Positions 1 through 51,746 of a stretch of DNA of 51,746 nt are shown here, piece after piece. The notes under the pieces are model-generated. The model did no database searches. It was given only the letters and a program-made list of their open reading frames with translations, and was not told the DNA's origin. Each line of letters starts with the position of its first letter. The first letter of the stretch is position 1. Origin of the DNA: Gemmatimonadota bacterium (lineage in GTDB: Bacteria; Latescibacterota; UBA2968; UBA8231); contig PBOD01000133.1 in NCBI GenBank assembly GCA_002724215.1, positions 22,519 through 74,264 on the forward strand, written 5' to 3'. The translations under genes were made by a program, and so were the position numbers.

Positions 1-65
1 AATTTGTATTCTGCCACCGCAAAGCGCAACAGCCGCCAGGAGTTGGGCGAGGGCCTTCCCGCCCG

Positions 66-1127
66 CTAGCCAATAACCTCGGGCAATTCTACTGACAGTT
101 CCGCCGCCAACTCCACAATCTCCCCCCACGCCCCCTCATTCACATACAACCCGTCCCGCATCCGCTCCCGCTTCCGCACATACGCCCGCTCCCCCGGTAA
201 AAACACCTCGTCAAACCCCTCCGCCGGCGCACAGGCCTTCATCCATTCGATGAACCCCTGCACCTCCGCGTAAAATTCCTCCAACGGCTGGAACGCCGCA
301 ACCTTCAACACCGCAATAAACAGCGCATTGCCCGTTCGCTCGGGTGCCTGTTTTGTCATCCCCGCCCCGGAAATCGCCCCCGCCAGAATATCGACCAGCA
401 CCGACAGCCCATAGCCCTTGTGCCCGCTCTGCGGGAAGCCCAACGGCAAAATCGCCCCCGGCGGCGGGCCGTAGTACTCCGCGACCTTGGTCGTTGGCCG
501 ACCCTCGGCATCGACCAGCATACCCGCGGGCGCATCCTCGCCCTTATTGCGCAACAGCCGCATATCCCCACCCGAAATCATGCTCGTGGTCATATCGAGA
601 ATCACCGGCCAGTCGCCGCCGGTCGGCACGCCGCAACAGATCGGGTTGGTCGGCAGCCGGCGGGTGCGCCCGCCGAAGGGGGCCACTGACCAGTCTCCAC
701 CATGGCCATTGGCCGTCATCAAGCAGATGCAGTCCTCGCGCGTGGCCCGCTCGGCGAAGCGGCCCAACCGCGCCACGTGATTGCAGTCGCGCACACCCAC
801 TACCGCCACTGCACCATCGCGGACCTTGTCGAGCGCAACGTCGACCGCCCGCGTCGCCGTCACCGGGCCATAGTTCCAGCCGCCGCTCAAACGCGCGCCA
901 AAATCGCTCTCGTCGATCACGGTCAAATCAGCGCCCAGCTCGACCGTGCCATCGCGCGCCATATTCACATATTGCGGCAGGCGCAGCACACTGTGGGTAT
1001 CGTGCCCCATCAAGCCGGCTTCGACCAGGTGGTCGGCAACCAGCGCCGCGTCAGCGGCGGACACACCGACGCGGTCGAGACAGGCGCGTGCCAGGGCGTC
1101 GAGATCCTCGCAGCGGAAAGTGGGCAT
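66..1127 (-). CDS. Ldh family (malate/L-lactate/ureidoglycolate-type) NAD(P)-dependent dehydrogenase
   Basis: A 353-residue protein of the Ldh2 (malate/L-lactate dehydrogenase) family, which oxidises 2-hydroxyacids with NAD(P) and does not use the Rossmann fold of classical LDH. The N-terminal GHDTHSVLRLPQY block matches the family's conserved GHxSHG/R/Y region with catalytic His. The central DMTTSMISGGDMRL stretch and the LPLGFPQSGHKGYGLSVLVD stretch are the usual substrate/cofactor segments. Length is normal for the family. The start codon overlaps the stop of the upstream lipoprotein gene (TGATG), so the two are probably co-transcribed. The substrate cannot be named from sequence. The family call is firm. 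Confidence 0.85.
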   Translation of the reverse strand: MPTFRCEDLDALARACLDRVGVSAADAALVADHLVEAGLMGHDTHSVLRLPQYVNMARDGTVELGADLTVIDESDFGARLSGGWNYGPVTATRAVDVALDKVRDGAVAVVGVRDCNHVARLGRFAERATREDCICLMTANGHGGDWSVAPFGGRTRRLPTNPICCGVPTGGDWPVILDMTTSMISGGDMRLLRNKGEDAPAGMLVDAEGRPTTKVAEYYGPPPGAILPLGFPQSGHKGYGLSVLVDILAGAISGAGMTKQAPERTGNALFIAVLKVAAFQPLEEFYAEVQGFIEWMKACAPAEGFDEVFLPGERAYVRKRERMRDGLYVNEGAWGEIVELAAELSVELPEVIG

Positions 1128-2284
1128 CAGGGCGCATCCTTTCCGGTCGCAGGCGCGACCACCAATAGGGCGTTGGCGACCGGGCGCTCACCGGTGGGGT
1201 CGGACGGGCTGTTGACCACCTGCTCGCCGACGACCATCGTCGCCGAGCCGCCGCCGTCGAGATTGAGGGCCTGGTAGGCGTTTTCCCTGGCGAGCGCAAA
1301 GTCAGCCAGGCGCATGCGCATGAATTCGGCCAGTTCCGCAAGGCTCATCCCGACGCTGTAACCGGGTTGTCGCCCATCGACGACGACCAGAAACAGCACC
1401 TGCCCGTTCTGCGAATAGCCGATGGCCGTGCGCGGGTGCCGCTCGTCGGCGAAAGTCCGGCTGAGGCGCTCCTTTTCGACCTCGACCGAAATCGCGCCGT
1501 CGCGCAAAATGCGCGGACCGCCGCCGATGGCCTCGACCAGCGCATCGCGCGCCGGCGGTAGCCGACCGTAGAGCCGCACGGTGTCGCCCGGCGCGATGCC
1601 GGCGGCAGCGGCGTAGTCTGGACCGGCCGCCAATAACCACTGGCCGGGATCGAGAACGAGCGGCCAGGCCCGCCGACGGACCTGCTGGACGCGGGCGGTA
1701 ACCGCACCGTTGACAATCGAATTGCCCTCCAATCCCCGTAGCAGGAAGCCCCGTGCCGCGCGCACCGAATCGCGCCACGCGCGGGCATAGTGATTAAAGA
1801 CGACCAGTTCGCCGCGATCCGGCTCGCGGTTGAAACCCGACGCACGCAACTCCTCGCCGCGCGAGGTCAGCACCCCCATTTCGAGCTGATAGACCGCGAT
1901 CAGCGGCGCGCCCGCCGCGCTGATGGCGAAGGCCGAGCGCCGCTGCGGCGTGCGGATCAGGCGACCCTCGTGGATCTGCAGCCCCGCGGTATGGGTAGTC
2001 TTGCCGGTGTAGAGAAAATCTCCGTTGATCGCCGCCAGCGCGCCGGCGGCCAGGCTGCTGGTCTTCTGCACCCCGCCGCGCTCCGACATCGCCATCGCAG
2101 TGCGCAATCGCACACCCGCCGCCCAGGCCGTAGGCAGATCGATCTCAACCACGTGGATCCACCACGGCCCTTCGAGTAGATGGATTTTGTGGTAGACTAC
2201 GCCCGCGGCCAGATCCTCGGTTATGGTGTCCCCCGGCGCGCAACCGAGAAAGGCACCCAGGCACAGCAAGCCACCCAGGATCAT
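1127..2284 (-). CDS. Phosphodiester glycosidase (NAGPA-domain) family lipoprotein or exported protein
   Basis: The mature part carries the NAGPA/DUF2233 fold signature: AAINGDFLY near the N-terminus, EAIGGGPRILRDG in the middle, RHPRTAIGY, and the LNLDGGGSATMVV block near the C-terminus. Members remove N-acetylglucosamine from phosphodiesters or hydrolyse related glycosyl-phosphodiester bonds, mostly outside the cytoplasm. I place the start at the ATG at 2284 because it gives a hydrophobic signal segment ending in GAFLGC, a plausible though imperfect lipobox. The frame stays open upstream to a TTG at 2386, but that TTG is the -35 box of a good promoter. The stop overlaps the next gene's start. 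The substrate is unknown. Confidence 0.78.
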   Translation of the reverse strand: MILGGLLCLGAFLGCAPGDTITEDLAAGVVYHKIHLLEGPWWIHVVEIDLPTAWAAGVRLRTAMAMSERGGVQKTSSLAAGALAAINGDFLYTGKTTHTAGLQIHEGRLIRTPQRRSAFAISAAGAPLIAVYQLEMGVLTSRGEELRASGFNREPDRGELVVFNHYARAWRDSVRAARGFLLRGLEGNSIVNGAVTARVQQVRRRAWPLVLDPGQWLLAAGPDYAAAAGIAPGDTVRLYGRLPPARDALVEAIGGGPRILRDGAISVEVEKERLSRTFADERHPRTAIGYSQNGQVLFLVVVDGRQPGYSVGMSLAELAEFMRMRLADFALARENAYQALNLDGGGSATMVVGEQVVNSPSDPTGERPVANALLVVAPATGKDAP

Positions 2285-2357
2285 CGGGCGCCAGTGCGCG
2301 CCGCGTATAGTAGTGTGAGATTTCACGAGGCTAAGGGAGGGTAGCAAACCGCGACTG

Positions 2358-2386
2358 AATGTAGCCAAGCCCCCCGGCAGTGTCAA
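2358..2386 (-). promoter_or_regulatory. Sigma70-type promoter for the 2284-66 operon
   Basis: On the minus strand a perfect TTGACA (2386-2381) is followed after 17 bases by TACATT (2363-2358, four of six consensus positions). Transcription would start near 2351, leaving a leader of about 65 bases before the ATG at 2284. It lies in the 299-base divergent spacer 2285-2583. In that spacer the plus-strand gene shows only a weak TTGACC near 2513 with no clear -10. Confidence 0.6.
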
Positions 2387-2583
2387 TCAGCGCAACAGGG
2401 TCAACCGCCGAACCAACCGCCGCGCGTCCGTCCGCCAGGCGGCGGGGACCGGCGGCCCCAGGAGCTACACCCTGCCCCAATCGACTGGCGATTTCAATCG
2501 GCCATTTCCCGATTGACCAGATCGCTGCGGATCTACTCTTTAAGTTGCCACAACGCGTACCACCACACAGCGGAAAGGCACCC

Positions 2584-3582
2584 ATGCAAACTCGCCAGAT
2601 ACACCTCAAGCGCCGGCCCGAAGGGCTGCCTGTAAGCGACGACTTCGCACTTGTCAGTAGCGATCTCCCCGACCTCACGGCGGGTCAAGTCCTGGTCCGC
2701 AACCGCTACATGTCGGTCGACCCCTACATGCGCGGCCGCATGCGCGACAGCGCCAGCTACGCCGCGCCCTTCGCGACGGGCGCCCCACTCGATGGCCACA
2801 GCGTCGGCGAGGTCGTCGCCTCTGCAGATCCCAACTATGCAGAGGGCGACGCGGTCACCGGCTTCGGCGCCTGGCGCGAACACTTTATCGCCCTGGGCAA
2901 AGACCTCGCCCGCGTCGATCCGACCCACGCGCCGCTACAGACCTATATCGGCACCCTCGGTATGCCGGGCATGACCGCCTATGTCGGCCTCCTCGACATC
3001 GGCCGCGCCGAAGCCGGGCAAACCGTCTTTGTCTCCGCCGCCGCCGGCGCCGTCGGCTCCATCGTCGGCCAAATCGCCAAGATCAAAGGCTGCCGCGTCG
3101 TCGGCAGCGCCGGCAGCGAGGCAAAGGTCGCCTGGCTCACCAGCGAGGCCGGCTTCGACGCCGCTTTCAACTACAAGACCGTCGAACACCTCCCAGACGC
3201 CCTCGTTCACCACTGCCCCGAGGGCATCGACCTCTACTACGACAATGTCGGCGGCGCCCACCTCGAAGCCGCCATCGCCCACATGAACATGCACGGCCGC
3301 ATCGCGCTGTGCGGCATGATCGGCCACTACAATGCCACCGAGCCGGCGCCGGGACCGCGCAATTTGATGCTCGCCGTCGGCAAGCGGCTGGCACTACAGG
3401 GCTTTATCGTCAGCGACCACGAGGAACGCCGCGCCGACTTCTACACCGATATGGGTGCATGGATAGCTGCGGGCAAGATCACGTGGCGGGAGACGGTCGT
3501 ACGAGGTCTCGAAAACGCGCCCGAGGCCTTTATCGGCCTCTTCCACGGCAACAACTTCGGCAAGATGGTGGTCGAATTGTAG
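2584..3582 (+). CDS. NADP-dependent MDR oxidoreductase, CurA/PTGR (leukotriene B4 dehydrogenase) type
   Basis: A 333-residue zinc-independent medium-chain reductase that typically reduces the double bond of alpha,beta-unsaturated ketones or aldehydes with NADPH. Seen: MSVDPYMRGRM near residue 50, a family hallmark, and the nucleotide-binding stretch AAAGAVGS at residues 152-159, the usual AxxGxxGS form. FYDNVGG-like and HGRIALCGMI blocks follow, as in CurA and PTGR. I start at the ATG at 2584 because GGAAAGG lies just upstream. An in-frame extension to 2380 has no family similarity. It stands alone, with the next gene 76 bases downstream. Confidence 0.85.
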   Translation: MQTRQIHLKRRPEGLPVSDDFALVSSDLPDLTAGQVLVRNRYMSVDPYMRGRMRDSASYAAPFATGAPLDGHSVGEVVASADPNYAEGDAVTGFGAWREHFIALGKDLARVDPTHAPLQTYIGTLGMPGMTAYVGLLDIGRAEAGQTVFVSAAAGAVGSIVGQIAKIKGCRVVGSAGSEAKVAWLTSEAGFDAAFNYKTVEHLPDALVHHCPEGIDLYYDNVGGAHLEAAIAHMNMHGRIALCGMIGHYNATEPAPGPRNLMLAVGKRLALQGFIVSDHEERRADFYTDMGAWIAAGKITWRETVVRGLENAPEAFIGLFHGNNFGKMVVEL

Positions 3583-3658
3583 ACCGACTGGCCAGCAACC
3601 CGACGGCACCCTTTATTAGATCCGATTCGCCACCACATAGAGAAAGGAAAATCCGACA

Positions 3659-4666
3659 ATGAAAGCCATCCTCGTCGGCCTGGGCGGTCGCGGCCGCTAC
3701 TGGCTCGACCAGTGCCTGCAGCAAGAGGGCGTCGATATTGCCGCCTGCGTCGAACCCTACGCAGAAAATCGCCAGCGCGCCATAGAAGATCAGGGCATTG
3801 ACGCCGACCAGATTTACGACGACCTATCGCAAGCCCTCGACGCAGTACAAGCCGACTTCGTCCTCGACATCACTCCCCCGGTCGTGCACGAGGAAATCGC
3901 CATGCAGACCTTCGCCGCCGGCCTGCACCTGCTCGGCGAAAAGCCCTTGAGCGACGACTACCGGGCCGCACAACGCATCGTCGCCGCCGGCCAGGAAGCC
4001 GGCGTCAGACACATGATCACCCAGAACTACCGCTTTGCCGGATTACCGCGCACCACCCGCCGCCTGCTCGCCGCAGATCTCATCGGCCAGGTCGGTCAGC
4101 TCGATGTCTCGCTCTACGTCAACTGGGCCGATCTCCCGGGCTCGCACTACGTCACCGAGCCCTATATGTTCCTCACCGACATGGGCATCCACCACTTCGA
4201 CATGATGCGCTACACCCTCGGCAAAGATCCCATAAGCGCCCACGCCCTGACCTGGAACCTGCCCTGGGGCTGGCACCAGGGCGATGCCGCACAACTGATC
4301 CTCTTTCGCTTCGAGGACGGCGTCATGGCCACCCATCGCGGCGTTGGCTGCACCGTCGGCCACGTGCCCGCCGGGCACAATGGCGAGTGGCGCTACGAGG
4401 GACCGCGCGGCACCCTGACCTGGGAGGGCTTCGACCTCTTCCACAGCCACCAGCACAAGGCCGACCTCAAGGTACGGCGCCAGGTCGAACTCGACGACAC
4501 CGGCGAGGGCGATCAGAATCCAGTGCTGCGCGAATTCGTCGCCGCGCTCTCGGAGGATCGCGAGCCCGAGTGCAGTGCCGCCGACAATATCAAATCTATG
4601 GGCATGGTCTTCGCCGCAGTGCAGAGCGCAAAGCAAGGCCGCGAGATCCAGATCGCCGATCTCTAA
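3659..4666 (+). CDS. Gfo/Idh/MocA family oxidoreductase
   Basis: A 335-residue NAD(P)-dependent sugar or cyclitol dehydrogenase-like protein. The N-terminal Rossmann motif GLGGRG is at residues 7-12, and the conserved EKPLS block with the cofactor-contacting Lys is at 94-98. The second half has the MGIHHFDMMRY segment that supplies the catalytic His in this family. AAAGGA lies 11 bases before the ATG. The substrate is not predictable. Neighbouring sugar- and hydroxyacid-type enzymes suggest use of environmental carbohydrates or polyols. Confidence 0.85.
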   Translation: MKAILVGLGGRGRYWLDQCLQQEGVDIAACVEPYAENRQRAIEDQGIDADQIYDDLSQALDAVQADFVLDITPPVVHEEIAMQTFAAGLHLLGEKPLSDDYRAAQRIVAAGQEAGVRHMITQNYRFAGLPRTTRRLLAADLIGQVGQLDVSLYVNWADLPGSHYVTEPYMFLTDMGIHHFDMMRYTLGKDPISAHALTWNLPWGWHQGDAAQLILFRFEDGVMATHRGVGCTVGHVPAGHNGEWRYEGPRGTLTWEGFDLFHSHQHKADLKVRRQVELDDTGEGDQNPVLREFVAALSEDREPECSAADNIKSMGMVFAAVQSAKQGREIQIADL

Positions 4667-4726
4667 AGACAAAGGGCCGCGACCGGGATGATCCCGTCGC
4701 GACCCCCTATATCGAGTACCGGGTCT

Positions 4727-5890
4727 TCAGTCTTTTGCCGCAGTCCGCATCAACGCCGCGTAAACCTCCACGCCCCTGTTGAGTTCCGCCACGTCGATCC
4801 ACTCGTCGGCCGTGTGGCCCTGCGCAATATCGCCCGGCCCCAATACCACCGCCGGTATCCCCGCCAGCCCAAAGCTGCTCGCATCCGTGCCATAGCCGAC
4901 GCCCTGCAGTTGCGCGGGCATGGCCAGATCTGCCAGCACCGCCGCCACAAAAGTCGCAAACGCCTCGCCGCCGCTGGGGTCGAGCGGCGAGTCCACCATT
5001 GCCGGCTCGTCCTGCACCACCTCGAGATTCGGATCCCGGCGCCGCAACTGTTCCAGCACCGCCTCCACCGCCGGCTGGATGTCGCGCGGATCCTCGCCCG
5101 GCACCACGCGGCGATCGACGTGTATTGCGCAGTGTTCCGGCACGATGTTGATCTGCACTCCGCCGGCGATCATATTGACGCTGCACTGCGCCTTGCCCGT
5201 AAGCGGATGCGACGCCGTCAGCCGCGGGATATACTCCGTCTCCAGCGCCCGTACCACTGCGACCATCGCACTGATCGCCGACCGCCCCTGGGCCGGGTCT
5301 GACGAATGCGCCGCCTGCCCTCTGGTGCGTATCGACCAGCGCACTACCCCATTGTGCGCCACCACCGGCAGGAGCCGCGTCGGCTCGCCGACCACCACCC
5401 CTGCGGGCCGCCAACCCAGCCCTGGCAATTGCTCGGCGACGAAAGTCCGCACCCCAGTCTTGTAGATCTCCTCGTCGAGCGTAAAGACAATAGCGACATT
5501 ATTCGGCCCGCCCACCCCTTGCGCGTACTCCCGCAACGCCCACAGCATGGCCGCACCCGTGCCCTTGGTGTCGCAGGCCCCCCGCCCATAGAGCCGCCCG
5601 CCACGTATCGCGCCGGCAAAGGGATCGACCGTCATGCCCTCGACGCTAACCGTGTCCAAATGGCTCTCGAACAATAGCCACGGCGCTTCGGCGGCCACCT
5701 CGTGACTCACCAATAGATTGAAGCCCTGCCCCGACACCGGCAGCCTCCGAGTCGCCAAACCCATATCCCGCGCCAGATCGTCCAGATACTTCGACAACGC
5801 CAACTCGGCGTCAGCCGCGCCCGATATATTGGAATTAACCGTATCGAAGCCGACCATGGCCTGGAGTAATTGCTCACACGATACTGGCAT
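4727..5890 (-). CDS. M20 family metallopeptidase (ArgE/DapE/carboxypeptidase G2-like)
   Basis: A 387-residue zinc-dependent amidohydrolase that releases the acyl group or C-terminal residue of N-acyl amino acids or dipeptides. The co-catalytic zinc ligands are visible: the SHLDTV block (His77, Asp79), GRGACDTKG with bridging Asp107, and LDEE with Glu140/Glu141. The dimerisation lid domain follows, then HTADEWI near the C-terminus. I choose the ATG at 5890 because AGGGGGTG lies just upstream. The frame is open much further, but only across the divergent spacer and antisense of the next gene. The length is normal for ArgE-like members. Confidence 0.85.
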   Translation of the reverse strand: MPVSCEQLLQAMVGFDTVNSNISGAADAELALSKYLDDLARDMGLATRRLPVSGQGFNLLVSHEVAAEAPWLLFESHLDTVSVEGMTVDPFAGAIRGGRLYGRGACDTKGTGAAMLWALREYAQGVGGPNNVAIVFTLDEEIYKTGVRTFVAEQLPGLGWRPAGVVVGEPTRLLPVVAHNGVVRWSIRTRGQAAHSSDPAQGRSAISAMVAVVRALETEYIPRLTASHPLTGKAQCSVNMIAGGVQINIVPEHCAIHVDRRVVPGEDPRDIQPAVEAVLEQLRRRDPNLEVVQDEPAMVDSPLDPSGGEAFATFVAAVLADLAMPAQLQGVGYGTDASSFGLAGIPAVVLGPGDIAQGHTADEWIDVAELNRGVEVYAALMRTAAKD

Positions 5891-5934
5891 ATTGCACCCC
5901 CTGTTGACATCCGTTAGCCGTGTAGCCGGACTGT

Positions 5935-5964
5935 AGTATAAGCTTCTTCTGCCCCCATACCCAA
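5935..5964 (-). promoter_or_regulatory. Candidate sigma70 promoter for the M20 gene
   Basis: Minus-strand TTGGGT (5964-5959) and TATACT (5940-5935, five of six) are separated by 18 bases. The start site would be near 5928, about 38 bases before the ATG at 5890. It is back-to-back with the plus-strand promoter at 6015-6043 in a 159-base divergent spacer. Confidence 0.45.
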
Positions 5965-6014
5965 TACCGCGACCGCCTACATCTACTCGCATACCATCGG
6001 CTGGCACGCAGCCG

Positions 6015-6043
6015 TTGACCCCCCATCCCCACCGCCGTACAAT
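6015..6043 (+). promoter_or_regulatory. Sigma70-type promoter of the propeller regulator; implies a leaderless mRNA
   Basis: TTGACC (6015-6020), a 17-base spacer and TACAAT (6038-6043, five of six). The expected start site, six to eight bases past the -10 box, coincides with the ATG at 6050, and no Shine-Dalgarno sequence precedes that ATG. The transcript would therefore be leaderless. Confidence 0.55.
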
Positions 6044-6049
6044 TCCCCT

Positions 6050-9187
<3,138 letters not shown>

Positions 9188-9210
9188 GACGATATATAAC
9201 CCCACAGAGA

Positions 9211-9295
9211 CTAAATATCGCCCTTTATGTAAGATCATTAAGTATACTTGAAATCAGCACCCCGATTGAATATAGGGGGCTATATTTCGCCCCTT
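9211..9295. repeat. 16-base direct repeat pair, candidate activator-binding sites
   Basis: Copy A is 9211-9226 and copy B is 9280-9295. They differ at three positions and start 69 bases apart. Both lie about 100 to 180 bases upstream of the -24/-12-like element, the normal range for sigma54 enhancer sites. Binding by the product of the 6050-9187 gene is an inference. Confidence 0.4.
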
Positions 9296-9302
9296 GTATT
9301 CA
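9267..9302 (+). repeat. 14-bp inverted repeat (hairpin or activator site)
   Basis: TGAATATAGGGGGC (9267-9280) pairs with GCCCCTTGTATTCA (9289-9302) through 14 pairs, two of them T-G wobbles, around an 8-base loop. No T-run follows, so it is not a classical terminator for the upstream gene, although it could stall transcription. As DNA it could be a dimeric activator-binding site. Confidence 0.5.
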
Positions 9303-9391
9303 ATTAACCCTTCGCTATAGCTTGTTCCATTAAGCAAATAAGTTATTGTTTTTATTGTTTATATAAAATCATTTTTCACATTTGTAACCCA

Positions 9392-9405
9392 GGCATAAAG
9401 CTTGC
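9392..9405 (+). promoter_or_regulatory. Sigma54-type (-24/-12) promoter candidate
   Basis: GG at 9392-9393 and GC at 9404-9405 are exactly ten bases apart, within AGGCAT-aaagc-TTGC, close to the TGGCAC-N5-TTGC consensus. The start site would be near 9417, about 39 bases before the ATG at 9456. Its position directly after a sigma54 activator gene supports the call. Confidence 0.55.
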
Positions 9406-9455
9406 CTGTGAATATGTATGAATCGGCATATTTCTATCATTGTAAGGAGTCCGCC

Positions 9456-9872
9456 ATGCAAGCTGTAAAATTCACGCCCCAGGATCAGCGCGAGGCCCTG
9501 CGCCTGCGCGCCTGGCAACTCAAACAATCCGGCTGGAAGCAAAAAGACATCGCCGACAGCCTCGGCGTCAGCCAGACCGCGGTCAGCAACTGGATCCGCC
9601 GGGTGCGCCAGAGCGGCACCCAATCGCTGCGCACCCGCCACTCCCCCGGCGCCCCATCGCGCCTGGACACCACGCAAAAATCCTCGCTGATCCAACTCCT
9701 CGAACAGGGCCCCGGTGCCCACGGCTTCGCCAGCGGCAACTGGACCTATTCCCGCATCGCCCACTTTATCGCCCAGCGCTTCGGGGTTTCGTATCACCAG
9801 TCGCACATTCCCAAATTGCTCAAAACCCTCGATTGGGTCCCGCAGCACCGGCGCCAATTGCCGCAAGGCTAA
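9456..9872 (+). CDS. Stand-alone winged-helix/HTH protein related to the N-terminal half of IS630-type transposases
   Basis: A 138-residue basic protein. Residues about 5-60 form a helix-turn-helix (KQKDIADSLGVSQTAVSNWI). Residues about 75-130 are the winged-helix segment of IS630/Tc1-type transposases (GPGAHGFASGNWTYSRIAHFI, then the RFGVSYHQSHIPKLLKTL stretch). The protein ends where the DDE catalytic domain would begin, and no DDE remnant follows. The ATG at 9456 has AAGGAG upstream; an earlier in-frame ATG at 9402 falls inside the promoter-like element. Its own ribosome site, candidate sigma54 promoter and terminator argue for a domesticated regulator, but an orphaned IS630 orfA cannot be excluded. 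Confidence 0.75.
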   Translation: MQAVKFTPQDQREALRLRAWQLKQSGWKQKDIADSLGVSQTAVSNWIRRVRQSGTQSLRTRHSPGAPSRLDTTQKSSLIQLLEQGPGAHGFASGNWTYSRIAHFIAQRFGVSYHQSHIPKLLKTLDWVPQHRRQLPQG

Positions 9873-9894
9873 ATAAAGCAGACGCCAGGTATTC

Positions 9895-9922
9895 GCCCCC
9901 GGTAGCCGTGGCCGCCGGGGGC
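9895..9922 (+). terminator. Rho-independent-like terminator of the HTH gene
   Basis: A perfect 8-bp GC stem, GCCCCCGG (9895-9902) with CCGGGGGC (9915-9922), has a 12-base loop and is followed by TTTGCTTT. An outer AAAGCA/TGCTTT pair (9875-9880 and 9925-9930) frames it. It starts 22 bases after the stop codon. Confidence 0.6.
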
Positions 9923-9995
9923 TTTGCTTTAGCCGGCTTCGATTGCCAGGGCTATGGCTCGCCTGTATTATTTAAGCGCTGATAAGGAATCCCCC

Positions 9996-10769
9996 ATGCA
10001 ATTGACCCGGCAGCAAAAACTTCAATTCCACCGCGATGGCTATCTCAAAATCCCCGGCGCGGTGCCCCTGATCATGATCGACCGGGCCCTGCGCGCGATC
10101 AACCACTCGCTCGGCGAGCAGGGCATGAACAAGGACGATCTGCCCACCCTGCGCGCCCAATCCTATTGCAGCGAAGTCCAGCAAGACCCAGCGCTTACCG
10201 ACCTCTTCAATCGCTCGCCGGTCTTCCCCCTGGCCGAGTCGCTGCTCGGTGCGGGCAAGGTCCAGTCCACCGGCTCCGGTCAAATCGCCCTGCGCTTTCC
10301 CTCCGCTCTCGACGCTGAGCCACCCGCTCCGCGCGGCCATCTCGACGGCCTCGGCTCCGGCCTCAACGGCCAAGCCAAGGGCCAATACCGCCGCAGCTTC
10401 ACCGGCCTGGCGGTGGTCCTGCTCTCACCATTGACCGGCGACTACGGCGGCAATTTCACCGTCTGGCCCGGCTCGCACGCCTTCTTCGAAGAATATTTCA
10501 AGGAAAATGGCCACGAAATCCTAGCTCAGGGCATGCCCCAGGTCGACCTGCCGCACGGCCCGGTGCAAGTCACCGGCGAGCCCGGCGATGCCATCCTCGC
10601 CCACCACCTGCTCGTCCACACCGCCGCCCCCAACGCCTCGTCCCACATCCGCTACGCGGCGATTTTCCGCCTGCGCCACAAGGACTGCGAAGATATCGGC
10701 CCCGCAGCCTATACCGACATGTGGCGCGAATGGCCCGGTATCCGGGAGGCCCTGGCCGAAACCACATGA
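9996..10769 (+). CDS. Phytanoyl-CoA dioxygenase (PhyH) family Fe(II)/2-oxoglutarate oxygenase
   Basis: A 257-residue double-stranded beta-helix oxygenase. The iron triad is visible as HLD (His115, Asp117) and the distal His208 in LLVHTAAPN, with Arg219 placed to bind 2-oxoglutarate. The VWPGSH block (about 157-161) is typical of the family. The ATG at 9996 has AAGGAA upstream. The substrate is unknown. It starts a PhyH-PhyH-HpcH row on the same strand. Confidence 0.82.
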   Translation: MQLTRQQKLQFHRDGYLKIPGAVPLIMIDRALRAINHSLGEQGMNKDDLPTLRAQSYCSEVQQDPALTDLFNRSPVFPLAESLLGAGKVQSTGSGQIALRFPSALDAEPPAPRGHLDGLGSGLNGQAKGQYRRSFTGLAVVLLSPLTGDYGGNFTVWPGSHAFFEEYFKENGHEILAQGMPQVDLPHGPVQVTGEPGDAILAHHLLVHTAAPNASSHIRYAAIFRLRHKDCEDIGPAAYTDMWREWPGIREALAETT

Positions 10770-10864
10770 ACGAGCCCATTCCCTGGGACAAGCACGACCT
10801 CTGCGCCCTGACCGCCGTGCGCCATTGACATTCCGAACGGTTAGTACACCAACGGAGAAACCAC

Positions 10865-11713
10865 ATGGAACGCATCCTCTCCGCATCCGCCGCCCGCGCC
10901 AAGCGCGACGAACTCGTCGAACTCGGCTATACCATCATCCCCGGTCTGTTGCAAAACCCGCTGCTCGGCGAGCTCCGCGCCTGGTCGGCCGACATTTTCG
11001 ACCGGATGCCCGTAGATCCCAAATTCCGCTACCAGGGCAGCGACATCCACGTCTGGACCCCGCGGCGCTGGGCGCAGACCGATCATGGACAAAATGAACG
11101 CTCCTTTCCCGCCCCCATCGTCACAAGGCTCATCGACCACCCACCGCAGGTGCAAGTCTGCGCCGAACTCGGCCTCGAAAACATGTGTGCCGACGACGTC
11201 GCCATCCTGCTGTCCAAACCCGCCTACGGCCCGCCGCTCTACTGGCACCAGGACTTCACTAACTGGAACCACCCCGAGGCCGCCACGCCCTGGCCAACGC
11301 GGATCTTCCTGTCCTATTACATGACCGACACCCACCGCGAAAACGGCTGCCTGCGCGTCATCCCCGGCACCCACCGCAAACGCATCGACCTCCACGACAT
11401 CCTGCCCGAGGCCCACAGCCCCGAGATCCAAGCCATCGACGACCTCGGCCATGCGGTCTTTATGGACCGCGACGACGCCATCGACGTCCCACTCAAAGCC
11501 GGCGACCTGATCATCGCCGACGCGCGGCTGATGCACGGAGCCTGGCCCAACCAGACCGACCAGCGCCGCACCCTGGTCCTGGCCTGGCACCGGGTCTTCG
11601 ACTTTCCCGCACCGCCGAGCTGGTGGCGGGGGCCGGTCCCCGACGCGGTAAAGAACTGCCCGCCGGACCTGGAAGTCGCCCACACCCGCACACCCAGCGC
11701 CTTTATCGCCTAG
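10865..11713 (+). CDS. Phytanoyl-CoA dioxygenase (PhyH) family oxygenase
   Basis: A 282-residue Fe(II)/2-oxoglutarate oxygenase. The metal triad is His128-Gln-Asp130 in YWHQDFTNW plus distal His224 in LMHGAWPN, with Arg234/Arg235 behind it. VIPGTHRKR at about 165-173 is the usual family block. A GGAGA ribosome site lies 8 bases before the ATG. It is only distantly similar to the PhyH protein encoded just upstream, so this is not a recent tandem duplication. The HpcH gene begins 8 bases later, suggesting co-transcription. Confidence 0.85.
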   Translation: MERILSASAARAKRDELVELGYTIIPGLLQNPLLGELRAWSADIFDRMPVDPKFRYQGSDIHVWTPRRWAQTDHGQNERSFPAPIVTRLIDHPPQVQVCAELGLENMCADDVAILLSKPAYGPPLYWHQDFTNWNHPEAATPWPTRIFLSYYMTDTHRENGCLRVIPGTHRKRIDLHDILPEAHSPEIQAIDDLGHAVFMDRDDAIDVPLKAGDLIIADARLMHGAWPNQTDQRRTLVLAWHRVFDFPAPPSWWRGPVPDAVKNCPPDLEVAHTRTPSAFIA

Positions 11714-11721
11714 GAGTTTTT

Positions 11722-12537
11722 ATGAACAGCCTCGAAATCCGCCAGGCCCTCCGCGCCGGCGACCGCGTCTACGGCTCGCTGGTCTCGGCGCCCGCCACCC
11801 TGTGGGTCGGCATGGCCCGGGGCACCGGCCTCGACTTCGTCTTCATCGATACCGAGCACATCCCCAATGACCGCCAGAATTTGTCGTGGATGTGCAGAGC
11901 CTACCAGGCCGCCAGCTTGCCACCCATCGTCCGCGTGCCCAATCCCGACCCCTTCGAGGCCTGCAAGGTCCTCGACGGCGGCGCCAGTGGCATCATCTTC
12001 CCCTATGTCGAATCCGTCGCCCAGATCCGCGACCTCGTCGGCGCCTGCCGCTATCGCCCACTCAAGGGCGCCCGCCTGCAACAGGCCCTCGACGAGCCTG
12101 CAAGCCTCGAACCCGAGCTGGCGACCTATCTTGAAGAGCGCAACGCCCACAGCATCGCCGTAGCCAATATCGAAAGCGTGCCCGCGCTCGAAAATCTCGA
12201 CGCGCTAGTCGCCATCGACGGCCTCGACGCCGTGCTCATCGGCCCGCACGACCTCTCCTGCAGCCTCGGCATCCCCGAACAGTATGACCATCCACACTTC
12301 GACGAGGCCGTCAAAACCATCTTCGCCACCGCCCGCGCCGCCGGCAAGGGCGCCGGCATCCACTTCTTCGTCGGCGGCATCGAAAAGGAAATCGACTACC
12401 TGCAATCCGGCGCCAACCTCGTCGTCCACGGCGCCGATGTCAATATCTGGCGCGAGGCCCTGGGCGGACAGATCGGCGCGCTGCGCGAGGCGATGGGCGA
12501 TCGGCAACAGACCGCGGACGCAGCCGCCATTATCTGA
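11722..12537 (+). CDS. HpcH/HpaI aldolase/citrate lyase family protein
   Basis: A 271-residue TIM-barrel class II aldolase that makes or cleaves 2-keto-3-deoxy or 4-hydroxy-2-keto acids with a divalent metal. Seen: FIDTEHIPND at 41-50 (Asp43, Glu45, His46), the VANIESVPALENL metal-binding Glu segment, and IDGLDAVLIGPHDLSCSLG with the conserved Asp. Length is normal. TAGGAG sits just before the ATG at 11722; the longer open frame upstream lies within the preceding PhyH gene. It likely acts downstream of the oxygenases beside it. Confidence 0.85.
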   Translation: MNSLEIRQALRAGDRVYGSLVSAPATLWVGMARGTGLDFVFIDTEHIPNDRQNLSWMCRAYQAASLPPIVRVPNPDPFEACKVLDGGASGIIFPYVESVAQIRDLVGACRYRPLKGARLQQALDEPASLEPELATYLEERNAHSIAVANIESVPALENLDALVAIDGLDAVLIGPHDLSCSLGIPEQYDHPHFDEAVKTIFATARAAGKGAGIHFFVGGIEKEIDYLQSGANLVVHGADVNIWREALGGQIGALREAMGDRQQTADAAAII

Positions 12538-12608
12538 GCCCCTTGCGCAGTATCAGCCGAGTGCAGAGCTTATTCCACAGCCCTTAACACCCTTATAGCA
12601 AAAGACCT

Positions 12609-13988
12609 ATGACCCTGCATCTCTTCGATACCTACGCGCGCCAAGAGCGGCCCTTCGCGCCACTCGAGCCGCCCAAAGTCCGGCTTTACGCCTGTGGACC
12701 AACCGTCTACAACTACCAGCATATCGGCAACTACCGCACCTATATCTTTGAGGATGTGCTGCGCCGCGCCCTCGAATACTGCGGCTACGAGGTCCACCAC
12801 GTGGTCAATATCACCGATGTCGGCCACCTGACCTCCGACGCCGACACCGGCGAGGACAAGATGGAATCCGGCTCGCGCCGCACCGGCATGACCGCCTGGG
12901 AAATCGCCGAGCTCTACACCAGGGACTTCCAGCAAAAACTCGAGTGGCTCAACGTACTGGCGCCGCACGTCTGGTGCCGCGCCACCGACCATATCGACGA
13001 CCAGATCGCCGCCGTCGCCCAGATCGAGGAAAAGGGCTACACCTACCGCACCGTAGACGGCATCTACTTCGACACATCGCGCTTAGATGATTATGGCTAT
13101 CTGGCCCGCCTCGACATCGCGGGCCTACAGGGGGGGCAGCGCGTCGATCTGGGCGAGAAGCGCAAAGTCACCGACTTCGCACTGTGGAAGTTCAGCCCGG
13201 AAGACGAGCAGCGGCAGATGGAGTGGGACAGCCCCTGGGGCAAGGGCTTTCCCGGCTGGCACATCGAGTGTACTGCAATGTCGGCCAAATACCTCGGCAG
13301 CCACTTCGACATCCACTGCGGCGGCGAAGACCACATCCCGGTGCACCACACCAATGAAATCGCCCAGGCCCAGGCCTGCTACGACACCCGCCTCGCCGAA
13401 TTCTGGCTACACGGAGCCTTTTTACAACTCGATGGCGAGAAGATGTCCAAGTCCAGCGGCGACTTTCTGCGTCTGGAGTCGCTGGTCGAAAAGGGCTACG
13501 ACCCGCTGGTCTACCGTTTCTTCTGCCTGGGCGCACGCTATCGCGCCAAGCTCTCCTTCACCTGGGAGAGCATCGACGGCGCCGCCACGGCCTTAAACCG
13601 CCTGCGCAGCGCCGCGCACGGCTGGGGTGAGCCGGGCGCCGCAGACGAAGCCTGTATCGCCCAGTTTAAGGAGCGCGTCGAAGACGACCTCAATATGCCG
13701 CGCGTTCTGGCGCTGTGTTGGGACCTCGTCGCCAGCGACCTGCCCGACGCTGTCAAGAAGGCCACGCTCCTGCACTTCGACCAGGTCATGGGTCTCGGGC
13801 TGGCCGAATGGGCGCCGCAGGAGGAAGAAATCCCCGCCGAGATTCAGGCCATGGCCGCAAAGCGCCAGCAGGCCCGCGCCGACAAGGACTGGGCTGTCGC
13901 CGACCAGATGCGCGACGAGATCGCCGCCGCCGGCTACGAGGTCGAGGACACCCCCGACGGCCCGAGGGTGCGCCCGCTCAAGAGCTAG
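12609..13988 (+). CDS. cysS: Cysteine--tRNA ligase
   Basis: A 459-residue class I aminoacyl-tRNA synthetase charging tRNA-Cys. The adenylate motif reads HIGN at 38-41, in place of the more common HIGH, within [20 protein letters not shown] is at 278-282. Zinc ligands are recognisable as Cys29, Cys221, the HHTNE segment and Glu250. The C-terminal helical domain ends in the usual RxxKDWAxADxxRDE pattern, so this is the full enzyme and not the shorter mycothiol ligase MshC. It is the only obvious housekeeping translation gene here. Confidence 0.95.
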
Positions 13989-14032
13989 ATTTGCTCGGCC
14001 TGGAGATCGGCGCCGCCGCATCGAAGATGGGC

Positions 14033-14067
14033 GAATCGCGTAGCGATTCAGCTCAACGCGCTGGGGG
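14033..14067 (+). repeat. REP-like hairpin element, copy 1
   Basis: GAATCGC (14033-14039) and GCGATTC (14043-14049) form a perfect 7-bp stem with a GTA loop. Eleven bases later comes CTGGGGGCGCC (from 14061). The same architecture (ATCGC-NNN-GCGAT, 11-13 bases, CTGGGGGYGC) recurs at 31579-31615. Confidence 0.5.
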
Positions 14068-14121
14068 CGCCGCAACCATCGACTACCTGCACCAGGGCCA
14101 CTCCCGCCCCAATTACAAAAA

Positions 14122-14952
14122 GTGATCGACCGCCAGGCGTTGCAGGACCGACTCATCGCCCAACTCGCCGCCCGCCCCGAAATCCGCTCCGTCCACACCT
14201 TCGGCCGCGCCGTCTCCGGCCAACCCGACGCCTACCCGGACCTCGACCTGGTCATCGCCTCCAGCGACCGGCCCCAAACACAGCGGGTCCTACCCGAACT
14301 CTTCGCCGCTATCTCCCCCGTTCGCAGCCAACTCATCCTCGCCTCCAGCCCCGACCTCTACGCCGCAATGGTCATGCTGCGCGACTGCAGCCCCTATCAG
14401 AAAATCGACCTCTCCATAATCGACCATATCGAATCGCAAGCCCGCTTCGGCCCCTTTCTCGCCCTGTACGAAAACTCTGCCCCCACACCAACCAATGACG
14501 CGCCCCTACCCATTATCGACCTCAACGCCGACCTGCAAAACCAGCTCAACGACATCCTCTTCTCCATCCCCCGCTTCGCCAAGTGCCTCTTCCGCCATGA
14601 CCCCTACCTCTACCAGCGCTTCTACGCCACCGTAGAAAACACCCTGACCCTCCTTTACGAATCTCACCACGACTGGCAGATGCCCAAAAGGGCTAAACTC
14701 AACTCCCGCGAATACCAGCAATTATACGCCGGCCTCAAAGACGCCGAACGTAGCCAAGTAGAAAAAATCCTCCCCTTCGACGCCCGCCCAGACATCCCCC
14801 AGAGCTTCCTCGCCTGCATCGACCTCCTCCTCGATCTCTACCAAACCAAAGCCCAAGCCCTAAATCTCTCCCTGGACGATGCTTTCAACACCTACATACG
14901 CAATTTCCTCTCTACAGAGATCCGCCGCTTCCGCACCCTCCCAACCCACTAG
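14122..14952 (+). CDS. Nucleotidyltransferase-fold (NTase) domain protein
   Basis: A 276-residue protein with a pol-beta-like NTase start: HTFGRAVSGQPDAYPDLDLVI at about 25-45, in which Gly28 and Asp40-x-Asp42 form the G-x-D-x-D metal motif. The rest is mainly helical with a Leu/Tyr-rich tail and resembles the substrate domain of aminoglycoside or small-molecule nucleotidyltransferases. Translation begins at GTG 14122 with no convincing ribosome site. It is the first codon in frame after a spacer containing a hairpin repeat. Codon third positions look more AT-rich than in neighbours, a hint of acquisition. The target (drug, tRNA, protein) is unknown, and no toxin-antitoxin partner is adjacent. 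Confidence 0.65.
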   Translation: MIDRQALQDRLIAQLAARPEIRSVHTFGRAVSGQPDAYPDLDLVIASSDRPQTQRVLPELFAAISPVRSQLILASSPDLYAAMVMLRDCSPYQKIDLSIIDHIESQARFGPFLALYENSAPTPTNDAPLPIIDLNADLQNQLNDILFSIPRFAKCLFRHDPYLYQRFYATVENTLTLLYESHHDWQMPKRAKLNSREYQQLYAGLKDAERSQVEKILPFDARPDIPQSFLACIDLLLDLYQTKAQALNLSLDDAFNTYIRNFLSTEIRRFRTLPTH

Positions 14953-15032
14953 ATCCCAGGCTTGTGTCCATTCCCCTTCTATAGTATCATGTGATTTCAT
15001 CTTATGGGACTCCATATCCACAAAGCAGCGAA

Positions 15033-15185
15033 GGTGCGGGGGTGCGGCGCAGGGTTGTTTTCGGGTGGCTGATGGGGGAAGGGCCGAGCGGGTATGGGGG
15101 ACGAGGGGTTGGGCGAAGTGGTGGGCAGGGTGTGCTCGGAGCGCGGGTATGCAGAAAACAATGCCCGGAGCCGCACTCCCGCACC
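15033..15185 (+). repeat. 153-base imperfect inverted repeat with G-rich loop (MITE-like or structured RNA)
   Basis: The outer arms 15033-15048 and 15170-15185 pair over 16 bases with a single G-T wobble. Inside them GGG/CCC (15052-15054 with 15164-15166) and TTGTTTTC/GAAAACAA (15055-15062 with 15154-15161) extend the stem. The roughly 90-base loop is almost pure G/purine on the plus strand, with several G4-G5 runs. The pentamer CAGCG occurs on both sides (15026-15030, 15187-15191) and could be a target duplication. It fills most of the 288-base gap 14953-15240 and no protein is convincing there. Confidence 0.6.
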
Positions 15186-15240
15186 ACAGCGTGAGACGCA
15201 GCCTCTGAGCGATCAAACAAAGTAAACGGACCAACTAAAA

Positions 15241-16722
15241 ATGCCCCGCATCCTTCTCGCCGAATGCAAACAGGAAATCTCCTCTTTCAACCCCATCATC
15301 GGCGACTACGACAACTTCACCATCAACCGCGGCCCCGAACTCCTCGCCTACCACCAGGATAAAGAAACCGAGCTCGGCGGCGCTTTACATGTATTCGCCA
15401 CCGACCCCGAAATAGAAACCGTCCCCATCTACGGCGCCCGTGCCCCCTCCGCCGGCCCCCTCGCGCAAAAAGATTTCGACCGCATCGCCGCCGAATTACT
15501 CGACGCGATAAAACCCCATGTCGAAGGCGCCGACGCGGTCTTCTTCGCCATGCACGGCGCCATGGGCTGCACCGAAGAGTTGGACCCCGAAGGTTATTTA
15601 TTACAGGAACTGCGCAAACTCACCGGCGCGCAAATCCCCATCGTCATCACCCAGGACCTGCACGGTATCCTCACCGCGCGCATGCTCGAGCACACAAACG
15701 GCCTGGCCATCTACCACACCTACCCCCACGTCGACTTCGCCGACACCGGCCGCCGCGCCGCCGAACTACTGCTCAAGGTCCTCAACGGTGCCGAACCGGT
15801 CGTCGCCCGCGTGCGGGTCCCGGCCTTAGTCCGCGGCGACGAGTTGATCACTGCCTCCGGCGTCTACGGCGAATCGATCCGCTACGCCCAGGCACTGGAG
15901 CAGCAACCCGGTATCCTCGCCGCTGGTATGATGATCGGCAACCCCTTCACCGATGTGCCCGAGCTCTGCTCACAGGCAGTAGTGGTCGCCGATGGCGACG
16001 AAGATGTCGCGCGCAGCGAGGCGCTGCAGATGGCCGCCGACTTCTGGTCGCGCCGCGAAAAGATGCAGCCCGCCCTCATCGATATCGAAGACGCCGTCGC
16101 CCGGGCTTCCGACTACGACGGCCCGGTGATTTTCACCGACGCCGCCGACGCGCCGTCCTCCGGCGCCACCGGCGACAGCAACGCCCTGGTCGCGGCCCTG
16201 CGCGATGGCGGCTACCGGGGCAAGGTCCTCGCGCCCTTAGTTGACGCCCCGGCCGTCTATATGGCGCACGACGCCGGTCTCGGTGCCACCATCCCCGTGG
16301 TCTTGGGTGGTTCACTCGACTCGCGCTTCCCGCCGCTCGACTTAGAAGTCGAAGTCGTGCAACTGGGCGACGGCGAGTACCCGTCCGAATCCTGGGGCAC
16401 GCCCGAACACGCCGGCCACACCGCTGTATTGCAGTGCGACAATCTCACCATCGTCTGCGTCAGCCGCTCGGTGCGTTTTATCGACCGTTCGGTCTTTATC
16501 GCCCATGACCTCGATGCCAAAGACTACGACCTGATCGTAGTTAAATCACCGCACTGCCAGTGGCAATTCTTCGACGAATGGGCCGACGCCAACCTCAACA
16601 TCGACGCCCCCGGCTCGACCAGCGCCAACCTGCCCACCCTGGGGCACAGCGCCTGCCAGCGACCGATGTACCCGCTCGACCCGGACGTCGCCTTTGAACC
16701 CCATGCCGAAATCTTCGCCTGA
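15241..16722 (+). CDS. M81 family metallopeptidase (MlrC/microcystinase C-like)
   Basis: A 493-residue MlrC-type zinc hydrolase; known members cleave linearised microcystin, but most have unknown amide substrates. Likely metal and catalytic residues are His105 in FAMHGAMG, Asp139 and His141 in ITQDLHG, and His163 in HTYPHVDF. The usual N-terminal HETN(T/S)F block reads QEISSF, so the His at that position is Gln11. Length is normal. It begins a tight run with a Hyi-like isomerase and a TauD oxygenase, which suggests a small-molecule catabolic operon and not protein degradation. Confidence 0.85.
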   Translation: MPRILLAECKQEISSFNPIIGDYDNFTINRGPELLAYHQDKETELGGALHVFATDPEIETVPIYGARAPSAGPLAQKDFDRIAAELLDAIKPHVEGADAVFFAMHGAMGCTEELDPEGYLLQELRKLTGAQIPIVITQDLHGILTARMLEHTNGLAIYHTYPHVDFADTGRRAAELLLKVLNGAEPVVARVRVPALVRGDELITASGVYGESIRYAQALEQQPGILAAGMMIGNPFTDVPELCSQAVVVADGDEDVARSEALQMAADFWSRREKMQPALIDIEDAVARASDYDGPVIFTDAADAPSSGATGDSNALVAALRDGGYRGKVLAPLVDAPAVYMAHDAGLGATIPVVLGGSLDSRFPPLDLEVEVVQLGDGEYPSESWGTPEHAGHTAVLQCDNLTIVCVSRSVRFIDRSVFIAHDLDAKDYDLIVVKSPHCQWQFFDEWADANLNIDAPGSTSANLPTLGHSACQRPMYPLDPDVAFEPHAEIFA

Positions 16723-16731
16723 GGAGTCCCC

Positions 16732-17493
16732 ATGCCCGCGATCAAACAATCCGTTTGCTTCAATCCCTTCAACCAGGACGACGTCACGCCCGCGGAGCTT
16801 ATAGCCGCTGCCGCCCGCATCGGCTATAAGTCGGTCGAGATGGCCGCCGAGGAGCACTGGCCACTGATCAAAGACAGCGGTCTCGATATCGCCATCGTGG
16901 TTGGCCACGACTCGCTGCCCGACGGCCTCAACAAGCGCGAAAACCACGACCGCATCGAGGACGAGCTGCTCGCCAATATCGACCTCGCCGTCGCCAATGA
17001 TATCCCCGCGTTAATCTGCTTTTCGGGCAACCGCGAGGGCAAGTCGGAAGAAGAAGGCCTGGCCAATTGCGTCGAGGGCCTGCGCCGGGTCACCGCCGCG
17101 GCCGAGGAAAGAGGCATCACTCTGTGCATGGAACTGCTCAACTCGCGCGTCAACCACCCCGACTATCAGTGCGACCGCACCGCCTGGGGCGCAGCCATGT
17201 GTAGAGCCGTTGGCTCGCCTCGGGTAAAACTCCTCCACGATATCTACCACATGCAGATCATGGAAGGCGATCTGATCCGCAATATCACGGATTACATCGA
17301 CTGCATCGGCCACTTCCACACCGCCGGTAACCCCGGTCGCCAGGACCTCGACGACGAGCAGGAGATCTACTACCCGCCGATAATGAAAGCCATCGCTGCC
17401 AGCGACTACCAGGGCTACGTCGGCCACGAATATCGGCCCAAGGCCGGGACCATCGCTTCGCTCGAGCACGCCTTCGGGATCTGCGATGTCTGA
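16732..17493 (+). CDS. Hydroxypyruvate isomerase-like TIM-barrel (Hyi/AP endonuclease 2 family) protein
   Basis: A 253-residue xylose-isomerase-like TIM barrel. Metal ligands expected for the family are visible: Glu in LCMELLNS, the HD-x-YHM segment in LLHDIYHMQIMEGD, and the His pair in GHFHTAGNPGR. The final Glu lies in YVGHEYRP. GAGGAG precedes the ATG, 9 bases after the MlrC stop. The gene overlaps the next by 8 bases, so the three are translationally linked. The exact sugar or ketoacid substrate is unknown. Confidence 0.83.
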   Translation: MPAIKQSVCFNPFNQDDVTPAELIAAAARIGYKSVEMAAEEHWPLIKDSGLDIAIVVGHDSLPDGLNKRENHDRIEDELLANIDLAVANDIPALICFSGNREGKSEEEGLANCVEGLRRVTAAAEERGITLCMELLNSRVNHPDYQCDRTAWGAAMCRAVGSPRVKLLHDIYHMQIMEGDLIRNITDYIDCIGHFHTAGNPGRQDLDDEQEIYYPPIMKAIAASDYQGYVGHEYRPKAGTIASLEHAFGICDV

Positions 17494-18316
17494 AACCGCT
17501 ACGGGAGGCGGAGTACTCGCAGTACAGCCTACCGGCGGTGCACTCGGTGCCGAGATTCGGGGCCTGGATCTCTCCGCGCCATTATCGCTAAACCAAGCCG
17601 CCCAGGTGCGACAGGCCATGCTCGACCACGGCGTGGTCTTCTTCCGCAACCAGGACCTCAGCGACGAAGAGCTGGTGCGCTTCACCGCCTGCTTCGGCAA
17701 GCCCGTGCCCCACGTGCGCAAGCAACGCCCGCGCCGGGTCAAAGAGGTCTTCCTGATCTCCAATATCGTCGAAGACGGCGAGCCCATTGGCGAGCTCGGC
17801 GACGAGTTGATCCCCTTCCACTCGGACCTCTCCTACCTCGAGCGCCCCGGCACCCTCTCGGTGCTCTACGCGGTCGAATTGCCCACCAGCGGAGGCCAAA
17901 CACAGTGGTGCAACTGCACTGCCGCCTACGCGGCCCTCGACGACGCGATGAAGGAAAAACTCAAAGGCATGCGCGCGGTACACCGCCACCATGTCGAAGC
18001 GCAAAATCCCGCCGCGCACATCGCCCACCCCATCGTCCGCACCCATCCCGAGACCGGCCGCCGCTCGCTCTACATCGGCCCGCACCTGACCCGCTACGTC
18101 GCCGGCATCGACCAAAACGAGGGCGACGCGCTGCTCGCCGAACTCTACGCCCATATCGAGCAACCCCAATTCATCTGGACCCACGAGTGGCGGATCGGCG
18201 ACGTGGTCCTCTTCGACAACCGCCCAACCATGCACCGCCGCCTGGCTTTCCCGCCCGACCAGCGCCGACTGATGAAGCGCACCCAGATCTTCAACGACGA
18301 AATACCGGTGGAATAA
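17486..18316 (+). CDS. TauD/TfdA family Fe(II)/2-oxoglutarate dioxygenase
   Basis: A 276-residue oxygenase of the taurine/2,4-D dioxygenase family. The iron triad is His112-Ser-Asp114 (FHSDLSY) with distal His250 (NRPTMHRR); Arg260-Arg265 supply the 2-oxoglutarate anchor. An N-terminal GALGAEIRGLDLS segment is typical of TauD. The start overlaps the Hyi-like gene by 8 bases. Members hydroxylate small acids, sulfonates or ethers to trigger breakdown; the substrate here is unknown. Confidence 0.87.
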   Translation: MSETATGGGVLAVQPTGGALGAEIRGLDLSAPLSLNQAAQVRQAMLDHGVVFFRNQDLSDEELVRFTACFGKPVPHVRKQRPRRVKEVFLISNIVEDGEPIGELGDELIPFHSDLSYLERPGTLSVLYAVELPTSGGQTQWCNCTAAYAALDDAMKEKLKGMRAVHRHHVEAQNPAAHIAHPIVRTHPETGRRSLYIGPHLTRYVAGIDQNEGDALLAELYAHIEQPQFIWTHEWRIGDVVLFDNRPTMHRRLAFPPDQRRLMKRTQIFNDEIPVE

Positions 18317-18320
18317 AGCG

Positions 18321-19307
18321 ATGTTCAAAGCACTGGCAATGATCGAACAAGACGATGCGATCGCCACCGCGATCGCCGAGCTCGAAGAAAGCGACCTGCC
18401 CGAGGGCGACGTGCTGATCGATGTCGCGTACTCCTCGCTCAACTACAAGGACGGCCTGGTCCTCAACAATCTCGGCGGCCTGGTCAAGACCTACCCCCAC
18501 ATCCCCGGCATCGACCTCGCCGGCACTGTCGCCCACAGCGACCACCCGGATTTCCAACCCGGCGACCCGGTCGTCTGCACTGGCTGGCGCGTCGGCGAAG
18601 TCCACTGGGGCGGCTACGCGCAAAAAGCCCGCCTCAAGGGCGAGTGGCTGGTCAAACTGCCCGCCGACCTCACGCCCCGCACTGCCATGGGCCTGGGCGC
18701 CGCCGGCTTGACCGCCGTCATCGCCCTCGAAGCACTCGAAGACCACGGCCTGATTCCCGACAAGGGCGAAGTGCTCATAACCGGCGCCGCCGGCGGCGTC
18801 GGCTCCTGCTCGGTCCTGCTGCTGTCCGCCCTCGGCTACGATGTCGCCGCCTCGACCGGCCGTCCCGAACTCGAGCCGTATCTCAAAGACCTCGGCGCCC
18901 GCACCATCATCCCGCGCCAGGAACTCACCGAGCCCTCCCAGCGCCCCCTCGAAAGCGCCCGCTGGGCCGCTTGCATCGACTCGGTCGGCGGCACTACCTT
19001 AGCCCGCGCCCTGGCGCAAATGGATTACGGCGCCTCGATCGCCGCCGTGGGCTTGGCCGGCGGCGCCGAATTTTCCGCCAGTGTCATTCCCTTATTGTTG
19101 CGCGGTGTCAACATCCTCGGCATCGACTCGGTGTTCTACCCGATAGAGCGCCGCGCCAGAGCCTGGGCGAGGCTTGCCCGCGAGCTGCCCCTGGATAAAA
19201 TCGACGCCATCTGCTCCGAAGCGGGTCTGGCCGACCTGCCCCAACTCGGCAAGGACATTCTCGAAGGAAAAGTCAAAGGTCGGGTAATTATCAACCCCAA
19301 CACTTAA
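18321..19307 (+). CDS. Acryloyl-CoA reductase / YhdH-YhfP family MDR quinone oxidoreductase (AcuI-like)
   Basis: A 328-residue zinc-free MDR protein. The N-terminus (AYSSLNYKDGLVL at about 37-49, HIPGIDLAGTV) is characteristic of AcuI/YhdH. The NADPH loop TGAAGGVGS is at 154-162. AcuI reduces acryloyl-CoA to propionyl-CoA and is linked to DMSP use in marine bacteria. No DMSP lyase or CoA transferase is visible nearby, so the specific reaction remains open. It starts 4 bases after the TauD gene. Confidence 0.85.
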   Translation: MFKALAMIEQDDAIATAIAELEESDLPEGDVLIDVAYSSLNYKDGLVLNNLGGLVKTYPHIPGIDLAGTVAHSDHPDFQPGDPVVCTGWRVGEVHWGGYAQKARLKGEWLVKLPADLTPRTAMGLGAAGLTAVIALEALEDHGLIPDKGEVLITGAAGGVGSCSVLLLSALGYDVAASTGRPELEPYLKDLGARTIIPRQELTEPSQRPLESARWAACIDSVGGTTLARALAQMDYGASIAAVGLAGGAEFSASVIPLLLRGVNILGIDSVFYPIERRARAWARLARELPLDKIDAICSEAGLADLPQLGKDILEGKVKGRVIINPNT

Positions 19308-19387
19308 ATAGTGCCATACCCCCAACCGATCACATACAACTTCAACCTATAACTCTCAGTGAAGCGCCGACCACGGAGACCAAAATC

Positions 19388-20365
19388 ATGCGCAACCTAA
19401 CGCTACTTGCCCTCGTCTTCGCAACATCCTTCGCAGGAGCAGACAGAATGACAGGCACTTCCCGCATCACCTACTTCGGCTACGAAGACTGCATCCTCCT
19501 CGAAAACGCCCACACCCGCGCCGTCGTCACCGGATCGGCCGGCCGCATCCTCGAATACTCGCGCAAGGGCCCCAACGCCATCTACCTCGACCCTGCGCAG
19601 GAAGGCATGGTATTCGAGGAAGATCCCCCCTTCGGCCCCACCGGCGGCCGCCTCGACATCGGCCCCGAAATGACCATCCCGGCCCACCCAGATCTCTGGC
19701 TCGGCGAATGGGAAGCGGAAATCACCGGCCCGCGCTCCGCCCGGCTGATCAGCAAAAAGGACGAGCCCACCGGCGTCCAGCTCATCCGCGACATCGTCCT
19801 CGACGAGCACTCGACTCATTTGAGCGTTACCCAAACCATCAAAAACATCTCCAACACCCAAAAGCACTGGGGCCACTGGAGCCGCACCTTCGGCACCGGC
19901 GGCGGCATCGTGCTGATTCCACTGACGCCCAATAGCCGCTTTCCCGACAACTACGTCATGTACGGCCCCGGCCCGGTCATCAACTACCGCCCCGAAGACC
20001 CCAATATCCGCACCCGCGACGGCTTTCTCGAAGTCCTCAACACACCGCAGCGCGCCAAGCTGGGCATGGACTCGATGGCCGGGTGGTTCGCCTATCTCGA
20101 CAAAAACGACCTGCTGTGGGTCAAGCGCTACCCCGTCTACCGCGACCGCCCCTACGGCGAATTGGCGGGCCTGACCATCTCGATCTGGTACTACCAGGAC
20201 CTGATGTGCGAATTGGAGCCGATCGGACCGACCGAAAATATCCCGCCCGGCGGCGAGGCGTCGTTTACCGAAGACTGGTGGCTATTGCCCTATAGCTATC
20301 CCCATGACGGCAGCGATATCGATCTGGAGGAAATCAGCGCACTGGTGGAGCGAGAGGCGCGCTGA
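19388..20365 (+). CDS. Exported DUF4380-type (aldose-epimerase-like) protein
   Basis: A 325-residue protein with an N-terminal signal peptide (MRNLTLLALVFATSFAGA). The rest reads as an all-beta carbohydrate-binding fold like DUF4380/galactose mutarotase relatives: NAHTRAVVTGSAGRILEYS, a central GHWSRTFGTGGG, and WWLLPY near the end. Enzymatic activity is not established for this family. GGAG precedes the ATG. It probably acts in the periplasm on glycans. The 245 bases after it (20366-20610) hold no gene I can support. Confidence 0.7.
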   Translation: MRNLTLLALVFATSFAGADRMTGTSRITYFGYEDCILLENAHTRAVVTGSAGRILEYSRKGPNAIYLDPAQEGMVFEEDPPFGPTGGRLDIGPEMTIPAHPDLWLGEWEAEITGPRSARLISKKDEPTGVQLIRDIVLDEHSTHLSVTQTIKNISNTQKHWGHWSRTFGTGGGIVLIPLTPNSRFPDNYVMYGPGPVINYRPEDPNIRTRDGFLEVLNTPQRAKLGMDSMAGWFAYLDKNDLLWVKRYPVYRDRPYGELAGLTISIWYYQDLMCELEPIGPTENIPPGGEASFTEDWWLLPYSYPHDGSDIDLEEISALVEREAR

Positions 20366-20610
20366 GGCATTGGCCCTTGCCTACCGCGTCGCCGTCGCCG
20401 TTGCCACATCTACTGCGAAAAACCCCTCGCCGAACGCGCCCACCCGCTGCAAGGGTGCGACGACCCAGATCAACTGCGACGCGGTCGCGCCCGTCTACGA
20501 CAATAACCCGCCACGGGCCATAAGCGACGATTCCCATTGGATGGATTTCACTACAGCCGCCGATAAGCCCTCCCTAGACCCGCGCTAAGGGCACAGGCTG
20601 AGCCCGGCGA

Positions 20611-21408
20611 TTATACCTCGCCCAGCGCGGTGCGCCCCGTGCGCCGCGGCGACTGGTAAATCGCCTCCTCCTCCGGTGTCGGATCGGCGATCGGGCACTT
20701 TTCGTGCGGGCTGCCCCACGACATAAACCCCGGCGAGTACTTAAACAAAATCGAGCGCCGCAGCCGATCGGCGGGCTGCCACGGCAGGGTGCCGTGCACC
20801 AGCGCCTCGTTGAAGATCACCACCGAACCCGCCGGCGCCACCACCTGTTCGACACAGCCCCAATCCGCATCGAGCATCAGCACGTCCAGCGCTGGCCGGT
20901 AATTGCTCTTATGGCTGCCGGGAATACAGGCGAAGCCCCCATCGCCCGGCTCTACATCGGTCAACTGCCAGGCCGCCACACACAACCCACAGTGCATCTT
21001 GCCGTGATCGAAGCCGTGGTACTGGCTCAGGTCGAAGGTCATGCCGCCGTGCAGACGGTGACCCTCGGTCTCGTCGTCCATCTGGATCAACCCCGGACCG
21101 TGATCGAGACGGAAGCCAGTTCCCAGGATCTCGTTGAATATCCCGACGATCCTCTCGTGCACCAGCATCCGCCGGAATGGCTCGCACCACGGCCGCTCAA
21201 AGGTCAGTGGGTTCTGGCTAAATTCGCCGCGCCCGGTCGCCGCGATCAGATTATCTGCCCCCTGCGACAACCCCGGCTTGCGTTTCTGCACCAGGTCTAG
21301 GTGATGCTCGACCGCCGCGTTGGCGGCGGCGACCTCCTCCGGGGTCAAGACATCCTCGATCACCACATAGCCCCATAGGTCGAAGAGAAATAGCTCTTTG
21401 GGCGTCAT
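20611..21408 (-). CDS. PhyH family dioxygenase with an HxG in place of HxD/E iron motif
   Basis: A 265-residue phytanoyl-CoA dioxygenase-like protein. The first metal motif reads His120-Gly-Gly122 (RLHGGMTFD), so the carboxylate ligand of the normal HxD/E triad is missing. The distal His205 (ALVHGTLPW) and Arg215-218 are present, as are the CIPGSHKSN and TDVEPGDGGFA blocks. HxG/HxA is the signature of Fe(II)/2OG halogenases, but related PhyH-family sequences with LHGG also appear in oxygenase-annotated groups, so hydroxylase or ligand-exchange roles remain possible. It is the last gene of a four-gene minus-strand operon, starting one base after the preceding stop. Confidence 0.8.
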   Translation of the reverse strand: MTPKELFLFDLWGYVVIEDVLTPEEVAAANAAVEHHLDLVQKRKPGLSQGADNLIAATGRGEFSQNPLTFERPWCEPFRRMLVHERIVGIFNEILGTGFRLDHGPGLIQMDDETEGHRLHGGMTFDLSQYHGFDHGKMHCGLCVAAWQLTDVEPGDGGFACIPGSHKSNYRPALDVLMLDADWGCVEQVVAPAGSVVIFNEALVHGTLPWQPADRLRRSILFKYSPGFMSWGSPHEKCPIADPTPEEEAIYQSPRRTGRTALGEV

Positions 21409-21409
21409 T

Positions 21410-21664
21410 TTACCGGCCTCCGCGCTCGATTAACTGCTCCAATGGCGCCGTCTTAGCCCCATCGACAAAGGACTCGTCGGCCTCGCCCGGCGCCCGCTCC
21501 GCGTTGCGCACCGTCGCTGCCGGATCGCGGCGCAAAATATCGACGACCTCTTCCACCGGAGGCATCTCCATATCGAAGAAGATGCATTCGGGCGCCACGA
21601 GAAAATTCTGTTTCTGGCCCCTGTGCTCGACAAACTCCGCGGCATCCCGAGCGACGCGACGCAT
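21410..21664 (-). CDS. Small hypothetical protein (84 aa)
   Basis: Unrecognised. It is 84 residues, with a basic N-terminus (MRRVARDAAEFVEHR), a central FLVAPECIFFDMEMPP segment and an acidic helical tail. There is no signal peptide and no metal motif. It is credible as a gene because GGGAGG sits 7 bases before its ATG, it starts one base after the upstream stop, and the next gene starts one base after its stop. Its position between an MDR dehydrogenase and an HxG PhyH protein suggests an accessory subunit or a reduced relic of one, which is inference. Confidence 0.6.
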   Translation of the reverse strand: MRRVARDAAEFVEHRGQKQNFLVAPECIFFDMEMPPVEEVVDILRRDPAATVRNAERAPGEADESFVDGAKTAPLEQLIERGGR

Positions 21665-21665
21665 A

Positions 21666-22643
21666 TCAGGCCTCCCAATCTAGCAGCACGCCCAGCGCCT
21701 CGCCCATATTGTTGTAGAGCAAGTCGAAAGCCCGTGCCGCCTCGGTAAAGGGCATGCGATGCGTGGTCATCCGCTCCGTCTGGATCGCGCCGTTCCGCAA
21801 TAGCTGCATCGCCCGATACGCCGTGCCCGAACCGATGCCCTCGCCATAGTAGCCGCCGAGAATCTTGCGTCGCTGGATCTTGCCCGACGAAAGCGGCAGC
21901 GGCGCGTCCTCGTAGAGCCCGATCAGATGCAACAAGCCGCCCGGCGCCAGCATGTCCAGGCCCTGGTCAAAAACCGCAAGCCCTGCTGGCCCGCCCACCG
22001 CGTAGACCACAATATCGGCACCGGCACCTCTGGTCAGCCTGCGCAGTGCAGCGACCGGATCTTCAGCAGCCGCGTTGACCACCGCATCGGCCCCAAACTC
22101 CTCCGCCAGCGCGCAGCGGCTCTCGAGCGCATCGACTGCGATGAGCCGCCCCTGGCCATTGTGCCTGGCCACCTGCAACATCAGACTCCCAACCAGCCCC
22201 TGCCCCAGAATCACCACCGTGTCGTTGTTGCCGATCTCCTCGATATCCACCCAAGTCACCGCGCCCGCAACCAGCGGCCAGTACGGCGCCTGGTCGAAGT
22301 CCACCCCATCGAGAATCGGAAAGACCTGCGGCTGCTCTGCAGTCGATGACAGCACCGCCGGTCGCACCGCGTATTCGGCATGCGGCGCCAGCGCCACTAC
22401 CGGGTCGCCGATATCATAGCAATCGACCCCTGCCCCCAGCACATCGACTGTCCCCGCCAGCGAATAGCCCATAATCTCAGGGCTGACCGCGTGTGTCCGC
22501 GTATAGCGCGCCCCGATTTCCGAGCCGCGACTGATCAGACTGCGCACCGCTTTGATCCGCACCTCGCCCGGCCCCGGCTCGGGCACTGGCACGTCTTCCA
22601 ACTGTATATTGAATTGCCCAGCGGGCTTGATTACGCGTTGCAT
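21666..22643 (-). CDS. Zinc-type MDR alcohol dehydrogenase-like protein lacking the catalytic zinc Cys
   Basis: A 325-residue medium-chain dehydrogenase/reductase. The Rossmann loop GQGLVG is at 147-152, and Asp171 at the end of the second strand suggests NAD over NADP. Where zinc enzymes have Cys, this one has SRGSE (38-42), as in the zinc-independent bi-domain oxidoreductase subgroup. It starts 3 bases after the DUF362 stop. It is shorter than typical 340-350-residue alcohol dehydrogenases because the structural zinc lobe is absent. Confidence 0.8.
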   Translation of the reverse strand: MQRVIKPAGQFNIQLEDVPVPEPGPGEVRIKAVRSLISRGSEIGARYTRTHAVSPEIMGYSLAGTVDVLGAGVDCYDIGDPVVALAPHAEYAVRPAVLSSTAEQPQVFPILDGVDFDQAPYWPLVAGAVTWVDIEEIGNNDTVVILGQGLVGSLMLQVARHNGQGRLIAVDALESRCALAEEFGADAVVNAAAEDPVAALRRLTRGAGADIVVYAVGGPAGLAVFDQGLDMLAPGGLLHLIGLYEDAPLPLSSGKIQRRKILGGYYGEGIGSGTAYRAMQLLRNGAIQTERMTTHRMPFTEAARAFDLLYNNMGEALGVLLDWEA

Positions 22644-22646
22644 GGT

Positions 22647-23858
22647 TTAAACCGCCAATATTTTCTCGTAAACGCTCATCTGCTCTCCCTCGCGCTCCTC
22701 CGGATCGGCCAGCTTGAGCCACACCGCCTGATCCTTCTTGCCGGCGGCCACGTTTTGCACCGCACCCGCCTCCTGCGGCTTGAGCCCACTCCAGATCACC
22801 TCGCCATCCTGCAAGAAGACGTAGTTGCCAGCGTGCGCGTCGAGAATGCGCTCGCGATTATCGCGATAAAAAAGCGCCTGCTCGCTCGCCGTCTGGCGCA
22901 GAGTCGCAATCTGCTCTGCCGGATCGACCTCCGCCGAGTCGAACTCCGCCACCGGTGGCTCGAGCCCCTCCATCGCAAAATCGATCTCGTCCAGGTCCAC
23001 CGTCCCAAAGCCGTGCTCGACCGCCACCGCCACCGGACTGCGGTCGCGGCGAAAAGGCGGCGTCGGCCAGTCGAGCCGGGGATCGGTGCCCATCAAATGC
23101 GAACCGCAGGCGTCGGTGGCTATGACGTGATCGCCCGCGATGAGGCAATCGCCGATCCGGCCCTCGCCGCCCCACTCCATCCGCGCCTGGCCGGTCAGCC
23201 CGTCGATAATATTGAGGCAGGGCTTGGCGATCAGCCCGAGGTCGGGCAATACGTAGGACAGGCGGATCACGTGGTGAAAGTAAGTGCGCAGGCGGCCGTG
23301 CGGCGGGATCGGCGGCAGCCCAAAGAGATTCTTTAGGCACAGCGTGATGCCCATAAAGCCGTGGTTTTTCATCTTGGCCAGTGACACGAAGGCGTCGGCC
23401 TCTCCCAGCGCGGCCGAAAGCTGATACTGCGAAAACATGATGCCGCCGCCGGGCACTTCATACCGCGCGAAAGGCGGATCGCCAGCCTCGACATACGCGA
23501 CGCCGAATTCCTCCAATAGCGGGCCGGTGTTAAAATCGTCGCCGGGCCGCGCGCCAGGTGGGGCGCTGCTGGTGTCGAGCGCGAAGATCTCGGCGTCGCT
23601 GCGCTCGCGCAGTAGTCTCAGCACCGCCCACATGACATCGTCGTCGACCAATTCCTGACGCCGACCGCCGATGCGGCGAATATTATCGCTGCGCATCTGC
23701 ATGTTGATCTTGATGCCAATGCGCCTGGCTTGCTCGATCTTTTGCCACGAGCGATCCAGGGGCGCGGTAATTTCTACGAGTTTGCGGTAGATCTCGTCGC
23801 GCGGAGCTTTGTGGCTACAGTGGGTGGCGCGAACGGTGTAGTCTTTTGCGGCGGACAT
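22647..23858 (-). CDS. DUF362 domain-containing protein
   Basis: A 403-residue DUF362 protein: FVSLAKMKNHGFMGITLCLKNLFG and the IIDGLTGQ-x-x-xEWGGEGR segment are the family hallmarks. No ferredoxin-type CxxCxxC cluster is present, unlike some DUF362 fusions. I use the ATG at 23858 because GAAAGGA is correctly spaced, and the ATG two codons earlier is too close. Its function is unknown. It leads the four-gene minus-strand operon with an MDR dehydrogenase and a PhyH protein. Confidence 0.78.
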   Translation of the reverse strand: MSAAKDYTVRATHCSHKAPRDEIYRKLVEITAPLDRSWQKIEQARRIGIKINMQMRSDNIRRIGGRRQELVDDDVMWAVLRLLRERSDAEIFALDTSSAPPGARPGDDFNTGPLLEEFGVAYVEAGDPPFARYEVPGGGIMFSQYQLSAALGEADAFVSLAKMKNHGFMGITLCLKNLFGLPPIPPHGRLRTYFHHVIRLSYVLPDLGLIAKPCLNIIDGLTGQARMEWGGEGRIGDCLIAGDHVIATDACGSHLMGTDPRLDWPTPPFRRDRSPVAVAVEHGFGTVDLDEIDFAMEGLEPPVAEFDSAEVDPAEQIATLRQTASEQALFYRDNRERILDAHAGNYVFLQDGEVIWSGLKPQEAGAVQNVAAGKKDQAVWLKLADPEEREGEQMSVYEKILAV

Positions 23859-24192
23859 GGGCATTCCTTTCGGCACGACGGGGATATGTGGGGATAATTT
23901 GCCGAGCGGAACGGTTGTTGACAAGCTCTCCTACTGGAGCAATCCAGCGGCGCGAGAAATATCTCGACCAGTGCCTCAATCACCAGTTCCAAAGCCAGAG
24001 CTCGTCCCGTCGAGGAAATTCCCCGACCTGGATCGCGGGAGCCGATGATCCAGGTCCGGACCCGGCGTTTGCAGCCAGCGTCGTGCAGCACGCGCTCGAG
24101 CGCCACGACAAGCCCGGTTGACAAGTATCAGCCCTACCTATTAAATCTCTCTACTCGGAAGCGCACATACCCTAGCCCAAAGCAGGCCTGCA
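23859..24192. other. Divergent spacer with hairpin and promoter
   Basis: A 334-base gap between divergent operons with no supportable gene. It contains a small hairpin CGAGA/TCTCG (23953-23957 with 23962-23966). A perfect 10-bp inverted repeat GACCTGGATC/GATCCAGGTC lies at 24025-24034 and 24047-24056 and could be an operator or attenuator. TTGACA occurs twice (near 23927 and at 24118), each followed by AAG. Confidence 0.5.
24118..24146 (+). promoter_or_regulatory. Sigma70-type promoter for the 24.2-41.2 kb gene row
   Basis: A perfect TTGACA (24118-24123) and TTAAAT (24141-24146, four of six) are 17 bases apart, about 45 bases before the first start codon of the PQQ-like/LuxE-LuxC row. The perfect 10-bp inverted repeat at 24025-24056 lies about 60 bases upstream. 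Confidence 0.5.
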
Positions 24193-26370
24193 GTGATCAA
24201 GTCCCCCATGCAGATCCCGTCCGTTTTTCTCGGTCTTCTGCTCTATGTCGCCACCGCCCATGCCGCCGACTGGCCCTCCTGGCGCGGGCCAGCCCAGACA
24301 GGCGTCGCCACGGAGACCAACCTCGTCGCGGCCTGGTCGCCCACGGGCGAAAACCTCGTCTGGCGCGCCGACTTCACCGGCCGCTCCACGCCGGTGGTAC
24401 TCAATGGCCGAGTCTTTGTCATCGGCCGCCGCGGCGCGGACATTATGGAGGAGGGCGTGATCGCGGCCTTCGACGCGGAAACCGGGGCCAAAATCTGGGA
24501 ACACGCCAACCGCATTTTCCACACCACCATTCCCTTCAACCGCGTCGGCTGGGCGTCGCTGGCCGGCGATCCCGAGACCGGCTATGTCTACGCCCACGGC
24601 GTCGGCGGCAATTTCTTCTGTTTCGACCGCGACGGCAACATAATATGGTCGCGCTCGCTGACCGAGGAATACGGGCGCATCTCCGGCTACGGCGGTCGCG
24701 TCCACACCCCGGTCGTCGATGAAGACCTGGTCATCATCAGCTATCTCAGCTCCAACTGGGGCAACCACACGCCCGGCCGCCACCGCTACTTCGCCTTCGA
24801 CAAAAAGACCGGCGAGCCGGTGTGGGTATCGACCCCTGGCGGTCGTCCGCTCGACACCACCTACTCGGTCCCCGTCGTCGCCACCATCAACGGCGTGCGG
24901 TTACTCATCGGCGGCAATGCCGATGGCGCCATCCACGCGCTTAAAGTCCGCACCGGCGAGCCGGTATGGCACTTTAAGCTCAGCCGCCGCGGCATCAACT
25001 CTTCGGTCGTCGTCGCCGGCGACAAGGTCTTCGCCGCCCACGGCGAGGAAAACCTCGACAATACTGCTTTAGGCCGCGTCGTCTGCATCGACGGTACCGG
25101 CCAGGGCGACGTCACCGCCACCCACGAGGTCTGGCGCTACGACGAGGTCTTCGCCGGCTACACCAGCCCCGTCTTCCACGACGGCCGCCTCTACATGATC
25201 GACAACTCAGCCAATATCCACGCGCTCGACGCCGCTACCGGCACCGTGCACTGGATCCACAATATCGGCACCGTCGGCAAGGGCTCGCCGATTTTCGCCG
25301 CCGGCCGCCTCTACGCCCCGGAAGTCAATGGCCGCTTCTCCATCGTCGTCCCCGGTGCCGATTCGGCCGAGACCATCGACAGCGATGTTATCGCAATGCC
25401 CGACGGTCGCCCCGCCGAACTCTACGGCTCGCCGGCGGTCGCCTATGGCCGTATCTTTCTCTCGACCGAGGCCGGTATCTACTGCATCGGCGACGCGAAT
25501 GCCGCATTCAAAGCGGAGGCCAGCGCAGCGGACTATCCCCGCGACAAAGCCCCCGACGATGCCCAGGCCACCCACCTGCAAATCGTTCCCGCCGAAGTCG
25601 TCGGCCAACCCGATACCGAAGTGGTTTTCCGCGCCAATCTCTTCGACGGCAAGGGCCGGCTGATCGGCCCCGCCCAACCCGAGTGGGCCTTCGCCGGCGC
25701 CGCGGGCCACCTCGACGGCACCACGCTAACGATGACTGCGCAAGGCGGAGGCAAGGTAACCGCCAGTTTGGGCGACCTCAACGCCGCAACCCGCGTCGCC
25801 GTATTGCCAGCGGCACAATTCGAGGAAGACTTCGAGCACTTCGCCAACGATGCAGTGCCGGTGTGGGTCGCCGTCGGCAGCAAATTCAAAGTGCGCGAAG
25901 TCGACGGCAACAAGGTGCTGGTCAAGCCGCCAGCCGCCCGCGGCCTGCATCGCGCCAACACCTACCTCGGCCCACCGACGATGGCCGGATACACCATCCA
26001 GGCCGACCTGCTCGGCAACAAGAAACGCCGCGCCGTGCCCGACATGGGACTGATCTCGCACCGCTACACACTCGACATAATGGGCTACCACCAGCAACTG
26101 CAAATCCGCACCTGGGCCGCCGAGCTGCGCATGGCCAAAACCGTGCCATTCGCGTGGGAAACTGGAGTGTGGTACACCGCGAAAATGACCGTCGCCATCG
26201 AGGGCGAAAAGGCCATCGTCCGCGGCAAAATATGGCCCCGCGACGAGCCCGAACCAGCGATCTGGTCCATCGAAGCCGAAGACCCGCTGCCCAATCTTGC
26301 GGGCAGCCCGGGGCTCTACGGCTATTCTCCCGCCGAAATCTTCTACGACAATATCAAGGTCTGGCAATGA
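24193..26370 (+). CDS. Exported PQQ-like beta-propeller protein with C-terminal lectin-like domain
   Basis: A 725-residue protein. A signal peptide (hydrophobic core LGLLLYVATAHA) ends before ADWPSWRGP. Residues about 25-440 are PQQ-like propeller blades (repeated A-x-D-x-x-TG-x-x-W patterns). A short linker follows, then an Ig-like stretch, and residues about 545-725 look like a concanavalin-lectin or DUF1080-type beta-sandwich (EDFEHF at the start, FYDNIKVW at the end). GTG at 24193 and ATG at 24208 are both possible starts. PQQ binding is doubtful because no vicinal Cys pair or calcium/catalytic Asp-Glu set is evident. It is the first gene of the long row and overlaps the next by ATGA. Confidence 0.8.
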   Translation: MIKSPMQIPSVFLGLLLYVATAHAADWPSWRGPAQTGVATETNLVAAWSPTGENLVWRADFTGRSTPVVLNGRVFVIGRRGADIMEEGVIAAFDAETGAKIWEHANRIFHTTIPFNRVGWASLAGDPETGYVYAHGVGGNFFCFDRDGNIIWSRSLTEEYGRISGYGGRVHTPVVDEDLVIISYLSSNWGNHTPGRHRYFAFDKKTGEPVWVSTPGGRPLDTTYSVPVVATINGVRLLIGGNADGAIHALKVRTGEPVWHFKLSRRGINSSVVVAGDKVFAAHGEENLDNTALGRVVCIDGTGQGDVTATHEVWRYDEVFAGYTSPVFHDGRLYMIDNSANIHALDAATGTVHWIHNIGTVGKGSPIFAAGRLYAPEVNGRFSIVVPGADSAETIDSDVIAMPDGRPAELYGSPAVAYGRIFLSTEAGIYCIGDANAAFKAEASAADYPRDKAPDDAQATHLQIVPAEVVGQPDTEVVFRANLFDGKGRLIGPAQPEWAFAGAAGHLDGTTLTMTAQGGGKVTASLGDLNAATRVAVLPAAQFEEDFEHFANDAVPVWVAVGSKFKVREVDGNKVLVKPPAARGLHRANTYLGPPTMAGYTIQADLLGNKKRRAVPDMGLISHRYTLDIMGYHQQLQIRTWAAELRMAKTVPFAWETGVWYTAKMTVAIEGEKAIVRGKIWPRDEPEPAIWSIEAEDPLPNLAGSPGLYGYSPAEIFYDNIKVWQ

Positions 26371-27785
26371 AAAAGACAACGCTCATCCTCGTGCTCACCC
26401 TCGCCACCGCCGCCGCCGCGCAGACCGCGATGTGGGGCGGCTCGCCTGGGCGCAATCAGGTTTCCGATGAAAAAAATCTGCCCGCGACCTGGGACGTCGA
26501 CTCCGGCGAAAATGTGCTGTGGAGCGCCACCCTCGGCTCGCAGACCTACGGCGGCCCGCTGATCCACGGCGACAAGATCTTCGTCGGCACCAACAATCAA
26601 GCCGAGCGCGACCCCGACCACAAGGGCGACCGCGGCGTGATCATGGCTTTCAATCTCGCCGACGGCCAATTCCTGTGGCAGATCGCCCACCCCAAACTTC
26701 CGGCCGGCCGCGTCAACGACTGGCCACAACAGGGCGTTTGCTCGACCCCCTATATCGAGGGCGATCGGCTCTACTACATTTCCAACCGCGCCGAAATGGT
26801 CTGCCTCGACACCGAGGGCTTCCGCGACGGCGAAAACGACGGGCCGATCACCGACGAAACCGAGACCGACCCAAGCGACGCAGACCTGATCTGGAAATAC
26901 GATATGATCGCCGAGCTCGACGTCTTCCCGCACAATCTCGCCACCAGCTCGCCGATCGGCGTCGATGGCCGATTGTTCGCGCTGACCAGTAATGGCGTCG
27001 ACGAGGGCCACGTGCATATCCCCGCGCCCTTTGCCCCCAGCTTCGTCGCCTTCAACCTCGCCGGCGAGCTGCTCTGGGACAGCGCACTGCCCGGCGACGG
27101 GATTCTGCACGGCCAGTGGGCCAACCCCGCCTACGGGGTGGCCGGCGGGCGCGAGCAGGTGATCTTCCCCGGCGGCGATGGCTGGGTCTACGCCCTCGCC
27201 CCCGATACCGGCGAATTAATCTGGAAGTTCGACTGCAACCCCAAAGATTCCGTGTGGGAACTCGGCGGTCGCGGCACCCGCAACAACCTGGTCTCGACGC
27301 CCGTCTTCTACGATGGCAAGGTCTTTATCGCCGTCGGCCAGGACCCCGAGCACGGCGAGGGCGAGGGCCACCTCTGGGCCATCGACGCCAGCGGCGAGGG
27401 CGACATCACCTCTTCCGGCGCAGTCTGGCACTTCGGCGGCGAGGACTACAACCGCACCGTCTCCACCGTCGCCATCTCCGACGGCCTGCTCTACGCGGCC
27501 GACCTGAGCGGCTTCGTCTACTGCCTCGACGTCGCCACCGGCGAACACTACTGGACCCACGATACCTTTGCCGCGATCTGGGGCTCACCCTTCGTCGCCG
27601 ACGGCAAGGTCTATATCGGTGATGAGGACGGCGATGTCGACGTGCTCGCGGCTGGCAAAAAACTCGCCGTACTGCACGAAACCAACCTCGGCAGCGCCGT
27701 CTACACCACGCCGGTTGCCCGCGATGGCGTCATTTACATCGCCTCGCGCAACACCCTCTTCGCGATCAAAGAAGGGGCCCAATGA
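26367..27785 (+). CDS. Exported PQQ-like beta-propeller protein
   Basis: A 472-residue propeller with a clean signal peptide (MKKTTLILVLTLATAAAAQ). Blade motifs recur, such as VYALAPDTGELIWKFD and VYCLDVATGEHYWTHD. The ATG overlaps the previous stop (ATGA) with AAGG upstream, and the next gene starts inside this stop in the same way. An open frame continues upstream to 25683, but only as a shadow of the preceding gene. Role unknown. It may be a periplasmic scaffold or electron-transfer-type quinoprotein. Confidence 0.8.
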   Translation: MKKTTLILVLTLATAAAAQTAMWGGSPGRNQVSDEKNLPATWDVDSGENVLWSATLGSQTYGGPLIHGDKIFVGTNNQAERDPDHKGDRGVIMAFNLADGQFLWQIAHPKLPAGRVNDWPQQGVCSTPYIEGDRLYYISNRAEMVCLDTEGFRDGENDGPITDETETDPSDADLIWKYDMIAELDVFPHNLATSSPIGVDGRLFALTSNGVDEGHVHIPAPFAPSFVAFNLAGELLWDSALPGDGILHGQWANPAYGVAGGREQVIFPGGDGWVYALAPDTGELIWKFDCNPKDSVWELGGRGTRNNLVSTPVFYDGKVFIAVGQDPEHGEGEGHLWAIDASGEGDITSSGAVWHFGGEDYNRTVSTVAISDGLLYAADLSGFVYCLDVATGEHYWTHDTFAAIWGSPFVADGKVYIGDEDGDVDVLAAGKKLAVLHETNLGSAVYTTPVARDGVIYIASRNTLFAIKEGAQ

Positions 27786-28858
27786 GCGTCGCACAGGACA
27801 GGATTACCACCGCCCGCGACGAGCTCGACGCGCACGTCCGCGATATCGTCAGGTGGCACTTCGACCCCGCGACCGGTTGCCCCTTCTGGCTCGATTACGC
27901 GCAAAAACTCGACTTCGACCCGCGCGAAAAAATCCAATCATACGAGGATCTGACGATGCTGGGCCACTTCGAGGACGAGTGGCTGCGCGGCGGTCCGGTG
28001 CGGCAATGGGTGCCCAAAGCCTATGCCGACCACCCCGTCTACGTCTTCGAGACCGGCGGCTCGACCGGCTTGCCCAAATACCGCATCAATGTCAATGACT
28101 TCAAGATCGACTACGATCAGTACAGCCGCACGCTCTCAGACGAGGGCTTCCCCCGGGGCGCCGACTGGCTGATGCTCGGACCCTCGGGCCCGCGCCGGCT
28201 GCGCCTGGCCGTCGAACACCTGGCGCAGCAGCGCGGCGGCATCTGCTTCATGGTCGATCTCGATCCGCGCTGGGTCAACTGCCTGATTCGCGACGGCAAG
28301 ATGCGCGAGCTCGAAGCCTACAAGGGGCACGTCGTCGATCAGGCCCTCAAGATCCTCAAGGCCCACGACAACGTGCAGTGCGTCTTCACCACGCCCAAGC
28401 TCCTGGAGGCCCTATCCGAAAAAGTCTCGCTGCCCAGAATGGGCATCAAGGGCATCTTCTGCGGCGGCACCGAAATGAACGCCCAGTTCCACCGCTTTGC
28501 CCGCGAAGAGCTAGTGCCCGGCATCGACTTCGTCCCCACCTACGGCAATACCCTGATGGGACTGGCCTGCTGCAAACCCTTCGACCGGGCTGACGACTAT
28601 GCTATCATCTACTACCCGCCGCAGCCGCGCGCGGTCATCGAATTGGTCGATCCCGACGACCCGAGCCGCACAGTCGACTACGGCGAGACCGGCCGGGTCA
28701 TGCTCACCACCCTGACCCGGGAATTTTTCATGCCGCGCTTTTTGGAGCGCGACGAAGCCGAACGCGCCGCACCGATCGCGCAATATCCCTGGGACGGGGT
28801 CGAGAACTTGCGGCTGCTCACCCAGATGAACGAAACCGTCGTCGTCGGCGTCTACTGA
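27782..28858 (+). CDS. LuxE/PaaK-like AMP-forming acyl-activating enzyme
   Basis: A 358-residue ANL-superfamily protein. The adenylate loop TGGSTGLPK is at residues 91-99, and PTYGNTLMG is in the position of the A5 motif. It is shorter than PaaK (about 430) and near LuxE (about 370), the acyl-protein synthetase that activates a fatty acid for the LuxC reductase. The next gene encodes a LuxC/ALDH-like reductase, supporting that pairing. GAAGGGG precedes the ATG, which overlaps the PQQ-like stop. There is no luxAB, so light production is not implied. Likely role: activate a carboxylic acid for reduction to an aldehyde. Confidence 0.7.
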   Translation: MSVAQDRITTARDELDAHVRDIVRWHFDPATGCPFWLDYAQKLDFDPREKIQSYEDLTMLGHFEDEWLRGGPVRQWVPKAYADHPVYVFETGGSTGLPKYRINVNDFKIDYDQYSRTLSDEGFPRGADWLMLGPSGPRRLRLAVEHLAQQRGGICFMVDLDPRWVNCLIRDGKMRELEAYKGHVVDQALKILKAHDNVQCVFTTPKLLEALSEKVSLPRMGIKGIFCGGTEMNAQFHRFAREELVPGIDFVPTYGNTLMGLACCKPFDRADDYAIIYYPPQPRAVIELVDPDDPSRTVDYGETGRVMLTTLTREFFMPRFLERDEAERAAPIAQYPWDGVENLRLLTQMNETVVVGVY

Positions 28859-28867
28859 GACAACCCT

Positions 28868-30295
28868 ATGACCACACGGCCGCAAACCCACCTGCCCCTG
28901 CTGCGCGCGGGCCAGCCCTACACCAGCCTCGACCAGGTCGCAGTCTCGCACATCGCCAGCGGCCAACTCCTGGCCAGCGTCAGTCAGGCCAACCGCGGCC
29001 TGATCGCCCGCGACCTCAACGCGATGGATGCCAACCGCGCAGCCCTCGACGAGGTATCCGTAGCCGAGTTGCTGACCATCTGCACTAAGGCCGCGACACT
29101 CTTCGCCACCGCCGAGCTACCTTTGGGCACGGGCGTGCAAACAGTCGAAGATTATGTCGTTCAGGTATCGGGTTCGACCGGCCTGCCACAAACGCTAGTC
29201 CGCGCCAATATGGCCAAGATCCGCCTGGTCTTCGACGAAATGGCCGCGGTGCTCGACGGCTTGACCCGCGGCCTGGACCTCGGCGTACTCGACACGGGCG
29301 AAAATATCCAGGACGGCCGCGCGCTGAGCTATGCGCCGCTGGCCCGCGCCCTCGGCTGCGTATTGCCCAGCAACTCGCCCGGCGTGCACTCGCTGTGGCT
29401 GCCCGCCATTCCGCTCAAAACCCCACTGGTGCTCAAGCCCGGCCGCGAAGAGCCGTGGACCCCGTATCGCATCGCGCAAGCGCTGATCGCGGCGGGCTGT
29501 CCGCCACAGGCACTGAGCTATTATCCGACCGACCACGGCGGCAGCACCGAGATCCTGTTGCGCTGCGGCCGCTCACTGCTCTTCGGCGGCGGAGCCACCG
29601 TCGAGCCCTGGCTGCGCGACCCCGGCGTGCAGATCCACGGCCCCGGCCGCAGCAAGATCCTGATCGGCCCAGATAAAATAGACGACTGGGAACAATATCT
29701 CGACGTGATGGTCACTTCGATCGCTGCCAACGGCGGCCGTTCCTGCATCAATGCCTCCGGCGTCTGGGTGCCAGCGCATGGCCGCGAAATCGCGCAGGCG
29801 CTGGGCGAACGCCTGGCCCAGATCCAAGCCCGCCCGCTCGAAGACCCCGACGCCGGTCTCGCCGCCTTCGCCAACCCCGAAATAGCGCACCGTCTCTCCG
29901 ACCTGATCGACGCCCAGCTCGGCGACGCCTCAGACACCGCCCGCGGTCGCGGCGCACGCGTTGCGACCGCCGATGGCTGCACCTTTTTGAATCCAACCGT
30001 AGTACACGTGCCCGGTGCCGACCACCCGCTCGCCAACGCCGAATACCTCTTCCCCTTCGCCGCCGTCGTCGAATTGCCCGCAGACCAGTTGGCCGAGCGC
30101 ATCGGCCCGACGCTGGTCGTCACCGCGCTGACCGAGGACGAGGGCTTATGCCGCCGCCTGCTCGCCTCACCCCACGTCGAGCGCCTCAACTTCGGCCCAA
30201 TCCCCACCAACCAGATTTCTTGGGACCAGCCGCACGAGGGCAATCTGTTCGACTTTCTCTACCAGCAGCGGGCGCTGCAGCGGCTGGCAGGCTGA
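28868..30295 (+). CDS. Aldehyde dehydrogenase superfamily / LuxC-like acyl reductase
   Basis: A 475-residue ALDH-fold protein. LPSNSPGVHSLWLPAIPLK (167-185) is the substrate/cofactor entry block. The catalytic Cys293 sits in NGGRSCINAS. FGPIPTNQ near the C-terminus is ALDH-like. Together with the LuxE-like partner 9 bases upstream and the iron alcohol dehydrogenase 7 bases downstream, it would carry out the middle step of acid to aldehyde to alcohol. The reverse (oxidative) direction cannot be excluded. Confidence 0.72.
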   Translation: MTTRPQTHLPLLRAGQPYTSLDQVAVSHIASGQLLASVSQANRGLIARDLNAMDANRAALDEVSVAELLTICTKAATLFATAELPLGTGVQTVEDYVVQVSGSTGLPQTLVRANMAKIRLVFDEMAAVLDGLTRGLDLGVLDTGENIQDGRALSYAPLARALGCVLPSNSPGVHSLWLPAIPLKTPLVLKPGREEPWTPYRIAQALIAAGCPPQALSYYPTDHGGSTEILLRCGRSLLFGGGATVEPWLRDPGVQIHGPGRSKILIGPDKIDDWEQYLDVMVTSIAANGGRSCINASGVWVPAHGREIAQALGERLAQIQARPLEDPDAGLAAFANPEIAHRLSDLIDAQLGDASDTARGRGARVATADGCTFLNPTVVHVPGADHPLANAEYLFPFAAVVELPADQLAERIGPTLVVTALTEDEGLCRRLLASPHVERLNFGPIPTNQISWDQPHEGNLFDFLYQQRALQRLAG

Positions 30296-30302
30296 CTCGC
30301 GC

Positions 30303-31442
<1,140 letters not shown>

Positions 31443-31578
31443 TGGCAATCACCGCAATTCTACAACGAGCCAGATCTGATCAGGGTCCGTCCCCAGAGCG
31501 GATTCGGCGTTCGATTTTGCAGGACGGCAAATTTACAGTCAGAGCGATAAAACGAAGAAGCGAGATTGCGAAGCGACG

Positions 31579-31615
31579 CGCATCGCGAAGCGATGCGTGC
31601 ATGAGCGGCTGGGGG
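31579..31615 (+). repeat. REP-like hairpin element, copy 2
   Basis: CGCATCGC (31579-31586) pairs perfectly with GCGATGCG (31590-31597) around a GAA loop. CTGGGGGTGCGCC starts at 31609. This mirrors the element at 14033-14067. The G-run also lies where the ribosome site of the next gene would be. Confidence 0.5.
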
Positions 31616-31624
31616 TGCGCCTTG

Positions 31625-32710
31625 ATGGGATCGTCCGCCGCGGCACTACTGCTGGTCGTCGCCACCCACGCCGACACCTGGCACGCCTTCCGCGGCAACC
31701 CCCAACTAACCGGCATCGCCCAAACCGACGTACCCTCAGACCTCCACCTACTGTGGACCTACGCCACCGAAGACGCCATAGAATCTACCGCCGCCATCCA
31801 CCAAAACACCGTCTACCTCCCCTCTTTGGACACCCACCTCTACGCGCTTGACCTCGATACCGGCACCCTCCAATGGCGCTATCAGGCCAGCGCCGAAATC
31901 AAGTCCTCCCCCACCATCATCGACAGCACCCTCTACTTCGGCGACGAAGCCGGCACCCTCCACGCCATCGACCTCCAAACCGGCCAACCCCGCTGGACCT
32001 TTGCCGCCGAAGGCGCCATCACCTCCAGCGCCAACTACGCCGGGGACCGCCTCTACTTCGGCTCCTACGACCAGTATCTCTACTGCCTCGACGCGGCCAC
32101 CGGTGCCGAGGCTTGGAAAATCGCCAGCGACGGATATATTCACAGTACGCCAGTCATCTACCAAGACCAGGTCGCCAGCGCCGGCTGCGACGGGCAACTG
32201 CGGCTTCTGGACCAGATAGACGGTAGCGAGCGCCGCGCCCTACCCATGGGCGCCTATGTCGCCGCCAGCGCCGCCGTCGCCGGCAACCGCGCCTATGTCG
32301 GCACCTTCGGCAACGAAGTCCTCGCCGTCGATCTCGACGCGGGGACCGTAGCCTGGCGCTACCAGCATCCAGAGCGCAAATTTCCCTTCTACGCCTCGCC
32401 GGCGGTGGGGGCGGATGTCGTCGTCATCGGCGGGCGCGACAAAATGGTCCACGCGCTCGATCCCGATACCGGCCGGGCGCTGTGGACCTTTAAAACCCGC
32501 ACCCGCGTCGATGCCTCGCCGGTCGTTGTCGGCGGGCGCGTCTTCATCGGCGCCGAAGCGCTTATCGCCCTCGACCTCGCTACCGGCGCCGAAATCTGGC
32601 GTTTCGAGACCGGGGCTGAGATCGCCGCCTCGCCCGCCGTCGCCCAAGGTCGGCTGATCATCGGCGCCACCGACGGTGCGATCTACTGCTTTGGAGCAAA
32701 GGCCCCGTAG
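31625..32710 (+). CDS. Exported PQQ-like beta-propeller protein
   Basis: About 361 residues from the ATG at 31625, which has GGGGGTG 7 bases upstream and gives a hydrophobic leader (MGSSAAALLLVVATHA). A second ATG at 31601 and an open frame back to 31442 exist, but those run through the hairpin element. Seven blades with LYALDLDTGTLQWRY-type repeats follow. This is a compact BamB-like propeller without extra domains. It is the third propeller in the row and is separated from the Fe-ADH gene by the only sizeable gap in it. Confidence 0.72.
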   Translation: MGSSAAALLLVVATHADTWHAFRGNPQLTGIAQTDVPSDLHLLWTYATEDAIESTAAIHQNTVYLPSLDTHLYALDLDTGTLQWRYQASAEIKSSPTIIDSTLYFGDEAGTLHAIDLQTGQPRWTFAAEGAITSSANYAGDRLYFGSYDQYLYCLDAATGAEAWKIASDGYIHSTPVIYQDQVASAGCDGQLRLLDQIDGSERRALPMGAYVAASAAVAGNRAYVGTFGNEVLAVDLDAGTVAWRYQHPERKFPFYASPAVGADVVVIGGRDKMVHALDPDTGRALWTFKTRTRVDASPVVVGGRVFIGAEALIALDLATGAEIWRFETGAEIAASPAVAQGRLIIGATDGAIYCFGAKAP

Positions 32711-32717
32711 GATAAAT

Positions 32718-34067
32718 ATGACCGAACCGACCAACCCGCCGGGCAACGACCCGGCGACCACCCGCGCCGATCGCGGCGAAACCAGCGTCGGCAGCGTCTT
32801 CGTCTCCAACTATCCGGCCTATTCGTTTTGGGGCGAGGAGGATCTGCCCGCAGCGCGCCAAGTCCTCGCCCGGGCCCCGCGCCCCGGCGCCCGGCTCGGC
32901 CTCTACCTCCACATTCCCTTCTGCCGCAAGCGCTGCAAGTTCTGCTATTTCCGCGTCTATACCGACAAGAACGCCGACCAGATCGAGACCTATCTCGACG
33001 CCCTGGCGCGCGAAGTCGAGCACTATGCGCATTTGCCCGCCATCGCGGACCGACCGCTGCACTTTGTCTACTTCGGCGGCGGCACGCCCTCCTATATCAG
33101 CACCCGCCACCTCCGCGCGCTGGTAGACCGACTCAAGACCGCCTTGCCTTGGGACAACGCCGCCGAGATCGCCTTCGAATGCGAGCCGGGCACCCTGACC
33201 AAACCCAAACTGGAAGCGATCCGCGCAATCGGCGTCACCCGTCTCAGCCTGGGCGTCGAAAATCTCGACGACGATATCCTGCGCCACAACGGCCGCGCCC
33301 ACGTCAGCAGCGAAATCTACCAGGTTGTGCCCTGGATCCACGAGCTCGGTTTCGACCAGGTCAATATGGACCTGATCGCCGGCATGGTCGGCGAGACCTG
33401 GGACAGCTGGCGCCAAACCGTACAACGGACCATCGATCTCGGCCCCGATTCGATCACCGTCTACCAGATGGAACTGCCCTACAACACCGTCTACTCAAAA
33501 GACCTGCTCTCCGGCGACGGCGAGCCGATCGCTCTAGCCGACTGGAAGACCAAGCGCGCCTGGCACGCCTATGCCTTCGAGCAGTTCGCCGCCGCCGGCT
33601 ACTCGCGGTCAAGTGCCTATACGATGCAGAAGACGGCCGACGCCCGCTTCGTCTACCGCGACGCAGTCTGGACCGGCCAGGATATGATCGGCGCCGGCGT
33701 GGCCTCCTTTTCGCATATCGGCGGGGTCCACTACCAGAACGCGCCGCGCTGGGAAGACTATCTCGGCGCTCTCGACAGCGACCAGTTGCCGCTCTTCCGC
33801 GCCTTTGCCGCCACGCGCGAGGAGCAACTCACCCGCGAGGTCGTATTGCAATTAAAACTCGGCACCATCGACGCGGCCTATTTCCGGGCCAAGTATGATC
33901 TCGACATCATCGAACACTTCCAGGCGCCACTGATCGGACTGCGCGCCGAAGGCCTGCTCGCCTTCACCGCCGACGCGATCGCGCTCACCGACGAGGGCCT
34001 GCTCCGCGTCGATCAATTATTACCCGACTTTTACGACGCTAAGTACCGCAACGCACGCTACACGTAA
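32718..34067 (+). CDS. HemW/HutW-like radical SAM protein (coproporphyrinogen III oxidase family)
   Basis: A 449-residue radical SAM enzyme. YLHIPFCRKRCKFCYF at 63-78 contains the CxxxCxxC cluster (Cys69, Cys73, Cys76). The next family Cys of true HemN is Phe78, as in HemW and heme-utilisation homologues. YFGGGTPS binds SAM. The ATG at 32718 follows TAGGAT. HemW acts in heme trafficking, while HutW/ChuW opens heme under anoxia. A TonB receptor gene four genes on fits a heme or iron role, but substrate assignment from sequence is not possible. Confidence 0.78.
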   Translation: MTEPTNPPGNDPATTRADRGETSVGSVFVSNYPAYSFWGEEDLPAARQVLARAPRPGARLGLYLHIPFCRKRCKFCYFRVYTDKNADQIETYLDALAREVEHYAHLPAIADRPLHFVYFGGGTPSYISTRHLRALVDRLKTALPWDNAAEIAFECEPGTLTKPKLEAIRAIGVTRLSLGVENLDDDILRHNGRAHVSSEIYQVVPWIHELGFDQVNMDLIAGMVGETWDSWRQTVQRTIDLGPDSITVYQMELPYNTVYSKDLLSGDGEPIALADWKTKRAWHAYAFEQFAAAGYSRSSAYTMQKTADARFVYRDAVWTGQDMIGAGVASFSHIGGVHYQNAPRWEDYLGALDSDQLPLFRAFAATREEQLTREVVLQLKLGTIDAAYFRAKYDLDIIEHFQAPLIGLRAEGLLAFTADAIALTDEGLLRVDQLLPDFYDAKYRNARYT

Positions 34068-34078
34068 TAGAAGCTCCT

Positions 34079-35323
34079 ATGAAGAACGCGATTTTTACTT
34101 TGCTCGTAGTATCCTCCGCCCACGCCGGCGACTGGCCACAATGGCTCGGCCCCGAGCGCGACGGCGTCTCGACCGAAACGGGTCTGCACTGGCCCGCATC
34201 GGAACCCAAAGTCCAGTGGCGCATCCCGCTCGGCCATGGCTTTTCCGGTATATCTATCGCCGCCGGCCGAGTATTTACTATGTTCGCGACCGGCGGGGAC
34301 GAATATGCGGTATGCGTAAGCGCACAGAGCGGCGAGGAGTTGTGGCGCGTCCGCACCGGCCCCTACTACGAGGAAGGCCAGGGCGGCGACGGCCCGCGCT
34401 CGACCCCGACGATCGACGGCACCACAGTCTACGTCCTCGGTGCCACCGGCAAGCTCTTCGCTCTCGACGCCGCCAGCGGCAAGGAGATCTGGTCCAAAGA
34501 TCTGGTGGCTGAATTCGCCAGCGAAGTGCCTAAATGGGGCTTCAGCACCTCGCCGCTGGTCGAAGGCGACCTGCTGCTTTTGGAAGCTGGCGGCGTCGAC
34601 GGCAACTTCGTCGTCGACCTGATCATCGACCGCAAAACGGCCGTCACCGCCGTCGCCCTCGACAAGCGCACCGGCGCCACCGTCTGGACCGCGCTCAACG
34701 AGAAAATGAGCTACTCCTCACCCGTCGCCTTTACCGCAGCTGGCGTGCGCCAGTTGGCCTACTTCACCGCCTATGCGCTCACCGGCCTCTCCCCCACCGA
34801 CGGTTCTGTGCTGTGGCAGGTGCCGTGGAAAACCCGCTGGGATGTCAGCGCCGCAACTCCGGTGTTTATCGCCCCCGACAAGCTCTTTATTTCGACCGGC
34901 GACGACAGCGGCGGCGCGGTGTTCAGGATCGCGGCCGAGGGCGACGGACTCGTTGCCAAACAGCTGTGGCAGAACAAGAAAATGAAAAACCACTTCGGCA
35001 CGTCCGTGCTCTACGACGGGCACCTCTACGGCTTCGACAAGTCGATCCTCAAATGCCTCGACGCCGCTACCGGCGCAGAGCAGTGGAAGACCCGCGGCTA
35101 TGGCAAGGGCACACTCATCATCGCCGACGGCCACCTCGTCATCCTCGGCGAAGAGGGCCAGCTCGGGGTCGCAGTCGCCACGCCGCAGAGCTTCGTCGAA
35201 AAGAGCAAGTACCCTGTCCTAGAGGGTCGCTGCTGGACCATCCCCTCGCTTGCCGACGGCCGCGTCTATGTCCGCAACGAAAGCGAGCTGGTCTGCCTCG
35301 ACATGCGAGGAGATGCACGATGA
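34079..35323 (+). CDS. Exported PQQ-like beta-propeller protein (tandem pair, copy 1)
   Basis: A 414-residue propeller with a short signal peptide ending before GDWPQWLGPERDGVSTETG. Its C-terminal half is strikingly similar to that of the next gene (shared HLYGFD-x-SILKCLDA, WKTRGY-x-KGTLIIADGHLV, SRCWT/GRCWT-x-PS). The two are therefore a tandem duplication. WPQWLGP is the hallmark of a widespread Planctomycetes-type propeller group of unknown role. Confidence 0.8.
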   Translation: MKNAIFTLLVVSSAHAGDWPQWLGPERDGVSTETGLHWPASEPKVQWRIPLGHGFSGISIAAGRVFTMFATGGDEYAVCVSAQSGEELWRVRTGPYYEEGQGGDGPRSTPTIDGTTVYVLGATGKLFALDAASGKEIWSKDLVAEFASEVPKWGFSTSPLVEGDLLLLEAGGVDGNFVVDLIIDRKTAVTAVALDKRTGATVWTALNEKMSYSSPVAFTAAGVRQLAYFTAYALTGLSPTDGSVLWQVPWKTRWDVSAATPVFIAPDKLFISTGDDSGGAVFRIAAEGDGLVAKQLWQNKKMKNHFGTSVLYDGHLYGFDKSILKCLDAATGAEQWKTRGYGKGTLIIADGHLVILGEEGQLGVAVATPQSFVEKSKYPVLEGRCWTIPSLADGRVYVRNESELVCLDMRGDAR

Positions 35324-36576
35324 TTAACACCCGCAACGCCCGGATCGCCCTTCTCGCCCTAGCCTTGCCGACGCTGGCCCCGTCCGGGTCGCACGCGCAG
35401 GACCCAGACTGGCCGCAGTGGCTCGGCCCGCAGCGCAACGGCATCTCGACTGAGACCGGCCTCTTCGGCGCAAGGCCCACCCTCGAAGAAGTCTGGCGCG
35501 TCGAGGGCGGAGCGGGCTTCTCCGCTCTCTCGGTCACCGACGGCAAGCTCTACACCATGTACGCCCGAGGCGAATCCGAATATGCGGTGTGCCTCGACGC
35601 CGCCAGCGGCGCCGAGCTTTGGGCCACCCGCACCGGCGGCCGCTTCGCCGACTCGATGGGCGGCCCCGGGCCGCGCTCGACGCCGACCGTCGCCGGCGGC
35701 ACGGTCTACGCCGCCAGCGCCGAGAGCGCCATCTACGCACTCGATGCGGCAACCGGTGCCGTCGTCTGGTCCGTAGACCTCACAGCCGAGCTCGGCAGCA
35801 AACGCACTAATCGACACGACTGGGGCTATGCAGCGTCGCCGCTGGTCGAAGATGGGCGCGTCCTCGTCGAGGCCGGCGGCCGCGACAACCGCGCGCTCGC
35901 CGCCTTCAGCGCCGACACCGGCAAATTGCTGTGGAGTGCCGGCAACGACGAACCAGGCTATTCGTCGCCCATCGCCGCCACCATCGGCGGTCGGCGCCAG
36001 GCCGTCTTCTTCACCGGTTACAACCTGCTCGCCGTCGCACCCGACCGCGGTACTGTGCTGTGGCAGCACCGCTGGCGGACCGACTACGATGCCAACACCG
36101 CCACCCCCGTCTTCATCCCGCCCAATCGCCTCTTTATTTCCTCCGATTACGGCACCGGTGGCAGCGTCGTCGAAATCACGGGCACCAGCGGATCCTTCGC
36201 CGCGCGCGAAGTCTGGCGCAACCGCAAGATGAAAAACCACATGGCCACCTCGATATATTACGAGGACCACCTCTACGGTTTTGACAGCTCGATCCTCAAA
36301 TGCCTCGACGCGAAAACCGGCGAAGACCGGTGGAAAACCCGCGGCTACCACAAAGGCACACTCATCATCGCCGACGGCCACCTCGTCGTTCTCGGCGAGC
36401 GCGGCAACCTCGCCATCGCCGCGGCCACGCCCGCCGGCTTCACTGCCAAAGCCGAGGCCCAGGTGTTCAAAAGCAGGTGCTGGACCGCCCCGTCCATTGC
36501 CGCAGGGCGCATCTACGTTCGCGATGAAAGCGAAATCGTCTGTTTGAACATCACTCCAGGAGCCGGATTGCGATGA
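35320..36576 (+). CDS. Exported PQQ-like beta-propeller protein (tandem pair, copy 2)
   Basis: A 418-residue paralogue of the preceding protein, with a signal peptide (IALLALALPTLAPSGSHAQ) and DPDWPQWLGPQRNGISTETG at the mature N-terminus. The ATG overlaps the previous stop, with GAGGAGA upstream; the stop in turn overlaps the TonB receptor start. Coupling to an outer-membrane receptor suggests a periplasmic binding or docking partner for the imported ligand, which is inference. Confidence 0.8.
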   Translation: MINTRNARIALLALALPTLAPSGSHAQDPDWPQWLGPQRNGISTETGLFGARPTLEEVWRVEGGAGFSALSVTDGKLYTMYARGESEYAVCLDAASGAELWATRTGGRFADSMGGPGPRSTPTVAGGTVYAASAESAIYALDAATGAVVWSVDLTAELGSKRTNRHDWGYAASPLVEDGRVLVEAGGRDNRALAAFSADTGKLLWSAGNDEPGYSSPIAATIGGRRQAVFFTGYNLLAVAPDRGTVLWQHRWRTDYDANTATPVFIPPNRLFISSDYGTGGSVVEITGTSGSFAAREVWRNRKMKNHMATSIYYEDHLYGFDSSILKCLDAKTGEDRWKTRGYHKGTLIIADGHLVVLGERGNLAIAAATPAGFTAKAEAQVFKSRCWTAPSIAAGRIYVRDESEIVCLNITPGAGLR

Positions 36577-38687
36577 TCCCATTTAAAACCCTGCTCTCCA
36601 CGCTGCTTCTGGCATCCGCCGCGCACGCCGCCGATTCGCTCCACGTCGTCGACGAAACCATCGTCACCGGCTCGCGCCTCGAAATCCCCAGCGCCACCAC
36701 CGCCGCCAAAATTCAACTGCCACTGCGCGAGACCCCATTGAGCATCGGCGTCGTCGATGAGGCACTGATCGAGACCCAGGACGGCGCCACCCTCTCCGAC
36801 GCACTGGCCAATATCAGCGGCGTCGGCGTCCACACCAATTTCGGCGTCCACGATTTGTTCTACCTGCGCGGCTTCGACTCGTTGGAAAACGGCCTGGTAC
36901 TAGCCGACGGCGCTCCCGAGCCCGAAGCCACCTTCTACCAGCTCTACAATGTCACTCGCGTCGAGGCACTTAAGGGACCAGGGGCCTTCCTCTACGGCGG
37001 CAATCCGCTGTCCGGCACCATCAACATGATCCGCAAGCGGCCCGACCCGGCGGCCAGCTTCGCGCGCGTCAATGCCTCGCTCGGCCGTTACGCAGCGTAC
37101 CGCGCCACCCTCGACGCCAATCGCACCCTACCCGACCGCGACCTCGCCCTGCGCCTCAACGCGCTATGGCAAGACACCGGTGCCTACCGCGACGACAAGG
37201 ACAGCCACATCGTGGCCATTAACCCCGCGCTGCGCCTCGGCCTCGGCACGGGCTCCACGCTCAATCTCGACTTCGAGTACCTCACCAGCGCACACAGCGC
37301 CGACTCCGGCCTGCCCATCGTCGGCGGCACTCTGCCCGACGTGCCGCACACCCGCTCCTACCAGTCGCCCTACGACCTGTCCGAGCAGACCATCTTGCGC
37401 CTTCGCGCCGACTGCGAAGTCCAGCTCGGCACCAACTTCACCCTGCGCGATAAGCTTTATTTCTCTAGTCTCGACTGGCCCTCGCAGGGCACCATCTTCA
37501 ACGGCGCCTTTCCCAACGCCCAAGGATCGCTCGACCTCGCCCGCACCCTGCTAGATCTCAAAGACGAGCAGGCCATTGCCGGCAACCAGCTCGAGGGCCT
37601 GCTCCAGCTCAATACCGGCGGCCTCGACCACCAGTTGCTCTTCGGCCTCGAAGTCGTCCGGCACATCGACGACTTCACCCTCGATGTCGCGCTGCTGTCG
37701 TCACAGGACCTTTTTACCCTGAGCACCTCGGTCCCGGCCAACCTTGCAGCCTTGTTCCCCCCCGAAGCCGGCACCGACTCGCTGCGGGTCCCCTTGCCCG
37801 ACCAGGCCACTACCGGCCGGACTACCGCGACGACCATTGCGCCCTATTTCATCGACCGCATCAGACTCAATTCGCAATTCGACCTGTTCCTGGGCGGACG
37901 CTACGACAAAGTCGATTACGAAGACAAGGCCAACACTACAAAGCGCGACTACAGCCAGCTCAGCCCGTTGCTGGGCGCGATCTTCTCACCCGACGACAGG
38001 CTCTCGCTCTACGCCAACACCGGCCGCGCCTTTGCTCCGCCCTCGACCCGCGTCCCCGGCCCGCGAGATCCTGAGCAAAGCGCCCAATACGAAGTGGGCG
38101 CCAAGGCCCTGCTGCTCAACGGCAAACTCAATGCCCACCTCGCGCTCTTCAACTTATCCAAAGAGAATATTGCCATCCCCGACGACACCGGATTCACCGC
38201 CCAGATCGGCGACCAGCGCGCCCGCGGGCTGGAACTCGAACTGCACGCCCGCCCGGCCCAGGGCTGGTACGCTCAAGCTACTTACGCCTATCTCGATGCC
38301 GAACTGACGCACTTCCGCGAAATTTTGCCCACGCCAACCGCCGAAGGCCTGGTACCCATGCTCTTCGACCGCTCGGGCAACACCCCGGCCTTTGCGCCGG
38401 AACACCTGGCATCGCTGTGGGCGGCGCGCGACTTCGGCGCGGCCCTGACCCTAGCCGCCGGGGCCCGCTACGTCGGCAGCCAGTTCGCCGACGAGGACAA
38501 TGTCTACCAGATCGACGGCGCACTGACGCTCGACTGCGGCCTGACCTACCGCCGGGAGCCGGCGCTGCTGCGGATCAATCTAGAGAACGTAACCAGTGCC
38601 GAATACGAGACCCGCGGTTTTGGCGCCGCCTCGGTGATTCCGGCCACGCCTCTAACCTTCAGGGCAACCCTCGGCTATTCTTTGTGA
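36573..38687 (+). CDS. TonB-dependent siderophore-type outer-membrane receptor
   Basis: A 704-residue receptor. A signal peptide (ends SAAHA) is followed by a TonB-box-like DETIVTGSR. The plug domain covers about residues 45-160 (LRETPLSIGVVDEALI, LANISGVGV, FYLRGF, VEALKGPGAFLYGG, GTINMIRKRP). The 22-strand barrel reaches the C-terminus with NVTSAEYETRGF and a final LGYSL. The plug motifs match the FhuA/FecA-like siderophore group more than vitamin B12 receptors. TonB/ExbBD genes are not in this window. Iron chelate, heme or a self-made metallophore are possible ligands. Confidence 0.9.
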   Translation: MIPFKTLLSTLLLASAAHAADSLHVVDETIVTGSRLEIPSATTAAKIQLPLRETPLSIGVVDEALIETQDGATLSDALANISGVGVHTNFGVHDLFYLRGFDSLENGLVLADGAPEPEATFYQLYNVTRVEALKGPGAFLYGGNPLSGTINMIRKRPDPAASFARVNASLGRYAAYRATLDANRTLPDRDLALRLNALWQDTGAYRDDKDSHIVAINPALRLGLGTGSTLNLDFEYLTSAHSADSGLPIVGGTLPDVPHTRSYQSPYDLSEQTILRLRADCEVQLGTNFTLRDKLYFSSLDWPSQGTIFNGAFPNAQGSLDLARTLLDLKDEQAIAGNQLEGLLQLNTGGLDHQLLFGLEVVRHIDDFTLDVALLSSQDLFTLSTSVPANLAALFPPEAGTDSLRVPLPDQATTGRTTATTIAPYFIDRIRLNSQFDLFLGGRYDKVDYEDKANTTKRDYSQLSPLLGAIFSPDDRLSLYANTGRAFAPPSTRVPGPRDPEQSAQYEVGAKALLLNGKLNAHLALFNLSKENIAIPDDTGFTAQIGDQRARGLELELHARPAQGWYAQATYAYLDAELTHFREILPTPTAEGLVPMLFDRSGNTPAFAPEHLASLWAARDFGAALTLAAGARYVGSQFADEDNVYQIDGALTLDCGLTYRREPALLRINLENVTSAEYETRGFGAASVIPATPLTFRATLGYSL

Positions 38688-39958
38688 ACCACTGCGAAAC
38701 GCTCGACCGCACACAACTCGCGAACCACCAGGTAGCGCGCCTGCAGGCACTGCTCGGTCCCGTGCTGGCATCCAACGCCTTCTACCGCGCCAAATTCAAC
38801 GCGGTGGGTGTATCCAGCCCGGAGGATATCCCCGACTTCGCCGCCTTTCGCCGCCTGCCCATGACCACCCGCGCCGAACTCTCCGCCGACCAGATCGACA
38901 CCCCACCCTACGGCACCAATCTCACCTGTCCGGCAGCGGAATACACCCGCATCCACCAGACCTCGGGCACCACCGGCCAGCGCCTGCGCTGGCTCGACAC
39001 CGCCGCCAGCTGGGACTGGTGGGGACGCTGCTGGGCGCAGGTCTACAGCGGCGCCGGCATCACCGCTGCAGACCGGATTTTCTTCGCTTTCTCCTTCGGG
39101 CCCTTTATCGGCTTTTGGAGCGGCCACGAGGGCGCCCGCCACATGGGCGCACTGATCGTCCCCGGCGGCGGCATGTCGTCGGAACAACGCCTCGACGCCA
39201 TCGTCGAAAACGAAATCACGGCCCTGGTCTGTACCCCGACCTACGCGCTGCATCTGGGCGAAGTCGCGCGCGCCCGCAGCCTCGATCTGGCCGCCAGCAG
39301 CGTCCGCACCACCGTCCACGCCGGCGAGCCGGGTGCCAACCTGCCCGCGACACGCCGAATGCTCGAACAAACCTGGGGCGCCCGCGCCTACGACCACGCC
39401 GGAGCAACAGAGGTCGGCGCCTGGGGCTTCGATTGCCAGGAGCAGTCCGGTCTGCACCTGAATGAAGGCGAGTTTATCTGCGAAGTCATCGACCCCGACA
39501 GCGGCGCGCCCGCCGACGAAGGCGAACTGGTCATCACCAACCTCGGCCGCACCGGGATGCCAGTGATCCGCTATCGCACCGGCGACCGGGTGGCCCTCGA
39601 CCGCCGGCCCTGCGCCTGCGGCCGCAGCTTCCACAGGCTCGCGGGCGGGGTTATCGGCCGCGTCGATGACGCGCTGCTGATCCGCGGGGTGGTCGTCTAC
39701 CCCAGCGCCATCGAAAATGTGGTGCGGCGCTTTCCCGCCGTGGGCGAATTCGCCGTCGATATCCACCGGCGCCAGGCCCTCGACGAACTGGAGCTGCGCG
39801 TCGAACTCAAAAGCGGCGCTACGACCGCCGACGAAATCGCGCAGGCGCTTGCGCACCACCTCGGCCTCCGCGCCGCCGTCGCGGTCGCCGCCCCGGATTC
39901 GCTGCCGCGCTTCGAACTCAAAGCGCGGCGCTTCACCGACCACAGGAGCCCAAAATGA
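38684..39958 (+). CDS. PaaK-like AMP-forming carboxylate--CoA ligase
   Basis: About 424 residues from GTG 38684, which overlaps the receptor stop (GTGA). The adenylate motif TSGTTGQRLRW lies at about 90-100; the usual Lys after TTG-x-P is replaced by the QRLRW stretch. DHAGATEVGAWGF, GRTGMPVIRYRTGD and RRPCACGRSF (a PaaK zinc-like Cys pair) follow. Length equals phenylacetate-CoA ligase. It probably activates an aromatic or short acid and feeds the FAD enzyme encoded next. Confidence 0.8.
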   Translation: MNHCETLDRTQLANHQVARLQALLGPVLASNAFYRAKFNAVGVSSPEDIPDFAAFRRLPMTTRAELSADQIDTPPYGTNLTCPAAEYTRIHQTSGTTGQRLRWLDTAASWDWWGRCWAQVYSGAGITAADRIFFAFSFGPFIGFWSGHEGARHMGALIVPGGGMSSEQRLDAIVENEITALVCTPTYALHLGEVARARSLDLAASSVRTTVHAGEPGANLPATRRMLEQTWGARAYDHAGATEVGAWGFDCQEQSGLHLNEGEFICEVIDPDSGAPADEGELVITNLGRTGMPVIRYRTGDRVALDRRPCACGRSFHRLAGGVIGRVDDALLIRGVVVYPSAIENVVRRFPAVGEFAVDIHRRQALDELELRVELKSGATTADEIAQALAHHLGLRAAVAVAAPDSLPRFELKARRFTDHRSPK

Positions 39959-41190
39959 GCGATGTCATCGTCGTTGGTGGCGGCCCCGCCGGCAGCACCG
40001 TAGCCGCCCTGGTGGCGGAATCCGGACGCGGTGTCCAGATCTTTGAGCGCACGCAATTCCCGCGCTTCGCGATCGGCGAATCGCTGATGCCCGACACCTA
40101 CTGGACCTTCAAGCGGCTCGGTATGCTCGACAAGCTGAAGCAGAGCGCCTTCCCGCGCAAACACAGCGTGCAATTCTTCGGCCAGTCGGGCCGCAGCTCG
40201 GCGCCGTTCTACTTCTCGGACAACAACCCGCACGAAAGCTCGGTGACCTGGCAGGTCCAGCGCGACGAATTCGACGCCATGATGCTGCAAAACGCCGCTG
40301 AGAAGGGCGCGCAGGTGCACCGCGGCGCGCGGGTCTTGGAAGTCCTCTTCGACGGCGATAAGGCCACCGGCGTGCGCGCCAAGCTCGCCGACGGCGCAAC
40401 CCGCGAATTCGCCGCCAGGGTAGTCGTCGATGCCACCGGCCAGAGCGCGTTGATCGGCCGCAAGCTCAAGCTCACCACCCCTGAACCGCAATTGAAAAAG
40501 GGCTCGATCTACACCCATTTCGCCGGCGGGCAGCGCGACGAGGGCATCGACGAGGGCGCAACCCTGATCCTCCACACCGAAAACCGCGACTCCTGGTTCT
40601 GGTACATACCCCTGCCCGACGACAAGGTCTCGGTCGGCGTGGTCGGCGATATGAGCTACTTGCTCCAGGGCCGCAAGGAGGATCCGCAGCAAATCTTCGC
40701 TGAGGAACTCGCCAAATGCGCCCCCATACAGGAGCGGCTGCGCAGCGCCGAACAACTAATGCCGGTGCGGACCACCAAGGACTTCTCCTATCGCGCCAGC
40801 CGCATCGCCGGCGAGGGCTGGGTGCTGGTCGGCGACGCCTTCTGCTTCCTGGATCCCATGTACTCCTCAGGCGTCTACCTCGCCCTCAAGTCGGGCGAGA
40901 TGGCCGCCGACGCCATCGCCGCGGCCTTCGACAAGGACGACTTCTCCGCCGCACAACTGGGCGGGTTCGGCCCCGAATTGATCCGCGGGATGGAAGCGGT
41001 ACGGCGCATGGTCTACGCCTTCTACTCGCAGGACTTCAGCTTCGGTAAATTTCTCAAAAAATACCCCGAGTGCACACAGGGAGTAATCGACGTGCTCAGC
41101 GGCAATCTCTTCAGCGAACATGTCGAGCCGATTTTCGGACCGATGGGCCAGATGTGCCAGATGCCCAACGACACCGCCTTGACGGGATGA
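39955..41190 (+). CDS. Flavin-dependent halogenase-like FAD oxidoreductase
   Basis: A 411-residue FAD protein. GGGPAG (8-13) binds FAD, and GESLMP (41-46) is as in halogenases and their relatives. Lys69 in FPRKHSVQF sits where halogenases carry the catalytic Lys. WFWYIP (214-219) matches the WxWxIP halogenase signature, and GDAFCFLDP is at 293-301. WxWxIP with the Lys favours chlorination or bromination, but related hydroxylases and reductases share parts of this pattern. The ATGA overlap with the ligase suggests the acyl group is modified while activated. No flavin reductase partner is seen. Confidence 0.75.
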   Translation: MSDVIVVGGGPAGSTVAALVAESGRGVQIFERTQFPRFAIGESLMPDTYWTFKRLGMLDKLKQSAFPRKHSVQFFGQSGRSSAPFYFSDNNPHESSVTWQVQRDEFDAMMLQNAAEKGAQVHRGARVLEVLFDGDKATGVRAKLADGATREFAARVVVDATGQSALIGRKLKLTTPEPQLKKGSIYTHFAGGQRDEGIDEGATLILHTENRDSWFWYIPLPDDKVSVGVVGDMSYLLQGRKEDPQQIFAEELAKCAPIQERLRSAEQLMPVRTTKDFSYRASRIAGEGWVLVGDAFCFLDPMYSSGVYLALKSGEMAADAIAAAFDKDDFSAAQLGGFGPELIRGMEAVRRMVYAFYSQDFSFGKFLKKYPECTQGVIDVLSGNLFSEHVEPIFGPMGQMCQMPNDTALTG

Positions 41191-41222
41191 CATCCCCTTG
41201 CCTTTTATAGGCCTATTGCGAA

Positions 41223-41322
41223 CTCCATCAGGCGCCGTGATCCCGCAGGCCGCAGGTGGCGGTTGCACCCACCGCAACGGCCGTCTACCGGTCAAAGACG
41301 CCTGCCACCTCTACTGCTGGAG
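41223..41322 (+). promoter_or_regulatory. Potential structured leader before the DUF3311/symporter genes
   Basis: Several perfect arms are nested in this leader: AGGTGGC/GCCACCT (41254-41260 with 41304-41310), and within it GTTGC/GCAAC (41262-41266 with 41274-41278) and CGTCT/AGACG (41282-41286 with 41296-41300). CTCCA-t-CAG (41223-41231) can pair with the segment 41314-41322 that contains the GGAG ribosome site. A three-way junction masking the start is possible. I recognise no known riboswitch class. Confidence 0.3.
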
Positions 41323-41328
41323 CCTCAA

Positions 41329-41544
41329 TTGACCACGCGCCGCTTGCTCTATCTGGGGCTCTTCGTGCTCTATCTGCTCCACAACGACCTCTGGCTCTGG
41401 GACGACGCCGATCTGGTACTGGGCCTGCCCGTAGGCCTGCTCTACCACGTGGCCTACTGCCTCGCCGCCACCGGGCTGATGGCGCTGCTGGTCAACTACG
41501 CCTGGCCCTCCGAACTCGACGCGGAAGAAGAACGCAGCGCATGA
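41329..41544 (+). CDS. DUF3311-type small membrane protein
   Basis: About 71 residues from TTG 41329, with GGAG 6 bases upstream and no better start in frame. Two transmembrane helices (LLYLGLFVLYLLH and a second from about residue 33, LLYHVAYCLAATGLMALLV) flank a short WLWDDADLV loop, as in DUF3311 proteins. These typically precede a sodium:solute symporter gene and are thought to be accessory subunits. The stop overlaps the symporter start (ATGA). Confidence 0.65.
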   Translation: MTTRRLLYLGLFVLYLLHNDLWLWDDADLVLGLPVGLLYHVAYCLAATGLMALLVNYAWPSELDAEEERSA

Positions 41545-42995
41545 CCACCGCGATCATCCTGGCCTACCTCGGGCTAGTACTCGCCATCGGCATGCTGTCC
41601 AACCGCTTGTTGCGCAGCACCGGCGAGGACTACTTCATCGCCAGCCGCTCGATCGGCCCCTTCCTGCTGCTGATGTCGCTCTTTGGCACCAATATGACCG
41701 CCTTCGCCATTTTGGGCGCCTCGGGCGAGTCCTACCACCGGGGCATCGGCGTCTTTGCACTGATGCCCTCGGCCTCGGCGCTGGTCATACCCGCAGTGTT
41801 CTTTTTTGTCGGCACCCGCGTCTGGGCATTGGGCAAGCGCCACAACTTCCTGACCCAGGTCCAATACTTCCGCCGCCGCTGGGATTCAGACGGGCTGGGC
41901 CTCTTGCTCTTTGTCGCGATGATCGCGCTGCTGATCCCCTACTTGCTGATCGGTGTGATGGGCGGCGGTCTCACGCTGGCCCAGATCACCAAGGGCCAGA
42001 TTCCGCAATGGGCCGGTGGGCTGCTGATCTGTCTGGTGGTGCTGGTCTACGTCAGCTGCGGCGGTATGCGCGGTACCGCCTGGGCCAACGCCTTTCAGAC
42101 CCTGGTATTTATGGTCCTGGGTGCAGTGACCTTTTTCGTTATTGTCGACAAACTCGGCGGCTTTGACCAGGCCCTGGCCACGGTTGCAGCGCAACACCCC
42201 GAACTGCTGATCAGGGGCAACCAGATCAGCCCGCTCAAACTGCTAACGTACACCTGCATTCCACTATCAGTGGGTATGTTTCCCCACCTCTTCACCCACT
42301 GGCTCACCGCCCGCAGCGCCCGCACCTTCCGCTATCCGCTGATTTTGTATCCCCTGTGCATCGCCATCGTCTGGATCCCCAGCGTGCTCCTTGGCATATT
42401 CGGCCACATCGACTTCGCCGGTCTCAAAGGACCCGAGGCCAATTCGATACTGGTCAAGCTGATCGACTTGCACGCCCCCGGCGTCCTCGCCGGACTGCTC
42501 GCCGCCGGGGTTTTTGCCGCGATCATGTCCTCGCTCGACTCACAGGTCCTGTCGATCAGCAATATGTTCACCCAGGACGTAGTGCGTCACTACCGCCGCA
42601 GCCGGACGCTGAGCGAGCGCGAGCAGGTTTTGTGGGGCCGCCTCTTCGTCTTTTTCATCTTCGCCATCACCTACGCGCTGTCGCTGGTCACTGCGCGCAG
42701 CATCTTCTCCCTCGCCATCTGGTCCTTCACCGGCTTCGCCGCGCTCTTCCCGGTGGTCGTCGCCGCGCTGTTCTGGAAGCGCAGCACCAGGGAGGGCGCC
42801 ATCGCCTCAATCATCACCGTCGCAGTGCTGTGGTCCTACTTCTTCTTCCAGGGCTGGCAGGTCCCCGGTTACACCGTCGGCATGACCGGCGCGATGCCCG
42901 TAGCGGTGATTCTGGCCGCCTCGACCGCGGCCATGATCATCGTCTCGCTGTTGACCGAACCGCCCGACGAAGAGATCGTCGCCCAATTCTTCTGA
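41541..42995 (+). CDS. Sodium:solute symporter (SSS) family transporter
   Basis: A 484-residue integral membrane protein with about 12-13 hydrophobic helices of the LeuT fold. The first helix carries LAIGMLSNRLL. The SSS blocks YFIASRSIGPFLLLMSLFGTNMTAF and AAGVFAAIMSSLDSQVLSISNMF contain the second sodium site region. It probably imports a small acid, amino acid or sugar with Na+. The DUF3311 partner is immediately upstream. The substrate is not predictable. Confidence 0.87.
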   Translation: MTTAIILAYLGLVLAIGMLSNRLLRSTGEDYFIASRSIGPFLLLMSLFGTNMTAFAILGASGESYHRGIGVFALMPSASALVIPAVFFFVGTRVWALGKRHNFLTQVQYFRRRWDSDGLGLLLFVAMIALLIPYLLIGVMGGGLTLAQITKGQIPQWAGGLLICLVVLVYVSCGGMRGTAWANAFQTLVFMVLGAVTFFVIVDKLGGFDQALATVAAQHPELLIRGNQISPLKLLTYTCIPLSVGMFPHLFTHWLTARSARTFRYPLILYPLCIAIVWIPSVLLGIFGHIDFAGLKGPEANSILVKLIDLHAPGVLAGLLAAGVFAAIMSSLDSQVLSISNMFTQDVVRHYRRSRTLSEREQVLWGRLFVFFIFAITYALSLVTARSIFSLAIWSFTGFAALFPVVVAALFWKRSTREGAIASIITVAVLWSYFFFQGWQVPGYTVGMTGAMPVAVILAASTAAMIIVSLLTEPPDEEIVAQFF

Positions 42996-42997
42996 AT

Positions 42998-44287
42998 ATG
43001 CGCGTAGCCTATATCGCCGCCGGCGCCGCCGGCATGTACTGCGGCACCTGTATCCACGACAACACCCTCGCCGCCGCGCTCAGGCGCCAGGGCGTCGACG
43101 TGGCGCTGATCCCGACCTACACGCCCTTGCGCACCGACGAGGAAGGCGTGGCGCTCAACCGCGTCTTCTACGGCGGTATCAATGTCTATCTGCAACAGAA
43201 GTGGTCGCTATTCCGCCACACGCCGCGCGCGGTCGATCGCCTGCTCGACAGTCCGCATCTGCTCGGCTCGCTGGGGCGCTTCAGCGCGTCGACCAGCGCC
43301 GCCGATCTGGGGGCTCTCACCGTCTCCGTACTCCAGGGTGAAGAGGGCCGCCAGCACAAGGAACTCGAGCGTCTAGTGGCCTGGCTAAAATCCGACTTCA
43401 AACCCGATGTCGTCCACTTGACCAACGCGATGTTCGCCGGCATGGGGCACCGGCTCAAGCAAGCCTTGTCCGTACCCGTCTTCTGCGGCCTCCAGGGCGA
43501 GGACATCTTCTTAGAACAGCTCATCGAGCCCTTTCGCACCCAGGCCCGCGACATCCTGCGGCAACGGGCAGCCGATATCGATGCCTTCATCGCCCCCTGC
43601 GCCTACTACCAGCACCACATGGCCGACTTTATGCAGTGCGACCCCGAACGCATCCGCGTAGTACCGCTCGGCCTCAACCTCGACGGCCACGGCAAGGCGC
43701 CGGCCAGAGCCGATCGCCCCCGCAGCATCGGCTATCTGGCCCGCATCTGCCCCGAAAAAGGCTTCCACCTGCTCGTAGACGCCTTCAAGATCTTAAAAGA
43801 CCAATCCGACTTCGCCGACCTGCGCTTAGAAGCCGCCGGCTATCTCGGCCCCCGCGACCGGTCCTACTACGCCGCCCAGGAACGGAAAATCCGCTCCTGG
43901 GACCTCTCCGCCACCTTCGCCTACCGCGGCGAAGTAGACCGCGAGCAAAAAATTCAATTCCTCTCCAACCTCGACATCTTCTCCATGCCCACCACCTATG
44001 CCGAACCCAAGGGCCTATCGATCCTCGAAGCCCTGGCCAACGGCACCCCCGTAGTCCAACCCAATCACGGCACCTTCCCCGACCTGATAGCAGCCACCGG
44101 CGGCGGCCTGCTCTTCCGCCCCCATTGCACAGAGGCTCTGGCCGAAAACCTGGCCCGTCTTCTCCGCGACCCATCCCTGTGCCAGCAGCTGGGGCGCAGC
44201 GGCCAAAAAGCCGTTCACGCCAATTACCACGACGACGCCACCGCGCAAGCCACGTACAATATCTACCAACAGTACGCCAATGTCTAG
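42998..44287 (+). CDS. Glycosyltransferase family 4 protein
   Basis: A 429-residue GT-B glycosyltransferase. The C-terminal donor site has GYLARICPEKGFHLLVDAF and the EX7E-like EPKGLSILEAL with NGTPVVQPNHGTFPDLI. The N-terminal GAAGMYCGTCIHDNTLAAAL acceptor segment carries a Cys-x-x-Cys. It starts 3 bases after the symporter stop. It may glycosylate a small metabolite or envelope polymer; there is no sugar-synthesis operon nearby. Confidence 0.87.
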   Translation: MRVAYIAAGAAGMYCGTCIHDNTLAAALRRQGVDVALIPTYTPLRTDEEGVALNRVFYGGINVYLQQKWSLFRHTPRAVDRLLDSPHLLGSLGRFSASTSAADLGALTVSVLQGEEGRQHKELERLVAWLKSDFKPDVVHLTNAMFAGMGHRLKQALSVPVFCGLQGEDIFLEQLIEPFRTQARDILRQRAADIDAFIAPCAYYQHHMADFMQCDPERIRVVPLGLNLDGHGKAPARADRPRSIGYLARICPEKGFHLLVDAFKILKDQSDFADLRLEAAGYLGPRDRSYYAAQERKIRSWDLSATFAYRGEVDREQKIQFLSNLDIFSMPTTYAEPKGLSILEALANGTPVVQPNHGTFPDLIAATGGGLLFRPHCTEALAENLARLLRDPSLCQQLGRSGQKAVHANYHDDATAQATYNIYQQYANV

Positions 44288-44392
44288 TACCTACCCTCGC
44301 TCCCCTGATTTCCGTTTATTACTCCCCGAGCCGTGCGCTAGACGCAGTCCAAAGGCCAGCCCAAAACAACAAAACCGAAAGGACCACCACCC

Positions 44393-44863
44393 ATGACCTG
44401 GCTGATCTTCGCCCTCCTCACCGTCGCCAGCTGGGGCCTCTACGGCGTCCTGCTCCACACCGGCCAACTCGCCATGACCGATCCCGAAAACGGCCGCTAC
44501 AAAGCCTTTCTCTTCGTCGGGCTCGCCTATCTTCTCACCGCCGTCTTCGGGTCCCTCGTCGTGCTCTACTTCAACGGCGCCAACTGGGCCTATCCCGCCA
44601 GGGGCGTCCTCTGGTCCACCGCCGCCGGCATCGCTGGTGCCATCGGCGCGCTGGGCGTCCTGCTCGCCTTCGGCGCCAAGGGATCGCCCACCGTAGTGAT
44701 GTCGATCGTCTTTGCCGGCGCGCCCATCGTCAACGCCGTCTTCGCGACCCTGGCACACCCGCCCGCCGGCGGCTGGGCCGCGGTGCGCTGGCCTTTCGTA
44801 CTCGGCATCGTGCTCGCCGCCCTGGGCGGTTGTCTAGTAACCTTTTTCCGCCCGGGCAACTGA
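44393..44863 (+). CDS. Small EamA/DMT-like integral membrane protein
   Basis: A 156-residue protein with about five hydrophobic helices, starting MTWLIFALLTVASWGLYGVLLHTGQ. The pattern resembles one EamA half-domain (AGIAGAIGALGVLLAFGAKGSPTVVMSIVFAGAPIVNAVFA), which in full DMT transporters is duplicated. A single half implies a dimer or an accessory role. AAAGGA precedes the ATG. The next gene's GTG lies one base past the stop, so the two are coupled. Confidence 0.65.
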   Translation: MTWLIFALLTVASWGLYGVLLHTGQLAMTDPENGRYKAFLFVGLAYLLTAVFGSLVVLYFNGANWAYPARGVLWSTAAGIAGAIGALGVLLAFGAKGSPTVVMSIVFAGAPIVNAVFATLAHPPAGGWAAVRWPFVLGIVLAALGGCLVTFFRPGN

Positions 44864-44864
44864 C

Positions 44865-45275
44865 GTGCCCGCCGCGTTCCGCACCCATCGTCGCGTCGAA
44901 TGGGCCGACACCGACAAAGCCGGCATCGTCCACTTCGCGCGCTTCTTCGTCTTTATCGAAACGGCCGAACACGAATTCTGGCGCTGGCTGGGTCTGAGCG
45001 TACACACAGAAATAGACGGCGATATCATCAGCTGGCCGCGCCTTAGCGCCGACTGCGAGTACTTGCGCCCCGTCTCCTTCGAGGACGAGCTCGACATTCA
45101 CCTGCAGATCGCCAAAATTGGCAACAAATCCCTGAGCTACACCTGTGACTTCTACTGTGCGGGCGAGCCCATCGCCCGCGGTCGGCTCACAATCGCCTGC
45201 TGCGTCTGCAACCCCGGCGAGAAAATCCGCGCCGTCGCCATCCCGGGCCCCATCGCCGCCAAACTCCAGGGCTGA
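44865..45275 (+). CDS. 4HBT-type hotdog acyl-CoA thioesterase
   Basis: A 136-residue thioesterase of the 4-hydroxybenzoyl-CoA/YbgC family. RVEWADTDKAGIVHFARFFVF at 10-30 contains the catalytic Asp17. It starts at GTG 44865 directly after the membrane protein gene, and the ABC ATPase gene begins 3 bases later. It could release the product of one of the two AMP-forming ligases in this window, although that link is only positional. Confidence 0.85.
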   Translation: MPAAFRTHRRVEWADTDKAGIVHFARFFVFIETAEHEFWRWLGLSVHTEIDGDIISWPRLSADCEYLRPVSFEDELDIHLQIAKIGNKSLSYTCDFYCAGEPIARGRLTIACCVCNPGEKIRAVAIPGPIAAKLQG

Positions 45276-45278
45276 GCC

Positions 45279-45953
45279 ATGGCCATCGCCCTCGCCCTGA
45301 GCAACGTCCGCAAGCACTTTAGCCGCGGCGACCAAACGATCGAGATCCTGCGCGGAATTTCCCTGACCGCCGAGGTCGGCCAATCGCTGGCCGTAGTCGG
45401 ACCATCGGGCTCGGGCAAGAGCACCTTGCTGCACCTTCTGGGCACGCTCGAAGCCCCCGACGCGGGCCAGATCGCCATCGGCGGCCAGGATCCCAATGCC
45501 CTGAGCGAACCCGAGCTCGCCCGCTTTCGCAACGAGCACATCGGCTTTGTTTTCCAGCAGCACCACCTGCTGCCCCAGTACTCGGCGTTGGAAAATACCC
45601 TCCTGCCCACGCTGGCTTTTCCCAGTGATCGCGATCACCGACCCCGCGCCCGCGATCTGCTCGCCGCAGTGGGCCTAGCCGGACGCATCGACCACCGCCC
45701 CGGCGAACTTTCCGGTGGCGAGTGCCAGCGAGTGGCGGTCGCCCGCGCGCTAATCAACCGCCCTGGTCTCTTGCTCTGCGACGAGCCCACCGGCAGCCTC
45801 GACCGCCAGACCGCGACGACCGTCGCCGACCTGCTCTTCACTTTGCACCGCGCCGAGGACACCTTGCTCGTCGTCGTCACCCACGATCCCGAACTGGCCG
45901 CCCGCTGCGACCGCCGCCTAGAGCTCAGCGAGGGCTTGTGCGTCGAAGCCTGA
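45279..45953 (+). CDS. ABC transporter ATP-binding protein, LolD/MacB type
   Basis: A 224-residue ATPase. Walker A GPSGSGKST is at 41-49, the Q-loop FQQHHLL at about 92-98, signature LSGGE at 144-148, Walker B LLLCDEP with Asp168/Glu169 at 165-170, and the H-loop at THD. Size and sequence match LolD/FtsE/MacB-type ATPases that drive FtsX-fold permeases. It overlaps the permease gene by 16 bases. Confidence 0.92.
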   Translation: MAIALALSNVRKHFSRGDQTIEILRGISLTAEVGQSLAVVGPSGSGKSTLLHLLGTLEAPDAGQIAIGGQDPNALSEPELARFRNEHIGFVFQQHHLLPQYSALENTLLPTLAFPSDRDHRPRARDLLAAVGLAGRIDHRPGELSGGECQRVAVARALINRPGLLLCDEPTGSLDRQTATTVADLLFTLHRAEDTLLVVVTHDPELAARCDRRLELSEGLCVEA

Positions 45954-48900
45954 TCCACTACTGGCGCGTCCACCTCGGGCTGCTGCTCGGCGCCGGCGTG
46001 GCCGCCACCGCACTGACCGGAGCGCTACTGGTCGGCGACTCGGTGCGCGGCAGCCTGCGCGATCTGGCACTCGACCGCCTGGGGCGCATCGGCTATGCGC
46101 TGACGACCACGCGCTTTTTTCGCGCCGAGCTAGCCACCGGCCAGACCGCCCCCGCAATCCTCCACAACGGCTCCGCCCGCCACGCCGACTCCGGCGCCCG
46201 CGCCGCGCGCGTGCAGATCCAGGGCATCAACGCAAATTTCACCGCGCTCTTCCCACAAGGCGGTAACGCCCTGTGGGCCAATCTGCAAAAACAACCGGGG
46301 CAGACCTTTCCGCCTATCGCCATCAACTCGTCGCTGCAACGCGAGCTCGGCGTCCGGATGGGCGACGCTGTCTTGCTCTCGCTCGCCCGTGAAAGCCAAG
46401 CACACCGCGAGGCGCTCTTCGGCCGCAGCGACGATATTGTCGCCACTCTGCGAACCACCGTCGCCGCGATCCTGCCCGACCGCGGCCCCGGGCGCTTCGG
46501 GTTGCGCCCGCACCAACACCTGCCCCTCAATGCCTATATCGACCTCGGCACATTGCAAGGCGCCTTAGACCAGCGCGGCAAGGTCAACGCCCTGCTGGCC
46601 GCGGTAGACCAGCCATTGGCCGCACCGCAAAAAGCGCTGTCCCGCCGGCTCACTCCCGCCGACTTTGACCTGGCCCTCACCCCCACTGCAAACTATGTCG
46701 CGATTGAGAGCAAGCGCTTTGTCCTCACCGCACCCACCGCTGCGGCGGTGGCAAGCGCCGCAGCCGAGGTCGGCTTGCGCACCAGGCGCTACCTTACCTA
46801 CCTCGCCAACGCCATCGTCGTCAACGGCCAATCGGTTCCCTATTCGACCGTCACCGCCCTCGACGATCCCGCCGGCCTGTATCTGGCGAACGGCCAACCC
46901 GCGCCCGCCCTCGCCGCCGGCGAAATCTACCTCGATGCCTGGACCGCCCGCAATCTGGCGGCGACACCGGGTGATAAGGTATCGCTGTCCTATTATGTCG
47001 TCGGGCCGCGCGAAGAGCTCTCCACCGCCGCGGCCCGCTTCGTCCTCAAGGGCATCGTGCAAATGCGCGGCCTCGCCGTCGATCGCACGCTGACCCCCAA
47101 ATACCCCGGCCTGCAAGACGAGCACGACATCTCCGCCTGGGACGCGCCCTTCCCCATCGACATGGACGCGATTCGCCCCATCGACGAAGCCTATTGGGAC
47201 GACTACGGCGCCGCCCCCAAGGCCTTTGTCTCGGCGCGGGACGGCGAGCGACTCTGGCGCAGCCGCCACGGCGCACTGACCGCGCTGCGCCTCCACCCCG
47301 CGCCGGCTGACCTCGATCCCCTGCGGCAAAGCCTCGTCCAGCGGCTGCCCCGTGGCGATTTAACCTTTCGCCCCGTGCGACAGCAAGCCCTCGCCGCCGC
47401 GAGCGGCGCCACCGATTTCAGCGGCCTCTTTATCGGCTTCAGCTTCTTCCTGATCCTCGCCGCCGCCCTGCTGGTCGTCCTACTGGGCAAATTCAATCTC
47501 GAGCAACGAGTGCGCGAAGTCGGCCTGCTGCTGGCCGTGGGCTATCCGCTCGCCGCAGTGCGCCGCCGCTTCCTCGCCGAGGCCATCACACTGACCGGTC
47601 TCGGTGCCCTGCTCGGCCTGGGCGGTGCCCAACTCTACGCGCACCTGCTGCTGGTCGGTCTGCGCACCTGGTGGCTGGAGGCCGTGGGCACGCCCTTCCT
47701 GCACCTCCACATCCACTGGGTCAGTCTCGGCATCGGCTTTGTCGCCACCCTGTTACTGATCTCCGCGACCCTCTGGCGCAGCATCCGCCACTTTCACCGC
47801 ATCCCCGCCCGCGCCCTACTCGCCGCTCAACTCGACACCCCCGCGCCCACCGCACGCAACCGAGCCCCGGCCCTGGCCGCGTGCGGCCTGGGCCTGGCGC
47901 TCGCTCTGGGTATGGCCGCCGGCTCCGTCGCCGCCACTGCCGCGGTGCCGCTATTTTTCGCTAGCGGGACCGCCGCACTGCTGGCGCTTTTGGCGCTCTT
48001 CACCGCCCGCCTGCGCGTGGCGCAGAGCCGGCCGGGCTCGCGCCGCAGCATGGGTCTGCTCAACAGTGCCCGCAAACCCGGCCGCAGCGCCCTCTGCACC
48101 GCGCTGATCGCCAGCGCCACCTTCGTCATCGTCGCGGTCGGCGCCAATCGCCGCGTCGAGTGGCAAAGCGATCCGGGCGCCGGCGGCTTTCCCCTCATCG
48201 CCGCGGCAGACATCCCCCTGCACGGCGACCTCAATACCACCGACGGCCGCTTTGCCGTCGACCTACCCGCCAACCTGCATGCGCGCTTCTTCCCCTTCCG
48301 CGTATTGCCCGGCGAGGATATAAGTTGTCTCAACCTCTACCAGCCACAGGCCCCGCGCGTCCTCGGCGCACCAGCCGACTTCATCGCCCGCGGCGGTTTT
48401 CCCTTTCAGCGCATACTCGACCCCACACCAGAAGAAGAAACCAATCCCTGGCTGGTACTCCACCGCGACCTCGGCCCGGGCGTAGTCCCCGCCATCGGCG
48501 ACTTCAACTCGACGCAGTGGATCCTGCACAAAAGTCTGGGTGAGGATATACTCATTAGCGACGAAAACGGCGATCCGCTGGCCCTGCGCCTGGTCGCCCT
48601 GGTCAAGGGCAGCCTCTTCCAGGGCGAACTGCTCATCGCCGAAGACCGCTTCACCACCCACTTTCCCGCCCGCAGCGGCTACGGCCACTTCCTGATCGAG
48701 ACCGACGCGCCCGACAGCCTGGCCGCGACACTGGAAAAAGCACTCGCGCCCTACGGCCTCGACGCCACGTTGAGCGCGGCGCGACTCCAGGCCTTCCACG
48801 CCATCGAAAACACCTATCTCGCTACCTTCCAAACCCTCGGTGGTCTCGGCCTCGTGCTCGGCACGCTGGGGCTGGGCATACTCCTGCTCCGCAATGCCCT

Positions 48901-49189
48901 GGAGCGCGGCGGCGAGCTCGCGACGATGACCGCCTGCGGTTTCCGCCGCATCCACCTGAGCGCGCTGCTATTGTACGAAAATGGATTCCTGCTACTGGCC
49001 GGATTGGCGATGGGGACGGGTGCCGCTCTGATCGCGGTGGCACCACGGCTATTCGACTCGGCGCCGTTTCCGTGGGCGTCGCTGAGCACATCGCTCGCAC
49101 TTGTGCTGGCGACGGGTCTGCTAACGAGTTTGCTGGCCGTGCGCCTGGCGTTGCGCCGACCTTTGCTGGCGCTATTGAAGGGAGATTAG
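45938..49189 (+). CDS. Large FtsX/MacB-fold ABC transporter permease
   Basis: About 1083 residues from GTG 45938. An N-terminal helix (HLGLLLGAGVAATALTGALLVGDSVRG) is followed by a large extracytoplasmic region. A helix group then begins at about residue 490 (FSGLFIGFSFFLILAAALLVVLL), and a second such set comes at the C-terminus (TLGGLGLVLGTLGLGILLLRNAL). This is two FtsX units in one chain, larger than LolC/E (about 400) and similar to DUF-type exporters of lipids or macrolides. Its convergent neighbour's stop overlaps this stop by three to four bases. The substrate is unknown. Confidence 0.82.
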   Translation: MRRSLIHYWRVHLGLLLGAGVAATALTGALLVGDSVRGSLRDLALDRLGRIGYALTTTRFFRAELATGQTAPAILHNGSARHADSGARAARVQIQGINANFTALFPQGGNALWANLQKQPGQTFPPIAINSSLQRELGVRMGDAVLLSLARESQAHREALFGRSDDIVATLRTTVAAILPDRGPGRFGLRPHQHLPLNAYIDLGTLQGALDQRGKVNALLAAVDQPLAAPQKALSRRLTPADFDLALTPTANYVAIESKRFVLTAPTAAAVASAAAEVGLRTRRYLTYLANAIVVNGQSVPYSTVTALDDPAGLYLANGQPAPALAAGEIYLDAWTARNLAATPGDKVSLSYYVVGPREELSTAAARFVLKGIVQMRGLAVDRTLTPKYPGLQDEHDISAWDAPFPIDMDAIRPIDEAYWDDYGAAPKAFVSARDGERLWRSRHGALTALRLHPAPADLDPLRQSLVQRLPRGDLTFRPVRQQALAAASGATDFSGLFIGFSFFLILAAALLVVLLGKFNLEQRVREVGLLLAVGYPLAAVRRRFLAEAITLTGLGALLGLGGAQLYAHLLLVGLRTWWLEAVGTPFLHLHIHWVSLGIGFVATLLLISATLWRSIRHFHRIPARALLAAQLDTPAPTARNRAPALAACGLGLALALGMAAGSVAATAAVPLFFASGTAALLALLALFTARLRVAQSRPGSRRSMGLLNSARKPGRSALCTALIASATFVIVAVGANRRVEWQSDPGAGGFPLIAAADIPLHGDLNTTDGRFAVDLPANLHARFFPFRVLPGEDISCLNLYQPQAPRVLGAPADFIARGGFPFQRILDPTPEEETNPWLVLHRDLGPGVVPAIGDFNSTQWILHKSLGEDILISDENGDPLALRLVALVKGSLFQGELLIAEDRFTTHFPARSGYGHFLIETDAPDSLAATLEKALAPYGLDATLSAARLQAFHAIENTYLATFQTLGGLGLVLGTLGLGILLLRNALERGGELATMTACGFRRIHLSALLLYENGFLLLAGLAMGTGAALIAVAPRLFDSAPFPWASLSTSLALVLATGLLTSLLAVRLALRRPLLALLKGD

Positions 49190-50100
49190 CACAGGCCCGT
49201 CGGCAGCGGGGCCGCAAAGTGGAAGTGCTGTCCCCGGGGGTCGCACAGACTCAGCCGATGGGCGTGGAGCTGGTAGCCCAAATCGCCGGGCAGAGCGTCG
49301 AGATCTTTAACTCGCCCCCCTGGCGCGTAGAGCGGATCACCGAGCAGCGGGGCGCCGATCGCCGCCAGGTGAATGCGGATCTGATGCGGGCGGCCCGTGC
49401 GGATCGCGACCTCAAGCAGATGGCCGTCGGCCCCGCGCCGCAACAGGCGATAGTCACTACAACTGGGCAGGCCCTGCGGATCGGCGCACCACAGTCGACC
49501 CAGCCGCGGATGCGCCAGCGCCCCGATCGGCACTTCGATGCGCCCCTCCGGCGCCAACTCGGCCGCGACCGTGCGGCAGCGGTAGATCTTTTTAGTCGCC
49601 TTCCCATCGTCGCGCAGAGCCGCGCTCAACCACGCCCGACTCCAGCCCCGGCGCGCGCAGACCAGCAAGCCCGACGTGCCGCGCCCCAACCGATGCACCG
49701 GACGCGGCGTCGCGGCGGGCCAGCGCCGTTCCAGCAATCTGAGCAGGGTGTGTTCGAGAAAGCCCCCCGCCGGCATGACCGGCAGCCCGGAGGGCTTGTC
49801 GACGACCAGCAAATCGCCGTCGTCGTGAATAGTGTCAAAATGCAGCGGCACCGCTGGTTCGCACCAGGGCGGGCGGTGCCAGACCAGTTCGTCTCCCGCC
49901 ACCAGCAGCCGATCGTTGCGCGGGCACGCGCCATTGTGCTCGATCTCGCCGGCGGCCAGGCGCTGGCGCCAGCGCGCGCTATCCGAATGGCGGTAATTCC
50001 GGCTATAGTAGCTGGTAATCGACAGCCCCGCCGCCTCAGGCCCCACGCGATCCCGATAAGACCAGCCCCGATTCACAATGGGCTTTCCGCGTTGTGCCAC
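49186..50100 (-). CDS. RluA-family pseudouridine synthase with altered catalytic motif
   Basis: A 304-residue RNA-uridine isomerase-like protein. Residues about 45-85 resemble an S4/small RNA-binding segment (RWRQRLAAGEIEHNG). The catalytic domain runs DLLVVDKPSGLPVMPAG, then HRLGRGTSG at the motif that is normally HRLDxxTSG, then GRPHQIRIHLAAIGAPLLGDPLY. The codon at the catalytic Asp position is GGG (Gly), read on the minus strand near 49689. All else is intact, so this is either a variant clade or a non-catalytic RNA binder. It starts at GTG, 12 bases after the PQQ-like gene's stop. Confidence 0.85.
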   Translation of the reverse strand: MAQRGKPIVNRGWSYRDRVGPEAAGLSITSYYSRNYRHSDSARWRQRLAAGEIEHNGACPRNDRLLVAGDELVWHRPPWCEPAVPLHFDTIHDDGDLLVVDKPSGLPVMPAGGFLEHTLLRLLERRWPAATPRPVHRLGRGTSGLLVCARRGWSRAWLSAALRDDGKATKKIYRCRTVAAELAPEGRIEVPIGALAHPRLGRLWCADPQGLPSCSDYRLLRRGADGHLLEVAIRTGRPHQIRIHLAAIGAPLLGDPLYAPGGRVKDLDALPGDLGYQLHAHRLSLCDPRGQHFHFAAPLPTGLC

Positions 50101-50111
50101 TGCTCCTGCAC

Positions 50112-51395
50112 CTACTCCCCGATACAGTACAGATGCGTCTCCGTGCGAATATAAATTCGCCCCTCCGCGATCGCCGGCGACGACAGCGTATAGCCCCCGT
50201 CTAGTTCGTTGGTCGCCAGTACTTCGAACTCCGGCCCCGCCCTGAGCACCGTGGTCACCCCGTTCTCGTTGAGCGCGTAGAGCTTGCCGTCTGCGATCAC
50301 CGGTGACGCGCTAACCGAACCCTGCGCCAGGCGCTCTGGGCCCCATAGCACCTCGCCGGTCCCGGCGTCGAGGCAGGTCGCGCGACCGCGGTCGTCAATC
50401 ATAAAAAAATGGCGCCCGTCGCTGACTGCCGACGGCACATCCGGCGTCCCCGCTCCCGCAAAGGTCCACACCCTGTGGCTCTCGCTGATATCGCCCTCGC
50501 CGCCGGCCTTGAGCGCCAAGACCGGATTGCGACGACTGGTCGCGTAGACCATCCCATCGACAACTACCGGCGTCCCCACCACCCGATAATTCCACTCCTT
50601 GCCCGGATTCAGCCCCCCCGAACGCCAGATCTCCGCACCCGTCCGCGCATCGTGCCCGGTTACGTAGTCGCCACCGGAAATCACGATCTGGGGCTGACCG
50701 TCGTAGACCAGCGGCACCGGGGTGGTATAGGCATCGGGCGACTCGCCCACCGCGTCGGTCGCCCGCTCGTGATGCCATCGCACCTCGCCGCTGGCCGCGT
50801 CGAAGGCCATCACATAGGACGGGTCGTCGGTATTCATCCCGTGCAAGACCTCGACGTAGAGCGCACCATCGTACAATAGCGGCGACGACGCATAGCCCCA
50901 CATCAACCCAAAAGCCCCGTGCTCCTGCTGTAAATCGTAGTGCCAGAGTTCCCCACCCTCCATATCGAAGGCCCGGATCATCCCCGTGCCTGAGATCACC
51001 AGCACCCGCTCGCCGTCGGTGACTGGCGATGGCGTGGTGTTGTTGTGCTTGCGCCAGTAGGCGTTGCCCTCGTCGATAGTCCGCTGCCACAACACGCTCC
51101 CATCCGCGGTCGATAGACAACCCAGCAATAGTTTCTCGCCGCCCTGGATCTCCTCGCCCGAATTGGGCGAAGTCAAAAAGACCCGGTCTCCCCACACCAC
51201 GGGCGTTCCCCCGCTCCACGACGGCAATTTCTTGCGCCAGACGACATTCTGCTCCAAACTCCAACTCGTCGGCACGCCCTTAGCCGAACTGAGCCCGTTG
51301 TGGTCGGGCCCGCGCCACTGCGGCCAGTACTGGGACCTAGCATCGGCAACAACTGCTACCAACAACAACGACAAGGCGAGCGCAATCTTCTGCAT
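50112..51395 (-). CDS. Exported PQQ-like beta-propeller protein
   Basis: A 427-residue protein. GAGGAGA precedes the ATG at 51395, and the signal peptide is MQKIALALSLLLVAVVADA. The mature start YWPQWRGPDHNGLSSAKGVP belongs to the WPQWRGP group, and blades such as RATCLDAGTGEVLWGPE follow. This is the sixth such propeller in the window and is separate from the main row. It lies on the opposite strand and closer in sequence to the planctomycete-type forms. Function unknown. Confidence 0.82.
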   Translation of the reverse strand: MQKIALALSLLLVAVVADARSQYWPQWRGPDHNGLSSAKGVPTSWSLEQNVVWRKKLPSWSGGTPVVWGDRVFLTSPNSGEEIQGGEKLLLGCLSTADGSVLWQRTIDEGNAYWRKHNNTTPSPVTDGERVLVISGTGMIRAFDMEGGELWHYDLQQEHGAFGLMWGYASSPLLYDGALYVEVLHGMNTDDPSYVMAFDAASGEVRWHHERATDAVGESPDAYTTPVPLVYDGQPQIVISGGDYVTGHDARTGAEIWRSGGLNPGKEWNYRVVGTPVVVDGMVYATSRRNPVLALKAGGEGDISESHRVWTFAGAGTPDVPSAVSDGRHFFMIDDRGRATCLDAGTGEVLWGPERLAQGSVSASPVIADGKLYALNENGVTTVLRAGPEFEVLATNELDGGYTLSSPAIAEGRIYIRTETHLYCIGE

Positions 51396-51503
51396 TACCC
51401 GTTCTCCTCGGACGCGTAGTAAAGTCTCGATATTTGCTTCGCAGAGGTCTGGTCGCCGGACCAAATTCGGAATGCCTCCCGATCTCGTGGACGCCCCCCC
51501 GGC

Positions 51504-51746
51504 TCAGCGGAAGTGCTTGCGCACCGCGAGCACCAGAAAAAACGCCATGACCAGGCCGCCGAGAAAAGCTTCGATCGACGCAATGGTCCGCGCCGCCCCT
51601 TCATAGACCTGGTCGGAATAGCCCAGCGAAAAGAAGACCTTCGCGCTGAAAATCGCGCAATGGAGGAAATCGACCGCATTCTCCACCAGACCGACCTCGG
51701 ACGAAAAGCCCAATAACACGTCGATCCCACCCGGACCAGAGGAACC
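51504..51746 (-). CDS. C-terminal fragment of a channel-like membrane protein (partial, window edge)
   Basis: The frame is open to the window end and covers the last 80 residues. HCAIFSAKVFFSLGYSDQVYEG resembles the pore helix plus selectivity filter of two-TM ion channels (T-x-GYGD), here with GYSD. IASIEAFLGGLVMAFFLVLAVRKHF is the second membrane helix. This matches ion-channel/pentapeptide-associated families. Only the C-terminus is visible, so domain order and full length are unknown. Confidence 0.55.
   Translation of the reverse strand, partial: GSSGPGGIDVLLGFSSEVGLVENAVDFLHCAIFSAKVFFSLGYSDQVYEGAARTIASIEAFLGGLVMAFFLVLAVRKHFR

Follow-up and report, generated by a model that had tools for sequence, protein, structure and literature searches.

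The palindromic sequence that lies 5′ of the MlrC gene in the window (the whole stretch of 51,746 nucleotides analysed here, from a draft genome of Latescibacterota that we call G000) is one copy of a dispersed intergenic repeat, present in at least 70 copies in the genomes of three closely related marine bacteria. The family is previously undescribed, and is apparently selfish or relic DNA rather than a one-off switch for the neighboring gene. In our best explanation, to which we give a probability of roughly 0.6, it is a lineage-specific, non-coding palindromic repeat that works like ERIC or YPAL, i.e. like non-autonomous small mobile sequences. The features of the locus are listed in Table 1.

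The sequence-only reading of the window had described an inverted repeat of 153 bases, with an outer stem of 16 pairs collinear with two inner stems, and had judged such an arrangement unlikely to occur by chance. This is confirmed; the repeat is real, and its fold is far better than chance. The outer stem comprises 15 Watson-Crick pairs and one G-T pair, and scores 31 as the best 16-bp stem; among 60 dinucleotide-preserving shuffles the highest score was 24 and the mean 19.5. Both inner stems are also present, with GGG (15052-15054) paired to CCC (15164-15166), and TTGTTTTC (15055-15062) paired to GAAAACAA (15154-15161). Folding of 15020-15200 gave -79.9 kcal/mol compared with -67.4 ± 3.3 kcal/mol for shuffled sequences (z = -3.8 on the + strand, with 0 of 200 shuffles as good); the hairpin has z = -3.6 on the - strand. 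An additional helix, absent from the earlier description, lies between stem 2 and the loop (stem 3 in Table 1). It covaries, with CCTGGC/GCCAGG in other copies replacing the CCGAGC/GCTCGG of the window copy. The conserved unit extends a little beyond the limits first reported, running from 15027 to about 15203 and so taking in a small 3′ hairpin. A model built from the other type of copy, with the window copy left out (CM R2), recovered the window copy independently, matching 15027-15200 with E = 3.2e-8. A second model (CM R1), built from nine G000 copies of which the window copy is one, gives E = 1.1e-20.

Table 1. Positions of the repeat, its structural elements and the flanking features in the window.
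Feature	Position	Strand	Evidence
Whole repeat element (family copy C63), AGC...GCGTGAGACGCAGCC	15027..15203	+	CM R2 and R1 matches
5′ base AGC, GC/GC pairing with 15189-15190	15027..15029	+	GC/GC in 19/34 well-resolved copies
Internal loop 1, 5′ side GAA (family GNA)	15030..15032	+	GNA in 21/34 copies; 2/34 one base off register; 6% expected
Stem 1, 5′ arm, 16 nt	15033..15048	+	Fold, shuffles
Internal loop 2, 5′ side GCA (family GNA)	15049..15051	+	GNA in 16/34 copies
Stem 2, 5′ arm GGGTTGTTTTC	15052..15062	+	Fold, other copies
Stem 3, 5′ arm CCGAGC	15084..15089	+	CCTGGC in most type-A copies of the window genome, with the opposite arm compensating; alignment columns 64-66 changed on both sides
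Stem 3, 3′ arm GCTCGG	15134..15139	+	Comparison with other copies
Stem 2, 3′ arm GAAAACAA-TG-CCC	15154..15166	+	Fold, other copies
Internal loop 2, 3′ side GGA	15167..15169	+	GNA in 17/34 copies
Stem 1, 3′ arm, 16 nt	15170..15185	+	Fold, shuffles
Internal loop 1, 3′ side ACA (family GNA)	15186..15188	+	GNA in 22/34 copies
3′ mini-hairpin GCGTGAGACGC	15189..15199	+	Common to many copies
Candidate promoter TTGTGT-N17-TATCAT, 5′ of the element	14962..14990	+	Same motif at the orthologous place in G006 (by eye)
Upstream co-directional gene, nucleotidyltransferase-like by inspection, no Pfam match	14122..14952	+	
Downstream gene, M81 metallopeptidase / MlrC	15241..16722	+	PF07364 3.9e-76, PF07171 7.2e-37

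A search for further copies had been suggested from the sequence, and these are numerous. In G000 (a 5.85 Mb draft) a DNA search gave one full-length copy at 83% identity together with a series of partial copies, and a second DNA query gave further G000 copies and weak matches in related genomes; DNA matches in searches of genomes were short copies or partial ones. CM R1 found 12-14 copies in G000 and diverged relatives in two other genomes, G005 and G006. With CM R2 there are 15 matches in G000, 20 in G005 and 27 in G006, a few of which are both strands of one palindrome. The set analysed comprises 70 copies plus one found later at a shared site, i.e. 71, and the census is a lower bound, 56-150 of the more than 700 candidates per genome having been scored for the copy-bearing genomes. 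The repeat unit is mostly 140-225 bp long. The copies are dispersed, intergenic and non-coding, number in the tens and come without a transposase gene.

Most well-resolved copies have a common layout, consisting of a GC base, loop 1, a stem of 16 bp, loop 2, stem 2 and a variable centre, followed by the mirror image. Stem 2 is 8-11 bp long and usually starts GGG, and the 3′ end is often GCGTGAGACGC. The variable centre is of two types, A with TTGTTTTC and GGGCC, and B with CAAAGCC. The loops were analysed in 34 well-resolved copies in which the arms were placed by complementarity alone. GNA is present on both strands of loop 1 in 18 of these and of loop 2 in 12, where about 0.4% would be expected, and shifting the register by one or two bases all but abolishes the signal. 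Tandem G.A-bracketed loops of this form are known to be stable, whether in DNA or in RNA.

Only three of the 47 species of the class carry the repeat, and these belong to a single Latescibacterota genus. Among 84,980 named genomes the exact type-B pattern matches only SZUA-1027 (Candidatus Latescibacterota) and SI037_bin186. We note that the public record of SI037_bin186 (L207, L208, L210, L211 and L213) is labelled Gemmatimonadetes, yet it belongs to the same genus as the genome labelled Candidatus Latescibacterota. In viral sequences there was no match to the type-A pattern, and none of the six contigs containing a 19-mer of type B matched the model. Rfam 15 gave no match for the window copy, nor for the elements among 20 copy-bearing loci, and no paper dealing with both Latescibacter and intergenic repeats was found in the literature searched.

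The fold is kept across copies while the letters of the arms change. The alignment analysed has 61 rows; 57 are distinct copies, and the other four are matches to the reverse strand of palindromes already included. Across the aligned copies 86% of cells are paired, compared with 72.5% in shuffles, and there are 227 double-change cells, compared with 68 ± 7. Double changes occur at 29 of the 32 pairs, and the covariation score is 0.328 as against 0.04-0.06 when slid; all five measures exceed those of all 500 shuffles. A lack of further copies and of compensatory changes was to have counted against the sequence-only reading, and the analysis shows the opposite on both points. Since the letters of the stems differ while stem length, spacing and the two mismatched loops are retained, this points to recognition of the fold, presumably by some factor.

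Strong folding and covariation would also be expected of a structured regulatory RNA, i.e. a leader that acts in cis on the gene following it (the MlrC operon in the window) and is under selection for its fold, and for the window copy the position is plausible, as had been proposed. This copy lies between a candidate promoter and MlrC, and is therefore probably transcribed within the MlrC leader. In G006 the MlrC spacer also contains an element, which matches that of the window in position and orientation and lies 3′ of a similar candidate promoter. The promoter motif was matched by eye and was not picked up by a consensus promoter scan, so it is only a candidate. No T-run follows the hairpin, and no intrinsic terminator was found there on the + strand. 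We note that the nucleotidyltransferase-like gene lies between cysS and MlrC in both G000 and G006, while it is not found there in sister species of the genus with a readable spacer.

For the family the leader role fails. While 29 of the 70 intergenic copies are flanked by two genes that both run in the direction of the copy, 16 are found at convergent gene ends, nine point against both neighbors and nine are divergent. With other copies placed after convergent genes or otherwise oriented, being an MlrC leader is not the role of the family. Moreover in sister species MlrC directly follows cysS, with neither the upstream gene nor the element, and where the MlrC site is occupied the bodies are unrelated between species. 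The lack of an Rfam match also counts against a regulatory RNA.

The changes within the stems tell against it too. Among the non-Watson-Crick cells there are 120 A.C and 84 G.T, even with a model that is biased toward G.T. When orthologous copies of G005 and G006 are compared, 62 one-sided changes disrupt a pair and 17 preserve pairing, and there are five double changes; we estimate that under neutral change with the usual transition bias 25-33% would preserve it. Identity between these two genomes is 82% for the elements, 72-90% for the flanking spacers and 92% for genes, and in the L143/L131 pair the element is 75% identical compared with 97% for the upstream flank. The absence of a G.T excess, the predominance of pair-breaking changes and the fact that the element is not clearly better kept than the spacers argue against selection of the resident copies as RNA. 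The resident copies show no sign of such selection, and their bodies drift about as fast as the flanks. A few copies may be constrained; in the L100/L101 orthologs, for example, all 32 stem pairs are identical while the loop and upstream spacer have changed. The conserved internal loops could reflect selection as RNA in the past. With contexts so mixed we regard a cis-regulatory leader as unlikely, and any effects of the window copy on mRNA would be at most incidental.

We also observed by eye that several copies have, immediately 5′ of them, a C-rich flank complementary to the 5′ arm (L034 at about 255-310, which is the G000 copy C229, and L033, L063 and L100). In C229, GTCGCACCCCCGC precedes GCGGGGGTGCGAC. 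An alternative upstream hairpin could thus form at these four loci.

The size, the inverted ends and the many dispersed, intergenic, non-coding copies are those of a MITE-like element, and to this extent the earlier suggestion of one stands; the target duplication that went with it is not supported. A classical MITE has terminal inverted repeats that are cut and pasted by a DDE transposase with duplication of the target site. Such a transposase needs a fixed sequence, whereas the arms of this repeat differ between copies and carry the double changes described above. CAGCG does lie on both sides in the window (15026-15030 and 15187-15191), as had been noted, and was taken as a 5-base duplication. 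However, CAGCG is conserved in the copies, and AGC...GCG is found at both ends of unrelated insertions; it is the conserved base of the structure, and therefore not a target duplication. No clean insertion junction or target duplication was found at any site compared, either between G000 and G005/G006 or between G005 and G006. A classical MITE is thus improbable.

Nor was a transposition event caught among the compared sites. At most of these both G005 and G006 have an element, and sites that appear empty in one of them are mostly remnants of internal deletion. The apparent gaps at L109 and L121 are remnants in which the ends are still present, and that at L091 is a deletion between TAAAGAG repeats; the recent past therefore shows decay and deletion rather than insertion. 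The sites of the G000 copies C89 and C155 are apparently empty in G005/G006, where a single match spans the join of both flanks, although this rests on implied short spacers, the MAFFT alignment of these sites against G005/G006 being poor. We infer mobility from the copy number and the lineage-specific families rather than from events seen.

The covariation might also be a by-product of palindromes copying arm onto arm during replication, with no selection for the fold at any stage. A comparison of G005 with G006 does show that the elements readily acquire mutations and deletions, and there is no excess of G.T over A.C mismatches, both of which are consistent with this. Yet such copying would erase the mismatched 3x3 loops, which are kept with G and A on both sides, and it leaves the fixed 16-bp spacing unexplained. 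We consider that it has little chance of being the origin of the covariation.

A hairpin-forming extragenic unit, recognized by its fold, is what would be expected of a REP/REPIN or IS200/IS605-type element that a Y1 (RAYT-like) transposase mobilizes as single-stranded DNA, or of a retro-element mobilized by a reverse transcriptase. REPINs are thought to move as single-stranded DNA (PMC3116915). They differ, however, in having short conserved 16-mers and a RAYT gene, and REP/REPIN sequences are short palindromes with a GTAG/GGAG-type tag, while the present repeat is much longer. No Y1 transposase (PF01797) or reverse transcriptase (PF00078) was found in the three draft genomes that carry the repeat; as these are 84-93% complete the absence is not absolute. 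Both families have matches in certain sister species without the repeat, and movement of this kind seems very improbable. A G-quadruplex, suggested earlier from the G-rich loop, is rejected as a feature of the family, as a + strand G4 motif occurs in just 8 of 71 copies, and integron attC sites, considered for the GCCTAAC-like tail of some copies, were rejected by inspection, there being no 5′ partner core site and no arrays of copies.

Five G000 copies share their site with copies in G005/G006, in the same orientation. For the window copy C63 and for C244 both flanks are seen; the assignment of the other three is based on the downstream gene, orientation and distance. The bodies found at a shared site resemble each other no more than copies picked at random do. 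Each of the five G000 copies is closest to a paralog of its own genome, C63 being closest to C6, and the positional partners in G005/G006 are mostly near median rank. Random insertion would not be expected to give shared sites whose bodies are unrelated. Strongly different element bodies between well-conserved flanks were also observed at the ortholog sites L148 / G006:C95:91556-92081 and L133 / L146.

For the ERIC-like repeat that we favor, the following course of events may be envisaged. Source copies would have multiplied in bursts within lineages, through an intermediate recognized by its fold (a hairpin of single-stranded DNA, or a cruciform) and not by terminal sequence. Copies would be filtered for the fold while mobile, and once resident would decay. 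At old sites other copies within the genome would supply replacement bodies in place, for which gene conversion following hairpin breakage would be the simplest route. We advance more tentatively the possibility that a palindrome recognized by its fold alone (the 16-bp rod with a GNA/GNA loop at either end) homes to sites that already carry a copy, and takes the place of that copy without a change of orientation.

We know of no autonomous partner of ERIC, and to our knowledge the mechanisms by which small intergenic palindromic repeats such as ERIC move are unknown. ERIC (IRU, RU-1; 127 bp, in enterobacteria) is likewise an imperfect palindrome of similar length, intergenic and present in tens of copies, and its transcripts fold into long stem-loops (PMC2229807, PMC10969869). 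ERIC copies follow a consensus, end in TA and have target duplications (PMC2229807, Table 1). Unlike ERIC, the Latescibacterota repeat has arms whose sequence is free to change, paired GNA/GNA loops and AGC...GCG ends without TA; the ends set it apart, so that it is not a member of ERIC. YPAL (RU-2; about 168 bp, in Yersinia) is closer in being a palindromic intergenic repeat of the same length with no TA at its termini. It has another host, and its inverted repeats are described as internal whereas ours reach almost to the ends; covarying arms do not feature in the description of YPAL consulted (PMC2229807). Correia/NEMIS elements of Neisseria are also long intergenic inverted repeats, which RNase III can cut when they are transcribed (PMC10969869). 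They are described as having a 24-bp terminal repeat and a target duplication (PMC2229807), neither of which is seen here.

The repeat provides a family, in an uncultured phylum, that allows the fold to be told apart from the sequence. Whether dispersed bacterial repeats turn over in place (concerted evolution) can be tested at the shared sites, where the bodies are unrelated. If copies are indeed replaced by homing, positions would persist for long periods while the bodies are exchanged for the type current in the lineage, and the repeat would be a copy-replacement mobile element without an enzyme of its own.

Follow-up and report, generated by a model that had tools for sequence, protein, structure and literature searches.

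Does a PhyH-type protein that carries glycine where its iron is usually bound by a carboxylate halogenate its substrate, or does it insert oxygen? The question is raised by one gene in the window, i.e., the whole stretch of 51,746 nucleotides that was analysed here. In halogenases dependent on iron and 2-oxoglutarate (2OG), chloride takes the place of the carboxylate (PMC4019311, PMC12346261), and HxG has been described as a halogenase motif (PMC12346261). The human hydroxylase AspH also has HxG (PMC12816917, PMC10947486), and the accessible text on this enzyme reports that halogenation was not seen (PMC13168262). The preliminary description of this DNA, which gave no strand, had placed a PhyH-type reading frame at 20611-21408 and pointed to halogenases. 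For the encoded protein, P0001, we consider oxygen insertion most likely, instead of chlorination. Judging from sequence comparison, P0001 is probably a HygX-like PhyH oxygenase in which the function of the carboxylate is exerted from Glu201, acting as a ligand or as the holder of a water molecule.

The reading frame exists and lies on the minus strand; it begins with ATG and passes the PhyH (PF05721) threshold with 53 bits against a cut-off of 22 in a Pfam scan. Conservation was assessed in A1, i.e., P0001 and eight orthologues (nine sequences), in A2, consisting of P0001 and relatives, and in A3 (66 sequences). The gene and its putative iron site comprise the following features:

20611..21408, minus strand: P0001, probable HygX-like PhyH-fold Fe(II)/2OG oxygenase of 265 aa (open reading frame; Pfam PhyH; model pLDDT 92.6; HygX Z 24.0).
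21043..21051, minus strand: H120-G121-G122, proximal iron histidine with Gly replacing the usual carboxylate at His+2 (located by counting from the start codon, 21408; H120 does not vary in A2).
20794..20808, minus strand: E201-A-L-V-H205, distal iron histidine and the acid at His-4, proposed stand-in for the carboxylate (conservation; HygX has it too).
20758..20760, minus strand: R217, presumed arginine binding the 2OG carboxylate (invariant in A2 and A3; role suggested by the family).

Thus, His120-Gly-Gly122 indeed replaces HxD/E, with the distal His205 and the arginine kept, as had been described, and P0001 has H120-G-G122 and H205 instead of the classical HxD/E...H iron triad. PhyH was the sole Pfam family found at E <= 0.001, so that P0001 is no member of the AspH family, and a direct scan returned no NCBIfam family at the same threshold, the chlorinating-enzyme model TIGR01762 being among those scanned.

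An AlphaFold2 model of P0001, built on A3, has a mean pLDDT of 92.6 and a pTM of 0.90, with pLDDT averaging 80 over residues 121-130. In this model, one strand (117-120) ends at H120, another (196-200) ends just before E201, and a third (205-208) starts at H205. The 16 best Foldseek matches in the PDB are all chains of HygX, and structural alignment with VIA-align gave HygX a Z of 24.0 (rmsd 2.4, 212 residues aligned), followed by SptF as the next family with a Z of 21.9. The best sequence match in the PDB is HygX as well (4e-13 by sequence, 1.5e-18 by profile). Around the two histidines, LHGG and NEALMHGT of HygX are aligned with LHGG and NEALVHGT of P0001, and HygX alone among the PDB relatives with alignments compared has both HxG and Glu at His-4; it is also the closest solved relative by sequence and by fold. 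A literature search, which lay mostly outside subscription journals, returned no description of the metal ligands of HygX. The abstract of a 2015 HygX paper reportedly speaks of 'variation in metal coordination in HygX'.

There are ten relatives of P0001 in the genome collection, nine loci being 70-83% identical to it; the metagenome-assembled genomes of these nine are labelled Poribacteria in eight cases and Gemmatimonadaceae in one. The latter label, which may be wrong, belongs to the nearest relative (83%, L001). From the Poribacteria labels, the host is probably a sponge symbiont. HGG, H205 and R217 are unchanged in all eight aligned relatives, and pN/pS of P0001 against those eight is 0.19-0.35, indicating that the gene is functional and under purifying selection. 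With the classical triad incomplete on one side, P0001 might be regarded as a non-catalytic protein of PhyH fold that has lost its metal. Given the purifying selection and the invariance of both histidines and R217 in A2 and A3, we attach next to no credence to such a loss.

The case for a true Fe(II)/2OG halogenase, in which the HxG site binds chloride and a C-H bond is chlorinated, can be made from the motif itself (PMC12346261), from weak profile matches of SyrB2 and CytC3 to P0001 (9e-4 and 5e-3, respectively), and from the marine sponge setting suggested by the labels of the relatives, which would supply halide. It should be noted, however, that although HGG conforms to the HxA/G of SyrB2-type enzymes, P0001 is not among the 55 matches of its own genome to the chlorinating-enzyme model TIGR01762, and none of the 55 passes the cut-off (150 of 173 candidates were scored). 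WelO5, BesD and AdaV have no row among the 50 fold matches listed, which excludes nothing. At His-4, SyrB2 (FWSTLMH) and CytC3 (FWSNTMH) both have Ser; the comparison covers these two halogenases and leaves out WelO5, BesD, AdaV and DAH. If absence of an acid at His-4 is taken as a mark of such enzymes, a rule of our own derived from the two, P0001 departs from it by Glu201. The nearest solved relative is HygX, and the numbers of family matches per genome (6 to at least 43 in 42 genomes, see below) would seem to fit catabolic oxygenases better. Overall, the proposed halogenase link was not supported, and we consider chlorination by P0001 quite improbable.

We asked which acidic positions accompany the loss of the carboxylate, and compared PhyH proteins of the window's genome (G000), found by iterated HMM search in a sample of 100 stretches over 156 listed match positions, some of them overlapping. 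HxD was found in 146 of the 183 aligned stretches and HxG in 19, the remainder being mixed. Among all acidic positions, position 201, i.e., distal His-4, tracks the loss of the carboxylate at His+2 most strongly: it is acidic in 23 of the 28 non-carboxylate members compared to 7 of the 140 HxD members. The second strongest is position 156 (D vs N), shortly before the PGSH segment.

For replication, we used a genome of another family (G031) with 93 PhyH matches. In the combined set, 248 of 278 aligned stretches were kept, and those dropped lacked one or both histidines (23), were short (5) or were duplicates (2). The preliminary description had held that carboxylate-less sites mark a large PhyH subgroup, which is borne out by the 44 proteins among these 248, all with both histidines, that have no D, E or H at His+2; this class of motif is common in the two genomes and no chance oddity. 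An acid at His-4 was found in 36 of the 44 (22/25 in G000 and 14/19 in G031), compared to 11 of the 200 HxD proteins (7/136 and 4/64, respectively) and one of the four HxH proteins. The eight exceptions among the 44 include five from G031 and two from G000 that have an acid at -3 or -5, and one from G000 that has none. Another 46 HxD proteins out of the 200 lack an acid at -4 but have one at -3 or -5, and position -4 is thus the discriminating one. The family of P0001 was represented by 53 distinct sequences, P0001 included, from loci L001-L040 and L146-L175. The motif at the proximal histidine is HGG in 33 of them, HGS in 16, HGA in one and HDC in one, two being unreadable at that place, and the residue at His-4 is Glu in 51; the two L009 stretches have Asp, one at -4 and the other at -5. 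In the HxD relatives seen in the printed alignments, His-4 is Cys (EctD, SnoK), Gly (TlxJ, AndA), Pro (PAHX) or Leu (6ZYK). As a separate observation, PhyH proteins with HQH...GNLWH occur in both genomes (L085:578-1306, minus strand, and the L214 reading frame at 454-1476, minus strand); the two genomes are of different families, and the motif may be a 3-His iron site kept in both.

These frequencies also bear on the proposal that Asp126, or another acid of the loop, provides the third ligand. The preliminary description had named Asp126 as an example of a nearby Asp or Glu in this role, which would count against a halogenase. Asp126 lies six residues after H120 and is invariant in the nine A1 sequences, but in A2 this position is Asn or lacks an acid in L040, L049, L108 and L009. 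Among the 28 non-carboxylate members of the window's genome, 11 have an acid at position 126 and 23 have one at position 201, and Asp126 falls in the segment of the model where pLDDT averages 80. Asp126 is thus a weak candidate and a loop acid a highly improbable ligand, whereas a nearby acid in the third position, the condition named against a halogenase, is probably present as Glu201.

We inferred a tree of the 248 PhyH proteins without the motif columns, in which 41 of the 44 non-ligand members fall into one clade of 46 (support 89). Outside this clade, there is a separate pair (support 99) with HTG and HAG, i.e., L093:1222-1863 on the plus strand and the L211 reading frame at 1202-2227 on the minus strand. 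Both members have Asp at His-4, and the pair is nested in a group of four (support 99), of which the other two are HRD proteins without an acid at -4. The remaining non-ligand member (HQV, no acid) is located elsewhere on the tree and may be misaligned. In the main clade, five members have a ligand at +2 in this alignment: two are HxD with Glu at -4 (L042 and L213, with HGD and HAD), two are HxD without this Glu (L086 and the fragment L064), and one is HMH with Glu. The persistence of Glu beside HxD in L042 and L213 indicates that it may serve for something besides metal binding, and these two proteins are a natural test of its purpose. A sign test on independent pairs was not significant, neither in the first run (4 starred pairs, median p 0.5) nor on the tree of 248 proteins (median p 0.5 from 5 starred pairs, rising to 1 when acids at -5 are included). 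Accordingly, the association of the acid with the lost carboxylate is a strong trait conserved in one clade and seen once more outside it, rather than a correlation among statistically independent cases; the loss, together with the gain of the acid, was largely one event.

As to the geometry at the iron, we would expect, by analogy with the family, that H120 and H205 bind the iron of P0001, and that this iron and R217 bind 2OG. The carboxylate absent at His+2 would be made good by Glu201, where the strand preceding H205 ends, either as a direct iron ligand, i.e., in a relocated 2-His-1-Glu triad, or as the hydrogen-bonding holder of a water molecule that fills the slot. The latter role has a precedent in AspH, where two histidines bind the iron, and the water W1 in the carboxylate slot is held by Asp721, four residues before His725; the D721A variant is substantially less active (PMC13168262). 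Glu201 has the offset of Asp721 and one more carbon; with this extra length, it may contact the iron directly or hold a water. Since the slot would be taken in either role, chloride is disfavoured; for AspH, the authors propose that W1, being tightly bound, impedes the binding of halide (PMC13168262). With the site so arranged, an ordinary cycle would follow: decarboxylation of 2OG, formation of Fe(IV)=O, hydrogen abstraction, and hydroxylation or oxidative ring closure.

A simpler arrangement has to be considered, in which the enzyme works with two histidines and solvent in the third site, Glu201 not being near the metal. AspH itself functions with two histidines and water (PMC13168262), and even its single-histidine variants stay active (PMC10947486). 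On this account, there would be little reason for position 201 to be acidic throughout the clade and seldom so in the HxD relatives, and we regard the arrangement as unlikely. A direct part for Glu201 at the iron site is the reading that we retain. By analogy with HygX and the superfamily, P0001 likely acts on a small molecule, either hydroxylating a C-H bond or closing a ring oxidatively; that this molecule is sugar-like is a weak guess from HygX.

PhyH genes are numerous in the genome of P0001. At least 151 matches, P0001 among them, were counted in its 5.85 Mb (266 contigs), and this is a floor because 150 of the 297 candidates were scored. With P0001 as the query, 71 matches were found in its own genome, and 24 of the 25 genomes of its family were matched. 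At E <= 1e-20, a profile made from A2 matched 42 of the phylum's 60 genomes; each of these 42 had between 6 and at least 43 matches, with up to 43 candidates scored per genome. All 42 belong to the class of the window's genome; the profile had zero matches in 17 genomes outside this class and in one inside it (G018). That Poribacteria are rich in PhyH genes is already known (Kamke et al. 2014, PMC3909097), and the accessible text of that paper does not mention a carboxylate-less subset or variants of the iron site. Our literature search, mostly outside subscription journals, found no account of such a poribacterial subset. Within the window, two more PhyH-like proteins were found by HMM search, at 9954-10769 (plus strand, HLD) and 10865-11713 (plus strand, HQD), and there is a TauD-family protein at 17486-18316 (plus strand, Pfam).

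Gene neighbourhoods were examined as potential clues to the substrate. In this genome, three features precede P0001 in the same direction, in the order DUF362, dehydrogenase, short reading frame:

22647..23924, minus strand: DUF362 protein, upstream of and codirectional with P0001 (Pfam).
21666..22643, minus strand: zinc-type alcohol dehydrogenase, upstream of and codirectional with P0001 (Pfam).
21410..21664, minus strand: putative 84-aa reading frame between P0001 and the dehydrogenase, with a near-exact fit (no Pfam match).

Among loci L001-L040, the dehydrogenase is beside the gene only in L011, the window's own stretch, the flanks of L011-L040 being at most 1.5 kb; in L004, a 30% relative of it lies 4 kb from the gene. 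The DUF362 neighbour was not found in L001-L010 and L012-L040, where most flanks are short. Hence, the dehydrogenase is a possible partner of P0001 in this genome only, and we found no conserved operon containing the window's neighbours that could serve as a clue, most loci extending only a short way beyond the gene. Upstream neighbours that are absent from the window, including CofD-like and SIS/glutamine-amidotransferase (GlmS-like) genes, are common to L002, L004, L006 and L010, all four from Poribacteria. The scanned neighbours of P0001 do not suggest an antibiotic cluster. On a larger scale, 96 reading frames near clade paralogues (20 regions) include seven GFO_IDH_MocA, five MR_MLE_C, five xylose-isomerase-like TIM barrel and three UxuA proteins, compared to five GFO_IDH_MocA, two MR_MLE_C and at most one each of the TIM barrel and UxuA (outside the best 25 families) among 79 control reading frames near other PhyH paralogues. 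The two sets were cut differently. The clade set retains 96 of 110 reading frames of at least 150 aa, after removal by hand of two that were duplicates and of twelve that were for the most part short or overlapping, with one 99%-identical pair left in it; the control set includes all 79 of 79, of at least 200 aa. The difference is too small to make a sugar or sugar-acid neighbourhood a clue to the substrate.

The preliminary description had also counted a second halogenation enzyme in the window. The corresponding genes are:

39955-41190, plus strand: FAD-dependent halogenase-like protein (best PDB match 8ZOP, 4e-62; WFWYIP).
38417-39958: PaaK-like CoA ligase, adjoining the flavoenzyme.
36573-38687: TonB siderophore receptor, near the flavoenzyme.

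The best PDB matches of the flavoenzyme are flavin halogenases, and its WFWYIP fits WxWxIP, the flavin-halogenase motif; it scores below the cut-off of every one of the best 25 of 50 NCBIfam families. A halogenase-like flavoenzyme is therefore present at 39955, but it is 18.5 kb away with many genes between and shows no link to P0001. A run of quinoprotein-like beta-propeller genes occupies 24193-35323 (plus strand) of the window, together with genes for AMP-binding, aldehyde-dehydrogenase-like and HemN-like radical SAM proteins.

In searches for 2OG halogenases, HxG is used as a flag, and the acid at distal His-4 can serve as an inexpensive filter; in one genome, the 25 PhyH proteins examined that have no D, E or H at His+2 are most likely non-halogenases. 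We tentatively suggest, while allowing that it may well prove otherwise, that the HygX site, instead of being peculiar to a single antibiotic enzyme, is the signature of an old and very large clade of oxygenases. In this clade, the carboxylate would have moved from His+2 to His-4, giving a 2-His-1-Glu site built from other strands, and the clade would have radiated in Poribacteria-like symbionts, reaching up to 43 or more matches in a genome, with the swap arising twice (the second time as HTG/HAG with Asp). If this is true, the acid at distal His-4 would be a simple rule by which true HxG halogenases can be told from false ones by sequence. Should the acid be a genuine ligand, the clade would offer a rich natural set for studying the effect of a relocated carboxylate on the chemistry of Fe(IV)=O, and HygX would provide a structural model for some of the PhyH expansion in Poribacteria, which is unexplained.

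Compared with known systems, P0001 resembles SyrB2 and CytC3 (TIGR01762) in its PhyH-like sequence, two histidines and HxA/G, and differs from them by Glu instead of Ser at distal His-4 and by having no NCBIfam match. With AspH, it shares HxG and an acid at distal His-4 (D721/H725 in AspH), whereas AspH belongs to another family, acts on a protein substrate and has Asp instead of Glu; this likeness is convergent at best. HygX from Streptomyces hygroscopicus (PDB 4XC9, 4XCA, 4XCB and 4ZPI) is a Fe/2OG oxygenase of hygromycin B biosynthesis. It is only 23-27% identical to P0001, has an 11-residue insert after HGG that P0001 does not have, and works in an antibiotic pathway, whereas P0001 is in no visible cluster of this kind. 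Nevertheless, the two proteins have in common LHGG at the proximal histidine, Glu at distal His-4, a similar length and the GSHK segment.
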